In this document: piece after piece, positions 1 to 64,000 of the stretch
Position numbering within the stretch: position 1 is the stretch's first letter
How the letters are laid out: each line of letters opens with the position of its first letter
NCBI RefSeq assembly: GCF_034064985.1
Contig: NZ_CP139249.1
Location: forward strand, 806,001 to 870,000
Direction of reading: 5' to 3'
DNA: 64,000 nucleotides
Source: Acinetobacter pittii
GTDB taxonomy: Bacteria > Pseudomonadota > Gammaproteobacteria > Pseudomonadales > Moraxellaceae
Notes under the pieces: model-generated
What the model saw: the letters and a program-made list of their open reading frames with translations, nothing else
Told to the model about the DNA's origin: nothing
Databases searched by the model: none
Program-made: the position numbers and the translations under genes

Positions 1-647
1 TATTTTTATGTTATGAGGGAGTGGAGAAAGTTCTCCATACCATTATGCATAAAAAAGCTTCTACAACAGAAGAAGCAAAAGCAGAGCTTGATAGTGAAGA
101 ATTAGATTTAGCAAATTTTGAGAAAGAAAAAATAAAAGGAGCAGTAAGAACTGACTTTATTTTATCAGCTGAAATTGTCGTTATTTCTTTAGGTACTGTG
201 GCTACAGCTACTTTAATGACTAAGGTAAGTGTTCTCAGCATTATTGCCGTTGTCATGACAATCGGTGTGTATGGTCTGGTTGGCATGATTGTTAAAATTG
301 ATGACTTAGGATTATATTTAACTAAGCAAACTGCCTCATTTAAACAAACTATAGGTCGAGGTCTATTGGCTTTTGCTCCTATTTTGATGAAATTGCTTTC
401 AATCGTGGGCACTATTGCAATGTTTTTAGTGGGTGGTGGGATTATTAATCATACGATTCCGTTACTTCATCATTTAACTGAAGACACTGTGGATCACGTA
501 GAAACAATACCAGCGGTAGGTAATATCATTGGTGCTTTAACACCGACATTGATTAACTTTGGAATAGGATTAGTTGCGGGTGCAATTGTTTTATTAATTG
601 TAAGCTTAATACAAAAAATGTGGCCTAAAAAAGCATCGGGTTCATGA
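1..647 (+). CDS. DUF808 family inner-membrane protein (5' end outside window)
   Basis: The reading frame is open to the left edge of the window. Residues encoded before the internal GTG at 21 (FLCYEGVEKVLH) match the conserved middle of DUF808/YedI proteins, so the GTG is not the start and only about the C-terminal 214 residues are present. At least three hydrophobic segments are visible: around 175-270 (VVISLGTVATATLM and the following stretch), 405-470 (MKLLSIVGTIAMFLVGGG) and 545-620. The protein ends in a short basic tail. DUF808 members are usually about 300 residues and their function is unknown. The metallopeptidase gene follows after 27 bases, so co-transcription is possible. Confidence 0.85.
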   Translation, partial: FLCYEGVEKVLHTIMHKKASTTEEAKAELDSEELDLANFEKEKIKGAVRTDFILSAEIVVISLGTVATATLMTKVSVLSIIAVVMTIGVYGLVGMIVKIDDLGLYLTKQTASFKQTIGRGLLAFAPILMKLLSIVGTIAMFLVGGGIINHTIPLLHHLTEDTVDHVETIPAVGNIIGALTPTLINFGIGLVAGAIVLLIVSLIQKMWPKKASGS

Positions 648-674
648 TGCCATTCTAAAAAGAAGAGGAAAATT

Positions 675-1574
675 ATGCGCTGGAAAGGTCGTCGAATTAG
701 TAGCAATGTGGAAGACCGCCGAGGTGGTGGCGGTGTTAGAGCTGGTGGTATTAGTATTATTGGTTTGGTTGTTGCATTTGTTGCATGGAAGTTTTTTGGG
801 GTTGATCCACAACAAGCTTATCAAGCAACGCAGCAGGTTACTGCTTCCCAGCAATCAAATGCAACTGCACCAGAGAGTCTAACAGCCGAACAAAAAGAGG
901 CTTCTGATTTTGTTGGAACAGTTTTGGCTGATACAGAGGATACATGGACTCCTATATTTAAACAGTTGGGTAAAAGCTATACACCACCAAGATTAGTATT
1001 ATTTAATGGAATAGCTCAATCAGGATGTGGCACAGCTCAATCTGCTATGGGACCATTTTATTGCCCTGCAGACCAAAAGGTTTATATTGATACAGAATTC
1101 TTTAAAGATATGCGTCAGCAAATGGGAATTTCTGGCGAGCAAAACCAAACTGAGCTTTCTAGGGAAGATCAGGCTGGTGATTTTGCCCAAGCTTATGTTG
1201 TTGCACATGAGGTAGGACATCATGTTCAAACTCTGCTCGGTATTTCTTCACAAGTCCAGCAAGCTCGTGCACAAGTGAGCCAAAGAGAAGGTAATCAATT
1301 GTCTGTTCGCCAAGAATTACAAGCTGATTGTTTAGCAGGTATTTGGGCTAACCATAACCAACAGCGAACTCAATTTTTAGAGCAAGGTGATATTGAAGAA
1401 GCAATGGATGCTGCTCAAAAAATTGGAGATGATTATTTACAGAAGCGTTCTACTGGTCAGGTTGTTCCTGATAGCTTTACTCATGGTAGCAGTGAACAGC
1501 GAATGCATTGGTTCCAAGTTGGTTTAAAAACCGGTGATATTAATCAGTGTGACACCTTCAATAATTCAATCTAA
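675..1574 (+). CDS. ypfJ: Neutral zinc metallopeptidase, YpfJ family
   Basis: The 299-residue product belongs to the YpfJ/Zn_peptidase family (PF04228). The N-terminus MRWKGRR...NVEDRRGGG is the family signature, followed by one transmembrane segment (about residues 26-42) that would anchor the protein in the inner membrane with the catalytic part outside. The zinc site HEVGH is at residues 178-182, with a downstream ELQADCLAG motif supplying a likely third ligand. GSSEQR near the C-terminus is also typical. An AGAGGAAAATT ribosome binding site precedes ATG 675. Length matches the family. The substrate is unknown. Confidence 0.9.
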   Translation: MRWKGRRISSNVEDRRGGGGVRAGGISIIGLVVAFVAWKFFGVDPQQAYQATQQVTASQQSNATAPESLTAEQKEASDFVGTVLADTEDTWTPIFKQLGKSYTPPRLVLFNGIAQSGCGTAQSAMGPFYCPADQKVYIDTEFFKDMRQQMGISGEQNQTELSREDQAGDFAQAYVVAHEVGHHVQTLLGISSQVQQARAQVSQREGNQLSVRQELQADCLAGIWANHNQQRTQFLEQGDIEEAMDAAQKIGDDYLQKRSTGQVVPDSFTHGSSEQRMHWFQVGLKTGDINQCDTFNNSI

Positions 1575-1579
1575 ATATA

Positions 1580-1627
1580 GAAGGATGAGACTTATTAATA
1601 GTATTTAAGAAGCTCATCCATCTTCCT
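1580..1627 (+). terminator. Weak terminator-like hairpin after ypfJ
   Basis: GGATGAG at 1583-1589 pairs with CTCATCC at 1613-1619 across a long AT-rich loop, followed by a TCTTCCTTT tract. The seven-base stem and imperfect T-run make this only a possible Rho-independent terminator. Confidence 0.4.
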
Positions 1628-1814
1628 TTAAATGTTAACTATAAATAATGTTAAGAAATTTAACAGATTGATAGATTGTTCAATCAATTCGTTAAACTTG
1701 CATCCGAATTTTCATTTTTTATGATCATGGCATTATTAATGCCTGCATTTTGTTTAGTTTGGTCGACCTAGCAAAATTTTCTTATTTGGTCGTTGACCCA
1801 GAAGAAGGGTGTTC

Positions 1815-3317
1815 ATGGGTAATTTTTTTCTACTACAAGCATTTACAGTGGTTTTTGCGCTATCAATCGCAACCACGATTTTTAATAAACGTATTTTGGG
1901 TTTTCCCCAAGCGATTGGTGTTCCTCTTGTTTCTGCGATTTTTGTCTTTATTCTACAGTGGGGTGCAAGCCTACTAAACGGTAATCAGTTTATCACCATT
2001 AATATTCATAATATTGAAGAAGCAGTACGCCATATCGATTTTTATGATTTTTTAATTAATGGTGTTATTTGTTTTATTCTGACTTCTTCGGCACTCAAAT
2101 TTAAAATCTCAGACCTAAAAAGTTATTGGAAACAAATTAGTATTTTGGCAACCATTGCCTTAGTGCTTTGCGCCGTATTGTTTGGCAGTTTACTCTACGG
2201 ATTCCAATTACTGGTTGGATATCACGTGCCAATTCTGGTGTTGTTACTTTTAGGTGCAGCTTTAGGGGCAACAGACCCTATTGGTATTAAAGGTGTACTT
2301 AGTTCGATTCGCGCACCTCATCATTTAATTGTTAAGCTAGAAGGTGAATCATTATTTAATGATGCAATGTGTATTGCATTGTTTATGACCTTGCTTAATG
2401 TTTTGCAAGGTGAACATTTCTCATTAGTGGCAACATTAGAAGCTTTACTCTATGAAATTGTTGTTGCAGTCGGGATTGGTTGGGCATTTGGGGTAGGGGT
2501 GTTGCGTCTATTACGTGGTAAACACGAAATGGAGTCCCTGATTTTAACCACTGCGCTACTCGCGAGTGGAGCATATTTGGTTGCTTTGTTTGCGCATGCA
2601 TCAGCACCGATTGCTTGTGTAATTGGTGGCTTAATTGTTGGGAATAAATGGAAAGAAATACGCGAAGAGCGTGAGATTCAAGAAGTTAACCATTTCTGGC
2701 ACACTGTAGAAGGAATTATTAACTCATTCTTATTTACTTTAATTGGCTTAGAGTTATTTATTCTTGATCTAAACTTTAGCCTGATTTTAGGCGGTATTGT
2801 TGCGTTCTTTATCCTACATATCTCTCGTTTTGCAGCTAACTTCATGGCTTTTGCATTTTTCCCGAATATGCGGAAAATGAAAAGTTATAATGGTAGTTTA
2901 ACTATTTTATCTTGGGGTGGGGTACGGGGAGGGATTTCACTTGCATTGATTTTAGCCGTTGCCAATATTCCTGCTTTAAGCCCCTATAGTAGTATCTTAA
3001 TTGGTTATACATTTATCAGTGTGTTGCTATCCGGCATAGTCTGCGGTCTGGGTCTGCCAGCTGTAATGAATGCTTTTTATTACAATCCGAATGAAGAAAC
3101 TGAAGGCTTAAAAGGGTTCTATCAGAGATTGTGTCATAAGATGAACCGAAGAGGTTTTCAGTATATTGTTGGAGAAGATGCACTGGGTAGAGAGACGATC
3201 ACTGTTTTTAATCCTGATATTCTTGTTGACCAAAAAACTGAGGATGGAATTGCAACAATGCATGATCCAAATAAGTTACAAGAAGTAAAACGATTTGAGA
3301 GTCCCGATAACTTCTAG
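1815..3317 (+). CDS. Na+/H+ (monovalent cation:proton) antiporter, CPA1 family
   Basis: This is a 500-residue polytopic membrane protein of the CPA1/NhaP type, with about 12 hydrophobic segments over the first 410 residues. The conserved family block is visible as GATDPI followed by EGESLFNDA; the Asp pair in these motifs is the ion-binding site in characterised members. A second block, SWGGVRGGISLAL, is the other family hallmark. A cytoplasmic tail of about 80 residues ends the protein. The start is placed at ATG 1815, because AGAAGG lies about 6 bases upstream; a GTG at 1809 is in frame two codons earlier. It likely exchanges Na+ or K+ for H+ in pH and salt homeostasis; the ion is not decided by sequence. 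Confidence 0.88.
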   Translation: MGNFFLLQAFTVVFALSIATTIFNKRILGFPQAIGVPLVSAIFVFILQWGASLLNGNQFITINIHNIEEAVRHIDFYDFLINGVICFILTSSALKFKISDLKSYWKQISILATIALVLCAVLFGSLLYGFQLLVGYHVPILVLLLLGAALGATDPIGIKGVLSSIRAPHHLIVKLEGESLFNDAMCIALFMTLLNVLQGEHFSLVATLEALLYEIVVAVGIGWAFGVGVLRLLRGKHEMESLILTTALLASGAYLVALFAHASAPIACVIGGLIVGNKWKEIREEREIQEVNHFWHTVEGIINSFLFTLIGLELFILDLNFSLILGGIVAFFILHISRFAANFMAFAFFPNMRKMKSYNGSLTILSWGGVRGGISLALILAVANIPALSPYSSILIGYTFISVLLSGIVCGLGLPAVMNAFYYNPNEETEGLKGFYQRLCHKMNRRGFQYIVGEDALGRETITVFNPDILVDQKTEDGIATMHDPNKLQEVKRFESPDNF

Positions 3318-3774
3318 ACTTAAATAGTTTTAAATTTTATAAACCATTTAAAAGTTAGGTTTTAGTGTAATAGTAAAATATTATCTAAAGCCTTTTTTTT
3401 CTATATATATCATTAATAATATATTTTATTTTATTAAGATATTAATAATTGTTATATAAATATTTTAATTAAATGATTTTCCAACAAACAGTAAATAATG
3501 AAATATTAAATTTGTTTTATATATAAAACGTTTAACGCAATTTTTTATTAAATTAACACAAGAAAAACCTAATAAAGACTTATATATAATTTGTATTAAT
3601 TAAAATTTTTTCTTTAGGTACTTTAGTATTTGTTTTTTTTATTTTAAAGTGTTTAATGTAAAAATGATCACATTACTTAATGTTTTTAAGTTGTAGGTCA
3701 AAAACTTAGAAACATTAAGTAAAAAGAATTATACATAAAATCATTTAAATCAATAATATAAAAGGAATACAGAT
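3318..3774. other. Very AT-rich intergenic region upstream of bap
   Basis: These 457 bases hold no convincing ORF and are extremely AT-rich, with many A- and T-tracts, especially 3380-3640. The region must carry the bap promoter, since the upstream antiporter gene ends at 3317. A ribosome binding site AAAAGGA lies at 3761-3767, about 7-8 bases before ATG 3775. Several AT-rich -10-like sequences occur between 3650 and 3760, but none stands out enough to call. Such composition is typical of targets of xenogeneic silencers like H-NS, which is an inference here. Confidence 0.6.
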
Positions 3775-6700
3775 ATGCCTGAAATACAAATTATTGCTAA
3801 GGACAATCATAAAACCTTAGCAACAACAGAGGGAACTTCTGCAAAACTTTCAGAAGCATCGGTCGTATTGGTAAATGTAGCTGCCAGTGATGTGTTGGTA
3901 GTAAATAGGGAGGGTACCAATGCAGTTATTCGCCTGAAAAATGGCCAGACTATTGTTATTGAAGACTTCTTTAGCGGTACAGCTGAACCTAAAGATAACA
4001 GCCTTGTTTTCCAAGACGAAAATGGACAGTTAATTTGGGCAAAATTCAAAGATGCTGAAAATGATGCCGACGCAGATGCTGACGCAGATGCCGATGCCGA
4101 CAGCGATGTTGAACCACAAGCGCTGGTAGCAGAAGATTTACCAGCTGCTTTACCAGCAGAAGCGCCACAAGAGTTGGTGTCTGATGTTATTTATCAGCCT
4201 ATTTCTTCAATTGAACCATTACTTTATCACGATGCAGGCATAAACCCATGGTTATGGGCTATCCCATTAGTTGCAGGTGGTATTATTGCTGCTGCATCGA
4301 ACAGTGATAGTGATGATGATTCTTCAACACCTACCGATACAACACCTCCAAGTACAGATGGGGTGACCTTCACAGTTGACCCTGTTACTTCTGACAATGT
4401 AATTAATGCATCGGAAGCAGCGGGCAATGTCACCATTACAGGTGTATTGAAAAATATTCCAGCAGATGCGGCGAATACAGCCGTTACAGTTGTGATTAAT
4501 GGTCAGACATACACTGCAACTGTAGACAAAACAGCGGGTACATGGACAGTAAGTGTACCGGGTAGTGGTTTAACAGCTGATGCAGATAAAACCATTGATG
4601 CTACTGTAACGTTTACAGATGCGGCAGGTAATAGCAGTACTGTTAAAGATACACAAACTTATACGATTGATACTGCTGCTCCTAATACAGATGAGGTTGA
4701 TTTTTCGGTTGATTCTGTAACAGCTGACAATGTGATTAATGCATCAGAAGCGGCTGGTGATGTCACTATTACAGGTGTTTTGAAAAATATTCCGTCAGAT
4801 GCAACCAATACTGTAGTAACAGTTGTTGTGAATGGGGTGACTTATACTGCCACTGTAGATAGTACAGCAGGAACATGGACAGTAAATGTGCCTGGCAGTG
4901 GCTTAGAGGCTGATGCAGATAAAACCATTGATGCTACTGTAACGTTTACAGATGCAGCAGGTAACAGCAGTACGGTTAGCGATACACAAACTTATACACT
5001 TGATACGACTGCACCAACGGTTGTACTTGAAGATGTTTCTACTAATGATAATACTCCTGCATTAACAGGTACTGTAAGTGACCCAACAGCGACTGTTGTG
5101 GTTACTATTGATGGTGTTGATTATCCTGCAGTAAATAACGGTGACGGCACCTGGACGCTTGCAGATAATACATTGCCAACACTCACCGATGGACCACACA
5201 CTGTTACCGTGACTGCAACTGATGCAGCAGGTAATAAAGGTACTGATATAGGTGTTGTGACTGTTGACACAGCTGCACCAAATACAGCTGGTGTCAACTT
5301 TGTAGTTGATCCTGTTACTTCTGATAATGTAATTAATGCATCAGAAGCATCAGGTAATGTCACTGTTACAGGTGTATTGAAAAACGTTCCGTCAGATGCA
5401 ACAAATACAGTGGTCACTGTTGTGATCAATGGTCAGACGTATACTGCGACTGTAGATAGCACAGCAGGTACATGGACAGTAAGTGTACCGGGCAGCGGTT
5501 TGGTTGCTGATACAGATAAAACGATTGATGCCAAAGTAACGTTTACAGATGCAGCAGGTAATAGCAGCACAGTTAACGATACACAAACTTATACACTGGA
5601 TACAGCTGCTCCTTCAGCGCCAGTGATCGACCCAGTTAACGGGACAGATCCGATTACAGGTACTGCAGAACCTGGTTCAACCGTAACAGTAACCTATCCT
5701 AATGGTGACACAGCAACAGTTGTAGCAGGACCGGATGGTACTTGGACTGTACCAAACCCAGGCTTGAATGATGGTGATAAAGTTGAGGCAATTGCTACAG
5801 ATCCAGCAGGCAACCCATCTTTACCAGGTACAGCTACTGTTGATGCAGTTGGCCCAAATACCGATGGTGTTAACTTCACGGTTGACTCAGTAACAGCTGA
5901 CAATGTGATTAATGCATCAGAAGCGTCAGGTAACGTTACTGTTACAGGTGTATTGAAAAATGTTCCGGCAGATGCAGCAAATACAGTAGTAACTGTTGTG
6001 ATCAATGGCCAGACGTATACTGCAACTGTAGATAATGCAGCAGGTACATGGACAGTAAGTGTACCGGGCAGTGACTTAACTGCGGATACAGATCAAACTA
6101 TTGATGCGAAAGTAACGTTTACAGATGCAGCAGGTAACAGCAGCAGTGTTAACGATACACAAACATATACAATCGATACCACAGCACCAAATGCGCCAGT
6201 AATTAACCCGGTTAATGGGGTAGACCCGATTACAGGTACGGCAGAACCTGGTTCAACAGTAACTGTGACTTATCCCGATGGTAATACAGCAACTGTAGTT
6301 GCAGGGCCAGATGGTACTTGGACAGTACCAAATCCAGGTTTAAATGATGGTGATAAAGTTGAGGCAATTGCTACTGACCCAGCAGGCAACCCATCTGTAC
6401 CAGGTACAGCTACTGTTGATGCAGTTGGCCCAAATACCGATGGTGTTAACTTCACGGTTGACTCAGTAACAGCTGACAATGTGATTAATGCATCAGAAGC
6501 GTCAGGTAACGTTACTGTTACAGGTGTATTGAAAAATGTTCCGGCAGATGCAGCAAATACAGTAGTAACTGTTGTGATCAATGGCCAGACGTATACTGCA
6601 ACTGTAGATAATGCAGCAGGTACATGGACAGTAAGTGTACCGGGCAGTGACTTAACTGCGGATACAGATCAAACTATTGATGCGAAAGTAACGTTTACAG

Positions 6701-9700
6701 ATGCAGCAGGTAACAGCAGCAGTGTTAACGATACACAAACATATACAATCGATACCACAGCACCAAATGCACCTGTACTTGATCCGATCAATGCAACTGA
6801 CCCAGTGAGCGGTACAGCAGAAGCGGGTTCAACCGTGACTGTGACTTATCCTGATGGCACAACTGCAACAGTGGTAGCAGGTACAGATGGCACATGGTCA
6901 GTACCAAACCCGGGTAACCTGGTGGATGGTGATACAGTAACTGCAACAGCGACTGACCCTGCAGGCAATACATCATTGCCAGGTACAGGCACAGTCTCTG
7001 CAGACATCACACCGCCGGTGGTTGCACTTGATGACGTGTTGACCAATGACAGCACACCAGCACTTACGGGTACAGTGAACGATCCGACTGCCACTGTGGT
7101 TGTCAATGTAGATGGCACTGACTATCCGGCAGTGAACAATGGTGACGGCACCTGGACACTTGCAGACAATACACTTCCTGCGTTAACTGACGGTCCACAC
7201 ACCATTACCGTGACGGCAACAGATGCAGCAGGCAATGCAGGTACCGATACAGCAGTGGTGACGATTGATACCACAGCACCAAATGCACCGGTACTTGATC
7301 CAATCAATGCAACTGACCCAGTGAGCGGTACAGCAGAAGCGGGTTCAACCGTGACTGTGACTTATCCTGATGGCACAACTGCAACAGTGGTAGCAGGCAC
7401 AGACGGCACATGGTCAGTACCAAACCCGGGTAACCTGGTGGATGGTGATACAGTAACTGCAACAGCGACTGACCCTGCAGGCAATACATCATTGCCAGGT
7501 ACAGGCACAGTCTCTGCAGACATCACACCGCCGGTGGTTGCACTTGATGACGTGTTGACCAATGACAGCACACCAGCACTTACGGGTACAGTGAACGATC
7601 CGACTGCCACTGTGGTTGTCAATGTAGATGGCACTGACTATCCGGCAGTGAACAATGGTGACGGCACCTGGACGCTTGCAGACAATACACTTCCTGCGTT
7701 AACTGACGGTCCACACACCATTACCGTGACTGCAACAGACCCTGCAGGCAATGCAGGTACCGATACAGCAGTGGTGACCATTGATACCACAGCACCAAAT
7801 GCACCGGTACTTGATCCAATCAATGCAACTGACCCAGTGAGCGGTACAGCAGAAGCGGGTTCAACCGTGACTGTGACTTATCCTGATGGCACAACTGCAA
7901 CAGTGGTAGCAGGCACAGACGGCACATGGTCAGTACCAAACCCGGGTAACCTGGTGGATGGTGATACAGTAACTGCAACAGCGACTGACCCTGCAGGCAA
8001 TACATCATTGCCAGGTACAGGCACAGTCTCTGCAGACATCACACCGCCGGTGGTTGCGCTGGATGACGTGTTGACCAATGACAGCACACCAGCACTTACG
8101 GGTACAGTGAACGATCCGACTGCCACTGTGGTTGTCAATGTAGATGGCACTGACTATCCGGCAGTGAACAATGGTGACGGCACCTGGACACTTGCAGACA
8201 ATACACTTCCTGCGTTAACTGACGGTCCACACACCATTACCGTGACGGCAACAGATGCAGCAGGCAATGCAGGTACCGATACAGCAGTGGTAACGATTGA
8301 TACCACAGCACCAAATGCACCGGTACTTGATCCAATCAATGCAACTGACCCAGTGAGCGGTACAGCAGAAGCGGGTTCAACCGTGACTGTGACTTATCCT
8401 GATGGCACAACTGCAACAGTGGTAGCAGGCACAGACGGCACATGGTCAGTACCAAACCCGGGTAACCTGGTGGATGGTGATACAGTAACTGCAACAGCGA
8501 CTGACCCTGCAGGCAATACATCATTGCCAGGTACAGGCACAGTCTCTGCAGACATCACACCGCCGGTGGTTGCGCTGGATGACGTGTTGACCAATGACAG
8601 CACACCAGCACTTACGGGTACAGTGAACGATCCGACTGCCACTGTGGTTGTCAATGTAGATGGCACTGACTATCCGGCAGTGAACAATGGTGACGGCACC
8701 TGGACACTTGCAGACAATACACTTCCTGCGTTAACTGACGGTCCACACACCATTACCGTGACGGCAACAGATGCAGCAGGCAATGCAGGTACCGATACAG
8801 CAGTGGTAACGATTGATACCACAGCACCAAATGCACCGGTACTTGATCCAATCAATGCAACTGACCCAGTGAGCGGTACAGCAGAAGCGGGTTCAACCGT
8901 GACTGTGACTTATCCTGATGGCACCACTGCAACAGTGGTAGCAGGCACAGACGGCAGCTGGTCAGTACCAAACCCGGGTAACCTGGTGGATGGTGATACA
9001 GTAACTGCAACAGCAACTGACCCTGCAGGCAATACGTCATTGCCAGGTACAGGCACAGTGTCTGCAGACATCACAGCACCTGTGGTTGCGCTGGATGACG
9101 TGTTGACCAATGACAGCACACCAGCACTTACGGGTACAGTGAACGATCCGACTGCAACTGTGGTGGTGAACGTGGATGGCACTGACTATCCGGCAGTGAA
9201 CAATGGTGACGGCACCTGGACACTTGCAGACAATACACTGCCTGCGTTAACTGACGGTCCACACACCATTACCGTGACGGCAACAGATGCAGCAGGCAAT
9301 GCAGGTACCGATACAGCAGTGGTAACGATTGATACCACAGCACCAAATGCACCGGTACTTGATCCAATCAATGCAACTGACCCAGTGAGCGGTACAGCAG
9401 AAGCGGGTTCAACCGTGACTGTGACTTATCCTGATGGCACCACTGCAACAGTGGTAGCAGGCACAGACGGCAGCTGGTCAGTACCAAACCCGGGTAACCT
9501 GGTGGATGGTGATACAGTAACTGCAACAGCAACTGACCCTGCAGGCAATACGTCATTGCCAGGTACAGGCACAGTGTCTGCAGACATCACAGCACCTGTG
9601 GTTGCGCTGGATGACGTGTTGACCAATGACAGCACACCAGCACTTACGGGTACAGTGAACGATCCGACTGCAACTGTGGTGGTGAACGTGGATGGCACTG

Positions 9701-12700
9701 ACTATCCGGCAGTGAACAATGGTGACGGCACCTGGACGCTTGCAGACAATACACTGCCTGCGTTAACTGACGGTCCACACACCATTACCGTGACGGCAAC
9801 AGATGCAGCAGGCAATGCAGGTACAGATACAGCAGTGGTGACCATTGATACCACAGCACCAAATGCACCGGTACTTGATCCAATCAATGCAACTGACCCA
9901 GTGAGCGGTACAGCAGAAGCGGGTTCAACCGTGACTGTGACTTATCCTGATGGCACAACTGCAACAGTGGTAGCAGGCACAGACGGCACATGGTCAGTAC
10001 CAAACCCGGGTAACCTGGTGGATGGTGATACAGTAACTGCAACAGCGACTGACCCTGCAGGCAATACATCATTGCCAGGTACAGGCACAGTCTCTGCAGA
10101 CATCACACCGCCGGTGGTTGCGCTGGATGACGTGTTGACCAATGACAGCACACCAGCACTTAGCGGTACAGTGAACGATCCGACTGCCACTGTGGTTGTC
10201 AATGTAGATGGCACTGACTATCCGGCAGTGAACAATGGTGACGGCACCTGGACACTTGCAGACAATACACTTCCTGCGTTAACTGACGGTCCACACACCA
10301 TTACCGTGACGGCAACAGATGCAGCAGGCAATGCAGGTACCGATACAGCAGTGGTGACGATTGATACCACAGCACCAAATGCACCGGTACTTGATCCAAT
10401 CAATGCAACTGACCCAGTGAGCGGTACAGCAGAAGCGGGTTCAACCGTGACTGTGACTTATCCTGATGGCACCACTGCAACAGTGGTAGCAGGTACAGAT
10501 GGCACATGGTCAGTACCAAACCCAGGTAACCTGGTGGATGGCGATACGGTTACAGCAACAGCAACTGACCCTGCAGGCAATACATCATTGCCAGGTACAG
10601 GCACAGTCTCTGCAGACATCACACCGCCGGTGGTTGCGCTGGATGACGTGTTGACCAATGACAGCACACCAGCACTTAGCGGTACAGTGAACGATCCGAC
10701 TGCCACTGTGGTTGTCAATGTAGATGGCACTGACTATCCGGCAGTGAACAATGGTGACGGCACCTGGACGCTTGCAGACAATACACTTCCTGCGTTAACT
10801 GACGGTCCACACACCATTACCGTGACGGCAACAGATGCAGCAGGCAATGCAGGTACCGATACAGCAGTGGTGACCATTGATACCACAGCACCAAATGCAC
10901 CGGTACTTGATCCAATCAATGCAACTGACCCAGTGAGCGGTACAGCAGAAGCGGGTTCAACCGTGACTGTGACTTATCCTGATGGCACAACTGCAACAGT
11001 GGTAGCAGGCACAGACGGCACATGGTCAGTACCAAACCCGGGTAACCTGGTGGATGGTGATACAGTAACTGCAACAGCGACTGACCCTGCAGGCAATACA
11101 TCATTGCCAGGTACAGGCACAGTCTCTGCAGACATCACACCGCCGGTGGTTGCACTTGATGATGTGTTGACGAATGACAGCACACCAGCACTCACGGGTA
11201 CAGTGAACGATCCGACTGCAACTGTAGTTGTGAACGTGGATGGCACTGACTATCCGGCAGTGAACAATGGTGACGGCACCTGGACGCTTGCAGACAATAC
11301 ACTTCCTGCGTTAACTGACGGTCCACACACCATTACCGTGACTGCAACAGACCCTGCAGGCAATGCAGGTACCGATACAGCAGTGGTGACCATTGATACC
11401 ACAGCACCAAATGCACCGGTACTTGATCCAATCAATGCAACTGACCCAGTGAGCGGTACAGCAGAAGCTGGTTCAACCGTGACTGTGACTTATCCTGATG
11501 GCACAACTGCAACAGTGGTAGCAGGCACAGACGGCACATGGTCAGTACCAAACCCGGGTAACCTGGTGGATGGTGATACAGTAACTGCAACAGCGACTGA
11601 CCCTGCAGGCAATACATCATTGCCAGGTACAGGCACAGTCTCTGCAGACATCACACCGCCGGTGGTTGCGCTGGATGACGTGTTGACCAATGACAGCACA
11701 CCAGCACTTAGCGGTACAGTGAACGATCCGACTGCCACTGTGGTTGTCAATGTAGATGGCACTGACTATCCGGCAGTGAACAATGGTGACGGCACCTGGA
11801 CACTTGCAGACAATACACTTCCTGCGTTAACTGACGGTCCACACACCATTACCGTGACTGCAACAGACCCTGCAGGCAATGCAGGTACAGATACAGCAGT
11901 GGTGACCATTGATACCACAGCACCAAATGCACCGGTACTTGATCCAATCAATGCAACTGACCCAGTGAGCGGTACAGCAGAAGCTGGTTCAACCGTGACT
12001 GTGACTTATCCTGATGGCACAACTGCAACAGTGGTAGCAGGCACAGACGGCACATGGTCAGTACCAAACCCGGGTAACCTGGTGGATGGTGATACAGTAA
12101 CTGCAACAGCGACTGACCCTGCAGGCAATACATCATTGCCAGGTACAGGCACAGTCTCTGCAGACATCACACCGCCGGTGGTTGCGCTGGATGACGTGTT
12201 GACCAATGACAGCACACCAGCACTTAGCGGTACAGTGAACGATCCGACTGCCACTGTGGTTGTCAATGTAGATGGCACTGACTATCCGGCAGTGAACAAT
12301 GGTGACGGCACCTGGACACTTGCAGACAATACACTGCCTGCGTTAACTGACGGTCCACACACCATTACCGTGACGGCAACAGATGCAGCAGGCAATGCAG
12401 GTACAGATACAGCAGTGGTGACCATTGATACCACAGCACCAAATGCACCGGTACTTGATCCAATCAATGCAACTGACCCAGTGAGCGGTACAGCAGAAGC
12501 TGGTTCAACCGTGACTGTGACTTATCCTGATGGCACAACTGCAACAGTGGTAGCAGGCACAGACGGCACATGGTCAGTACCAAACCCGGGTAACCTGGTG
12601 GATGGTGATACAGTAACTGCAACAGCGACTGACCCTGCAGGCAATACATCATTGCCAGGTACAGGCACAGTCTCTGCAGACATCACACCGCCGGTGGTTG

Positions 12701-15700
12701 CGCTGGATGACGTGTTGACCAATGACAGCACACCAGCACTTAGCGGTACAGTGAACGATCCGACTGCCACTGTGGTTGTCAATGTAGATGGCACTGACTA
12801 TCCGGCAGTGAACAATGGTGACGGCACCTGGACGCTTGCAGACAATACACTTCCTGCGTTAACTGACGGTCCACACACCATTACCGTGACGGCAACAGAT
12901 GCAGCAGGCAATGCAGGTACCGATACAGCAGTGGTGACCATTGATACCACAGCACCAAATGCACCGGTACTTGATCCAATCAATGCAACTGACCCAGTGA
13001 GCGGTACAGCAGAAGCGGGTTCAACCGTGACTGTGACTTATCCTGATGGCACAACTGCAACAGTGGTAGCAGGCACAGACGGCACATGGTCAGTACCAAA
13101 CCCGGGTAACCTGGTGGATGGTGATACAGTAACTGCAACAGCGACTGACCCTGCAGGCAATACATCATTGCCAGGTACAGGCACAGTCTCTGCAGACATC
13201 ACACCGCCGGTGGTTGCACTTGATGATGTGTTGACGAATGACAGCACACCAGCACTCACGGGTACAGTGAACGATCCGACTGCAACTGTAGTTGTGAACG
13301 TGGATGGCACTGACTATCCGGCAGTGAACAATGGTGACGGCACCTGGACGCTTGCAGACAATACACTTCCTGCGTTAACTGACGGTCCACACACCATTAC
13401 CGTGACTGCAACAGATGCAGCAGGCAATGCAGGTACCGATACAGCAGTGGTGACCATTGATACCACAGCACCAAATGCACCGGTACTTGATCCAATCAAT
13501 GCAACTGACCCAGTGAGCGGTACAGCAGAAGCGGGTTCAACCGTGACTGTGACTTATCCTGATGGCACAACTGCAACAGTGGTAGCAGGCACAGACGGCA
13601 CATGGTCAGTACCAAACCCGGGTAACCTGGTGGATGGTGATACAGTAACTGCAACAGCGACTGACCCTGCAGGCAATACATCATTGCCAGGTACAGGCAC
13701 AGTCTCTGCAGACATCACACCGCCGGTGGTTGCGCTGGATGACGTGTTGACCAATGACAGCACACCAGCACTGACTGGTACAGTGAACGATCCGACTGCA
13801 ACTGTGGTGGTGAACGTGGATGGCACTGACTATCCGGCAGTCAACAATGGTGACGGCACCTGGACACTTGCAGACAATACACTGCCTGCGTTAACTGATG
13901 GTCCACACACCATTACCGTGACGGCAACAGATGCAGCAGGCAATGCAGGTACAGATACAGCAGTGGTGACGATTGATACCAGCGTTCCAGTCGTATCTTT
14001 AGATGATGTGGTTACTAATGACACGACTCCTGCTTTAACAGGAGCGATTAATGACCCAACAGCAACAGTGGTTGTCAATGTGGATGGCACTGACTATCCA
14101 GCAGTGAACAATGGTGATGGCACCTGGACGCTTGCAGACAATACACTGCCTGCGTTAACTGATGGTCCACACACCATTACCGTGACTGCAACAGACCCTG
14201 CAGGCAATGCAGGTACAGATACAGCAGTGGTGACGATTGATACTAGCGTTCCAGTCGTATCTTTAGATGATGTGGTTACTAATGACACGACTCCTGCTTT
14301 AACAGGAGCGATTAATGACCCAACAGCAACAGTTGTTGTGAATGTGGATGGCACAGATTATCCAGCAGTAAACAATGGCGATGGCACATGGACACTTGCA
14401 GACAATACTTTACCTGCATTAATAGATGGTCCTCATACTGTAACTGTAACTGCAACTGATCCAGCTGGTAATACTGCTACAGATACAGCTACGCTTACTA
14501 TTGATACAGTCCCTGCAGACCTGATCGGTGCGATCACGATTCCTGAAGACTTAAATGGCGACGGTATCTTGAATGCAGACGAGCTAGGCACAGACGGCAG
14601 CTTCAATGCACAAGTGGCGTTGGGACCTGATGCAATCGATGGCACAGTAGTGAATATCAACGGTACTAACTACACTGTGACTGCAGCTGATATTACTAAC
14701 GGCTTCATCACCGCAGCGATTCCTGTGACAGGCGAAGGCCCTGTAGCGATCCATGCAGAAGCAGTCGATCCACAAGGTAACGTAGATGTTGCAGATGCAG
14801 ACGTGACAGTAACGGTTGACACAGTTCCTGCAGACTTGATCGGTGCGATCACGATTCCTGAAGACTTAAATGGCGACGGTATCTTGAATGCAGACGAGCT
14901 AGGCACAGACGGCAGCTTCAATGCACAAGTGGCGTTGGGACCTGATGCAATCGACGGCACAGTGGTGAATGTGAACGGTACTAACTACACCGTGACTGCA
15001 GCTGACCTTGCAAACGGCTTCATCACTGCAGCGATTCCTGTAACAGGCGAAGGCCCAGTAGCGATCCATGCAGAAGCAATCGATCCACAAGGTAACGTAG
15101 ATGTTGCAGATGCAGACGTCACCGTAACGGTTGACACAGTTCCTGCAGACTTGATCGGTGCGATCACGATTCCTGAAGACTTAAATGGCGACGGTATCTT
15201 GAATGCAGACGAGCTTGGCACAGACGGCAGCTTCAATGCACAAGTGGCGTTGGGACCTGATGCAATCGACGGCACAGTGGTGAATGTGAACGGTACTAAC
15301 TACACCGTGACTGCAGCTGACCTTGCAAACGGCTTCATCACTGCAGCGATTCCTGTAACAGGCGAAGGCCCAGTAGCGATCCATGCAGAAGCAATCGATC
15401 CACAAGGTAACGTAGATGTTGCAGATGCAGACGTCACCGTAACGGTTGACACAGTTCCTGCAGACTTGATCGGTGCGATCACGATTCCTGAAGACTTAAA
15501 TGGCGACGGTATCTTGAATGCAGACGAGCTTGGCACAGACGGCAGCTTCAATGCACAAGTGGCGTTGGGACCTGATGCAATCGACGGCACAGTAGTGAAT
15601 GTCAACGGTACTAACTACACCGTGACTGCAGCTGATATTACCAACGGCTTCATCACCGCAGCGATTCCTGTAACAGGCGAAGGCCCAGTAGCGATCCATG

Positions 15701-18700
15701 CAGAAGCAATCGATCCACAAGGTAACGTAGATGTTGCAGATGCAGACGTCACCGTAACGGTTGACACAGTTCCTGCAGACTTGATCGGTGCGATCACGAT
15801 TCCTGAAGACTTAAATGGCGACGGTATCTTGAATGCAGACGAGCTTGGCACAGACGGCAGCTTCAATGCACAAGTGGCGTTGGGACCTGATGCAATCGAC
15901 GGCACAGTAGTGAATGTCAACGGTACTAACTACACCGTGACTGCAGCTGATATTACCAACGGCTTCATCACCGCAGCGATTCCTGTAACAGGCGAAGGCC
16001 CAGTAGCGATCCATGCAGAAGCAATCGATCCACAAGGTAACGTAGATGTTGCAGATGCAGACGTCACCGTAACGGTTGACACAGTTCCTGCAGACTTGAT
16101 CGGTGCGATCACGATTCCTGAAGACTTAAATGGCGACGGTATCTTGAACGCAGACGAGCTTGGCACAGACGGCAGCTTCAATGCACAAGTGGCGTTGGGA
16201 CCTGATGCAATCGATGGCACAGTGGTGAATGTTAACGGTACTAACTACACCGTGACAGCAACTGACCTTGCAAACGGCTACATCACCGCAGCTCTGGATG
16301 CAACAGCAGCAGATCCTGTGACTGGTCAGATTGTGATTCATGCTGAGGCTGTAGATGCTCAAGGTAACGTCGATGTTGCTGATGCAGATGTAACAGTAAC
16401 AATTGATACAACTCCACAAGATGTGATTACAGCGATCACGATTCCTGAAGACTTAAATGGCGACGGTATCTTGAATGCAGACGAGCTAGGCACAGACGGC
16501 AGCTTCAATGCACAAGTGGCGTTGGGACCTGATGCAATCGATGGCACAGTGGTGAATGTTAACGGTACTAACTACACCGTGACAGCAACTGACCTTGCAA
16601 ACGGCTACATCACCGCAGCTCTGGATGCAACAGCAGCAGATCCTGTGACTGGTCAGATTGTGATTCATGCTGAGGCTGTAGATGCTCAAGGTAACGTCGA
16701 TGTTGCTGATGCAGATGTAACAGTAACAATTGATACAACTCCACAAGATGTGATTACAGCGATCACGATTCCTGAAGACTTAAATGGCGACGGTATCTTG
16801 AATGCTGCAGAACTTGGTACAGACGGTACATTCAATGCACAAGTGGCGTTGGGACCTGATGCAATCGATGGCACAGTGGTAAATGTTAACGGTACCAACT
16901 ACACCGTGACTGCAGCTGACCTTGCGAATGGCTTCATCACAGCAACTCTGGATGCAACAGCAGCAGATCCTGTGACTGGTCAGATTGTGATTCATGCTGA
17001 GGCTGTAGATGCACAAGGTAACGTCGATGTTGCAGATGCAGATGTAACCTTAACAATTGATACAACTCCACAAGATCTGATTACAGCGATCACGATTCCT
17101 GAAGACTTAAATGGCGACGGTATCTTGAATGCTGCAGAACTTGGTACAGACGGTACATTCAATGCACAAGTGGCGTTGGGACCTGATGCAATCGATGGCA
17201 CAGTGGTAAATGTTAACGGTACCAACTACACCGTGACTGCAGCTGACCTTGCGAATGGCTTCATCACAGCAACTCTGGATGCAACAGCAGCAGATCCTGT
17301 GACTGGTCAGATTGTGATTCATGCTGAGGCTGTAGATGCACAAGGTAACGTCGATGTTGCAGATGCAGATGTAACCTTAACAATTGATACAACTCCACAA
17401 GATCTGATTACAGCGATTACGGTTCCTGAAGACTTAAATGGCGACGGTATCTTGAATGCTGCAGAACTTGGTACAGACGGCACCTTCAATGCACAAGTGG
17501 CGTTGGGACCGGATGCAATCGATGGCACAGTAGTGAATGTGAACGGTACTAACTACACCGTGACAGCAGCTGACCTTGCAAACGGCTTCATCACTGCAGC
17601 GATTCCTGTGACAGGCGAAGGCCCTGTAGCGATCCATGCAGAAGCAGTGGATGCACAAGGTAACCTTGATGTTGCAGATGCAGACGTCACCGTGACTGTA
17701 GATACTTTACCTGCAGACCTGATCGGTGCGATCACGATTCCTGAAGACTTAAATGGCGACGGTATCTTGAATGCAGACGAGCTAGGCACAGACGGCAGCT
17801 TCAATGCACAAGTGGCATTGGGACCTGATGCAATCGATGGCACAGTGGTGAATGTTAACGGTACTAACTACACCGTGACAGCAGCTGATATTACCAACGG
17901 CTTCATCACCGCAGCGATTCCAGTGACAGGCGAAGGCCCTGTAGCGATCCATGCAGAAGCAGTCGATCCACAAGGTAACGTCGATGTTGCAGATGCAGAC
18001 GTCACCGTGACTGTAGATACCTTGCCTGCAGACCTGATCGGTGCGATCACGATTCCTGAAGACTTAAATGGCGACGGTATCTTGAACGCAGACGAGCTAG
18101 GCACAGACGGCAGCTTCAATGCACAAGTGGCGTTGGGACCTGATGCAATCGATGGCACAGTAGTGAATATCAACGGTACTAACTACACTGTGACTGCAGC
18201 TGATATTACTAACGGCTTCATCACCGCAGCGATTCCTGTGACAGGCGAAGGCCCTGTAGCGATCCATGCAGAAGCAGTCGATCCACAAGGTAACGTAGAT
18301 GTTGCAGATGCAGACGTGACAGTAACGGTTGACACAGTTCCTGCAGACTTGATCGGTGCGATCACGATTCCTGAAGACTTAAATGGCGACGGTATCTTGA
18401 ATGCAGACGAGCTAGGCACAGACGGCAGCTTCAATGCACAAGTGGCGTTGGGACCTGATGCAATCGATGGCACAGTGGTGAATGTTAACGGTACTAACTA
18501 CACCGTGACAGCAACTGACCTTGCAAACGGCTACATCACCGCAGCTCTGGATGCAACAGCAGCAGATCCTGTGACTGGTCAGATTGTGATTCATGCTGAG
18601 GCTGTAGATGCTCAAGGTAACGTCGATGTTGCTGATGCAGATGTAACAGTAACAATTGATACAACTCCACAAGATGTGATTACAGCGATCACGATTCCTG

Positions 18701-21700
18701 AAGACTTAAATGGCGACGGTATCTTGAATGCTGCAGAACTTGGTACAGACGGTACATTCAATGCACAAGTGGCGTTGGGACCTGATGCAATCGATGGCAC
18801 AGTGGTAAATGTTAACGGTACCAACTACACCGTGACTGCAGCTGACCTTGCGAATGGCTTCATCACAGCAACTCTGGATGCAACAGCAGCAGATCCTGTG
18901 ACTGGTCAGATTGTGATTCATGCTGAGGCTGTAGATGCACAAGGTAACGTCGATGTTGCAGATGCAGATGTAACCTTAACAATTGATACAACTCCACAAG
19001 ATCTGATTACAGCGATCACGATTCCTGAAGACTTAAATGGCGACGGTATCTTGAATGCTGCAGAACTTGGTACAGACGGTACATTCAATGCACAAGTGGC
19101 GTTGGGACCTGATGCAATCGATGGCACAGTGGTAAATGTTAACGGTACCAACTACACCGTGACTGCAGCTGACCTTGCGAATGGCTTCATCACAGCAACT
19201 CTGGATGCAACAGCAGCAGATCCTGTGACTGGTCAGATTGTGATTCATGCTGAGGCTGTAGATGCACAAGGTAACGTCGATGTTGCAGATGCAGATGTAA
19301 CCTTAACAATTGATACAACTCCACAAGATCTGATTACAGCGATTACGGTTCCTGAAGACTTAAATGGCGACGGTATCTTGAATGCTGCAGAACTTGGTAC
19401 AGACGGCACCTTCAATGCACAAGTGGCGTTGGGACCGGATGCAATCGATGGCACAGTAGTGAATGTGAACGGTACTAACTACACCGTGACAGCAGCTGAC
19501 CTTGCAAACGGCTTCATCACTGCAGCGATTCCTGTGACAGGCGAAGGCCCTGTAGCGATCCATGCAGAAGCAGTGGATGCACAAGGTAACCTTGATGTTG
19601 CAGATGCAGACGTCACCGTGACTGTAGATACTTTACCTGCAGACCTGATCGGTGCGATCACGATTCCTGAAGACTTAAATGGCGACGGTATCTTGAATGC
19701 AGACGAGCTAGGCACAGACGGCAGCTTCAATGCACAAGTGGCATTGGGACCTGATGCAATCGATGGCACAGTGGTGAATGTTAACGGTACTAACTACACC
19801 GTGACAGCAGCTGATATTACCAACGGCTTCATCACCGCAGCGATTCCAGTGACAGGCGAAGGCCCTGTAGCGATCCATGCAGAAGCAGTCGATCCACAAG
19901 GTAACGTCGATGTTGCAGATGCAGACGTCACCGTGACTGTAGATACCTTGCCTGCAGACCTGATCGGTGCGATCACGATTCCTGAAGACTTAAATGGCGA
20001 CGGTATCTTGAACGCAGACGAGCTAGGCACAGACGGCAGCTTCAATGCACAAGTGGCGTTGGGACCTGATGCAATCGATGGCACAGTAGTGAATATCAAC
20101 GGTACTAACTACACTGTGACTGCAGCTGATATTACTAACGGCTTCATCACCGCAGCGATTCCTGTGACAGGCGAAGGCCCTGTAGCGATCCATGCAGAAG
20201 CAGTCGATCCACAAGGTAACGTAGATGTTGCAGATGCAGACGTGACAGTAACGGTTGACACAGTTCCTGCAGACTTGATCGGTGCGATCACGATTCCTGA
20301 AGACTTAAATGGCGACGGTATCTTGAATGCAGACGAGCTAGGCACAGACGGCAGCTTCAATGCACAAGTGGCGTTGGGACCTGATGCAATCGATGGCACA
20401 GTGGTGAATGTTAACGGTACTAACTACACCGTGACAGCAACTGACCTTGCAAACGGCTACATCACCGCAGCTCTGGATGCAACAGCAGCAGATCCTGTGA
20501 CTGGTCAGATTGTGATTCATGCTGAGGCTGTAGATGCTCAAGGTAACGTCGATGTTGCTGATGCAGATGTAACAGTAACAATTGATACAACTCCACAAGA
20601 TGTGATTACAGCGATCACGATTCCTGAAGACTTAAATGGCGACGGTATCTTGAATGCTGCAGAACTTGGTACAGACGGTACATTCAATGCACAAGTGGCG
20701 TTGGGACCTGATGCAATCGATGGCACAGTGGTAAATGTTAACGGTACCAACTACACCGTGACTGCAGCTGACCTTGCGAATGGCTTCATCACAGCAACTC
20801 TGGATGCAACAGCAGCAGATCCTGTGACTGGTCAGATTGTGATTCATGCTGAGGCTGTAGATGCACAAGGTAACGTCGATGTTGCAGATGCAGATGTAAC
20901 CTTAACAATTGATACAACTCCACAAGATCTGATTACAGCGATTACGGTTCCTGAAGACTTAAATGGCGACGGTATCTTGAATGCTGCAGAACTTGGTACA
21001 GACGGCACCTTCAATGCACAAGTGGCGTTGGGACCGGATGCAATCGATGGCACAGTAGTGAATGTGAACGGTACTAACTACACCGTGACAGCAGCTGACC
21101 TTGTAAACGGCTTCATTACAGCGACTCTTGCCGCAACAGCAGCAGATCCTGTGACTGGTCAGATTGTGATTCATGCTGAGGCTGTAGATGCACAAGGTAA
21201 CGTAGATGTTGCTGATGCAGACGTAACGGTAACTCTAGATGTTACTCCACCTGATATCACTACAACTGTGTTAGCAATTGACCCAGTTACTGCTGATAAC
21301 ATCTTGGATGCGACAGAAGCTGGTGGATCAGTGACCTTAACAGGTACATTGACCAACATCCCTACAGATGCAGTAACAACAGGTGTTGTGGTTACTGTAA
21401 ATGGTGTTGACTATACAGCCACAGTTGATGCCGTAGCAGGTACTTGGACAGTTGATGTAGCTGGTAGTGGTCTTGCAGCAGATTCAGACTTAACTGTTGA
21501 TGCTACTGCGACATTCACAGACCTCGCAGGAAACGCTAGTACACTTCAAGATACGCAAACTTATACTCTTGCAAGCTCTATCATTGCTTTCGATAACACT
21601 GATACAGCTGTACTTGCTCCTCAACCATTGCTTGTACAAGATGATGCAGCACTAGGAAGCAACACTTATCTAGCACTTGTATCGCTTGCTGGACTTGATT

Positions 21701-24700
21701 TGCAGTTAGGATCAGAGTCAATTGGCTTTACAGTAGGTGCTGGTCAAGAAGGCAATGCGACCTTTACTTACAGCGCTTTAATTGGAGTAGATGCATTATC
21801 TGATTACTCTCTAGTAGTTCAGAAACTTGACCCAGTAACAGGCCAATGGACTTCGGTCTATGGTGGTGGCCAAGCAGATATTCTTGATCTTACTTTACTA
21901 GGTTCAACTCCTGGTGTGGTTCTTGAAGGTCTAGAAGAAGGACAATACCGTGCATTCATGACTTACAACGGTCTTCTAGGTATCGGTTTACTGGGTACCT
22001 TAACTGGCACAATGGATGTTTATGACACAACACAAGTAGGTGGCTACTACACTGAAGTTGCTGCAGGTAACGTCATTACAGAAATAAATGATGCAGGTGA
22101 GGTAGATGTTGTAACTCCAACAACAGTTATAAGTGAGGTTAATGGTCAGCCTGTTGTAGCAGATGGCACGAGTATCACTGGTACTTACGGTACATTAGTG
22201 ATCAACCTGGATGGTTCATACACTTATACGCCTACTGCTAGTGCGGCAGGTGTAGGACAAACTGATCAGTTTACATATACCTTAATCGATCCTTTAACTG
22301 ATGATACGGCTCAAGCAAATCTCAATATTCAATTGAGCTCTGTGAAAGCAGTAGACAATGTAGTGATGGCAGAAATTAATCCTGAACCATTGCTTGTGGC
22401 AGACGATGTTGCTCTAGGTAGTTCAACTTACCTTGCAGCAGTATCGTTAGCAGGTATCGACTTACAATTGCTTGGTAACGATGCAATAGAGTTTACTGTT
22501 GATCCAAACCGCGAAGGTACAGCAACGTTCACATTCGATGCGTTAATTACTGCCGATTTACTCAGTGATTATGCGATTGTTGTTCAGAAATTTGATGAAG
22601 CAACAGGTCAATGGGTATCGATTGGTGGTACTAACCCAGAAGCTTCACTCATCGATCTAACGCTTATCGGTGGAACACCAACAGCAGTTCTTGAAGGATT
22701 GGATGCTGGACAGTATCGCGCATTCATCGGATATGAAGGTTTACTTGGTGTAGGTTTGGGCGGAACATTAACTGGTACGATGGATGTCTATAATCCATAC
22801 ATCGTGGCTGGTTACTCTGTTGAACCGATCTCTGGTAATGTCATCAAAGATGCGAGCCTCACTGGTGAAGTTGATGCAGCAAGCAGCAGTGCTGTGATCT
22901 CTCAAGTGAATGGTGTTGCGGTTGACCCAGTTGCTGGTGCAACAATTACTGGTACATACGGTACATTGGTGATTGACCAAGATGGTAACTACACTTATAC
23001 CCCAACTGTAGACGGAGCAAACCTAGGTCAGGTAGATCAATTTACCTACACCTTGCTTGATCCTGTAACGGGTAACACTTCTGAGGCAACACTTTACGTT
23101 CGTCTCGATAGTGACAGTGTAGATATGACTTGGAACGATGCAGATCCATCTCAACCAGCTGTAATTACTAGTCCGCTTCCAGTAGATGCGATGGATAACG
23201 TTGCTTCAGCTGAAATAGACATGGTTTATCCAGTAACGACTGAGGTACTTGATAACGCGATTAGCTACAACTGGTTACTCGGTGTCGGTGGTATCGTTAT
23301 CGGTTCTAAAGAAGGTACAGCGACATTTACAGTTGATCCAGGTAATCTGACTGATGCGATTATTGCAGTGAACTTTGGTTCGGTTGCTACGGTTGTCGAC
23401 GGTTTACATGTGGTATTAACACGATTAAATCCAGATGGCACTCGTACTGTAGTTGCAGATAGCTCTGATACTGGCGTGATCGATTTGTTAGGTATCTTTG
23501 GTTCTGAAGTTCAATTCAAGATTGATAACTTAAGTGCCGGTACTTATGAGTTGTTCATGGAAAGCAACACATTACTTACAGCTTTAGGTAGTGTGACTGC
23601 GGATATCACATTGAATCATGGTGATATTACTCAACCGCCTGTACTGGTTGTTGATCCTGTAACTGGTAATGTACTCGCTGATGATAACTCTGCTGTTTAC
23701 GGTACAAACTATGTGCCGGACTACATTACGACAACTTCTGTAGTAACCACGGTGACAGCTGAAAATGGTAATACGGCTACAATTGTAGCGGGTACTCCAG
23801 AAACGATTATTGGTGCATACGGAACTCTGACTATTAATTCAGATGGTACTTATAGCTATCAGGCAACTGCGGATATGGCGAATGTAGGTAAAGTTGATAG
23901 CTTCACTTACACAGTGACAGATCCAGTTACTGGTAGAACTGATACCGCTACATTACATGTTCAAGTTGGTTCGCCAGATGTTGATGTAACTTGGAATACA
24001 GCAGATCCTTCGGCAGATGCTACACTTCCAACGCCATCAGTAATAGCTGATACAGATGATGCAACAATCAGCATGGCACCAGTGGTAGACCCAGTTGTAG
24101 ATGTTGCGAGTGGTAACGTGACTATCGGTAACCTAGCTGGCTTCCCACCACTACCTGTATTAAGCAGTACAGTAACCTCTAGTCAGTTTACAATAGCTGC
24201 AAATACAGTAAGTGATGTACATGTACAGTTGAACTACACTGCATCGTTAAGCTTGTCGGCTCTTCCAACGACTGGATATACAATTCAGCAATTGGTTGGC
24301 GGAACATGGGTAAATACAGCGTACTCTGGTTCTGCGACAGCATTAGCAGGTGTGTTGGGTGCCCCAGCATATTCAGCAGATGTACCTCATTTGTCAGAAG
24401 GGACTTATCGTGTAGTATTCAGCTTATCAAGTCTGATTTCTCTAGGTGCTGTAACTCTAGATTCTGTAGTGACAACTACAGCGACTCATCTAGATCAATA
24501 CACACCAGATGGTCAAACCGACTGGATTACTGGCAACGTTCTTACTAATGATGTGGTAGAAGGTACTCAGCTCTATGTAATGAACTCAACAACTGGTACT
24601 TATGAACTAGCTGCTGGACAAGGAGTTGATACAGGTGAAGGCACATTGTATCTATACAATGATGGTTCTTACTTCTACAAACCATTAGACAGCGCTGCAA

Positions 24701-25215
24701 ATGCGACAGTTGATGTGATTGATTACAAGTTAGTTTCGGTGATTGATGGTAGTGAATACACTTCTTCATTGACGATTAACTTGAGTCAAGAGTTGAATAG
24801 CCTTGCAGTGAGTACTGCGGCAAATGATACATTTGCTCTTGGTAATGGCTCTGATACCTTGATCTACAACACATTAACAGCTGCAAGCGTAACTAATGCA
24901 ACTGGTGGTAATACAACAGCTGGTGGTGTAGATGTATGGACTGACTTCCATGTAGGTAATACTGCAACGGATGATCAGGCTGATAAGATTGACTTAAGTA
25001 ACTTGTTAATTGGTTCACAAACTAACTTAACAATCGGTCAATATGTGACAGTAAGTTATGATGCTGGTACTCAAACTGCGACAATCAGCGTAGACCGTGA
25101 TGGTGGATTACTTGTAGAAGGTACTTACACTGAAACACCATTGCTTCAATTGACTAACCTCACTGGTCCAGTCACATTGAATGACTTGATCAACAATGGT
25201 CAAATCATTTTCTAA
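3775..25215 (+). CDS. bap: Giant Bap-family biofilm-associated adhesin (7146 aa, type I secretion substrate)
   Basis: One uninterrupted frame encodes a 7146-residue acidic, nearly Cys-free surface adhesin of the BapA/Bap/LapF class. The order is: (a) residues 1-95, a Bap prefix-like domain; (b) an Asp-Ala run at about 97-108; (c) a hydrophobic segment at about 157-174 ([15 protein letters not shown]) followed by an acidic linker; (d) mixed Ig-like modules 190-994; (e) fourteen 172-residue double Ig modules 995-3402; (f) two 88-residue modules to 3578; (g) twenty-one 105/109-residue modules with an EF-hand-like loop 3579-5823; (h) one further Ig module; (i) three or four divergent C-terminal cadherin/VCBS-like modules 5934-7010; (j) a T1SS target domain with an RTX-like GNGSDTL motif, ending in hydrophobic residues. 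The protein should be exported by a TolC-type type I system, which is not encoded nearby. Known A. baumannii Bap is comparable or larger; repeat number varies between strains. Confidence 0.93.
5605..6756 (+). repeat. Two tandem 576-bp modules in bap
   Basis: Two 192-codon units (5605-6180, 6181-6756) each join an approximately 82-residue Ig-like half (starting AP.APVI.PVNG) to an approximately 110-residue module ([10 protein letters not shown] onward). From about 5842/6418 the two copies look base-for-base the same for more than 300 bases, indicating a recent duplication. The approximately 110-residue module type also occurs singly near 4342, 4675 and 5275, and once after the repeat arrays at 21244. 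Confidence 0.85.
6757..13980 (+). repeat. Array of 14 tandem 516-bp Ig-like repeats in bap
   Basis: Fourteen units of exactly 172 codons run head to tail without a linker. Each unit is two Ig-like sandwiches: one starting [16 protein letters not shown] and one starting [17 protein letters not shown]. Protein differences between units are few (T/S at GTDGTW, P/A at ITPPVV, T/S at PALTG, P/A at TATDPAGN). At the DNA level neighbouring copies share long identical runs, with synonymous variants such as GTTGCACTTGATG against GTTGCGCTGGATG shuffled between copies, which is a sign of recombination. Confidence 0.95.
13981..14508 (+). repeat. Two tandem 264-bp half-modules in bap
   Basis: Two 88-codon units (13981-14244, 14245-14508) begin [16 protein letters not shown] and repeat only the second half of the 516-bp unit. 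They form the junction between the 516-bp array and the EF-hand array. Confidence 0.9.
14509..21243 (+). repeat. Array of 21 tandem 315/327-bp repeats with EF-hand-like loop in bap
   Basis: Twenty-one units follow without gaps: eleven of 105 codons and ten of 109 codons. Each contains [12 protein letters not shown](D/A)EL, which fits the EF-hand loop pattern (D1, N3, D5, G6, N9, E12). Short units end with [19 protein letters not shown]; long ones carry [19 protein letters not shown] instead. Unit types are VPADLIG, LPADLIG, TPQDVIT and TPQDLIT, and their order is itself repeated (see the 1926-bp repeat). Confidence 0.95.
16738..20589 (+). repeat. 1926-bp higher-order tandem duplication inside bap
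   Basis: Units 8-13 of the EF-hand array (16738-18663) are repeated as units 14-19 (18664-20589), in the same order of types and with matching synonymous choices at every place compared by eye. Unit 20 begins a third round. Six-unit blocks of 3 x 327 plus 3 x 315 give the 1926-base period. Confidence 0.88.
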
Positions 25216-25232
25216 TCTGATAAGTGACTTAT

Positions 25233-25268
25233 AAAAAAAAGAGCCTTCGGGCTCTTTTTTTATTTTTA
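25233..25268 (+). terminator. Rho-independent terminator of bap
   Basis: GAGCC-TTCG-GGCTC at 25241-25254 is preceded by an A-run and followed by seven T. It is a strong intrinsic terminator 18-50 bases after the bap stop codon. Confidence 0.92.
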
Positions 25269-25360
25269 AACAATACGTTAACTTAGCTTTTTATATGTTC
25301 ATGCTATGATGGATTGAAAACTTTATAGAACAACAAATAACGGATAGGGACTGATTTCGA

Positions 25361-27016
25361 GTGACAGCATTTTTAAACTTCCAAAGACAACTGAACCTTT
25401 GGTTAGAACATATCGCTCCACATGCTTCCGCTTTTCAGGATGAAACAATTTTATTTATATCTTATGGGCCTAAAGACCAAAGATGTAACGTATGGCATAG
25501 TGAAAAAACAAGCTTTTCACAAGCAAAAATACAATTATTAGCTTTCATTAATGACCAGTTTGCACAGGAAATACTTACTGATTATATAAAAATTGATATT
25601 GCATATAATTTAACGAAGCAAGCTTGGCAAGTAATAGAGCAGCGGGTCCATCAGCAATTTCACAATAACCACTACCGTAAAGGTATTGGGTTTGATGAAC
25701 ACTGTTCAGTGGCTTTTCTTGAGCAAGAGATTTATGGAAAAGCAATCATTCGAGGTTTGAGCTATGACAAACCCAATTTTTTTGATGAAACAAATCTGAA
25801 TTATGCAATTAAGCAAAAATATAACGCGACTAAACCACAGATTAAACTACAAGAGCTACAAGACATTTGGACTTTTGATACCTACGCAGCATTTTATGAA
25901 AATGGGCAATTCATTAATTTAGCGAGCGGTTATGATGCGAATGGTATTAGGGCGATTTCGAGCAATAAGAAACAGCATTTTCAGTCGTTAATTGAAAAAA
26001 ATTCGGCATTTTTGCATGATCAGATTCAAGAAAATGGCAAATTTATCTATGGCTATTTTTCTGCCTATGATCGAGATATTCGTAACTACAATACGGTACG
26101 CCACTGTACTTCGGTATATGCGTTGCTGGAAACATTTGAATTGCAGAGCAAACCAGAATATTGGCCCAAGATACATGCTGCTATCCAATATGCACTGACC
26201 AACTTTTATAAAGAAAAAGACTCTGAAACCAGCTTTATGATTGATGGTAAAGAAGGGGAATTTGAAATTAAATTAGGTGCCAATGCGGCTGCTATTTTAA
26301 TGTTAACTAAATATCAAGAAATTACCCAAAAAAATGATTATCAAAAATATGCAGAAAAACTAGCAAATGGTATTTTAAAATTAGTCGATTCAAATGGCTC
26401 AACAACTCATGTATTAAATTATCCAGATTATGATTTAAAAGAAAAATTCAGAATTATTTATTATGATGGTGAAGCTGCTTTAGGTTTATTAAGGTTATAT
26501 CAAATTAACCAAGATACTAGTTTATTAGAAACTATTAAATTAATGTTTGAATATTTTATTAAAAATAGATATGAAAAATATCATGACCATTGGTTAAGTT
26601 ATTGTACTAATGAACTCACTAAAATATGCCCTGAAGATAAATATTTTATTTTTGGTTTAAATAATTATTTAAAACATTTTATTTTTATTAGAAATCGAAA
26701 AACGACCTACGCAACTTTATTAGAAATGTTAATGGCTGCTTATAAAATGGTGAACCGCTTAAAAGAGCAGGGCCGAACGGTACTTTTTGAGCAGGCGTAT
26801 ATGCCTGAGCTTCAAAAGCTAATTGAGTTTAGAGCTGATTTTCAAACGACAGGATTTTTTTATCCGGAAATGGCGATGTATATGGCTCGGCCAGATAAAA
26901 TTTTACATGCGTTTTATATTCGTCATGATCGTTTTCGAGTACGGATTGATGACCAAGAACACAACTTATCGGGTTACATCGCTTACGTTAAAGATTACAA
27001 AGGTGATGAGCCATGA
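25361..27016 (+). CDS. Uncharacterised protein, probable alpha/alpha-toroid (six-hairpin) fold, partner of CapA-like protein
   Basis: I do not recognise a named family for this 551-residue soluble protein; no signal peptide or membrane segment is visible. Residues 1-140 form a separate N-terminal region. From about 150 onwards there are helix-hairpin motifs resembling six-hairpin glycosidase or epimerase-like barrels: YNTVRHCTSVYALLETF (about 242), LGANAAAILMLTKYQ (about 304), YYDGEAALGLLRLYQ (about 365), YEKYHDHWLSYC (about 405). The start is GTG 25361, with TAGGGA about 10 bases upstream. It overlaps the next gene by four bases (ATGA), which implies translational coupling. It may act on a polymer made or modified together with the CapA-like protein; this is inference from fold pattern and pairing only. 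Confidence 0.75.
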   Translation: MTAFLNFQRQLNLWLEHIAPHASAFQDETILFISYGPKDQRCNVWHSEKTSFSQAKIQLLAFINDQFAQEILTDYIKIDIAYNLTKQAWQVIEQRVHQQFHNNHYRKGIGFDEHCSVAFLEQEIYGKAIIRGLSYDKPNFFDETNLNYAIKQKYNATKPQIKLQELQDIWTFDTYAAFYENGQFINLASGYDANGIRAISSNKKQHFQSLIEKNSAFLHDQIQENGKFIYGYFSAYDRDIRNYNTVRHCTSVYALLETFELQSKPEYWPKIHAAIQYALTNFYKEKDSETSFMIDGKEGEFEIKLGANAAAILMLTKYQEITQKNDYQKYAEKLANGILKLVDSNGSTTHVLNYPDYDLKEKFRIIYYDGEAALGLLRLYQINQDTSLLETIKLMFEYFIKNRYEKYHDHWLSYCTNELTKICPEDKYFIFGLNNYLKHFIFIRNRKTTYATLLEMLMAAYKMVNRLKEQGRTVLFEQAYMPELQKLIEFRADFQTTGFFYPEMAMYMARPDKILHAFYIRHDRFRVRIDDQEHNLSGYIAYVKDYKGDEP

Positions 27017-28743
27017 AGTATCAACCTGTTGAAATCAAATTATTAGCTCATATCGATACTACAAATTTTGATGAAGCTATATGGCAATTCGAATTTGATG
27101 ATGATATTTCAACAATACTGCTAATCGACTACGCATTAGAACAATTTCAGCAAAAAAAAGTACAAGCTCAAGATGTCTATGTTGTGCCACAAAATATGAG
27201 TAAGCAAATTGGACAGCAAAATCTAGGTTTAAAAACATCTGAAAGTTATACATTTACCGAGTTATTGCAGTTCTTAATTTTTACTCAAGCAGCAGATGTA
27301 AAAGATACTTTAAGTAAGATGCTCTGCGGTACAAATGAGCAAGCTTATTTAATTTTGTCAAAAAGAGCTGCTACCTATAATTTAAATTTGAAAAAAGAAA
27401 GTACACAAAACCAGTTAAAACATTTGTTTTTATTGCTTAGAAAAATTTTTAGTTACCCAATTGAAATAAAAAAACTTTTTTTTATTAAAGAGCTTATTTT
27501 TAAAGGAAAATCCTATCTTCCTCAGACCTTATTAATGGCACAGAACGTAGTAGAGGTCTTATATCTTACAAACTCATTTAGAAAAATTTATCTCACTTTC
27601 TTTGAAGAAAACCAAACTATAGGTATCTTTTTATTCTTAGATGATATTCATCGTGCTGAGCACCTGGTTCCTTACTATCATTGGTTCCAAGCACAGAATG
27701 TAAAACCTAAAGTTTGCTCAACTCCAAGTGGCATTATTAACATTTTAGGGGATACCTACTTTGGGGAAGTCTACACTGGAAAGCGTAAGGCGAGAGGACA
27801 AACGGATGCTCTGCAGCAATATGGATATGATTATTCATTCGATAAAATAAAAGCTTTTTTAGGTGAACATGACTTAAGTATTGCTAACTTTGAAGCGGTA
27901 TTTTCTTTAGAAAACCAATCTCCTTTAGGTCATAAAAAGACTTTTATTCTTAAAGCTGATGCTGAACCAACATTAGCAGCATTCAAAAATATTCACCTTA
28001 ATCATGTGGTGTTGGCAAACAACCATCTAAAAGACTATGGGGATCGTGGGCTGACCTATACATTACAACAGTTGGATCAGGCTAACATTTCTTATATTGG
28101 TGCTGGTGTAAACCAAAAAGATGCTCATAGCTACTTTGAAATCACTTTTAATAACAAGCATTACGCTATTTTTAACGGCTATTGGCACAGAGACACGGCC
28201 TATTTAGATTATGATTTTTATGCTTTAGGTCATAAAAATGGAGTGGCGTGTTTAAATGGTGTTTTGCTTGAACAAATAGGTCGCTATAGGCTGACTCATC
28301 CTGAACATAAAATTATTGTTATTTGCCATTGGGGTGTCGATTTTAAACCCATTACAAAAGTGCAGAATAAGCTTGCTACGATTCTAACCCAAGCGGGTGC
28401 AGATCTTATCGTTGGTCATGGGGCTCATACTATTCAGCCTGTCCAGATCATTAACCAAAAGCCAGTCGTATTTGGTATTGGCAATGCTGTGTTTAATAGC
28501 AATGGCGAATATGAAAAACATAATGCTTTACCTTATGGTTGTATAGCACGGCTAGATTTGTCAAAAGATTTACTTCGCCTTTATCCAATTTACACCAATA
28601 ATTTGAAAACATTCTGGCAGCCGTATCCAGTCAATGCTGAAGATTTCTTAAAGGCGAGTACCTACATGACATCTTTACTAACCCCTGAAAATTACATCGC
28701 TACCCAAGATAATTTAGGGGCATATATTGAAATTAAATTTTAG
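27013..28743 (+). CDS. CapA-family (PGA_cap) metallophosphatase-like protein with carboxypeptidase-like N-terminal half
   Basis: In this 576-residue protein, residues about 240-495 form the CapA/PgsA domain (PF09587). Visible motifs are NILGDTYFGE (metal-binding GD, about 244), SIANFEAVF, VLANNHLKDYGD (about 335), VICHWGVDF (about 439) and VGHGAHTIQPVQ (about 468), with GIGNAVFNS after it. Residues about 30-125 look like the helical region of a serine D-Ala-D-Ala carboxypeptidase (S11), with STILLIDYALEQF where SxxK-MTAYVALE would be and FTELLQFLIFTQAAD where LLxxLLIxSGND would be. The catalytic Lys and SxN are missing, so that part would be inactive. CapA proteins act in poly-gamma-glutamate or related polymers, but no CapB/CapC ligase genes are near. 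Its last stop codon overlaps the convergent lipoprotein gene. Confidence 0.8.
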   Translation: MKYQPVEIKLLAHIDTTNFDEAIWQFEFDDDISTILLIDYALEQFQQKKVQAQDVYVVPQNMSKQIGQQNLGLKTSESYTFTELLQFLIFTQAADVKDTLSKMLCGTNEQAYLILSKRAATYNLNLKKESTQNQLKHLFLLLRKIFSYPIEIKKLFFIKELIFKGKSYLPQTLLMAQNVVEVLYLTNSFRKIYLTFFEENQTIGIFLFLDDIHRAEHLVPYYHWFQAQNVKPKVCSTPSGIINILGDTYFGEVYTGKRKARGQTDALQQYGYDYSFDKIKAFLGEHDLSIANFEAVFSLENQSPLGHKKTFILKADAEPTLAAFKNIHLNHVVLANNHLKDYGDRGLTYTLQQLDQANISYIGAGVNQKDAHSYFEITFNNKHYAIFNGYWHRDTAYLDYDFYALGHKNGVACLNGVLLEQIGRYRLTHPEHKIIVICHWGVDFKPITKVQNKLATILTQAGADLIVGHGAHTIQPVQIINQKPVVFGIGNAVFNSNGEYEKHNALPYGCIARLDLSKDLLRLYPIYTNNLKTFWQPYPVNAEDFLKASTYMTSLLTPENYIATQDNLGAYIEIKF

Positions 28744-29456
28744 GGATATTGTTTGTATGTCGATAAAATAGTTTGAAGTTGTACTGGCGTAAAGCCCAAA
28801 TTTCTTAAGCCACCACTACCTAATTTACATTCGGCGCTTGCCATGATGTTGGTTGGAGTACGCTTTGTAGCTTTTGGTGCACAAACATGTTTTAGTCCAA
28901 ACACATGTCCCATTTCATGCACGCTACCAGCCTGAATATTATAATTGAGGCGGTTCCAGTCTAATAAAATAAAGGGTTTACCATTATTACGAAAAGCTCT
29001 ACTTGTTACATCTTCAAATTTCCATTTCGTTGAGTAGGCATCATAAATAAAAACAATCACTTCTTTACTTGCAGTTCGTTTCGGAAAACACGTATTTACA
29101 CTGGCAGGAATGGTTTCAATCGTAATTGGGTAGGGCTGATTAATCTGTTGTTTTAAATCACAATGTAATTTTGAAAACTCTTCATAAGGAATATAACGAT
29201 GTAACTTAAATTTAAAAATTTTATTATTTTTATCATCTACATAGTATTTATTTAATATTTTAATTTCTTTACGCATCTGTTGATAATTATCAAACTTTGT
29301 AGCTTCTGGAGAGTTGGTGGTAAATACAAAAGTAACCGGAATAATAGGGCGACCATCTGTAGAGACTTTAGATGTTTCTCCTAAAGGAAGAGGAGGGCGT
29401 GTAGTACAAGAAACGCATAGTAAAGTGCCAGTAATCACCAGTAATGTTTTTTTCAT
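28740..29456 (-). CDS. Metzincin-like zinc metallopeptidase lipoprotein
   Basis: The start is placed at ATG 29456 (238 aa), where GAGGG lies 8 bases upstream and the protein begins with a lipoprotein signal MKKTLLVITGTLLCVSC. A longer in-frame start at 29489 would bury that signal. The motif HEMGHVFGLKH (about residues 177-187) is the full metzincin zinc site HExxHxxGxxH, and a Met (NIMAS) downstream may be the Met-turn. Several Cys residues suggest disulphides. It is expected to be an outer- or inner-membrane-anchored periplasmic or surface protease; the substrate is unknown. It converges with the CapA-like gene with a 4-base overlap, so the two are not co-transcribed. Confidence 0.82.
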   Translation of the reverse strand: MKKTLLVITGTLLCVSCTTRPPLPLGETSKVSTDGRPIIPVTFVFTTNSPEATKFDNYQQMRKEIKILNKYYVDDKNNKIFKFKLHRYIPYEEFSKLHCDLKQQINQPYPITIETIPASVNTCFPKRTASKEVIVFIYDAYSTKWKFEDVTSRAFRNNGKPFILLDWNRLNYNIQAGSVHEMGHVFGLKHVCAPKATKRTPTNIMASAECKLGSGGLRNLGFTPVQLQTILSTYKQYP

Positions 29457-29522
29457 GCAGATTTCCCTCAAGCCCACCTTGGATTGCATTTAGTTTTGTT
29501 CAAAATTTTTTATATGATATGA

Positions 29523-29867
29523 ATGATGTCAATTTTTATGGAGTCCATTTTGACAACTCAGTATGAACTACATCGGCAAATTTTAGAAGTCATTGCTTTG
29601 ATTCCTTATGGAAAAGTTGCAACGTATGGACAAGTGGCTCGTATGGCAGGATTACCAAAACATGCAAGATTAGTCGGCTATGTCTTGAAACATCTTGATG
29701 CTGATCATCAAGTTCCTTGGTATCGTGTAATTAATTCTCAAGGTAAAATTAGCCTAAGTAAGTTTAATGAAAAGGGTGAAAATATTCAGCAATTAAAGTT
29801 GGAAGCTGAAGGCGTCTATTTGTTAAATGGTAAAGTTAACTTAAAACATTTTGCTTGGCAGCCTTAA
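29523..29867 (+). CDS. atl: Alkyltransferase-like protein (MGMT family without active-site Cys)
   Basis: This 114-residue protein has the C-terminal, DNA-binding half of O6-alkylguanine-DNA alkyltransferases. The helix-turn-helix region IPYGKVATYGQVARMAG and the Arg-finger region HARLVGYVL are present. The acceptor motif PCHR is replaced by PWYR, so it cannot accept alkyl groups. Family knowledge: such ATL proteins bind O6-alkylguanine, flip it out, and hand the lesion to nucleotide excision repair. The start could be ATG 29523, 29526 or 29538; none has a strong ribosome binding site. Confidence 0.88.
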   Translation: MMSIFMESILTTQYELHRQILEVIALIPYGKVATYGQVARMAGLPKHARLVGYVLKHLDADHQVPWYRVINSQGKISLSKFNEKGENIQQLKLEAEGVYLLNGKVNLKHFAWQP

Positions 29868-29892
29868 AGTTCAGATTAGGGCGTAATTACAT

Positions 29893-30058
29893 ATGAAAAA
29901 GAAGAATAAACGGTTTAGTAGAGCAATATTATTTTTAAGTTTGATGGCACAGATGAGTTATGCTGAAAAAAGGAAGCTTTAACTCAACCTTTTAAGAAAT
30001 AAAAGCCTATCTTGCTCAATTTAGCCAGACAGGCAATCTTGCATTAGCGCACAATTAA
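29893..30058 (+). pseudogene. Remnant of a small secreted protein, frameshifted
   Basis: ATG 29893 opens a 29-codon frame with a convincing signal peptide (MKKKNKRFSRAILFLSLMAQMSYA) that stops at 29980. If one base is added in the A6 run at 29966-29971, the frame continues as EKKEALTQPF. A second shift near 29995 gives IKAYLAQFSQTGNLALAHN, ending at a TAA near 30055. This looks like a decayed gene with two indels rather than a real 29-residue product. No homologue is recognised. Confidence 0.4.
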
Positions 30059-30481
30059 AACAGGAATATGGCTTTCACCTAAGACTTTTTGTGCCACGCT
30101 TCCTAACACAAGTTTTCGGACCCCAGTACGACCATGAGAGCCCATAACAATTAGATCTGCATTTAAGTCTTGAGCAGCCTGAATGATTTCCTCATGTACA
30201 ACAAAACCTTCTAGCAGTTTTGTTTCAACGGTAACGCCTTCATTGGCAAATTCTTGTTTTGCTTTTTCTAAAATGTCGAGCAAATAAGTTCTTGTACGTT
30301 CAATCAACTCATTAGTTTGACCAGTTTTTACGTAGACATCAGCAATAAATGGGTCAAGTGCCATCACCTGTACAACTGTAATTTTGCTATTTAGCGCTTT
30401 TCCCAGTTTGATCGCCTCTTTCATGGCAACCATAGACGTTTCAGAACCATCAATTGGTACAAGAATATGTTGATATAACAT
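30044..30481 (-). CDS. uspA: Universal stress protein, UspA family
   Basis: This single-domain Usp protein of 145 residues starts with YQHILVPIDGSETS, the family's first strand and Asp. The nucleotide-binding motif GSHGRTGVRKLVLGSVAQKVL (residues about 118-138) fits G-2X-G-9X-G-S, so it is of the ATP-binding type. It is cytoplasmic and likely induced by stress or starvation. It stands alone, convergent with the pseudogene remnant. In A. baumannii a UspA of this kind has been linked to oxidative and acid stress survival; assignment to that gene is from memory. Confidence 0.9.
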   Translation of the reverse strand: MLYQHILVPIDGSETSMVAMKEAIKLGKALNSKITVVQVMALDPFIADVYVKTGQTNELIERTRTYLLDILEKAKQEFANEGVTVETKLLEGFVVHEEIIQAAQDLNADLIVMGSHGRTGVRKLVLGSVAQKVLGESHIPVLIVR

Positions 30482-30603
30482 GAATATTTTCCTTATTGTA
30501 ATGATGCTTATTTATTAATACTTTAAACTTATTTTTTGACGATTTAAATTCAAGTGCGTAATCATTTGTGGCTTTATAACAACAAATTTTTGTAGATAAA
30601 TTT

Positions 30604-31236
30604 TTATAAATTGCGCAAATTTTCTATATGTGTAGATAAAGCATCTATATCATCAGTTTGAAGATATTCACGTATTTTCAAAATTTGCTTCTCATCTAAA
30701 TCATAAAGTTTTAAAGCAAGTAGTTTGTCGATTTGTTCTTGAGGAAAGCGATATTTAATAATTTTCGCGGGCACCCCACCGACAATTGCATAGGGAGGAA
30801 CATCTTTAGTTACCACAGCTCCTGTTGCGATCACCGCACCTTCACCCAGTTTGACACCTTGCATGATCATCGCACGGCTACCAATCCAGCATCCGTCAGC
30901 AATAATAGTATCACCAGCCACCAAAAAACTTCGAGTATCAAAAGGAAAAGTTGAAATCCAGTCTGGTCTGTGAAGTTGGTTACCACCCATCATGATCACA
31001 CACTCAGCGCCAAAACAAACAAAATTACCAATATAAAGCTGGTCAATTGGCTTGTCTGGAGTAGAGGGCTTGTCATGTAAATAGCGTACGACACAACGTT
31101 CAAAACCCTGATCCCAATAGGCCGAATAGTAAGAATAATTTCCTTTAATATGGATATTTGGATTTCTCACAGTTTTGGAAATAAACTCAAATTCGCACCA
31201 ATGACGAACAGGGGAGCCAATTAACTTTTCAGCCAT
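30604..31236 (-). CDS. CatB/Vat-like hexapeptide-repeat O-acetyltransferase
   Basis: This is a left-handed beta-helix acetyltransferase of the xenobiotic/streptogramin acetyltransferase type. Visible features are YIGNFVCFGAECVIMMGGNQLHRPDW (catalytic His in the NQLHR segment), ISTFPF and hexapeptide rungs GDTIIADGCWIGSRAMIMQGVKLGEGAVIATGAVVTKDV, then PPYAIVGGVPAKII. The start at ATG 31236 (MAEKLIGSPV, 210 aa) is chosen by family length. The frame is open to a TTG at 31314, and an ATG at 31266 is a second option; none has a good ribosome binding site. The acceptor substrate cannot be read from sequence; drug acetylation is only one possibility. Confidence 0.8.
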   Translation of the reverse strand: MAEKLIGSPVRHWCEFEFISKTVRNPNIHIKGNYSYYSAYWDQGFERCVVRYLHDKPSTPDKPIDQLYIGNFVCFGAECVIMMGGNQLHRPDWISTFPFDTRSFLVAGDTIIADGCWIGSRAMIMQGVKLGEGAVIATGAVVTKDVPPYAIVGGVPAKIIKYRFPQEQIDKLLALKLYDLDEKQILKIREYLQTDDIDALSTHIENLRNL

Positions 31237-31347
31237 AAGGGAAATATAAAAAAGAGAATACACCATTATACCGAATTGCGATTCAAGCTGAACCAATAAT
31301 CTTAGCTCAGCCAATGAATCGAATATTAAAGTACATGCTAATTTGAA

Positions 31348-31740
31348 CTAATTATTATGAGGAATACGTGCAATGACTTTAATCTCAAAATCAAAACCCG
31401 CTAGCCAAGTTACGCCAACAGCGGTCCAGTTTGGATAAGGCTTTTGTGTAAAGATTTGATTTTTAACTTTCATAATACTTTCAAACTGCCGTTCAGGATC
31501 AGTATGAAAGGTGGTGACATCAATAATATCATCGAAAGTACAACCAGCTGCTTTCAGTGTCTCTGCTAAGTTCTTAAAAGCTTGGATTACCTGTTTTTCA
31601 AAATCAGGTACAGGCGAGCCATCTTCAAGGCTACCAACCTGCCCTGAAACAAATAGTAAATCTTTCGATTGAATTGCGGCTGAATAACCATGCTGTTCAT
31701 ATAATGCATGACGGTCCTGAGGAAATATTGCTGTTCTCAT
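31348..31740 (-). CDS. RidA/YjgF-family protein lacking the deaminase arginine
   Basis: This 130-residue protein has the RidA fold pattern: KDLLFVSGQVG, then AFKNLAETLKAAGCTFDDIIDVTTFHTD. In canonical RidA the catalytic Arg lies in the segment after P.R..V; here the aligned segment reads NWTAVGVTWLAG, with Trp in its place, and the later Glu is Lys. It is therefore probably not a 2-iminobutanoate deaminase. GGAG lies 9 bases upstream of ATG 31740. It is divergent from the tetR gene and shares its operator region, so it is probably the TetR target. Confidence 0.85.
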   Translation of the reverse strand: MRTAIFPQDRHALYEQHGYSAAIQSKDLLFVSGQVGSLEDGSPVPDFEKQVIQAFKNLAETLKAAGCTFDDIIDVTTFHTDPERQFESIMKVKNQIFTQKPYPNWTAVGVTWLAGFDFEIKVIARIPHNN

Positions 31741-31797
31741 CAGATTTGTTCTCCTTCACTATTTAAACATCAAATCAATAAATGTCGCTTAGATTTC

Positions 31798-31847
31798 ACA
31801 TACGCCTCGTATGTAAACATAATTGACATACGAGGCGTATGTCAATT
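31798..31847. promoter_or_regulatory. Double palindromic TetR operator between ridA-like gene and tetR
   Basis: Two palindromes share the same core in opposite orientation: ACATACG-CCT-CGTATGT at 31798-31814, and a 27-base perfect palindrome at 31821-31847 with 12-base arms (AATTGACATACG) around AGG. The centres are 28 bases apart. TTGACA inside the left arm of the second site (31823-31828), with TAAAAT 18 bases on (31847-31852), would be the tetR promoter. By symmetry a TTGACA on the minus strand (31845-31840) could drive the RidA-like gene. Repressor binding would block both. Confidence 0.75.
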
Positions 31848-31880
31848 AAAATTTTTTGTAATGATTAGCTGGTGAAATAC

Positions 31881-32468
31881 ATGTCTGTTCGTGAACAAAA
31901 GATGGCGGAAACCCGCAAGAAACTGATTGAAGTAGCACGTCGTACATTTGCTGAATATGGCTATGCAGACACTTCAATGGATAAGCTCACGGCAGAAGCA
32001 GGGTTGACCCGTGGGGCGCTGTACCATCATTTTGGCGATAAGCGTGGTTTATTTGCTGCAGTGGTCGATCAAATTGATTCACAAATGGCAGAATATGCTC
32101 AACAGCATCGAGAGCAGCCTGATGATCTTTGGGAAGGGTTACTACTTGAAGGGCAGACCTATATACAAAATGCTTTGAATCCTGAGTTTCAGCGTATTGT
32201 GTTACGTGATGGACCTGCAGTGCTGGGCGATCCAGCGCATTGGCCAAGTCAAAATAGATGTCTGCAGTCTACCCGTGAGTGTGTTAAACAGCTATTGGCA
32301 GCAGAACGAATTAAAATTGTAGATCCTGAAGCGGCAGCAGTGCTTTTAAATGGCGCTGCCATGAACGCTGCATTATGGGTGGCCTCTAGTGAATATCCTG
32401 AACAAGTACTTCCTGAAGCATTAAATGCTTTTCAAATCTTTGCATCAGGTTTTTTAAAAGATGCATAG
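31881..32468 (+). CDS. TetR/AcrR-family transcriptional regulator
   Basis: The product has 195 residues from ATG 31881; a GTG at 31872 is in frame but lies upstream of a GGTGA-like ribosome binding site. The N-terminal helix-turn-helix is typical: KLIEVARRTFAEYGYADTSMDKLTAEAGLTRGALYHHFGDKRGLF. The C-terminal half is the ligand and dimer domain, resembling the TetR_C_33 type. It very likely binds the double palindrome just upstream, repressing itself and the divergent RidA-like gene. The ligand is unknown. Confidence 0.9.
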   Translation: MSVREQKMAETRKKLIEVARRTFAEYGYADTSMDKLTAEAGLTRGALYHHFGDKRGLFAAVVDQIDSQMAEYAQQHREQPDDLWEGLLLEGQTYIQNALNPEFQRIVLRDGPAVLGDPAHWPSQNRCLQSTRECVKQLLAAERIKIVDPEAAAVLLNGAAMNAALWVASSEYPEQVLPEALNAFQIFASGFLKDA

Positions 32469-32496
32469 TGAAATTTTTAATATTAGTCTGAAATAT

Positions 32497-32526
32497 AAAA
32501 ACCCCTCAATTGAGGGGTCTTATAAC
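32497..32526 (-). terminator. Terminator of greA, possibly shared with tetR
   Basis: The palindrome ACCCCTCAATTGAGGGGT spans 32501-32518. Read on the minus strand it is followed by a T-run (the A5 at 32496-32500), giving a good greA terminator. On the plus strand the tail TCTTATAA is weaker. Confidence 0.8.
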
Positions 32527-32547
32527 TTAAATATATCTATTTAAAAA

Positions 32548-33024
32548 TTAAATATATTCTACACTTACGATTTCATATTCCACTTCGCCTTGGGGAGTAA
32601 CGATTTTTACTTCATCGCCTTCACTCTTGCTCAAAAGGCCACGTGCGATTGGTGAGTTCACTGAGATTTTATTGATTTTAAAATCTGCTTCATCATCACC
32701 AACAATTTTATAAGTCTTGCGTTCTTCAGTATCAAGGTTTTCAATCGTTACCGTAACACCGAATACAACACGACCGTTTTGTTCTAAGTCTTTAACATCG
32801 ATGACTTGTGAAGCACCCAATTTACCTTCGATATCTTGAATGCGTCCTTCACAGAAACCTTGCTGTTCACGAGCAGCATGGTATTCTGCATTTTCTTTTA
32901 AGTCCCCATGTTCACGTGCCTCGGCAATCGCTTGAGTAATACGTGGACGTTCAACAGATTTCAGATGTTGTAATTCTTTCTCTAAGGCGATTTTACCTTC
33001 AGGGGTCATTGGATAACGTTGCAT
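32548..33024 (-). CDS. greA: Transcription elongation factor GreA
   Basis: At 158 residues this is full family length. The N-terminal coiled coil holds the conserved tip [25 protein letters not shown], whose acidic residues reach into the RNA polymerase secondary channel and stimulate cleavage of backtracked transcripts. The C-terminal globular domain contains [17 protein letters not shown]. It lies 89 bases downstream of carB on the same strand, but a terminator separates them, so it probably also has its own promoter. Confidence 0.97.
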
Positions 33025-33059
33025 TTCGGTCCCTCTTAAGTTGAGAAAACACAGTTAAA

Positions 33060-33097
33060 AAAATGAAAAAATCCCGCCACCGATAAGGTGACGGGAC
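33060..33097 (-). terminator. Rho-independent terminator after carB
   Basis: On the minus strand CCCGTCACC-TTATC-GGTGGCGGG (33095-33073) forms a nine-pair stem with one G-U, followed by ATTTTTTC and more T. It separates carB from greA. Confidence 0.88.
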
Positions 33098-33112
33098 TTA
33101 TCGGTAAAAAAA

Positions 33113-36100
33113 TTAACCTACAGTTAAATCTTGCAAGCGGTATACATCCATTGGCAATTTCACAGCAAAGGCTTGGCAAACAGCTTCTGCACCATTGATT
33201 GTCGTTGTGTAATACACTTTGCCTTGTAGGGCAGCACGACGGATCATTGCAGAGTCATATTGAGCCTGTTTACCTTCAGTGGTATTGACAATAAGGTGTA
33301 TTTCACCATTTTTCAAGCGGTCAACAATATGTGGACGACCTTCAGTAACTTTATTTACAGATTCACACTCTAAACCTGCTTCTTTAAGCACTTGGTAAGT
33401 ACCACCTGTTGCAACAAGCTTGAAGCCATACGCAACTAATTTCTTAGCGATATCAGCAATGTATTTCTTGTCAGATTCACGTACTGATAAGAAAGCATGT
33501 TTTACTTCGCCTTCAGTTGGTAAGCCTGGTAAGCGTTCATTTGAGCCTAAAACAGCTTTATAGAATGCTTCACCAAATGTTTTACCTACACCCATCACTT
33601 CACCTGTAGATTTCATCTCAGGTCCAAGCATAGGATCTACGCCTTGGAATTTAGCGAATGGGAAAACTGCTTCCTTCACAGCAAAGTGAGTTGGAATGAT
33701 TTCTTTAGTAAATCCTTGAGATTCAAGAGATTGACCTGCCATACAACGCGCAGCAACTTTCGCTAAAGAATCACCAATACACTTCGATACGAATGGAACT
33801 GTACGTGAAGCACGTGGGTTAACTTCTAGAACGTAAATATCGTCACCTTTTACAGCGAACTGAACGTTCATCAAGCCTACAACACCAAGTTCTTTTGCCA
33901 TTGCAATCGTTTGACGACGCATTTCATCCTGAATTTCTTTAGATAAAGAATAAGGAGGAATCGAACATGCAGAGTCACCTGAGTGAATACCTGCTTGTTC
34001 AATATGCTGCATGATACCGCCGATCACAACGTCTTTACCGTCAGATACACAGTCAACATCAACTTCAGTTGCGTCATCTAGGAAACGGTCAAGAAGAACA
34101 GGGGCTTCATTAGATGCTTGAACTGCTTCACGAAGGTAACGTTTAAGTTCTTCTTCGTTATATACGATTTCCATTGCACGACCACCTAATACATAAGATG
34201 GGCGAACAACAAGCGGATAACCTACTTTTGCAGCTTCAGAGATACCTTCTTCAGCAGATTTTACAATACTGTTGTTTGGTTGACGAAGCTGTAAACGTTG
34301 AATCATTTGTTGGAAACGTTCACGGTCTTCAGCACGGTCAATCGCATCTGGTGATGTACCGATAATTGGAGTACCTGCTTCTTCTAAAGCACGTGCCAAT
34401 TTAAGCGGAGTTTGACCACCGTACTGTACGATTACACCTTTAGGTTTCTCTGTACGTACGATTTCAAGTACATCTTCAAGTGTTACAGGCTCGAAGTATA
34501 GGCGGTCAGATGTGTCATAGTCGGTAGAAACAGTTTCAGGGTTACAGTTCACCATGATTGTTTCATAACCGTCTTCACGCATAGCTAAGGCAGCGTGTAC
34601 ACAGCAGTAGTCAAATTCGATACCTTGACCAATACGGTTTGGACCGCCACCAATCACCATGATCTTGTCACGGTTTGATGGATTTGCTTCACATTCTTCA
34701 TCGTAAGTTGAATACATGTATGCAGTACCAGATTCAAACTCTGCTGCACATGTATCAACACGTTTGTAAACTGGATAAACACCCAAGTTCCAACGTTGTT
34801 TACGGAATTGCTTTTGTGAAATGCCCATGAGGTGAGCAATACGAAGGTCAGATAAACCTTTACGCTTGAACGAACGGATGTTGTCAGCGTTTAAGTCACC
34901 AAAACCTAAAGTTTTCACTTGAGCTTCAGTTTTAACGATGTCTTGAATCTGAATAAGGAACCAACGGTCAATTTTAGTTGCTTCGAAAACTTCATCTAAA
35001 GAGAAACCATGACGGAATGCATCCGCTACGTACCAGATACGCTCAGGACCCGGAACTTTAAGCTCTTTTAAAATAGTTTCTTTTGCATTTGCTGCACCAG
35101 CTTCGATTTTTTCATCAAAACCGCTTACACCAACTTCAAGACCACGTAATGCCTTTTGCACAGATTCTTGGAAGTTACGGCCAATTGCCATGACTTCACC
35201 AACAGATTTCATCTGAGTGGTAAGAACTGGTTCTGCTTGTGGGAATTTCTCGAAGTTAAAACGAGGAATCTTCGTTACAACGTAGTCAATTGATGGTTCG
35301 AAGCTTGCAGGAGTTATGCCACCAGTGATGTCATTTTTCAATTCATCAAGGGTATAACCAACCGCAAGTTTTGCTGCGATTTTAGCAATCGGGAAACCTG
35401 TTGCTTTAGAAGCAAGCGCAGATGAACGAGATACACGTGGGTTCATCTCGATCACAACCATACGTCCGTCTTTCGGGTTAATACCGAACTGGACGTTAGA
35501 ACCACCTGTTTCAACACCAATTTCACGAAGAACTGCAACTGAAGCATTACGCATCAATTGATATTCTTTGTCAGTTAATGTTTGAGCTGGAGCTACAGTG
35601 ATTGAGTCACCAGTGTGTACGCCCATTGGGTCGAAGTTTTCGATCGCACATACGATAATACAGTTGTCGTTTTTGTCACGAACAACTTCCATTTCGTATT
35701 CTTTCCAACCAATTAAAGATTCATCGATCAATAACTGGTGAGTAGGAGAGAGGTCGAAACCACGTTCACAGATCTCAAGGAATTCTTCACGGTTGTATGC
35801 AATACCGCCACCCGAACCACCCATTGTGAATGATGGACGGATAATTACTGGGAAACCAAAGCGTGACTGGATTTCTAAAGCTTCTTCCATTGTTTCTGCA
35901 ATGGCAGCTTTTGGACATTCCAAGCCAATTTTACGCATAGCGATATCGAAGAGTTTACGATCTTCGGCTTTCTCAATTGCGTCTTTAGTTGCACCAATTA
36001 ATTCAACATTATATTTTTCAAGAACGCCGTGCTCATCAAGTGCAAGAGCACAGTTCAACGCAGTTTGGCCACCCATAGTTGGCAATACTGCATCTGGACG

Positions 36101-36343
36101 TTCTTTTTCAATGATTTGAGCAACTGTTTGCCAAGTAATTGGCTCAATATAAGTCGCATCAGCCATTGAAGGGTCTGTCATAATGGTTGCTGGGTTAGAG
36201 TTAACCAAAATAACACGGTAGCCTTCTTCACGAAGCGCTTTACAAGCTTGAGCACCTGAGTAGTCAAACTCACATGCCTGACCAATCACAATCGGGCCAG
36301 CACCAATAATTAAGATGCTTTTAATATCCGTACGTTTAGGCAT
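33113..36343 (-). CDS. carB: Carbamoyl-phosphate synthase large subunit
   Basis: The protein has 1076 residues in the usual two homologous halves, each with a biotin-carboxylase-like N-domain and ATP-grasp domain. The first half begins [22 protein letters not shown] and the second [20 protein letters not shown]. Both [12 protein letters not shown] and [12 protein letters not shown] metal/ATP motifs are intact. The C-terminal approximately 130 residues are the MGS-like allosteric domain (pyrimidine effectors). It makes carbamoyl phosphate from bicarbonate, ammonia delivered by CarA and two ATP, for arginine and pyrimidine synthesis. It follows carA after 14 bases. Confidence 0.98.
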
Positions 36344-36357
36344 TATTCGCTCCGTAA

Positions 36358-37497
36358 TTACTGTTTAGATGCTTCGATAAGTTCGATGAAATGATCGAAC
36401 AATGGGGCACAATCATGTGGACCTGGGCTTGCTTCAGGGTGACCTTGGAAGCTGAAAGCTGGTTTGTCTGTACGGTGAATCCCTTGTAAGGTGCCATCGA
36501 ACAATGATTTATGCGTTGCTTTTAAGTTAGCCGGTAAAGTTTCAGCATCTACAGCGAAACCATGGTTTTGTGAAGTAATCATCACTGTACCATCTTCAAG
36601 ATTTTGTACAGGGTGGTTAGCACCGTGGTGACCATGGTTCATTTTTACAGTTTTTGCACCAGAAGCGAGTGCCAAGATTTGGTGGCCTAAGCAGATACCA
36701 AATACAGGTAATGTTGTGGTTTCAACAATAGTTTTTACAGCTTCGATTGCGTAATCACAAGCAGCCGGATCGCCTGGGCCGTTTGAAAGGAATACGCCAT
36801 CTGGATTAAGTGCCAAAACTTTCTCAGCCGGAGTTTCAGCAGGTACAACAGTGAGTTTACAACCGCGGTCTGCAAGCATACGCAAGATGTTGGTTTTGAC
36901 ACCGTAATCGTATGCAACCACGTGATATTTTAATTCGGGTTGAGAGAAGCCTTGGCCTAGAGTCCATGAACCTTCAGACCACTCAAAGCCTGTTGGATCA
37001 CAGCATTCTTTTGCAAGATCTAAACCATTTAAACCACCAAAAGCACGAGCTTTGGCAATTGCTTCTTCTTCAGTAATATTTTCGCCAGCAAGGATGCAAC
37101 CATTTTGTGCACCTTTGTCACGTAAAATACGCGTTAATTTACGTGTATCAATATCCGCAATCGCAACAACATTGTGCGCTTGCAAATATTCACTTAAAGA
37201 CTGTTCAGCACGGAAGTTGCTGTGTAGTAGTGGAAGATCACGAATAATTAAACCATTCGCCCATACTTTATGGATACGACCAGATTCAACGTCTTCCGCG
37301 TTGCAACCAGTGTTACCAATATGAGGGTAAGTTAATGTCACAATTTGTTGTGCATAACTTGGGTCAGTCAAAATTTCTTGATAGCCTGTCATGGCTGTGT
37401 TAAAAACGACTTCTCCAGTCGTACTTCCCGTTGCGCCGATTGACGTTCCTTTAAAGATCGTTCCATCTGCGAGGGCTAAAATGGCGGGGGTGCTCAA
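36358..37497 (-). CDS. carA: Carbamoyl-phosphate synthase small (glutaminase) subunit
   Basis: The start is placed at TTG 37497 (379 aa): AGGAG lies 6 bases before it and the protein then begins [12 protein letters not shown], the usual family start. The in-frame ATG at 37542 would add 15 residues coded by the leader hairpin. The N-terminal CPSase_sm domain is followed by a class I glutamine amidotransferase domain with the nucleophile in VFGICLGHQ and the catalytic His-Glu in [11 protein letters not shown]. It hydrolyses glutamine and channels ammonia to CarB. The promoter and a strong leader hairpin lie upstream. Confidence 0.95.
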
Positions 37498-37522
37498 ACC
37501 AAAGCTCCTGAATTTCGGCTGT

Positions 37523-37596
37523 AAAAAAGCGAGTAGACCCAAAAAAGATAGGCGATGTTGTGATAAAACATGCCCCTCCCTATCGGTCTGCTCGCT
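37523..37596 (-). promoter_or_regulatory. Candidate transcription attenuator in the carA leader
   Basis: On the minus strand, AGCGAGCAGACC-GATAGG (37596-37579) pairs with CCTATC (37552-37547), a bulged T6, then GGTCTACTCGCT (to about 37528), with a single mismatch in the outer helix. It is followed at once by a T-run (TTTTTT) and ends about 25 bases before the carA start. As an intrinsic terminator inside the leader it would stop transcription before carA unless prevented. No competing antiterminator or leader peptide was identified. Confidence 0.6.
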
Positions 37597-37605
37597 TGTA
37601 ACTTA

Positions 37606-37641
37606 ACAGCGCATTATACGCATGGAACCTTAAAAAGTCTA
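37606..37641 (-). promoter_or_regulatory. carA promoter
   Basis: On the minus strand TAGACT (37641-37636), a 17-base spacer and a perfect TATAAT (37618-37613) fit sigma-70. The predicted start near 37606 places the leader hairpin within the first ten nucleotides of the transcript. Confidence 0.78.
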
Positions 37642-37810
37642 TTTATTTTCTGCTAAAAAATATAATTCATTGCTTGCTTTTTTCAAAAAAAATTATCTAC
37701 TCATCCGAATCAAGTACTTTTGATAAATTGTCTAACAATTTACAAGGTCGATTTTTAGAACTGGATTTATTGTATTGTTAGTTAAAAAATAACCAATACG
37801 AGGAAATAGC

Positions 37811-38398
37811 ATGAGTAATGATCAAGTTTCAAAAGATGTGAGCGAGAAAGCTCAAGCAGTAGTTGATTCGGTAAAAGCTGAGGTGAATGAAGTGAAAAAA
37901 ACCGTAGCAGCTACTACAACTAAAGCAAAAAGAACAGCAACTGCTAAAACTGCGCAAGTAAAAGAAAGTGTTGCCGAGAAAACTGAGCAGATTAAAGAAG
38001 TTGCTACAGAAGCGAAAACTCAGGTGAAAGAAGCTATCACTGAAACTCAAGAGCAGGTCAAAGAAGTTTTAAGTGAAACTCAAGAAAAAATTGAAGCTGA
38101 AACTCATGAGTTAAACAAGAATATTCAAAATCAATTTGTTCAAATTAAACAAGATATTTTGCAACGACTAGATGTGATTAAAGCTCAGTTTAGCACCTCA
38201 CAAGAAGGACTATCTGAACTTAAAAATGCTTTGAAAGCAGAAATTAACGCACTTATCGAAGATTTGACTAAAGTCAGTAAAGAACTTAAAGGTGATATTA
38301 GCCAGATTTCTTTGAAGCACAAAGATTTATTAAGTGAAAGTATTAAGCGTACTAAAAATAATGCAGTTGAAGCTTGGAATAAAGCACGAGATAACTAA
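37811..38398 (+). CDS. LEA/phasin-like coiled-coil protein of unknown function
   Basis: This 195-residue protein is very rich in Lys, Glu, Ala, Thr and Gln, with no signal peptide, no Cys and no Trp until near the C-terminus. Residues 10-105 contain imperfect 11-mer-type repeats (KEVATEAKTQVKEAITETQEQVKEV), as seen in late-embryogenesis-abundant, apolipoprotein-like or phasin-like helices. Residues 105-190 continue as a predicted amphipathic coiled coil. GAGGAAATAGC precedes the ATG. It stands alone, with a terminator behind. Possible roles are stress protection or granule/membrane binding; neither is shown by sequence. Confidence 0.8.
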   Translation: MSNDQVSKDVSEKAQAVVDSVKAEVNEVKKTVAATTTKAKRTATAKTAQVKESVAEKTEQIKEVATEAKTQVKEAITETQEQVKEVLSETQEKIEAETHELNKNIQNQFVQIKQDILQRLDVIKAQFSTSQEGLSELKNALKAEINALIEDLTKVSKELKGDISQISLKHKDLLSESIKRTKNNAVEAWNKARDN

Positions 38399-38422
38399 TG
38401 ATCTTAGCCTTTAGCCAGCTAT

Positions 38423-38455
38423 AAAAAAAGCGAGAATTAATTTCTCGCTTTTTTA
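38423..38455. terminator. Bidirectional terminator
   Basis: A7-GCGAGAA-TTAA-TTTCTCGC-T6 at 38423-38454 serves both the coiled-coil gene (plus) and the convergent DOMON-like gene (minus). Confidence 0.9.
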
Positions 38456-38458
38456 CTT

Positions 38459-38995
38459 TTAAAACTGATGTAACCAGTCACGCTTATTATGGAAATCTGC
38501 ACTTTTTCCACTATGCTGCATTGCATAGTACTGCATACCTTCTTTGGTTTTTAAAACTGCAGTTAAACCTAAATAAAGGTTTGCCCATTTCAAGCGATGC
38601 TGTTGCATAAATTGTCCCAAATCAAGACTAACATTTAAGCCATAATGAGTACGCTTGAGATGGTTCAGTTCGATATCGTAAGCAGCAAGGGGAGGCATAC
38701 TTTCTGGATAGCGATATTCTTCAAACTGATAAGACTGCCATGCTTGAGAAGGGGAAAGGTTAATTTCCCGATAATAATCTTCATCATGCACGCCAACAAA
38801 AATTTCGAAACAAGTTTCTTCCCACAAAAAATCCTGACGAGGATGAGCCGCGACTTCTTGGGGCCAGACAATGAGTTGATTTGGATCACGAATCCAAAAA
38901 CCGACATTTAAGGTGTGCGGTGCTTGCTGTTCAATTGCGCCAACAACAGAAACAGCATGAAAACGATCAAAAGCTGAAAGTTCGTAACTTGCCAT
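38459..38995 (-). CDS. DOMON-like domain protein
   Basis: The single domain of 178 residues resembles the CBM9-like/DOMON family found in many Gram-negative genomes. Visible features are FLWEETCFEIFVG, YYREINLSPSQAWQSYQFEEYR and a C-terminal HSGKSADFHNKRDWLHQF, which are typical of this group. There is no signal peptide, so it is probably cytoplasmic. Some homologues bind haem or sugars, but the ligand here is unknown. It sits 16 bases downstream of yhbY on the same strand, so co-transcription is likely. Confidence 0.78.
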   Translation of the reverse strand: MASYELSAFDRFHAVSVVGAIEQQAPHTLNVGFWIRDPNQLIVWPQEVAAHPRQDFLWEETCFEIFVGVHDEDYYREINLSPSQAWQSYQFEEYRYPESMPPLAAYDIELNHLKRTHYGLNVSLDLGQFMQQHRLKWANLYLGLTAVLKTKEGMQYYAMQHSGKSADFHNKRDWLHQF

Positions 38996-39011
38996 AGTTT
39001 GTCAAATCAAA

Positions 39012-39335
39012 TTAGTTTGCTAGATGAGCGTGGCGAACAAGATTAGACAAATGCTGGTTTTGCTTAGCTGCTTTTTTGTAAAGTAGAACAATTTTACCAA
39101 TCTTTTGCACAGCTTCTGCGCCAGTCGCTTCTACAATTGCATCAATTACAGCAGTACGTGCTTCACGGTCTTCACCAGCAACTTTAACTTTGATAAGTTC
39201 GTGGTCGTTTAAAGCACGAAGAGTTTCTTCGATAACAGCATCTGTTAAGCCTTGTCCACCAATCATGACAACCGGATTAAGCACATGACCAATTTGACGT
39301 AAACGTTTACGTTCATGGATAGATAAAGCGGCCAT
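39012..39335 (-). CDS. yhbY: YhbY-family RNA-binding protein (CRM domain)
   Basis: The 107-residue single CRM domain starts LSIHERKRLRQIGHVLNPVVMIGGQGLTDAV, with the GxxG RNA-binding loop GGQG. The following residues LNDHELIKVKVAGEDREAR are also conserved. Family knowledge: YhbY associates with the 50S subunit precursor. It is divergent from rlmE, another 50S assembly gene, across 199 bases, an arrangement seen in many gammaproteobacteria. Confidence 0.93.
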   Translation of the reverse strand: MAALSIHERKRLRQIGHVLNPVVMIGGQGLTDAVIEETLRALNDHELIKVKVAGEDREARTAVIDAIVEATGAEAVQKIGKIVLLYKKAAKQNQHLSNLVRHAHLAN

Positions 39336-39534
39336 TAAAAATACCTGATTTTAAAAACGACTTAGTATAGCAAAAAACTTAAATTCAGATGTACGAAAAA
39401 CTGTATAAATAATCGATCAACATTATTGGAAAAAAACTGTAAAACTTGGTGAGATTACGCTACATCCGTACTGTAATGAGAGTAATTTTCACGTACAATG
39501 AACGATCAGAAGTTTTTTTGATATTTAGTGAGTT

Positions 39535-40185
39535 ATGGCAACACGCATTACAAACCAGAAATTGTCGAAAAGTAGTCGTGCGTGGATGAGGGAACATCTA
39601 GACGATCCTTTTGTAAAAAAAGCACAAAAGGAAGGGTATCGTGCGCGAGCAGCATATAAACTTCTTGAAATCCAAGAAAAATATAAGTTGATCAAGCCAG
39701 GCATGACAGTGGTAGATTTGGGTGCAGCTCCTGGTAGTTGGTCTCAAATTGCTGGAAAACTTGTGGGTAGCAAGGGATTAGTGATTGCTTCCGATATTTT
39801 GCCTATGGATGCTTTGCCTGATGTCACTTTTTTACAAGGCGACTTTAGAGAAGAAGCTGTATTTGAAAAATTGTTAAATATTTTAAATGGGCGACAAGTA
39901 GACATTGTAATTTCTGATATGGCCCCCAATACATCAGGTAATAGGGCTGTTGATCAACCTAGGCAGATTTACTTATGTGAACTGGCTTTAGATTTTGCTC
40001 AAAAGGTTCTTGGTCCTAATGGACAGTTTGTAGTTAAAGTGTTCCAAGGCGCAGGATTTGATGAGTTTCGTAAACAAGTGGTTGATAGTTTTGATGTGTT
40101 AAAGACAGCAAAACCGGCAGCTTCTCGGGCGCGCTCTAAAGAAGTTTTTTTGGTTGGACAAGGGCGTAAGAAAGCATTGCAATAA
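39535..40185 (+). CDS. rlmE: 23S rRNA (uridine-2552-2'-O) methyltransferase
   Basis: This 216-residue protein is of the FtsJ/RrmJ family. The SAM site is [20 protein letters not shown]. The catalytic K-D-K-E tetrad is represented by a Lys near the N-terminal block, DMAPN (Asp), VVKVFQG (Lys) and the Glu in RSKEVFLVG. It methylates U2552 in the A-loop at a late stage of 50S assembly. The start at ATG 39535 is well placed. ftsH follows on the same strand, the classical rrmJ-ftsH order. Confidence 0.97.
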
Positions 40186-40318
40186 AGTTTACTTGCCAAG
40201 CTCCTAAAAATTGTGCATTTTGTACTTTTAGGTTATCCGCAAGCAATACAGTTGCTGTTTTTATGACGATCGGCCAAGATTGGGCATGATCAAATTAGAT
40301 CGATATGGGAATAAAGCT

Positions 40319-42214
40319 TTGAGCGATTACTTCAAGAATGCCGTATTGTGGCTAATAATACTTGGTGTTCTGATTTTAATTTTCAGTAATATCAGTGACC
40401 GCAATAAGCCTACTGCGATGAAATATTCAGATTTCGTTGCAGCGGTGAATGCTGGCCAAATTAAGCAAGTCACAATTGACGGTTTAAATATTAATGGTGA
40501 AAAAACTAACGGATCGCAGTTTGAAACTGTTCGTCCGCAAGTTGAAGACACTGAGCTTATGCCGAGCTTAAATAAGCAAAATGTTGTTGTAGAGGGAACG
40601 GCTCCTCAACGTCAAGGCATTTTGATGCAACTTCTCATTGCTAGTTTCCCTGTACTGTTAATCATTCTGTTATTCATGTTCTTTATGCGTAACATGGGTG
40701 GTGGTGCAGGCGGAAAAAATGGACCGATGAGTTTTGGTAAGTCGAAAGCAAAAATGCTTTCTGAAGACCAAATCAAAGTCAATTTTTCTGACGTCGCCGG
40801 CTGTGATGAAGCAAAACAAGAAGTTGTTGAAATTGTAGATTTCTTAAAAGACCCTGCAAAATTCAAACGTTTGGGCGCTACTATTCCTCGTGGCGTACTT
40901 ATGGTTGGTCCTCCGGGTACTGGTAAAACGTTATTAGCCAAAGCAATTGCTGGTGAAGCTAAAGTTCCTTTCTTCAGCATTTCAGGTTCTGACTTTGTCG
41001 AAATGTTCGTGGGTGTGGGTGCGTCCCGTGTTCGTGATATGTTCGAGCAAGCGAAGCGTCATGCGCCTTGTATTATCTTTATTGACGAGATTGATGCAGT
41101 AGGTCGTCACCGTGGTTCAGGTACAGGTGGTGGTCATGATGAACGTGAGCAAACCTTAAACCAAATGCTCGTAGAGATGGATGGTTTTGAAGGTAACGAA
41201 GGTGTAATCGTAATTGCTGCGACGAACCGTGTTGATGTCTTGGATAAAGCATTATTACGTCCAGGTCGTTTTGACCGTCAAGTAATGGTAGGTTTACCTG
41301 ACATTCGTGGTCGTGAGCAGATTCTGAATGTACATTTGAAAAAATTACCTTCAGTTACGGGTGTGGATGTTAAAGTTCTATCTCGTGGTACTCCAGGTTT
41401 CTCTGGTGCACAGTTGGCAAACCTTGTTAACGAAGCTGCATTATTTGCTGCACGCCGTAATAAGAACACTGTTGACATGCATGACTTTGAAGATGCAAAA
41501 GACAAAATCTACATGGGACCAGAGCGTAAATCGATGGTTTTACGTGAAGAAGAACGTCGTGCAACTGCTTATCATGAAGCTGGTCATGCGATTGTTGCCG
41601 AGATTTTACCGGGTACAGATCCTGTTCATAAAGTAACGATTATGCCGCGTGGTTGGGCTTTAGGTGTAACTTGGCAGTTACCTGAACAAGACCAAATTAG
41701 CCACTATAAAGACAAGATGCTAAACGAAATTGCAATTTTGTTTGGTGGTCGTATTGCTGAAGAAGTATTTATCCAACAGCAATCTACTGGTGCTTCAAAT
41801 GACTTTGAGCGAGCTACTAAAATGGCGCGTGCAATGGTTACGAAGTACGGTATGTCTGACAAAATGGGTGTAATGGTTTACGAAGATGAAAACCAAAATG
41901 GTTTCTTTGGTAATGTAGGAAGCCGTACGATTTCTGAAGCAACTCAACAGTTAGTTGATGAAGAAGTACGTCGTATTCTTGATGAGCAATACAAAGTTGC
42001 ACGTAATATCTTGGAAGGTAATAAAGATATTGCACATGCGATGGTAAAAGCTTTGATGGAATGGGAAACAATTGATCGTGATCAAATCCGTGACATTATG
42101 GAAGGTCGTGAGCCACAACCGCCTAAAGTATATGTTGCTGAAAACCCAGTGGCTGCATTTGAACCACCAAAAGATGGTCCATCTACACCGCCACCATTGC
42201 CAGCAATGAACTAA
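40319..42214 (+). CDS. ftsH: ATP-dependent zinc metalloprotease FtsH
   Basis: The start is proposed at TTG 40319 (631 aa, [10 protein letters not shown]), with GGGA 8-9 bases upstream; ATG 40286 is an in-frame alternative adding 11 residues. Two transmembrane segments (about 5-22 and 102-120) flank a periplasmic domain. Walker A GPPGTGKT is at about 197-204, followed by Walker [12 protein letters not shown] and the second region of homology ending [10 protein letters not shown]. The zinc protease motif HEAGH is at 419-423. The C-terminus is Pro-rich. It forms inner-membrane hexamers that degrade misassembled membrane proteins and regulatory substrates. A strong terminator follows. Confidence 0.96.
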
Positions 42215-42224
42215 TTAGTTAATT

Positions 42225-42254
42225 AAAAAAGCCACAGTCATGTGGCTTTTTTTA
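42225..42254 (+). terminator. Rho-independent terminator of ftsH
   Basis: GCCACA-GTCA-TGTGGC at 42231-42246 is preceded by A6 and followed by T7. Confidence 0.93.
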
Positions 42255-42347
42255 TGGGCTTGAGTTTGTTAAAAGCTAAAAACAAATCAACACTATAGAT
42301 AGCTGATAATTGCTAAAATACTGCCAGATTTTAAACTGGAGCTTTTT

Positions 42348-43199
42348 ATGCAACTAATGCCTTTGCCTCAACAAATTTTACAGTGTGGTCAGCTTCAGTT
42401 AGATCTATCACAGCCTCACGTTATGGGCATATTAAATGTCACACCAGATTCTTTTAGTGATGGTGGAAAGCATAATCAAGTAGATCAAGCGATTGTTCAT
42501 GCACTAGCCATGATAGAGCAAGGTGCCACCATTATTGATATTGGTGGGGAGTCTACCCGTCCAGGAGCATCTGAAGTAAGCGTAGAAGAAGAAATACGAA
42601 GAGTTGTGCCCGTAGTTGAAGCTTTAGCTAAACATAATATTGTTCTATCAATTGATACGAGTCAGCCTGATGTCATCCATGCAGCAAAAGAAGCAGGAGC
42701 ACATATTTGGAATGATGTACGTGCGCTTACTCGTCCCAATGCTTTAAAAACGGCAGCAGTTCTGGATATACCCGTAGTGATCATGCATATGCGTGGTGAG
42801 CCTACTACAATGAATCAGTTAGATCAATATACGGACGTAACCTTAGATGTTATAGCGGAGCTCCAGCAGCGCGTGGATGAAGCTTTAAATGCGGGTGTGA
42901 AAAAACATAATATTATTATTGATCCTGGGTTTGGTTTTGCAAAAAATGCGCAGCAAAATTTAAGACTACTCAAAGAATTTTGGAAGCTTGGTGAAATGGG
43001 TTATCCGATTTTATCTGGTCTTTCTCGTAAACGTTTTATTGGTGAAGCATTAAAGGGTGCAACTGCAGATCAGCGTGCGGTAGGAAGCGTTACGGGGCAT
43101 TTGCTTAGTATTCAGCAAGGAGCATCAATTGTTCGAGCACATGATGTAAAAGCTATGCATGATGCAATTCTTGTTTGGAAAGCGATGAAACAAGCTTAA
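42348..43199 (+). CDS. folP: Dihydropteroate synthase
   Basis: This 283-residue TIM-barrel enzyme condenses p-aminobenzoate with 6-hydroxymethyl-dihydropterin diphosphate in folate synthesis and is the sulfonamide target. The signatures MGILNVTPDSFSDGGK and IIDIGGESTRPGA are intact, as are DPGFGFAK and GLSRKRFIGE. Length and motifs are those of the chromosomal enzyme, not the plasmid-borne Sul types. GGAGC precedes ATG 42348. It lies downstream of ftsH as in many gammaproteobacteria, but behind a terminator. Confidence 0.97.
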   Translation: MQLMPLPQQILQCGQLQLDLSQPHVMGILNVTPDSFSDGGKHNQVDQAIVHALAMIEQGATIIDIGGESTRPGASEVSVEEEIRRVVPVVEALAKHNIVLSIDTSQPDVIHAAKEAGAHIWNDVRALTRPNALKTAAVLDIPVVIMHMRGEPTTMNQLDQYTDVTLDVIAELQQRVDEALNAGVKKHNIIIDPGFGFAKNAQQNLRLLKEFWKLGEMGYPILSGLSRKRFIGEALKGATADQRAVGSVTGHLLSIQQGASIVRAHDVKAMHDAILVWKAMKQA

Positions 43200-43331
43200 A
43201 AAATAGGCTTTTATAATCAGACTATGATTGATTAATTTCATGGGTTAGATGATTGAGTCAGGGAAAATTGTCGTTATTGTTTTGAAAATATGTTATAAGC
43301 GGCAGGTTTCTGCTGCTGTGTAAACTTTTGT

Positions 43332-43646
43332 ATGTTCGAAGACTTACTTCTCCCAATGTTTGATGATGAGTATTATCCAGATATTTTAGTCGCTGAACTC
43401 AAGCAGTTAATTGAACAATTTGCCAAAAAAGTTCAGAAGCCTGCTTTAGCTGATCAGGATATTTATCGATATGCTCATCAAACTGTAATTGAAATCAATG
43501 AAATGAAACCTCAGTTCGAAGATCTAGATTCTTCGTTAGATGATAGTGCTGCTGACTATATTGCTGAAGCAATGATGATGGTGGTACAGGATGCAGGATA
43601 TTTAGATCTAGAAATGGAAGAGCTGGTTATGAATCGAGAGTGGTGA
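43332..43646 (+). CDS. Small acidic protein, DUF5713-like
   Basis: This 104-residue acidic, all-helical protein carries the pattern MFDDEYYPDILVAELKQLIEQF near the start and ends ELVMNREW, which resembles DUF5713 proteins. It has no signal peptide or membrane segment. The start at ATG 43332 lacks a clear Shine-Dalgarno. Function unknown. It is not obviously part of an operon. Confidence 0.72.
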   Translation: MFEDLLLPMFDDEYYPDILVAELKQLIEQFAKKVQKPALADQDIYRYAHQTVIEINEMKPQFEDLDSSLDDSAADYIAEAMMMVVQDAGYLDLEMEELVMNREW

Positions 43647-43722
43647 TTACTCTCGATTTTCAATATCTTCAAATGCATCTAATAAGTGACAAGATGCCTT
43701 TAAATGTATTTCGTCTATTTCT

Positions 43723-44010
43723 TTAACTTTTAAAAATTAAAACACCATTCTCTTGATAATCTGCGTCCGCTAACAAACTGACCCAATAAGTTTCTCTTTT
43801 TTGTTCCAGCGTTTTAAATTTATCTATTATCTGTTCGGGTGCTTTAACTAAATAATCATCTTTGGTAATAGAGCAACGTGAAAAATACCAATGGTTGTCT
43901 TTGAAAGAAAGGGTACCAGAGAAAAGATCTGTGGCGTAAACCTTTGTTATAAAAAGGGTAGTGTAAACGAGTAAAATATTCTTATCATAAAATTCATTTC
44001 GTTTAGGCAT
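43723..44010 (-). CDS. Small hypothetical protein, possibly exported, 5' end doubtful
   Basis: Starting at ATG 44010 the frame gives 95 residues. The residues after about 26 (TDLFSGTLSFKDNHWYFSRCS...YLVKAPEQIIDKF) look like a genuine small secreted domain, with VYA-T as a plausible signal cleavage site. The 5' end is odd: ATG 44010 abuts the T-run of the tRNA-Leu terminator with no ribosome binding site, and the first residues MPKRNEFYDKN contain acidic residues unlike a signal peptide. Reading from ATG 43997 in the +1 frame gives MNFMIRIFYSFTLPF, which would join ITKVYA if the T5 run at 43951-43955 had one more T. The gene may thus be frameshifted. Confidence 0.5.
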   Translation of the reverse strand: MPKRNEFYDKNILLVYTTLFITKVYATDLFSGTLSFKDNHWYFSRCSITKDDYLVKAPEQIIDKFKTLEQKRETYWVSLLADADYQENGVLIFKS

Positions 44011-44033
44011 AAAAAAACCAGCATACGCTGGAT
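44011..44033 (-). terminator. Terminator of tRNA-Leu copy 1
   Basis: On the minus strand CCAGC-GTAT-GCTGG followed by T7. Near-identical to the hairpin behind the second tRNA-Leu. Confidence 0.88.
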
Positions 44034-44064
44034 TCTTTGTAGCACCAAATTCAATATTTGAAAA

Positions 44065-44150
44065 TGGTGCCCGGGGCCGGACTCGAACCGGCACGCTTTG
44101 TGGGCGGGGGATTTTAAATCCCCTGTGTCTACCTATTTCACCACCCGGGC
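44065..44150 (-). tRNA. tRNA-Leu (UAA), copy 1
   Basis: This 86-nucleotide class II tRNA has its 5' end at 44150. The acceptor stem GCCCGGG/CCCGGGC, discriminator A and encoded CCA (44067-44065) are present. The anticodon stem-loop GGGGA-TTTAAAA-TCCCC gives anticodon UAA. A variable arm and the T-loop GGTTCGAGTCC are visible. The sequence is the same as the copy at 46215-46300. Confidence 0.96.
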
Positions 44151-44346
44151 ATGTGCGCAATAATAGAGGACAAGTGCGCGATTGGCAAGAGAAAATCAGA
44201 GAGTTTGCTTTATTTTCAATCAGTTCTTATCGGTATTTATATAAATTAACCAATTTATGTCATGATTTGTTCATTAAACTGAGATCAGTTGTTCATCTTA
44301 TTTACCTAAATTTAAGACACTCATTGCTTAAAACTTAGGTAATTTT

Positions 44347-46110
44347 ATGTCAGAAAAAATTTCACGCCGAGAATTAATTCAAAAAAGTCTATTCGGTTTT
44401 GGGGCGCTATCTTTGCCTGTAGCTTTTACGGGGTGTAATGATGGTTCCGATGAGGAAAGTCCAGAAGCACAAGCAGATTTTCTTCATGGAGTTGCGAGCG
44501 GCGACCCATTGCAAGATAAAGTAATTTTATGGACGCGGTTAACACCAGTAGACCTTAGTGCACCTCTTAAGGTGACTTGGGAAATTGCTACCGATGATCA
44601 GTTCAAGCAGAATTTAAAGACTGGTACGGTTCAAACGAATAAAACTGACGATTTTACTGTGAAAGTTGATGCAACAGGTCTACAAGCGGGTACGACTTAT
44701 TATTATCGCTTTCGATTTGGTAGCAAAGTCTCGCCAGTAGGGCAAACAAAAACATTACCTGTAACTACCAATAAGGTCAGCTTCGCAGTATGTTCTTGTT
44801 CTAATTATCCTGCGGGTTATTTTTACGTTTATCGTGAAATGGCTAAACAGAATGTGGATGTAGTCATTCATTTGGGCGATTATATTTATGAATATGGGGC
44901 TCATGGCTATGCGACAGAAGATGCTGCAAAGTTGGGTCGTACTTTACCGTCCGATAATAATAAAGAAATTATTAAATTAGATGATTATCGCAAACGTTAT
45001 GCGCTCTATCGTCAGGATAAAGACTTGCAGGCGGCTCATCAGCGTCATGCTTTTATTGTAATTTGGGATGACCATGAGTTAGCGAATGATACTTGGCGTG
45101 ATGGTGCGGAAAACCATCAAGATAATGAAGGATCTTTTTCTGATCGTAAGTTGGCTGCTCTACAGGCTTATTTTGAATGGATGCCAATTCGCCCTGTTTC
45201 TAACACAGATCATCTAAATATTTATCGTCAGTTTAACTTTGGTTCGTTGGTTCAATTAACCATGTTAGATACACGTATTATTGCGCGAGATAAACAGCTC
45301 GAATATAAAGACTATATGATAGCTTCTGGTTTAGATGCTCAAAAGTTTCAGGCTGATTTAACAGATCCAAAGCGTACTTTAATGGGATATACGCAAAGGG
45401 ATTGGCTGGTCGATAAATTAAAGCAATCTACAGCAACATGGAATGTGATTGGTCAGCAAGTCTTAATGAGTAAAATGTGGATTCCAGCTGAGTTGTTGGC
45501 ATCGCTGGGGCAAATTACTTCAGGCGGAACTTCGCCTGATACGTTAGCTAAAATGACTGCTCAAATTACAGAATTAGTCACATTAAAATTACGATTAGAG
45601 CAGGGTGATCCAACTTTAACTGTTCAAGAAAAAGCTCGAGTCACAACTTTAGTTCCATATAACCTTGATGCTTGGGATGGTTACTATGCTGAGCGAGAGT
45701 TTTTGTACACTAAATTGGCAGAGTTTAATAAGAAAATTATTGTTTTGGCGGGCGATACTCATAATGCGTGGACATCTTACTTATATAGCCAAAAGGGTGA
45801 ATATGTCGGGGTTGAACTGGCTACAAGTTCGGTTTCTTCACCGGGTCTTGAAAAATATTTAAGTATTCCTTTAGCTCAGTTGCAACAGTTTGAATTTGCT
45901 TTTACTACGCTTATCGATGAGTTGGCCTATTGTAATTTAAATCAGCGGGGTTATCTGTTGGTTACAGTGGATGATAAGCAGATGCAATCGGATTGGATTT
46001 TTGTAGATTCAATTAAAAATGCAGAATATAAAGTAGATTCTAGTCGAGGTTATCAATTGGCGTTGGATGCGAATTTAACACCTGAAAAAGATAAGCAAAA
46101 AACTGCTTAA
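44347..46110 (+). CDS. phoD: PhoD-type alkaline phosphatase / phosphodiesterase, Tat-exported
   Basis: This 587-residue protein begins with a twin-arginine signal (SRRELIQKSLFGFGALSLPVAF), and a Cys at the end of the hydrophobic segment (FTGC) might make it a lipoprotein. An N-terminal Fn3-like domain (residues about 40-145) precedes the PhoD metallophosphatase domain. Metal-site motifs are HLGDYIYEYG, IWDDHELANDTW and VLAGDTHNAWTSYL. PhoD enzymes need Fe3+/Ca2+ and release phosphate from mono- or diesters in the periplasm. The gene stands between two tRNA-Leu(UAA) copies on the opposite strand. Regulation by PhoB is expected, but no pho box was identified. Confidence 0.93.
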   Translation: MSEKISRRELIQKSLFGFGALSLPVAFTGCNDGSDEESPEAQADFLHGVASGDPLQDKVILWTRLTPVDLSAPLKVTWEIATDDQFKQNLKTGTVQTNKTDDFTVKVDATGLQAGTTYYYRFRFGSKVSPVGQTKTLPVTTNKVSFAVCSCSNYPAGYFYVYREMAKQNVDVVIHLGDYIYEYGAHGYATEDAAKLGRTLPSDNNKEIIKLDDYRKRYALYRQDKDLQAAHQRHAFIVIWDDHELANDTWRDGAENHQDNEGSFSDRKLAALQAYFEWMPIRPVSNTDHLNIYRQFNFGSLVQLTMLDTRIIARDKQLEYKDYMIASGLDAQKFQADLTDPKRTLMGYTQRDWLVDKLKQSTATWNVIGQQVLMSKMWIPAELLASLGQITSGGTSPDTLAKMTAQITELVTLKLRLEQGDPTLTVQEKARVTTLVPYNLDAWDGYYAEREFLYTKLAEFNKKIIVLAGDTHNAWTSYLYSQKGEYVGVELATSSVSSPGLEKYLSIPLAQLQQFEFAFTTLIDELAYCNLNQRGYLLVTVDDKQMQSDWIFVDSIKNAEYKVDSSRGYQLALDANLTPEKDKQKTA

Positions 46111-46160
46111 ATATATGGGGGAAGAAAGGGGTGCTAATAAGTATCCTTTTTTTTAGACAT

Positions 46161-46183
46161 AAAAAAACCAGCTTTCGCTGGAT
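46161..46183 (-). terminator. Terminator of tRNA-Leu copy 2
   Basis: On the minus strand CCAGC-GAAA-GCTGG followed by T7. The plus-strand phoD gene ends 50 bases to the left, convergent. Confidence 0.88.
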
Positions 46184-46214
46184 TCTTTATGACACCAATT
46201 TCTGTACTAGAAAA

Positions 46215-46300
46215 TGGTGCCCGGGGCCGGACTCGAACCGGCACGCTTTGTGGGCGGGGGATTTTAAATCCCCTGTGTCTACCTATTTCACCACCCGGGC
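46215..46300 (-). tRNA. tRNA-Leu (UAA), copy 2
   Basis: It matches copy 1 across all 86 bases, with anticodon UAA and encoded CCA at 46217-46215. It lies 11 bases downstream of tRNA-Cys on the same strand, so the two are probably one transcript ending at the hairpin at 46161-46183. Confidence 0.96.
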
Positions 46301-46311
46301 TTTACCAAATT

Positions 46312-46385
46312 TGGAGGCGGAGGTCGGAATCGAACCGGCGTCCACGGAGTTGCAGTCCGCTGCATGACCACTCTGCCACCCCGCC
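46312..46385 (-). tRNA. tRNA-Cys (GCA)
   Basis: This 74-nucleotide tRNA has its 5' end at 46385. The acceptor stem GGCGGGG pairs with CCTCCGCC-side bases. The anticodon stem-loop CGGACTGCAACTCCG gives GCA, the T-loop is GGTTCGATTCC, and CCA is encoded at 46314-46312. Confidence 0.95.
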
Positions 46386-46537
46386 TACATTTGGTGATGC
46401 ACATATTAGCAACCTTTGGAAAAAAAACAATACTGTTTTGAGATAAGATGAACATAAAAGCAACATCTAGAATAAATTTGCCCAAATAATCATGTATTAT
46501 TGGCACATTAAATTCATGTCTACCTTGGAGATGTGCT

Positions 46538-47386
46538 GTGGCATTGGTTTTAGACGGTCGTGCATTAGCAAAGCAAATTGAAGAAAATTTGTCAGTACGT
46601 GTTGAAGCTTTAAAAGCTAAAACAGGTCGTACCCCAATTTTGGCGACTATTTTGGTTGGGGATGATGGCGCATCTGCAACTTATGTACGCATGAAAGGAA
46701 ATGCTTGCCGTCGAGTAGGCATGGATTCTTTAAAAATTGAATTGCCACAAGAAACGACAACAGAACAATTATTAGCAGAAATTGAAAAACTTAATGCTAA
46801 TCCGGATGTACACGGTATTCTTTTACAACATCCAGTTCCTGCACAGATTGATGAACGCGCATGTTTTGATGCAATCTCATTAGCTAAAGATGTTGATGGC
46901 GTAACATGTCTTGGCTTTGGCCGTATGGCTATGGGTGAAGCTGCCTATGGTTCAGCGACTCCTGCGGGCATTATGACCATTTTAAAAGAAAACAATATTG
47001 AAATTGCTGGTAAACATGCGGTTGTGGTTGGTCGTTCTGCAATTTTAGGTAAACCAATGGCAATGATGCTTTTGCAAGCCAATGCAACAGTAACGATTTG
47101 CCATTCACGCACACAAAACTTACCTGAGCTAGTGAAACAAGCTGACATTATTGTGGGTGCAGTTGGTAAAGCTGAACTTATCCAAAAAGATTGGATTAAA
47201 CAAGGTGCGGTGGTTGTAGATGCTGGTTTCCATCCTCGTGATGGCGGTGGTGTTGGTGATATCCAACTACAAGGTATTGAAGAAATTGCTTCTGCTTATA
47301 CACCAGTACCAGGTGGTGTTGGTCCAATGACCATTACAACTTTGATTCGTCAAACTGTAGAAGCTGCTGAAAAAGCTTTAGGTTAA
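46538..47386 (+). CDS. folD: Bifunctional methylenetetrahydrofolate dehydrogenase / cyclohydrolase
   Basis: At 282 residues this is family length. It interconverts 5,10-methylene-, methenyl- and 10-formyl-tetrahydrofolate with NADP. The substrate-site residues are in [14 protein letters not shown] (Tyr and Lys). [13 protein letters not shown], the NADP region [18 protein letters not shown] and the C-terminal [14 protein letters not shown] are all present. A GGAGATGTGCTG sequence, then GTG, marks the start at 46538. It is divergent from the tRNA-Cys/tRNA-Leu transcript. Confidence 0.97.
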
Positions 47387-47642
47387 TTTAATTAACGCTA
47401 GGCTGTTATTTGATACGCGTAACCGTCATCTGCAATTGTTTGAGGCAGAAATACGTTAAAAATTTAATGTTTCTGCGATGCTTTCGATTCTAGAGAGTAT
47501 CTGCCGAGTTTTGCGGATGACAATGGTTTTGCCTACTTTTCCCGAAAGAAAAGTAGGTCCAACCGAAGGTTATTTTAAAAATTCAAATCATAATGGAATG
47601 ACTCTGTTATGCTTGTTATAAAAATGAATTAAAAGAAACCTG
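47387..47642 (+). other. Intergenic region with a strong hairpin
   Basis: No gene is seen. A ten-pair inverted repeat CCTACTTTTC-CCGAAA-GAAAAGTAGG lies at 47532-47557, in a GC-richer patch (about 47400-47580) than the surroundings. It lacks a T-run of its own, so it is not a classical terminator. Similar hairpins occur as dispersed intergenic elements in related bacteria; that statement is from memory. Confidence 0.4.
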
Positions 47643-48311
47643 ATGAGCTGCACCTTTCAACTGTCCAAAGCCCCTGAACATTTACTTCAAGCACTCAATG
47701 AAGTGATCCCTCATTGTGAATTGATGGTACAACAGTTACCAGAAACACCTATTTCTTTATGGTTGATTCCACCTGTTTTTCCAACTGATCGCTTAGATGA
47801 CGAAGTTATTCGCCGTATTTGGAATGATACGCCGTATTGGATTTTTTGTTGGGCTTCAGGTTTAGCGATGGCTCAATGGTTACTTGCAGAGCCACATCAT
47901 GTTAAAGATAAAGTCATTTTGGATTTTGGAGCGGGTTCTGGTGTCGTCGCAATTGCTGCAAAAATGGCAGGAGCGAAACGAGTCATCTGCTGTGATATTG
48001 ATCAAGTTAGTTTGAATGCTTGCCGTGAAAACGCTTTACTTAATAACGTTGAGCTAGAATATTTAGATGATTTATATAAGGCTGAGCAGGTTGATGTTTT
48101 ATTGGCAGCTGATGTTTTATATGATCAATGTAACCGCTTTTTCTTAGATGAATTTTTAAAGTTTTCGTCAGAAGTCTGGGTAGCTGATAGCCGTGTTAAA
48201 AACTTTAGTCATCCTAAATATCAAAAGATTGATGAAAGAAGTGCTTCTACATGGCCTGATCTGGATGAAGCTAAAGAATTTAGAAATGTGAGTTTTTATA
48301 AGACGCTGTAA
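47643..48311 (+). CDS. Class I SAM-dependent methyltransferase (family 16 / PrmA-related)
   Basis: This 222-residue protein has SAM motif I VILDFGAGSGVVAIAAKMAGA, an acidic ribose-binding residue in VICCDIDQ, and post-motif LLAADVLYDQ. It resembles the ETF-beta lysine methyltransferase / ribosomal protein L11 methyltransferase-like group, in which DxLYD follows motif IV. The target is probably a protein lysine, but this is inference from the family. The stop codon lies inside the following terminator hairpin. Confidence 0.83.
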   Translation: MSCTFQLSKAPEHLLQALNEVIPHCELMVQQLPETPISLWLIPPVFPTDRLDDEVIRRIWNDTPYWIFCWASGLAMAQWLLAEPHHVKDKVILDFGAGSGVVAIAAKMAGAKRVICCDIDQVSLNACRENALLNNVELEYLDDLYKAEQVDVLLAADVLYDQCNRFFLDEFLKFSSEVWVADSRVKNFSHPKYQKIDERSASTWPDLDEAKEFRNVSFYKTL

Positions 48312-48332
48312 AAAGAACAGCGTCTTTTTTAT
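48299..48332 (+). terminator. Terminator after methyltransferase
   Basis: AGACGCTGT (48301-48309) pairs with ACAGCGTCT (48317-48325), followed by T6. The hairpin includes the gene's TAA. Confidence 0.88.
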
Positions 48333-48333
48333 T

Positions 48334-48756
48334 TTATGAACAAGTATAACGAACAACTTTTAGTGTGCTTGGACGTGCTTCAAGCGCTTGGCGAGTCGCA
48401 TAGTCTTCACCATTATTTAAACTAGGTGTATTGGATAAGCCAAAAGAAGCACGAGTTTCACCAAGTTGAATTCCATAATGCTCATCTTTTGCTGGATTAG
48501 GAATTTCGTTAATACTCAAAACTGATAATTTATAAACTTTCTGAACGCCTAGCACATTTTGACAAGCACGTTGTAATTTACGTTCATCGATTTGCTGGTT
48601 ATTACGACTAGCTAAAGTATAAGCTAAAGTCGCTGAAGTTTCTGTTTTGTTTTCAATCTGGTATCCAGTTGAACCATTATATTGTCGAGGGGTAGTCTGA
48701 CAAGCAGTTAAAACAAACATACTACTTAATGCCAAGCATAAAATACTTCTATTCAT
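48334..48756 (-). CDS. Hypothetical lipoprotein
   Basis: This 140-residue protein has a clear lipoprotein signal (MNRSILCLALSSMFVLTAC, with the lipidated Cys about residue 19). The mature part has two further Cys (RACQ and the C-terminal YTCS) that could form a disulphide. No domain is recognised. A Gln, Thr and Asp after the lipid Cys would be compatible with outer-membrane sorting. It is a single gene with no clear partner. Confidence 0.78.
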   Translation of the reverse strand: MNRSILCLALSSMFVLTACQTTPRQYNGSTGYQIENKTETSATLAYTLASRNNQQIDERKLQRACQNVLGVQKVYKLSVLSINEIPNPAKDEHYGIQLGETRASFGLSNTPSLNNGEDYATRQALEARPSTLKVVRYTCS

Positions 48757-48873
48757 CAGTATCGTCCTTATTTTCTTATAGCTAGTATCTCATAAAATAC
48801 AAAGGTTGTTGGGGCTTAATCGCATGATTTGAGCTAACATCGGCGAACGATATTAGCCCTTATAGGTAAAATA

Positions 48874-50193
48874 TTAGTGTTCTTTAATTTTTGAGTGATG
48901 CTTAGTGTCTTTCATAAAAATATAAATAATGAGAGAAATAAAGATCATGATACTTACATAAATAAAATACCAAGATTCATGCCCAGCTTCTTTAAAACTT
49001 AAAGCAAAGAACTCTGCTGTTCCGCCAAATAATGTATTGGCAATTGCGTAAGGTAATGCAACACCTAAAGCGCGAATATGTGCAGGGAAAAGCTCAGCTT
49101 TAACTACGGCATTAATTGAAGTATAACCAGTCACCATTACAAGACCGCCAAAACATAACCAGAAGGCTGTCCAGTAGTTATGTGTATTTGCGAGTGCATC
49201 AAATAAAACATAAGTGAATAAAACACCTGTTATTCCGAAGAAAATCATAAGGGGTTTTCGACCAATGCGATCCGATAAAGCACCCGCTACCGGCTGTAGA
49301 CACATAAAAATAAATAGCGCTAAAGTTGTAATTTGGGTAGCTTCAGGTTTAGTAAATCCAGAAGTATTCACTAAATATTTTTGCAGATAAGTCGTGTAAG
49401 TATAGAAAGCTAAAGTCCCGCCAGCTGTTAAAAACAATACTGTGAACGCTTCTTTCGGATAATGTTTAAATAAAGCAAACATGCCTGATTTAGGCTGGTC
49501 TGTTTCAGTTTGAGCATTTTTAAAAGATTGGGTTTCTAGTAGGCCACGTCGAATACGGAAAACTACAATAGCAAGTAAAGCCCCGATAAAGAATGGGATA
49601 CGCCATCCCCAATCATGTAGTTGTTCTTCAGTTAATACCATTTGTAATATTAATAGAACACATAGGGCTGTGAGCTGGCCAGCAATCAATGTTACATATT
49701 GGAAGCTAGAGAAAAAACCACGTCGATTTCTTTCCGCCATTTCACTTAAATAGGTAGCACTAGCACCATATTCGCCGCCTACACTTAAGCCTTGAATTAA
49801 ACGGGCGACAACTAAAAGAAGAGGGGCAAATACACCAATACTTTCATAACTTGGTGTCACGGCGATAAGAAGCGAACCTATACACATTAAAGTGACGGAA
49901 AGGGTGAGACCCGCTTTGCGTCCTTTACGGTCTGAATAGATTCCCATAATCCATGCACCGATCGGGCGCATTAAAAAGCCTACAGCAAAAATTGCGGCCG
50001 CTTGAAGGAGTTGAGCCGTCTGGCTTCCTTTTGGGAAAAATGCATGAGCAAAATAGAGCGTGAATGCTGCATATACATACCAGTCGTACCATTCGACAAG
50101 GTTACCGGCAGAACCACCCAAAATTGATTTTAGGCGGGTTTTTGTATCTAAATTAGAATGTGGAGTTGTTGCGGTAGAAGGTTGATCAACCAT
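48874..50193 (-). CDS. kgtP: MFS transporter, 2-oxoglutarate permease KgtP type (MHS family)
   Basis: This 12-segment major-facilitator protein has 439 residues from ATG 50193, which has GGAG 6-7 bases upstream; an ATG at 50205 is less likely. Very strong resemblance to E. coli KgtP is visible in GNLVEWYDWYVYA, FAVGFLMRPIGAW, RLIQGLSVGGEYGASATYLSE and TYLQKYLVNTSGF. It should import 2-oxoglutarate or a close dicarboxylate by H+ symport. It is divergent from glpK across a 383-base AT-rich gap. Confidence 0.88.
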   Translation of the reverse strand: MVDQPSTATTPHSNLDTKTRLKSILGGSAGNLVEWYDWYVYAAFTLYFAHAFFPKGSQTAQLLQAAAIFAVGFLMRPIGAWIMGIYSDRKGRKAGLTLSVTLMCIGSLLIAVTPSYESIGVFAPLLLVVARLIQGLSVGGEYGASATYLSEMAERNRRGFFSSFQYVTLIAGQLTALCVLLILQMVLTEEQLHDWGWRIPFFIGALLAIVVFRIRRGLLETQSFKNAQTETDQPKSGMFALFKHYPKEAFTVLFLTAGGTLAFYTYTTYLQKYLVNTSGFTKPEATQITTLALFIFMCLQPVAGALSDRIGRKPLMIFFGITGVLFTYVLFDALANTHNYWTAFWLCFGGLVMVTGYTSINAVVKAELFPAHIRALGVALPYAIANTLFGGTAEFFALSFKEAGHESWYFIYVSIMIFISLIIYIFMKDTKHHSKIKEH

Positions 50194-52085
<1,892 letters not shown>

Positions 52086-52239
52086 TCTGTTCTTTAGCTG
52101 GTTGAATTCAATAGTAGAGTAATCAATTAACGATTAAATACTTGGTTATTTAAAATTGATTATTCTACTTTTTTGATTGTTGTTTCTTCCATTTGGTGTT
52201 TTAATTTTTATAAGATCAACAATAAAAAGAAAATGAGAA

Positions 52240-53757
52240 ATGACAGTAAAGCCTAATGATTATTCAAAAATATATGACATTGCCGTGATTGGTGGCGGTA
52301 TTAATGGCGTCGGTATTGCTAATGATGCGGCAGGTCGGGGCTTATCGGTATTTTTATGTGAAAAAGATGATTTGGCTAGTCATACCTCATCTGCGAGCAG
52401 TAAATTAATTCACGGCGGTTTGCGCTATTTAGAACATAAAGAATTTCGGTTGGTTAGAGAAGCTTTAGCAGAGCGTGAAGTCTTGTTGGCTAAAGCTCCA
52501 CATATTATTAAACCAATGCGTTTTATTATGCCTCATCGACCACATTTACGCCCTGCATGGTTGATTCGTGCTGGGCTGTTTTTTTATGATCACTTGGGAA
52601 AACGAGAAAAATTATTAGGTTCAAATCTTATTTACTTCAAAGAAGATAGCCCTTTAAAACCAGCTATCACACGTGGCTTTGAATATTCTGACTGTACTGT
52701 AGATGATGCACGTCTTGTAGTGTTAAATGCATTACAAGCCAAAGAGAAAGGTGCCAAAGTCGTGACACGAACACGATGTGTTAAGGCTTATCGGGAACAA
52801 GAGCTGTGGCATCTAGAGTTACAAAGTGGAGCAGAGTTTTATCAGATACGTGCAAGAGCTTTAGTGAATGCATCAGGCCCTTGGGTTGAAGAAATTATTA
52901 GTGAAAATCTGAAGCTAAAATCGCCCTATAGAATTCGGCTGATCCAAGGAAGTCATATTGTTGTGCCAAAATTATATGACTGTCATAAAGCCTTCATTAT
53001 GCAAAACGAAGATCGGCGTATCGTGTTTGCAATTCCGTATTTAGAAAAATATACACTGATTGGTACGACCGATCAGGAATATACAGGTGATCCACAAAAG
53101 GTAGAGATCACAGAGGTAGAAATTGATTACCTCTTAACAGTGACCAATTCACATTTTAAAAAGCAGTTAACTCGAGCTGATATTGTAAGCCAGTACTCGG
53201 GTGTACGTGCTTTATGTGATGATGAGTCTGATAATCCTTCGGCGATCACTCGTGACTACACTTTGGCGCTACAAGCAGAAGAGAGAAAGGTGCCATTGTT
53301 ATCTGTGTTTGGTGGTAAGATCACAACTTACCGAAAATTAGCCGAAGCTGCTTTAGAGCATTTGTCTGCGTTTTTTAATGACATGGCAGAAGAGTGGACT
53401 GCAGATGAGCCATTACCTGGTGCTGAAAACTGGACAACACTAGATGATTTAAAGCATCAGATTCAGTCACGTGTAAGTGGAGCGTCTGAATCACTTGCTA
53501 ACCGTTGGGCGTATGCATACGGCACAAGAGTCTGGAATATGGTTCGAGAGAGAAATGCAATAGAGCAATTAGGCCAGAATTTTGGACATGATTTATTCGA
53601 ATGCGAAGTCAAATATTTATGTGAATATGAATGGGCAACTACTGCTGAGGATATATTGTGGCGTAGAACAAAACTAGGTCTGGCATTTGATGAGAAACAA
53701 GTAAAAATATTGGAAGCTTATTTATCTGAGCGTCGACAAAAAGATGATGCCGCATAA
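52240..53757 (+). CDS. glpD: Aerobic glycerol-3-phosphate dehydrogenase
   Basis: This 505-residue FAD enzyme of the inner membrane oxidises glycerol-3-phosphate to dihydroxyacetone phosphate and passes electrons to ubiquinone. The Rossmann motif is AVIGGGINGVGIANDAAGRG. The FAD-dependent signature SSASSKLIHGGLRYLEH follows, and VFGGKITTYRKLAE and the C-terminal DAO_C domain with EVKYLCEYEWATTAEDILWRRTK are intact. AGAAAATGAGAA precedes ATG 52240. Confidence 0.97.
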   Translation: MTVKPNDYSKIYDIAVIGGGINGVGIANDAAGRGLSVFLCEKDDLASHTSSASSKLIHGGLRYLEHKEFRLVREALAEREVLLAKAPHIIKPMRFIMPHRPHLRPAWLIRAGLFFYDHLGKREKLLGSNLIYFKEDSPLKPAITRGFEYSDCTVDDARLVVLNALQAKEKGAKVVTRTRCVKAYREQELWHLELQSGAEFYQIRARALVNASGPWVEEIISENLKLKSPYRIRLIQGSHIVVPKLYDCHKAFIMQNEDRRIVFAIPYLEKYTLIGTTDQEYTGDPQKVEITEVEIDYLLTVTNSHFKKQLTRADIVSQYSGVRALCDDESDNPSAITRDYTLALQAEERKVPLLSVFGGKITTYRKLAEAALEHLSAFFNDMAEEWTADEPLPGAENWTTLDDLKHQIQSRVSGASESLANRWAYAYGTRVWNMVRERNAIEQLGQNFGHDLFECEVKYLCEYEWATTAEDILWRRTKLGLAFDEKQVKILEAYLSERRQKDDAA

Positions 53758-53790
53758 TAAAAAAGGTCGCATATAGCGACCTTTTTTATA
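53758..53790. terminator. Bidirectional terminator between glpD and pckG
   Basis: AAAAAAGGTCGC-ATATA-GCGACCTTTTTT: GGTCGC at 53765-53770 pairs with GCGACC at 53776-53781. A- and T-runs on both sides serve both converging genes. Confidence 0.92.
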
Positions 53791-53798
53791 TATAGCAA

Positions 53799-55631
53799 TT
53801 AGAAGCCAGTTTTTACAGCTTCAAGTAAAGCTGCTTGACGTTCTTTTAATGCTTTCGGTAAGCGATCACCGAGTTTATTAAATAAATCAGTGTGGCTTTC
53901 AATTTCAGTAATCCACTGATCTTTATCTTGAGCTGTGATTAGGTCAAATTCTTCTTTAGAGAATTCAGTACCTTCCCAGTTCAAGTCGTCATATGTCGGA
54001 ACAAGACCAATTGGTGTTTCAACAGCGTTTGCACGACCTTCACAACGATCAATGATCCACTCAAGAACACGCATGTTTTGACCGAAACCAGGCCATACGA
54101 AGTTGCCTTCAGCATCACGACGGAACCAGTTTACATTGAAGATTTTTGGTAATTTATTACCAGCTGCTTCAGCTTTTGTGCTTACTTGTTGACCAAGGCT
54201 TAACCAGTGATCAAAGTAGTCAGCCATGTTATAGCCAGCAAATGGAAGCATCGCGAATGGGTCACGACGAACGATACCTTGTTGACCAACAGCAGCAGCA
54301 GTAGTTTCAGAACCCATAGTTGCCGCTTTATATACACCGTCAACCCAATCGAAAGCTTCAGAAACTAAAGGAACCGTATCTGCACGGCGACCGCCGAAGA
54401 TAAATGCAGAAATTGGAACGCCTGCTGGATTTTCCCAGTCAGCATCGATAGAAGGACATTGACCAGCTGCAACAGTGAAGCGAGCATTTGGATGCGCTGC
54501 TTTTTCACCATTTACGTGAGGTTGACCTTTCCAGTTTGTTAAGTTTGTTGGAACTTCTTTAGAAAGACCTTCCCACCATACTTGACCGTCTTCAGTTACT
54601 GCTACGTTTGTATAGATAACATCTTTGTGAAGGGTTGCCATACAGTTCGGGTTAGTCTTGGTATTTGTACCAGGAGCTACACCGAAGAAACCAGCTTCAG
54701 GGTTAATCGCATATAAACGACCATCTTCACCTGGTTTGATCCATGCAATATCGTCACCTACAGTTTCGATCTTCCAACCTTCATAACCTGCTGGTGGAAT
54801 TAACATTGCAAAGTTTGTTTTACCACATGCAGACGGGAATGCTGCAGCGATGTAGTGTTTTTCACCCTGAGGGTTAGTTACACCAAGAATAAGCATGTGT
54901 TCAGCTAACCAACCTTGTTCGCGTCCCATGACAGAAGCGATACGAAGAGCTAAACATTTTTTGCCAAGTAATGCGTTACCGCCGTAACCAGAACCGAAAG
55001 ACCAGATTTCACGAGTTTCTGGGTAATGAACGATATATTTTTCAGGGTTACATGGCCAAGCAACGTCTTTTTGACCTTCAGCAAGTGGAGCACCTACTGT
55101 ATGTACACAAGGAACAAACTCGCCGTCTGTACCTAATACGTCATAAACTGCTTTACCCATACGTGCCATTTTACGCATGCTAACAGCAACGTAAGGAGAG
55201 TCAGTTAACTCAATACCGATATGAGCAATATGGCTACCTAAAGGACCCATTGAGAAAGGAACAACGTACATTGTACGACCTTCCATTGAGCCTTCAAATA
55301 AACCATTTAATTTTTCACGCATAACAGCTGGGTTTTCCCAGTTGTTTGTCGCACCAGCATCTTCTTTATTTTGAGAGCAGATGTAAGTACGGTCTTCAAC
55401 ACGTGCAACGTCAGATGGGTCAGAATTTGCAAGATAAGAACCAGGATGTTTTTCTTGGTTTAATTTCTGCATGGTGCCGTTAGCGATCATCAAGTCGATT
55501 AGACGTTGATACTCTTCTTCGCTTCCGTCACACCATTCGATTTTTGCTGGTTTGGTTAAGTTTGCAATTTCTTCAACCCATGCGATAAGCTTAGGATGAC
55601 GAACGAATTCTGGTGCGTTCACTGTGGTCAT
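53799..55631 (-). CDS. pckG: Phosphoenolpyruvate carboxykinase (GTP)
   Basis: At 610 residues it fits the GTP-dependent class and not the ATP-dependent one. The P-loop with the class-specific active-site Cys is [13 protein letters not shown]. Substrate and metal residues lie in [18 protein letters not shown] and in the segment GDDIAWIK. The nucleotide-binding [14 protein letters not shown] is intact. It makes PEP from oxaloacetate for gluconeogenesis, which fits growth of Acinetobacter on organic acids. It is divergent from the lipid kinase gene. Confidence 0.97.
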
Positions 55632-55998
55632 GGTGAGGCCTATTCAAAATATGTACAACGTACAAGTCATTCATTGAGAGGTACAATGAAAGATCAAATA
55701 AAAAAGTGGCTGTATTAAAGCACAAAATCATAAAAAAAATAAGACTAAAGACTAAGAAATAGAAATTTTGATTTTTTAAATTTTTATTATTTAAATCATT
55801 AACTTATAGTTTTTTACAATATCTTATTAGTCATATTTTTATGTTGTATGTATGTTATTTATATTATTTATTTCTTTAAAAATCAATATCTTGATTCTTA
55901 TTTTTTTCTTGAGAATTATTATTGATTATATAGATGATGTTCATTCGAAATTTACATAAAGGGACTTTTATTAGGCGTTTTTATATACAATATTTGTG
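55632..55998. other. AT-rich intergenic region between pckG and the lipid-kinase gene
   Basis: These 367 bases hold no convincing ORF. The half near the lipid kinase (55730-55960) is extremely AT-rich. Divergent promoters are expected, but no operator palindrome stands out. Confidence 0.5.
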
Positions 55999-56961
55999 AT
56001 GAATCCCTCTAAGATAATAAAAATGCGGACTTTAAAACCTCTTTCTATCGTCTATAACCAAAAATCCGGTTTTCATGCGTCAAAACATGAAGATATGTAT
56101 GAACAGTTAATGACTGTATTCACCGAATTTGGTTTCGAGATACAAGTTTTTGAATTAGCAGAAGATGTTTCCTTTGATAATTTAATGAGTCAAGTGATTC
56201 ATCGGCATAGTCAAAATACAAATTCAGGTGTTGTCGTTGCAGCGGGTGGGGATGGAACCTTAAATGCAGTAGCGTCAAAGCTTAGACATACTAATATTCC
56301 TATGGGAATTTTACCTTTGGGAACTTTTAATTATGTCGCTAAAGTTTTAGATATACCTTTAGATTTGTTAGAAGCTGCTGAAGTTATCGCTACAGGTACA
56401 CCACGCTCTGTACATATTGCGACAATTAATGACCATGTTTATTTAAATAATGCGAGTCTAGGGTTGTATCCATTATTTATAAAGAAACGTGAGCTTTATA
56501 ATAAATATTTAGGACGCTTACCTTTACATGCCTATACATCAGCTCTGGATGTTTTATTAAGAGAAAATAAATCCATGAAACTTTCCGTCACAGTTGATGG
56601 GAAGAAATATCCAGTCAAAACACCTCTAATTTTCTTTGGTAATAATCAGTTGCAGTTGTGTGATATGAAATTAAGAATTGCCGAGTGTGCAGCACAAGGT
56701 CGGGTCGCTGGAGTGATCATTACAAAAAGTGATAGGCTTAGTTTATTAAACATGTTGTGGCAATGGATTCAAGGCAAAGTAGAAGAGGCGCAAGATGTTT
56801 ATAGTTTTTGTGCAGATCACGTTGTGGTTGAATGTGCAAAAAAATCTAAACTCACAGTTGCTTTAGATGGTGAAATAATAGAGATGAAACCCCCTTTAAA
56901 TTTCACTGTAGAAAAAAATGCTTTAAATATTATGGTGCCAAATGTTATTACATCTGTCTGA
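55999..56961 (+). CDS. Diacylglycerol/lipid kinase family protein (DAGK_cat)
   Basis: This approximately 320-residue soluble YegS/DagK-like protein carries the catalytic-domain motifs NQKSG near the N-terminus and VVAAGGDGTLNAVASKL (residues about 84-100). PLGTFNYVAK (the GTxNDFA equivalent) and LNNASLGLYP follow, and EMKPPLNF lies near the C-terminus. The start is ATG 55999; ATG 56023 is another choice. It probably phosphorylates a lipid such as diacylglycerol or undecaprenol-type substrates; the substrate is not decidable. Its last 20 bases overlap the next gene. Confidence 0.85.
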   Translation: MNPSKIIKMRTLKPLSIVYNQKSGFHASKHEDMYEQLMTVFTEFGFEIQVFELAEDVSFDNLMSQVIHRHSQNTNSGVVVAAGGDGTLNAVASKLRHTNIPMGILPLGTFNYVAKVLDIPLDLLEAAEVIATGTPRSVHIATINDHVYLNNASLGLYPLFIKKRELYNKYLGRLPLHAYTSALDVLLRENKSMKLSVTVDGKKYPVKTPLIFFGNNQLQLCDMKLRIAECAAQGRVAGVIITKSDRLSLLNMLWQWIQGKVEEAQDVYSFCADHVVVECAKKSKLTVALDGEIIEMKPPLNFTVEKNALNIMVPNVITSV

Positions 56962-57700
56962 TTTGCATTTCGGAACAGAAATTGAGGCATGTTTAGATGC
57001 AATCCGACTTTTTTGCGCTCAACATAAACCTGAAGTCATTGTGGTGAGTGGTGATATTACTCAACGTGCCCGATATCAACAGTTTTATAAATGCCGTCAG
57101 TTTTTAGATAGCCTTAATATTCCTTACCTTGTTGTGCCTGGTAATCACGATATTCCGTTGTACCATGTCTGGAACCGTTTTTTTTCTCCATTTACTCGCT
57201 ACCAATATTTTTTTGGCCAGCTTGAACCAACTTTAGAAACTGAACATTTTTATATTGTTGGGGTGAATAGTATTCGCCGTCGTTATCATACTCGTGGGCA
57301 TATTTCGATTGAGCAAATTCAGACGACTTATGAGAGATTACAGCAAGGGCCACCGAATAAAATCAAATTAGTTGTTTTTCATCAGCCTTTTTATACTCCA
57401 CCTGATGATGCGCATGGTATTAAAGATTGTCCTGTATTAGGAAAAATGGCACTCGAAAAATGGAGTACAACGGGACTATTTGGAATGTTACATGGGCATT
57501 TACATAAAACCGCTGTATATGATTTAACGCAAATTTATCAGTTAAAGATAGATCATCCTATTTATGATATTCATGCAGGAACAGCGACTTCTAGCCGTTT
57601 GCATTATCATGTTCCAAATAGTTTTAATGTCATTTCAAATGAAGGAAAAATTAATCATTATTGGTTTAATACACAGTTGGCTGAATTCACTTCTCATTAA
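56942..57700 (+). CDS. Metallophosphoesterase (calcineurin-like)
   Basis: This 252-residue protein contains all metallophosphatase blocks: HLSDLHFG, VVSGDITQRA, VVPGNHDIP, VVFHQPFY and MLHGHLHKT. It resembles the Icc/CpdA-like group, including enzymes acting on cyclic nucleotides or phospholipid head groups. It overlaps the lipid-kinase gene by 20 bases, implying coupled translation and a shared pathway, probably in phospholipid metabolism. The start ATG 56942 lies inside the upstream gene. Confidence 0.87.
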   Translation: MLLHLSDLHFGTEIEACLDAIRLFCAQHKPEVIVVSGDITQRARYQQFYKCRQFLDSLNIPYLVVPGNHDIPLYHVWNRFFSPFTRYQYFFGQLEPTLETEHFYIVGVNSIRRRYHTRGHISIEQIQTTYERLQQGPPNKIKLVVFHQPFYTPPDDAHGIKDCPVLGKMALEKWSTTGLFGMLHGHLHKTAVYDLTQIYQLKIDHPIYDIHAGTATSSRLHYHVPNSFNVISNEGKINHYWFNTQLAEFTSH

Positions 57701-57772
57701 TTTGGTTTAGATGAGTTTAAATATTTGAATGTTTAAAAAATATTCAAAAAATAGAAAATTTTTTCTTATTTC

Positions 57773-57803
57773 CCCTTGAAGCCTTTTTTTTCATCCCCAC
57801 AAA
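57773..57803 (+). promoter_or_regulatory. Heat-shock (sigma-32 type) promoter of groESL
   Basis: CCCTTGAA (57773-57780) and CCCCACAA (57795-57802), separated by 14 bases, match the sigma-32 consensus (CTTGAAA, 13-15 bases, CCCCATNT). They lie 84-113 bases before groES. No CIRCE element was found. Confidence 0.78.
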
Positions 57804-57885
57804 AGTGACATCTAAATATTTTGTTATTGCTCTGGATTAAAGCAATAACGATTAATCAAAAAGACTTAGTCTGATGGAGTTAATT

Positions 57886-58176
57886 ATGAGCAACATTCGT
57901 CCATTACATGATCGCGTTGTAATTCGTCGCGTAGAAGAAGAAACCAAAACTGCTGGTGGTATTTTACTTCCAGGTTCTGCTGCTGAAAAACCATCTCAAG
58001 GTGAAGTAATTGCAGTAGGTAATGGTCAAATCACTGAGAATGGCGTACGTGCTTTGGATGTTAAAGTTGGTGACAAAGTATTGTTTGGTACTTATGCAGG
58101 TACAACAGTGAAAGTAAGTGGTGAAGAACTCTTAATCATGAAAGAGTCAGACATTTTAGCTGTGTTGGAAGGCTAA
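57886..58176 (+). CDS. groES: Co-chaperonin GroES
   Basis: The 96-residue protein starts at ATG 57886 with GGAG 7-8 bases upstream; the ORF opens 12 bases earlier. [13 protein letters not shown] opens the protein, the mobile loop is [11 protein letters not shown], and [17 protein letters not shown] closes it. It forms the heptameric lid of GroEL. groEL follows 58 bases downstream. Confidence 0.98.
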
Positions 58177-58216
58177 TCAATCCATAACTCAATTCATTAT
58201 CAGATTCAGTATTTAA

Positions 58217-59869
<1,653 letters not shown>

Positions 59870-59890
59870 TAACGCATCAACGCTTTAACC

Positions 59891-59924
59891 AAAAAAAATC
59901 CCTGCTTATGCAGGGATTTTTTAT
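59891..59924 (+). terminator. Terminator of groESL
   Basis: ATCCCTGC-TTAT-GCAGGGAT at 59898-59917, with A8 before and T6 after. Confidence 0.95.
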
Positions 59925-60042
59925 TTTTCACGTAATTTTAAGAAATAATTAAGTTCCATTATTTATATTAAAAACAGGAACAGCAGCTAGAAGTTCCTCT
60001 TTTGTTACAACCATGCTTATTTACTTGTAGGCATGGTTTTTT
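59925..60042 (+). ncRNA. Possible small RNA with intrinsic terminator
   Basis: Two hairpins occur in order: AGGAAC...GTTCCT (59976-59999), then AACCATGC...GCATGGTT (60009-60038), followed by eight T. The T-run is on the plus strand, but the only plus-strand gene upstream already has its own terminator at 59891-59924. This suggests a short independent transcript. The promoter is not convincing (TATATT at 59964-59969 has no clear -35). Confidence 0.35.
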
Positions 60043-60417
60043 TTAGCCTAATAAAATAATTAACCATGTAATAGCAATGATAGAGAGTGCAACAAATTGG
60101 GCAGCACTTCCCATATCTTTTGCATTTTTAGAAAGCTGATGTTTCTCAAGAGAAACACGATCAACCACTGCCTCAATAGCCGAGTTGAATAGCTCAACGA
60201 TCATTGCAAAAAGACATACAATAATCAGTAATACATGTTCACTACGGCTCACATCAAGAAAAAAACTAACCGGAATCAAAATAATATTAATCAAAACAAT
60301 TTGGCGAAAAGCTGCCTCATTTTTATAAGCTGCTTTAAATCCTGAAATAGAGTAGCCCGTTGCATTTAATATGCGCTTAAGACCGCTTTTACCCTTATAG
60401 GGAGAATAGCTATTCAT
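60043..60417 (-). CDS. dgkA: Diacylglycerol kinase (DgkA, prokaryotic membrane type)
   Basis: The start is placed at ATG 60417 (124 aa), the usual DgkA length; an ATG at 60447 would add ten residues, and neither has a ribosome binding site. Three transmembrane helices are visible. Family motifs are ISGFKAAYKNEAAFRQ (catalytic Glu) and VELFNSAIEAVVDRVS (metal-binding and catalytic Glu, Asn). It recycles diacylglycerol, made by transfer of phospholipid head groups, to phosphatidic acid in the inner membrane. It sits divergent from the metallo-hydrolase gene. Confidence 0.93.
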   Translation of the reverse strand: MNSYSPYKGKSGLKRILNATGYSISGFKAAYKNEAAFRQIVLINIILIPVSFFLDVSRSEHVLLIIVCLFAMIVELFNSAIEAVVDRVSLEKHQLSKNAKDMGSAAQFVALSIIAITWLIILLG

Positions 60418-60523
60418 ATACTTATATTTCTGACACTTTTCATACATTATATAATTTGGGTCTTAAAAAATTATTAAATCTTTTTTAAAGATTTCGACTT
60501 TATAACTCAATAGAGAAGAAAAG

Positions 60524-61486
60524 ATGAAAAAATTATGTGTAGCGTTGGGCCTTGCAATTGGAAACATCCATGCAAGTTATGCTGAGCCAACAGCAACCCC
60601 GCAAGTACCAGGATATTATCACCATCAATTTGGAAACTACCGCGTAACTTCTTTGCTTGATGGTACGATTTATTTAAATCCTGATTTATTCAAAAATTTA
60701 AATCAGGCCCAGAAAACTAAAATCTTAACCAAATATGCTGCTGTTAATGAGAAAGGGATTCAAACCTCGGTAAATGCATTTTTAGTTGATGATGGAAAAA
60801 ATTTAACGCTTGTAGACAGTGGGGCAGCAAGTTGTTTTGGCCCGCAACTTGGCTCGATTGCAAAAAATATTGAATTAGCAGGTTATAAGCTTGCTGATGT
60901 AAAAACTGTTTTACTTACTCATCTACACCCAGACCATGTGTGTGGTATTGCTCAAAATGGAAAAGCTGTATTTCCAAATGCAACTGTATATGCACATGAG
61001 CGTGAAGCTGATTACTGGTTAAATCCAGCTTCTGAAAAAACAGTGCCAGCAGACAAAAAAGAAAATTATTTGGGTACTGTTAAAAACGTAAAAACTGCTC
61101 TTGCTCCATACCAAGCAAAAAAAGCATTCAAAACATTTAAAGACGGTGATGTCATTCAAGGTTTTGAGGTGATTGATACTCGTGGTCATACACCAGGCCA
61201 CCATAGCTTCCGCTTAAAAAGTAATGATCAGCAAATCATTTTTGTTGGAGACATCGTACACTCGCATTCTTTGCAGTTTGATGCTCCAAAAACTGGGGTA
61301 GATTTTGATGTGAATTCTGAGCAGGCAATTAATACCCGTCTAAAAATGTTTGCTGAAATTTCAAATAAGCAACAATGGGTTGCCGCACCACATTTACCAT
61401 TCCCGGGCATTGGCCATGTTTATAAAGTAAATGCTGAGCAATATCAGTGGATCCCACTTTATTTTGATAATGTTGTAGAGAAATAA
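60524..61486 (+). CDS. Exported metallo-beta-lactamase-fold hydrolase
   Basis: This 320-residue protein has a signal peptide (MKKLCVALGLAIGNIHASYA) and so acts in the periplasm. The zinc motif is LLTHLHPDHVCGI, followed by further ligands in DTRGHTPGHHSF, VGDIVH and a C-terminal AAPHLPFPGIGH. The pattern is that of AttM/AiiA-like lactonases and related hydrolases, not of class B beta-lactamases, whose active-site spacing differs. Acyl-homoserine lactone hydrolysis is possible but unproven. A ribosome binding site GAGAAGAAAAG precedes ATG 60524. Confidence 0.87.
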   Translation: MKKLCVALGLAIGNIHASYAEPTATPQVPGYYHHQFGNYRVTSLLDGTIYLNPDLFKNLNQAQKTKILTKYAAVNEKGIQTSVNAFLVDDGKNLTLVDSGAASCFGPQLGSIAKNIELAGYKLADVKTVLLTHLHPDHVCGIAQNGKAVFPNATVYAHEREADYWLNPASEKTVPADKKENYLGTVKNVKTALAPYQAKKAFKTFKDGDVIQGFEVIDTRGHTPGHHSFRLKSNDQQIIFVGDIVHSHSLQFDAPKTGVDFDVNSEQAINTRLKMFAEISNKQQWVAAPHLPFPGIGHVYKVNAEQYQWIPLYFDNVVEK

Positions 61487-61522
61487 AAAAACAGGGCATT
61501 TATTGCCCTGTTTTTTTTATTA
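61485..61522. terminator. Bidirectional terminator between hydrolase and glpQ
   Basis: A6-ACAGGGCA-TTTAT-TGCCCTGT-T8: stem arms are at 61491-61498 and 61504-61511. It serves both convergent genes. Confidence 0.93.
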
Positions 61523-61532
61523 AAAACTTTAA

Positions 61533-62675
61533 TTATTTTGTGGTTTTTTCATAATTAATAACGGCTTCACGGCCAAGTGCTGGATCATCTGTAAAGACTC
61601 CATCAACACCAGCTTTAAAATAGGCTTCAAACTCTTTTAAAGCACCAGATGGACAGCGCTCCGCTGGTTTATCTTGACTGCACTTTAACGGCGCTGGTAA
61701 GAAGTTGTTTTCTGGTCGGAAAGTATAAGGATGTACTTTTAAGCCAGCCGTATGTGCATCAGCAATAAACGTACTAGTTTTATAAGAGCCATCATTATTA
61801 AAGGTCAGTATGTAACCTTTACTTGGTCCTACACCATTTGCATATTTGGCAACATCTTTTAACCCTTGTGCTGTGGCTAAATCGGCATAAGTTTTAGTTT
61901 CGCCAGCTTCAACGAAGTCGGCTGGTTGAGAGGTTTTAGCATCATATAATTGAATGATTTGTGCATGTTTAATCGTTTTATGAAGGTCGAGCTGATCTTT
62001 TAAATATTTTAAATTACTCACTTCAAAAGACTGTAAATAAACAGGCGCAATATCACGTGTATATTCGTATTTGGCTAAGGTTTTAAGAAGGGTATCTTCC
62101 ATTGCCAGTTTCTGATTTTTAAAGTAAGTCGGATGTTTGGTTTCAATATATAAACCAATAATTTTTCCCGTTTTCTTATAATTTGCTTCAGCCAGTTCAA
62201 TCACTTGCTCTAGAGTCGGGACAGGGTAGAGGTCATTATAGGCTGTGTTTGCTGGTCGGAACTCTGGAATACGTTCACGCGCTTTAAGCTGCTGTAATTC
62301 ACTTAAAGTGAAGTCTTCTGTAAACCAGCCTGTTAAGTCTTTACCATCAATATTTTTTGTTGTTTTACGGTCTGCAAACTGGCTTAAAGTGCTTACATTG
62401 GTTGTTCCGCCAATCTCATTTTCATGGCGTGTAACCAATACACCATCTTGTGTTGAAACAAGGTCCGGTTCAATAAAATCTGCACCATCATCAATGGCTT
62501 TCTGATATGAAGCTAACGTGTGTTCAGGACGTAAAGCACTCGCGCCACGGTGGCCTACCACCAAGATTTTAGGAAGTTGATATTCTGGTGTGGTTGGTGA
62601 GTTTTCAGTTTTATCATCGTCATTACAACCCACCAAGCTAATTAAACTTAAGCATAAAAGTGCTCTTTTAAACAT
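61533..62675 (-). CDS. glpQ: Glycerophosphodiester phosphodiesterase (lipoprotein, GlpQ type)
   Basis: The product has 380 residues from ATG 62675, which begins the lipoprotein signal MFKRALLCLSLISLVGC; an ATG at 62687 is in frame four codons earlier. The GDPD catalytic blocks are VVGHRGASALRPEHT (His), DFIEPDLVSTQDG (Glu, Asp) and VTRHENEI (His). GLYIETKHP and VFTDDPALGREA are also conserved. It hydrolyses glycerophosphodiesters to glycerol-3-phosphate and an alcohol in the periplasm, feeding GlpD. Lipid anchoring differs from E. coli GlpQ, which is a soluble periplasmic protein. Confidence 0.93.
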   Translation of the reverse strand: MFKRALLCLSLISLVGCNDDDKTENSPTTPEYQLPKILVVGHRGASALRPEHTLASYQKAIDDGADFIEPDLVSTQDGVLVTRHENEIGGTTNVSTLSQFADRKTTKNIDGKDLTGWFTEDFTLSELQQLKARERIPEFRPANTAYNDLYPVPTLEQVIELAEANYKKTGKIIGLYIETKHPTYFKNQKLAMEDTLLKTLAKYEYTRDIAPVYLQSFEVSNLKYLKDQLDLHKTIKHAQIIQLYDAKTSQPADFVEAGETKTYADLATAQGLKDVAKYANGVGPSKGYILTFNNDGSYKTSTFIADAHTAGLKVHPYTFRPENNFLPAPLKCSQDKPAERCPSGALKEFEAYFKAGVDGVFTDDPALGREAVINYEKTTK

Positions 62676-62938
62676 AATTCTACTCATATTGTTTTAGTCG
62701 AAACGTATTTAGTCTGATGATTGAACTTGACGTGATCATGAAGAATTCATGAATTTTCAGTGACACTTGTTAAAACCTTGTTTATGGGTTTGTAGGAAAT
62801 ACCAGTTCTTGCTTTGTTTTTGTTCTAATTGCATTTATTGTGTTAATTCTACTTGTCTTTTTTATATCGCTCGTTGATGATCAAGAAGGCAAATTTGCTA
62901 TTGCTATCTGTTAATTGACGACCTAATTCTGAGCAGCC

Positions 62939-64000
62939 ATGCTATCTAAATTTTTTATTCAGCGTCCCATTTTTGCCAGTGTACTCGCAATTATTGTTAT
63001 GGCATTTGGTATTTTCTCGGTGCTGAATTTACCCGTAGAGCGTTATCCTGATATTGCCCCTCCCAAAATTACAGTATCGGCAAGTTATAGTGGCGCAGAT
63101 GCGCAAACGGTTGAGCAAAGTGTTACTCAAATTTTAGAGCAGCAAATACAAGGTATTGATCACTTACTTTATTTCAGCTCTACCAGTGATTCATCAGGAC
63201 GTAGCCGAATTACCATTAGTTTTGATAATGGAACAAATCCAGATACAGCACAGGTCCAAGTCCAAAATAGTATTAGTGGTGTCATAAGACGCTTACCCGA
63301 TGAAGTACAACGCCAAGGGGTGACCGTGAGTAAGTCACTCGGCGATACTTTTATGGTGGTAGGCTTATATGACTCTACAGGTAAATCGGGCAACATTGAG
63401 CTATCGGACTATTTAACGACGCATGTGGTAGATAACCTAAACCGTATTGAAGGGGTGGGTGAGTCTGATGTTTTCGGTTCGCAATATGCTATGCGAATCT
63501 GGCTAAATCCAGAGAAATTAAAACAATATAATTTAATGCCAAGTGATGTAGCGAATGCAATCACTGCTCAAAATACACAAGTTGCCGCAGGTGCAATCGG
63601 TGATTTACCCGTCATTGATGGACAATATTTAAATACGAAAGTCACCGCAGGATCTCGACTAAAAACAGTCGAAGATTTTAAAAATATTGTAGTGAAAGCA
63701 AATCAAACAGCGAGCTATGTCTACTTAAAAGATATTGCTAGAGTCGAGTTGGGTGCAGAAAATTATCAGTCTTTTAACACTATTAATGGCTATCCAGCCG
63801 CTGGTTTAGGCATTTCACTATCTTCTGGTGCAAACGCGATTCAGACCTCTAAACTCATCCATCAAACTCTAGATCAGCTTATAACCAAGCTACCTGCTGG
63901 TTATAAAATTGTTTATCCACGAGATAATACGCCGTTTGTTCAAGAGTCTATTAAAGAAGTTGTAAAGACGCTTATTGAAGCCATTATTTTAGTTATTTTG
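62939..64000 (+). CDS. RND efflux transporter permease (3' end outside window)
   Basis: ATG 62939 opens a frame that runs to the window edge (354 codons of an expected approximately 1040). The N-terminus MLSKFFIQRPIFASVLAIIVMAFGIFSVLNLPVERYPDIAPPKI is the hallmark of HAE1 (AcrB/MexB/AdeB-type) permeases: first transmembrane helix, then the porter domain with YSGADAQTVEQSV and later NLMPSDVANAITAQN. No membrane-fusion-protein gene precedes it within the window. By locus it may correspond to AbeD of A. baumannii, from memory and not certain. The substrate cannot be judged from this fragment. Confidence 0.93.
   Translation, partial: MLSKFFIQRPIFASVLAIIVMAFGIFSVLNLPVERYPDIAPPKITVSASYSGADAQTVEQSVTQILEQQIQGIDHLLYFSSTSDSSGRSRITISFDNGTNPDTAQVQVQNSISGVIRRLPDEVQRQGVTVSKSLGDTFMVVGLYDSTGKSGNIELSDYLTTHVVDNLNRIEGVGESDVFGSQYAMRIWLNPEKLKQYNLMPSDVANAITAQNTQVAAGAIGDLPVIDGQYLNTKVTAGSRLKTVEDFKNIVVKANQTASYVYLKDIARVELGAENYQSFNTINGYPAAGLGISLSSGANAIQTSKLIHQTLDQLITKLPAGYKIVYPRDNTPFVQESIKEVVKTLIEAIILVIL

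Follow-up and report, generated by a model that had tools for sequence, protein, structure and literature searches.

The analysed window is a 64,000-nt stretch of the Acinetobacter pittii genome (GCF_034064985.1, NZ_CP139249.1, positions 806,001-870,000 of the forward strand). It encodes a giant Bap adhesin followed by two overlapping genes, designated here A and B. The features considered in this work are as follows:

3775..25215, + strand: ORF of Bap, a giant adhesin of 7146 aa and the probable substrate
4063..4107, + strand: Asp-Ala/Ser run in Bap (residues 97-111, 15 residues, seven units), the proposed target site
25234..25261, + strand: terminator-like hairpin between bap and A (1 found versus 0.1 expected from shuffles)
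25361..27016, + strand: gene A, ORF of 551 aa with a GTG start, the putative core protein of the system
25361..25957, + strand: A residues 1-199, predicted alpha/beta domain
25958..27013, + strand: A residues 200-551, predicted six-hairpin (alpha/alpha)6 barrel, AGE/cellobiose 2-epimerase-like
27013..28743, + strand: gene B, ORF of 576 aa, with an ATGA overlap with A
27013..27717, + strand: B residues 1-235, predicted S11/PBP5-like fold without the catalytic SxxK (predicted structure, alignment A1)
27724..28740, + strand: B residues 238-576, CapA/PGA_cap metallophosphatase-like, MslH-like, with the motifs kept (profile, predicted structure)

Given the hairpin between bap and A, the A-B pair may have its own transcript. 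The same simple scan that detected the hairpin found no sigma-70-like promoter in the region 25180-25420.

Of 149 genomes of the genus, 47 had a match to A and 39 a match to B (E up to 1e-25); 38 of the latter also had A. The two-gene pair with the ATGA overlap, recognized in the initial annotation, is therefore real, and so is its link to the adhesin, as a Bap-like ORF was found in 39 of 40 fetched genus loci (selected from 58 match rows). The idea of a two-protein system had to be modified: the pair stands, but nine of the 47 A-bearing genomes gave no B match, and since A occurs without B the unit is A. The survey of gene neighbourhoods bore out the co-occurrence of A and B and the proximity of the adhesin, but the partners of A turned out to vary. 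The A-B pair is best read as one version of a wider system of which A is the constant part.

Asp-X repeat proteins next to gene A

In many biofilm adhesins the stalk is built of Asp-Ala or Ser-Asp repeats, and the modification familiar for such stalks is the glycosylation of serine by SdgA/B and their kin. A DA insertion and SD/AD tracts have been described in the alpha- and beta-BAPs of Acinetobacter, together with the lap genes adjoining the beta-BAPs; A and B are not mentioned in the available portion of that report (De Gregorio 2015, PMC4647330). In the window, the run at 4063-4107 lies in the Bap protein adjacent to A and is encoded by varied synonymous codons, which indicates conservation at the level of the protein. 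All 30 genus loci with the closest Bap N-terminus, each from an A-bearing genome, contained a run of 7-8 units. Among 20 Bap-like regions from genomes lacking A, a single one had an Asp-X run, a comparison that pits close orthologues against more distant relatives. These 20 regions represent 18 A-lacking genomes, hand-picked among the Bap matches; in two of them (L227, L231) the contig ends at less than 2 kb and in a third (L238) the Bap match was not found again. The one run in these A-lacking genomes (G140) is composed of Asp-Ser units only, and the next gene on the same strand encodes an SdgA-like glycosyltransferase (GT); Asp-Ser runs are thus not confined to genomes with A.

Search of a genome collection gave 482 stretches related to A, of which the best 80 were fetched. 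In this set, whose members share ancestry so that counts and p values overstate independence, a run of at least five Asp-Ala/Ser units was present in the fetched DNA of 42 loci. There were 43 run-bearing ORFs among 932 mechanically called non-A ORFs, and they were direct neighbours of A in 36 cases and lay within two ORFs of it in 40. No run was seen in the other 38 loci; runs were sought in fetched DNA only, and loci with the adhesin start outside it, which applies to many but not all of the 38, score as misses.

Many relatives of A in Bacillota, Alphaproteobacteria and Gammaproteobacteria adjoin surface proteins with Asp-Ala, Asp-Ser or, once, Asp-Gly runs, which reach 991 units. From 54 matching plasmid records, 11 A-bearing loci were fetched, and nine of them contained runs of at least four units; these come from Agrobacterium, Nitratireductor, Sulfitobacter, Klebsiella, Enterococcus and Staphylococcus. 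No run was present in L255 or in L248, the latter containing the adhesin end only. In a phylum-wide sample of 14 A loci, the fetched DNA contained an Asp-X run at five and none at the other nine, several of which lie near contig ends. The run of L259 was read in an open frame that is not among the listed ORFs, on a contig with N stretches. The association of A with Asp-X repeats thus extends across phyla, to both Gram-positive and Gram-negative bacteria. Export of the repeat proteins follows three routes: some are type I adhesins, others are LPXTG proteins, and one, with (DG)x88, is an autotransporter. The repeat and not the exporter is therefore the common element.

Predicted folds of A and B

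According to the predicted structure (model m029afd1bd951), A consists of an N-terminal alpha/beta domain and an (alpha/alpha)6 barrel, in keeping with the six-hairpin barrel proposed in the initial annotation. The structural matches listed span approximately residues 200-551 only, with none over residues 1-199, and the nearest neighbours are sugar 2-epimerases. A is predicted to share its barrel with the AGE superfamily (N-acylglucosamine and cellobiose 2-epimerases), but differs from it by the extra N-terminal domain and the repeat-protein context. Searches of PDB sequences gave no match between A and AGE enzymes, and the sequence profile of A gave nothing convincing against PDB (top match, old yellow enzymes, E 0.26). 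A Pfam scan of 47 aligned A sequences returned weak, scattered matches to 37 families (25 listed), among them the toroid families LANC, C5-epimerase, GH88 and GH76.

Several A homologues carry the public-record name poly(glycerol-phosphate) alpha-glucosyltransferase, or TagE. The assignment of A to GT4 glycosyltransferases implied by this name was rejected: neither A of the window nor three tested homologues matched any NCBIfam model, and the predicted fold is a barrel, not GT-B. Two fusions of A with a GT4 domain exist, one of them under the name TagE, and A homologues may have inherited the name from the fusion partner; its use for A relatives is put in question.

The C-terminal half of B belongs to the PGA_cap family (E 2.2e-43, 149 bits versus a cut-off of 27), and its GD, NNHxxD, HWG and GHGxH motifs are invariant, as expected from the earlier description of a CapA-like domain with intact motifs. 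Its fold and motif residues resemble those of CapA and of the lasso-peptide epimerase MslH, the nearest structural neighbour of B in the predicted structure; the match to the NCBIfam model of MslH (NF038314) was below threshold (30.5 bits versus a cut-off of 700). In contrast to MslH and CapA, this domain is fused to a dead S11 fold, tied to A and adhesins, and occurs without CapB/CapC.

The N-terminal half of B had been described as patterned like S11 carboxypeptidases with the SxxK Lys and SxN lost, and this description agrees with the PBP5-like fold of the predicted structure. By eye, the place of SxxK is occupied by STIL in the window and by no Lys in the 13 rows of alignment A1; the SFRK at residue 188 lies at a different place, and SxN and KTG were unrecognisable at the corresponding places of A1. 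An active S11 D-Ala-D-Ala carboxypeptidase was hence rejected, whereas stand-alone S11 partners of A in other loci (alignment A3) retain SxN and KTG. Pairwise BLAST did not recover the S11 identity and the profile comparison suggested for this half gave a weak match (probability 7.5, E 0.0047), but the relatives L132 and L169 reach Pfam S11, and B equates to a Mur-S11-CapA protein, known from other genomes, without its Mur domain. On the strength of the predicted structure and these relatives we regard the S11 identity as settled. Thus a structural match to S11 was obtained for this half, and the homologues of A and B do co-occur as a pair.

Exchangeable partners of A

In other loci the partners of A include genes for ATP-grasp proteins, Mur ligases, S11 proteins with intact motifs, glycosyltransferases and acyltransferases. 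Among the best 80 of the 482 relatives, an SdgA/B-like GT was found in 7 of 16 loci with Ser-rich runs and in 0 of 26 with Ala-rich runs (Fisher p 4e-4; GT defined by an E-value below 1e-20 against two GT seeds), leaving 9 of the 16 Ser-rich loci with no linked GT; at the laxer cut-off of 1e-10 these numbers were eight and eight. The GT of L058 matched the SdgA model NF047880 with E 1.6e-67 and that of L246 matched SdgB with 7.3e-230. Both A-GT4 fusions lie near Asp-Ser runs (L251, L267).

Mur or ATP-grasp relatives were found in the same set in six of the 16 Ser-rich loci and in six of the 26 Ala-rich ones. Ligase genes hence show no preference for Ala runs, and a scheme of GT for serine and ligase for alanine, which was considered, does not hold except among the A-Mur fusions. 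In 20 of the 26 Ala-rich loci neither a Mur nor an ATP-grasp relative was in reach, so there either A alone must suffice or the ligase lies elsewhere. Mur, CapA-Mur and ATP-grasp domains also occur fused to A, which links them to it. Of the A-Mur and A-CapA-Mur fusions, ten have an Ala-rich run in the same stretch and one has an Asp-Ser run (Mur taken from record annotation in L254 and L258; run up to 6 kb from A in L179). Further A-Mur fusions had no run of at least five units (L090, L094, L095, L175, L180, L261, L264, L265, L270, L272). No dedicated ligase was found in the A. pittii genome: the one MurF-like match (28% identity) is in our reading the housekeeping MurF, and no YheCD-type ATP-grasp relative was detected, such a relative being present in 2 of 12 genomes.

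SdgA/SdgB and GtfC/GtfD are described as glycosylating the Ser-Asp repeat adhesins of staphylococci (PMC3794999, PMC7029136). Like A, they are dedicated enzymes encoded beside an Asp dipeptide-repeat surface protein, and GT4 homologues of SdgA/SdgB serve as exchangeable partners of A. However, neither its predicted fold nor its family makes A a GT, many A-linked repeats are nearly free of serine, and Mur, ATP-grasp, S11 and CapA modules participate.

Proposed modification of the repeats

Taken together, it appears rather probable that A and B constitute a dedicated cytoplasmic system modifying the Asp-X repeats of surface proteins before export. The substrate in A. pittii would be the Asp-Ala run of the N-terminal Bap region. 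A, as the core, would recognise the repeat and probably change the Asp common to all repeats, at its side chain or backbone centre, and the partner modules would add or edit groups. SdgA/B-like GTs would act on the serines of Ser repeats; Mur-type and ATP-grasp ligases, present with both kinds of repeat, would act on the common Asp carboxylate. That A and the ligases occur independently of serine is expected if they act on Asp. B corresponds to the last two domains of the Mur ligase-S11-CapA protein, the dedicated ligase being no longer present here; its dead S11 fold would bind the modified repeat, while its CapA domain would work as an epimerase or hydrolase that depends on metal. Against this proposal, the run in the window has only seven units and the hairpin separates bap from A. 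A would in this way provide a marker, and a candidate enzyme, for repeats that offer hardly any hydroxyl for glycosylation.

A more specific version, put forward tentatively and with some doubt, is that A is the core of a phylum-crossing system in which the Asp side chains within long Asp-X repeats are conjugated with amino acids, peptides or other amines via Mur-type or ATP-grasp ligases co-opted from wall synthesis. A polyanionic linker would then become a neutral, protease-resistant or cross-linkable rod. Such conjugation could also explain why BapA of Paracoccus denitrificans, a protein with 891 Asp-Ala units that was identified from gel slices, is reported to raise surface hydrophobicity despite its anionic repeat (PMC5588039).

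A different kind of modification, which we consider unlikely, is the introduction of D-amino acids by A and B, which would make the linker protease resistant. The nearest structural neighbours of both folds are cofactor-free epimerases, and peptides with D-residues are what a dead D,D-carboxypeptidase fold would naturally bind. Moreover, MslH is described as requiring His88/Asp91 and His295/Asp11 (PMC10406935), and the putative counterparts in B, D247, H472 and H338/D341, are all invariant in alignment A6. D247 was placed via the chain ends of the structural match, H338/D341 via motif and spacing, and H472 via the range 458-494 to 281-317, taken as ungapped. Such His/Asp dyad residues are, however, common to CapA-like metallophosphatases at large, and the invariant H350, H410 and H534 of A may correspond to the catalytic histidines of cellobiose 2-epimerase, a tentative equation drawn from residue numbers and chain ends. 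This reading would also leave the partners of the Mur, ATP-grasp and GT kinds unexplained.

It is similarly improbable that A is a non-catalytic chaperone, binding the charged repeat to keep it export-ready and acting as a docking platform for partners. The fusion of A to differing enzyme types would fit such a role, as would the many Bacillota loci in which A stands beside repeats without any searched partner; but the barrel contains many invariant residues resembling an active site (H248, H350, H410, H534, D409, E418, R526, D530 and D531 in the 47 rows of alignment A5). Finally, the separate peptide or glycan polymer (CapA-like, capsule) that the initial annotation expected the pair to make or sense is very improbable despite the PGA_cap membership of B and the Mur and ATP-grasp ligases found elsewhere as in polymer synthesis, since polyglutamate synthesis (Cap/Pgs) was rejected in this genome (CapC, PF14102, absent; PgsB, TIGR04012, 20.8 bits versus a cut-off of 222.7), in line with the previously noted absence of CapB/CapC, and A adjoins repeat proteins in most loci with a readable neighbour. 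The likelier substrate is the adhesin's own Asp-X dipeptide repeat.

The gene pair and its predicted folds

The proposed system, located in a genome of 3.89 Mb with Acinetobacter as its nearest named relatives in this region, has gene A (551 aa) as its core, followed by gene B (576 aa):
25361-27016, +: ORF of gene A
27013-28743, +: ORF of gene B, sharing an ATGA overlap with A

Gene A matched no family in Pfam or NCBIfam, and gene B matched the PGA_cap family. The AlphaFold models, with the window and the fetched A loci (best 80 of 482) as input, were of high confidence (pLDDT 93 for A and 85.5 for B). They predict an (alpha/alpha)6 barrel for A residues 200-551, the nearest structures being cellobiose 2-epimerases, and for B a PBP5/6-like fold (residues 5-228) followed by an MslH-like CapA fold (residues 238-576). 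The structural guesses of the initial annotation, a six-hairpin barrel for A and an S11-like N-terminal half joined to a CapA C-terminal half in B, are therefore correct; the overlap of the two ORFs and the loss of the catalytic SxxK from the S11-like half were likewise confirmed. No obvious signal peptide was seen by eye in A or B, which would fit a cytoplasmic site of action.

Three longer relatives of B, encoded by loci L110 (1063 aa), L132 (1064 aa) and L169 (1115 aa), have the domain order Mur ligase, S11-like, CapA; thus B is the counterpart of the final two domains of a Mur-S11-CapA protein. The Pfam S11 cut-off was passed by L132 and L169, and the search of L110 gave no match. Inspected by eye, the catalytic helix of L169 also lacks SxxK; the sole SxxK-type string of this protein, STGK at 616, lies away from that helix. 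A Mur-domain search of the window's genome returned a single match, MurF-like, with 28% identity.

A as the constant part of the system

In the 149 Acinetobacter genomes A was present in 47 and B (E up to 1e-25) in 39, 38 of which also carried A. The suggested co-occurrence of the pair thus held within the genus, but the pair is not a fixed unit: A is the constant part and the partner sets vary. The only B genome without an A match (L238, G119 C1:1612900-1622900) has a short match to the Bap N-terminus and is perhaps a decaying locus. A Bap-like ORF was found in 39 and a CapA relative in 27 of the 40 fetched genus A loci; in the remaining loci the accompanying genes vary, the sets being drawn from SdgA/B-like GT4, metalloprotease, hexapeptide acyltransferase, ATP-grasp YheC/D and S11 genes, the last with their motifs intact. 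Beyond the genus, fusions of A with ATP-grasp, Mur, CapA-Mur or GT4 domains also occur, and A has type I secretion genes as neighbours in Agrobacterium, Nitratireductor and Klebsiella.

At six loci (L058, L059, L063, L066-L068) A occupies other sites, with a different adhesin and an acyltransferase; the adhesin run is Asp-Ser where seen, an SdgA-like GT is present where the stretch reached it, and some of these genomes carry the A/B locus too. A Virgibacillus locus (L164 9872-14349, +) has consecutive genes for A, for what by eye resembles a small sortase, for ATP-grasp and for a homologue of D-Ala-D-Ala ligase, near an Asp-Ala protein. In the short locus L097, a divergent relative of A (811-2682, +; 29% identity) seems by eye to contain a membrane segment, and no Asp-X repeat was noted there.

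Asp-X repeats and partner genes

The scan of the collection for A relatives yielded 482 stretches. In the best 80, which were fetched, a run of at least 5 tandem Asp-Ala/Ser units was present at 42 loci and 36 of the 43 run-bearing ORFs immediately adjoin A; these and all other counts given here are inflated by kinship among the loci. Runs of at least 4 units occurred in 9 of the 11 A-bearing plasmid loci fetched, and the longest run observed has 991 units (L067). In Bacillota, A comes after genes for cell-wall proteins that contain runs of Asp-Ala or Asp-Ser. Locus L271 represents a third repeat type and a third export route, its autotransporter (5787-8957, +) with (Asp-Gly)x88 lying immediately 5' of the A homologue. 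Among the 398 genomes of an evenly drawn phylum-wide sample, 14 carried A; 14 loci were fetched from 12 of these (the window's own genome and G156 were left out), and an Asp-X run was seen in 5, one of them the locus with the (Asp-Gly)x88 autotransporter, and not seen in 9.

The window's adhesin Bap has such a run:
4063-4107: Asp-X run in bap, 15 residues, varied codons

All 30 of the best Bap N-terminus loci, every one from an A-bearing genome, have a run of 7 or 8 units, as against 1 of 20 Bap-like regions from A-lacking genomes. The one that does, from G140, carries runs of Asp-Ser alone; a full-length SdgA-like GT (27% identity, E 2.4e-33) is encoded by the first gene downstream on that strand. 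Asp-Ser runs thus occur also without A.

GT4 partners were present in 7 of 16 Ser-rich versus 0 of 26 Ala-rich loci, and two A-GT4 fusions (L251 and L267) lie near Asp-Ser runs. An A-Mur or A-CapA-Mur fusion shares a stretch with an Ala-rich run at ten loci (L089, L091, L092, L093, L179, L252, L254, L258, L260 and L268) and with an Asp-Ser run at one (L259). When all linked Mur and ATP-grasp genes are taken together, neither repeat was preferred (6 of the 16 Ser-rich loci against 6 of the 26 Ala-rich ones), and no ligase relative was within reach in 20 of the 26 Ala-rich loci. Since GT4 was confined to Ser-rich loci and the ligases showed no preference, we infer that the glycosyltransferase tracks serine, and A and the ligases a feature common to both repeats, Asp or the backbone.

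The Klebsiella aerogenes 'tagE' (L251 11914-15048, +) is an A-GT4 fusion adjoining Asp-Ser 'clumping factor' pieces, which could explain how A homologues came to be named poly(glycerol-phosphate) alpha-glucosyltransferase.

Proposed mechanism and neighbouring genes

It is proposed that A would bind the Asp-X run ahead of export and modify its Asp; that the run is the substrate and is modified by A is, taken jointly, rather probable, and amide conjugation as the chemistry is possible but less likely than not. B would then bind the product via its dead S11 half, and its CapA domain would edit it. SdgA/B, which are dedicated to Ser-Asp repeat adhesins (PMC3794999), are a precedent for the role proposed here for A/B. 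De Gregorio 2015 (PMC4647330) describes the DA insertion together with the SD/AD tracts and the lap genes, and the SesJ and SdrJ papers (PMC7029136, PMC8360574) place genes called 'glycosyltransferase' beside such repeat proteins. Searches of the open-licence literature for A, Mur or ATP-grasp ligases with such repeats gave no paper whose title, abstract or matching passages describe this system.

Three further features surround the pair:
25234-25261: hairpin resembling a terminator, in the gap that separates bap from A
28740-29489, -: small protein, putatively a metzincin, convergent with B; its M10/M12 matches are weak and under the cut-off
30604-31314, -: hexapeptide acetyltransferase, CatB-like profile matches below cut-off

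Owing to the hairpin, transcription of A/B may depend on read-through or on a separate promoter. Metzincin relatives remain next to B in most genus loci; other A loci have MXAN_6640-type HExxH proteases, unrelated to the metzincin. The acetyltransferase is syntenic with A/B in the genus, and relatives of its fold partner A in other loci.
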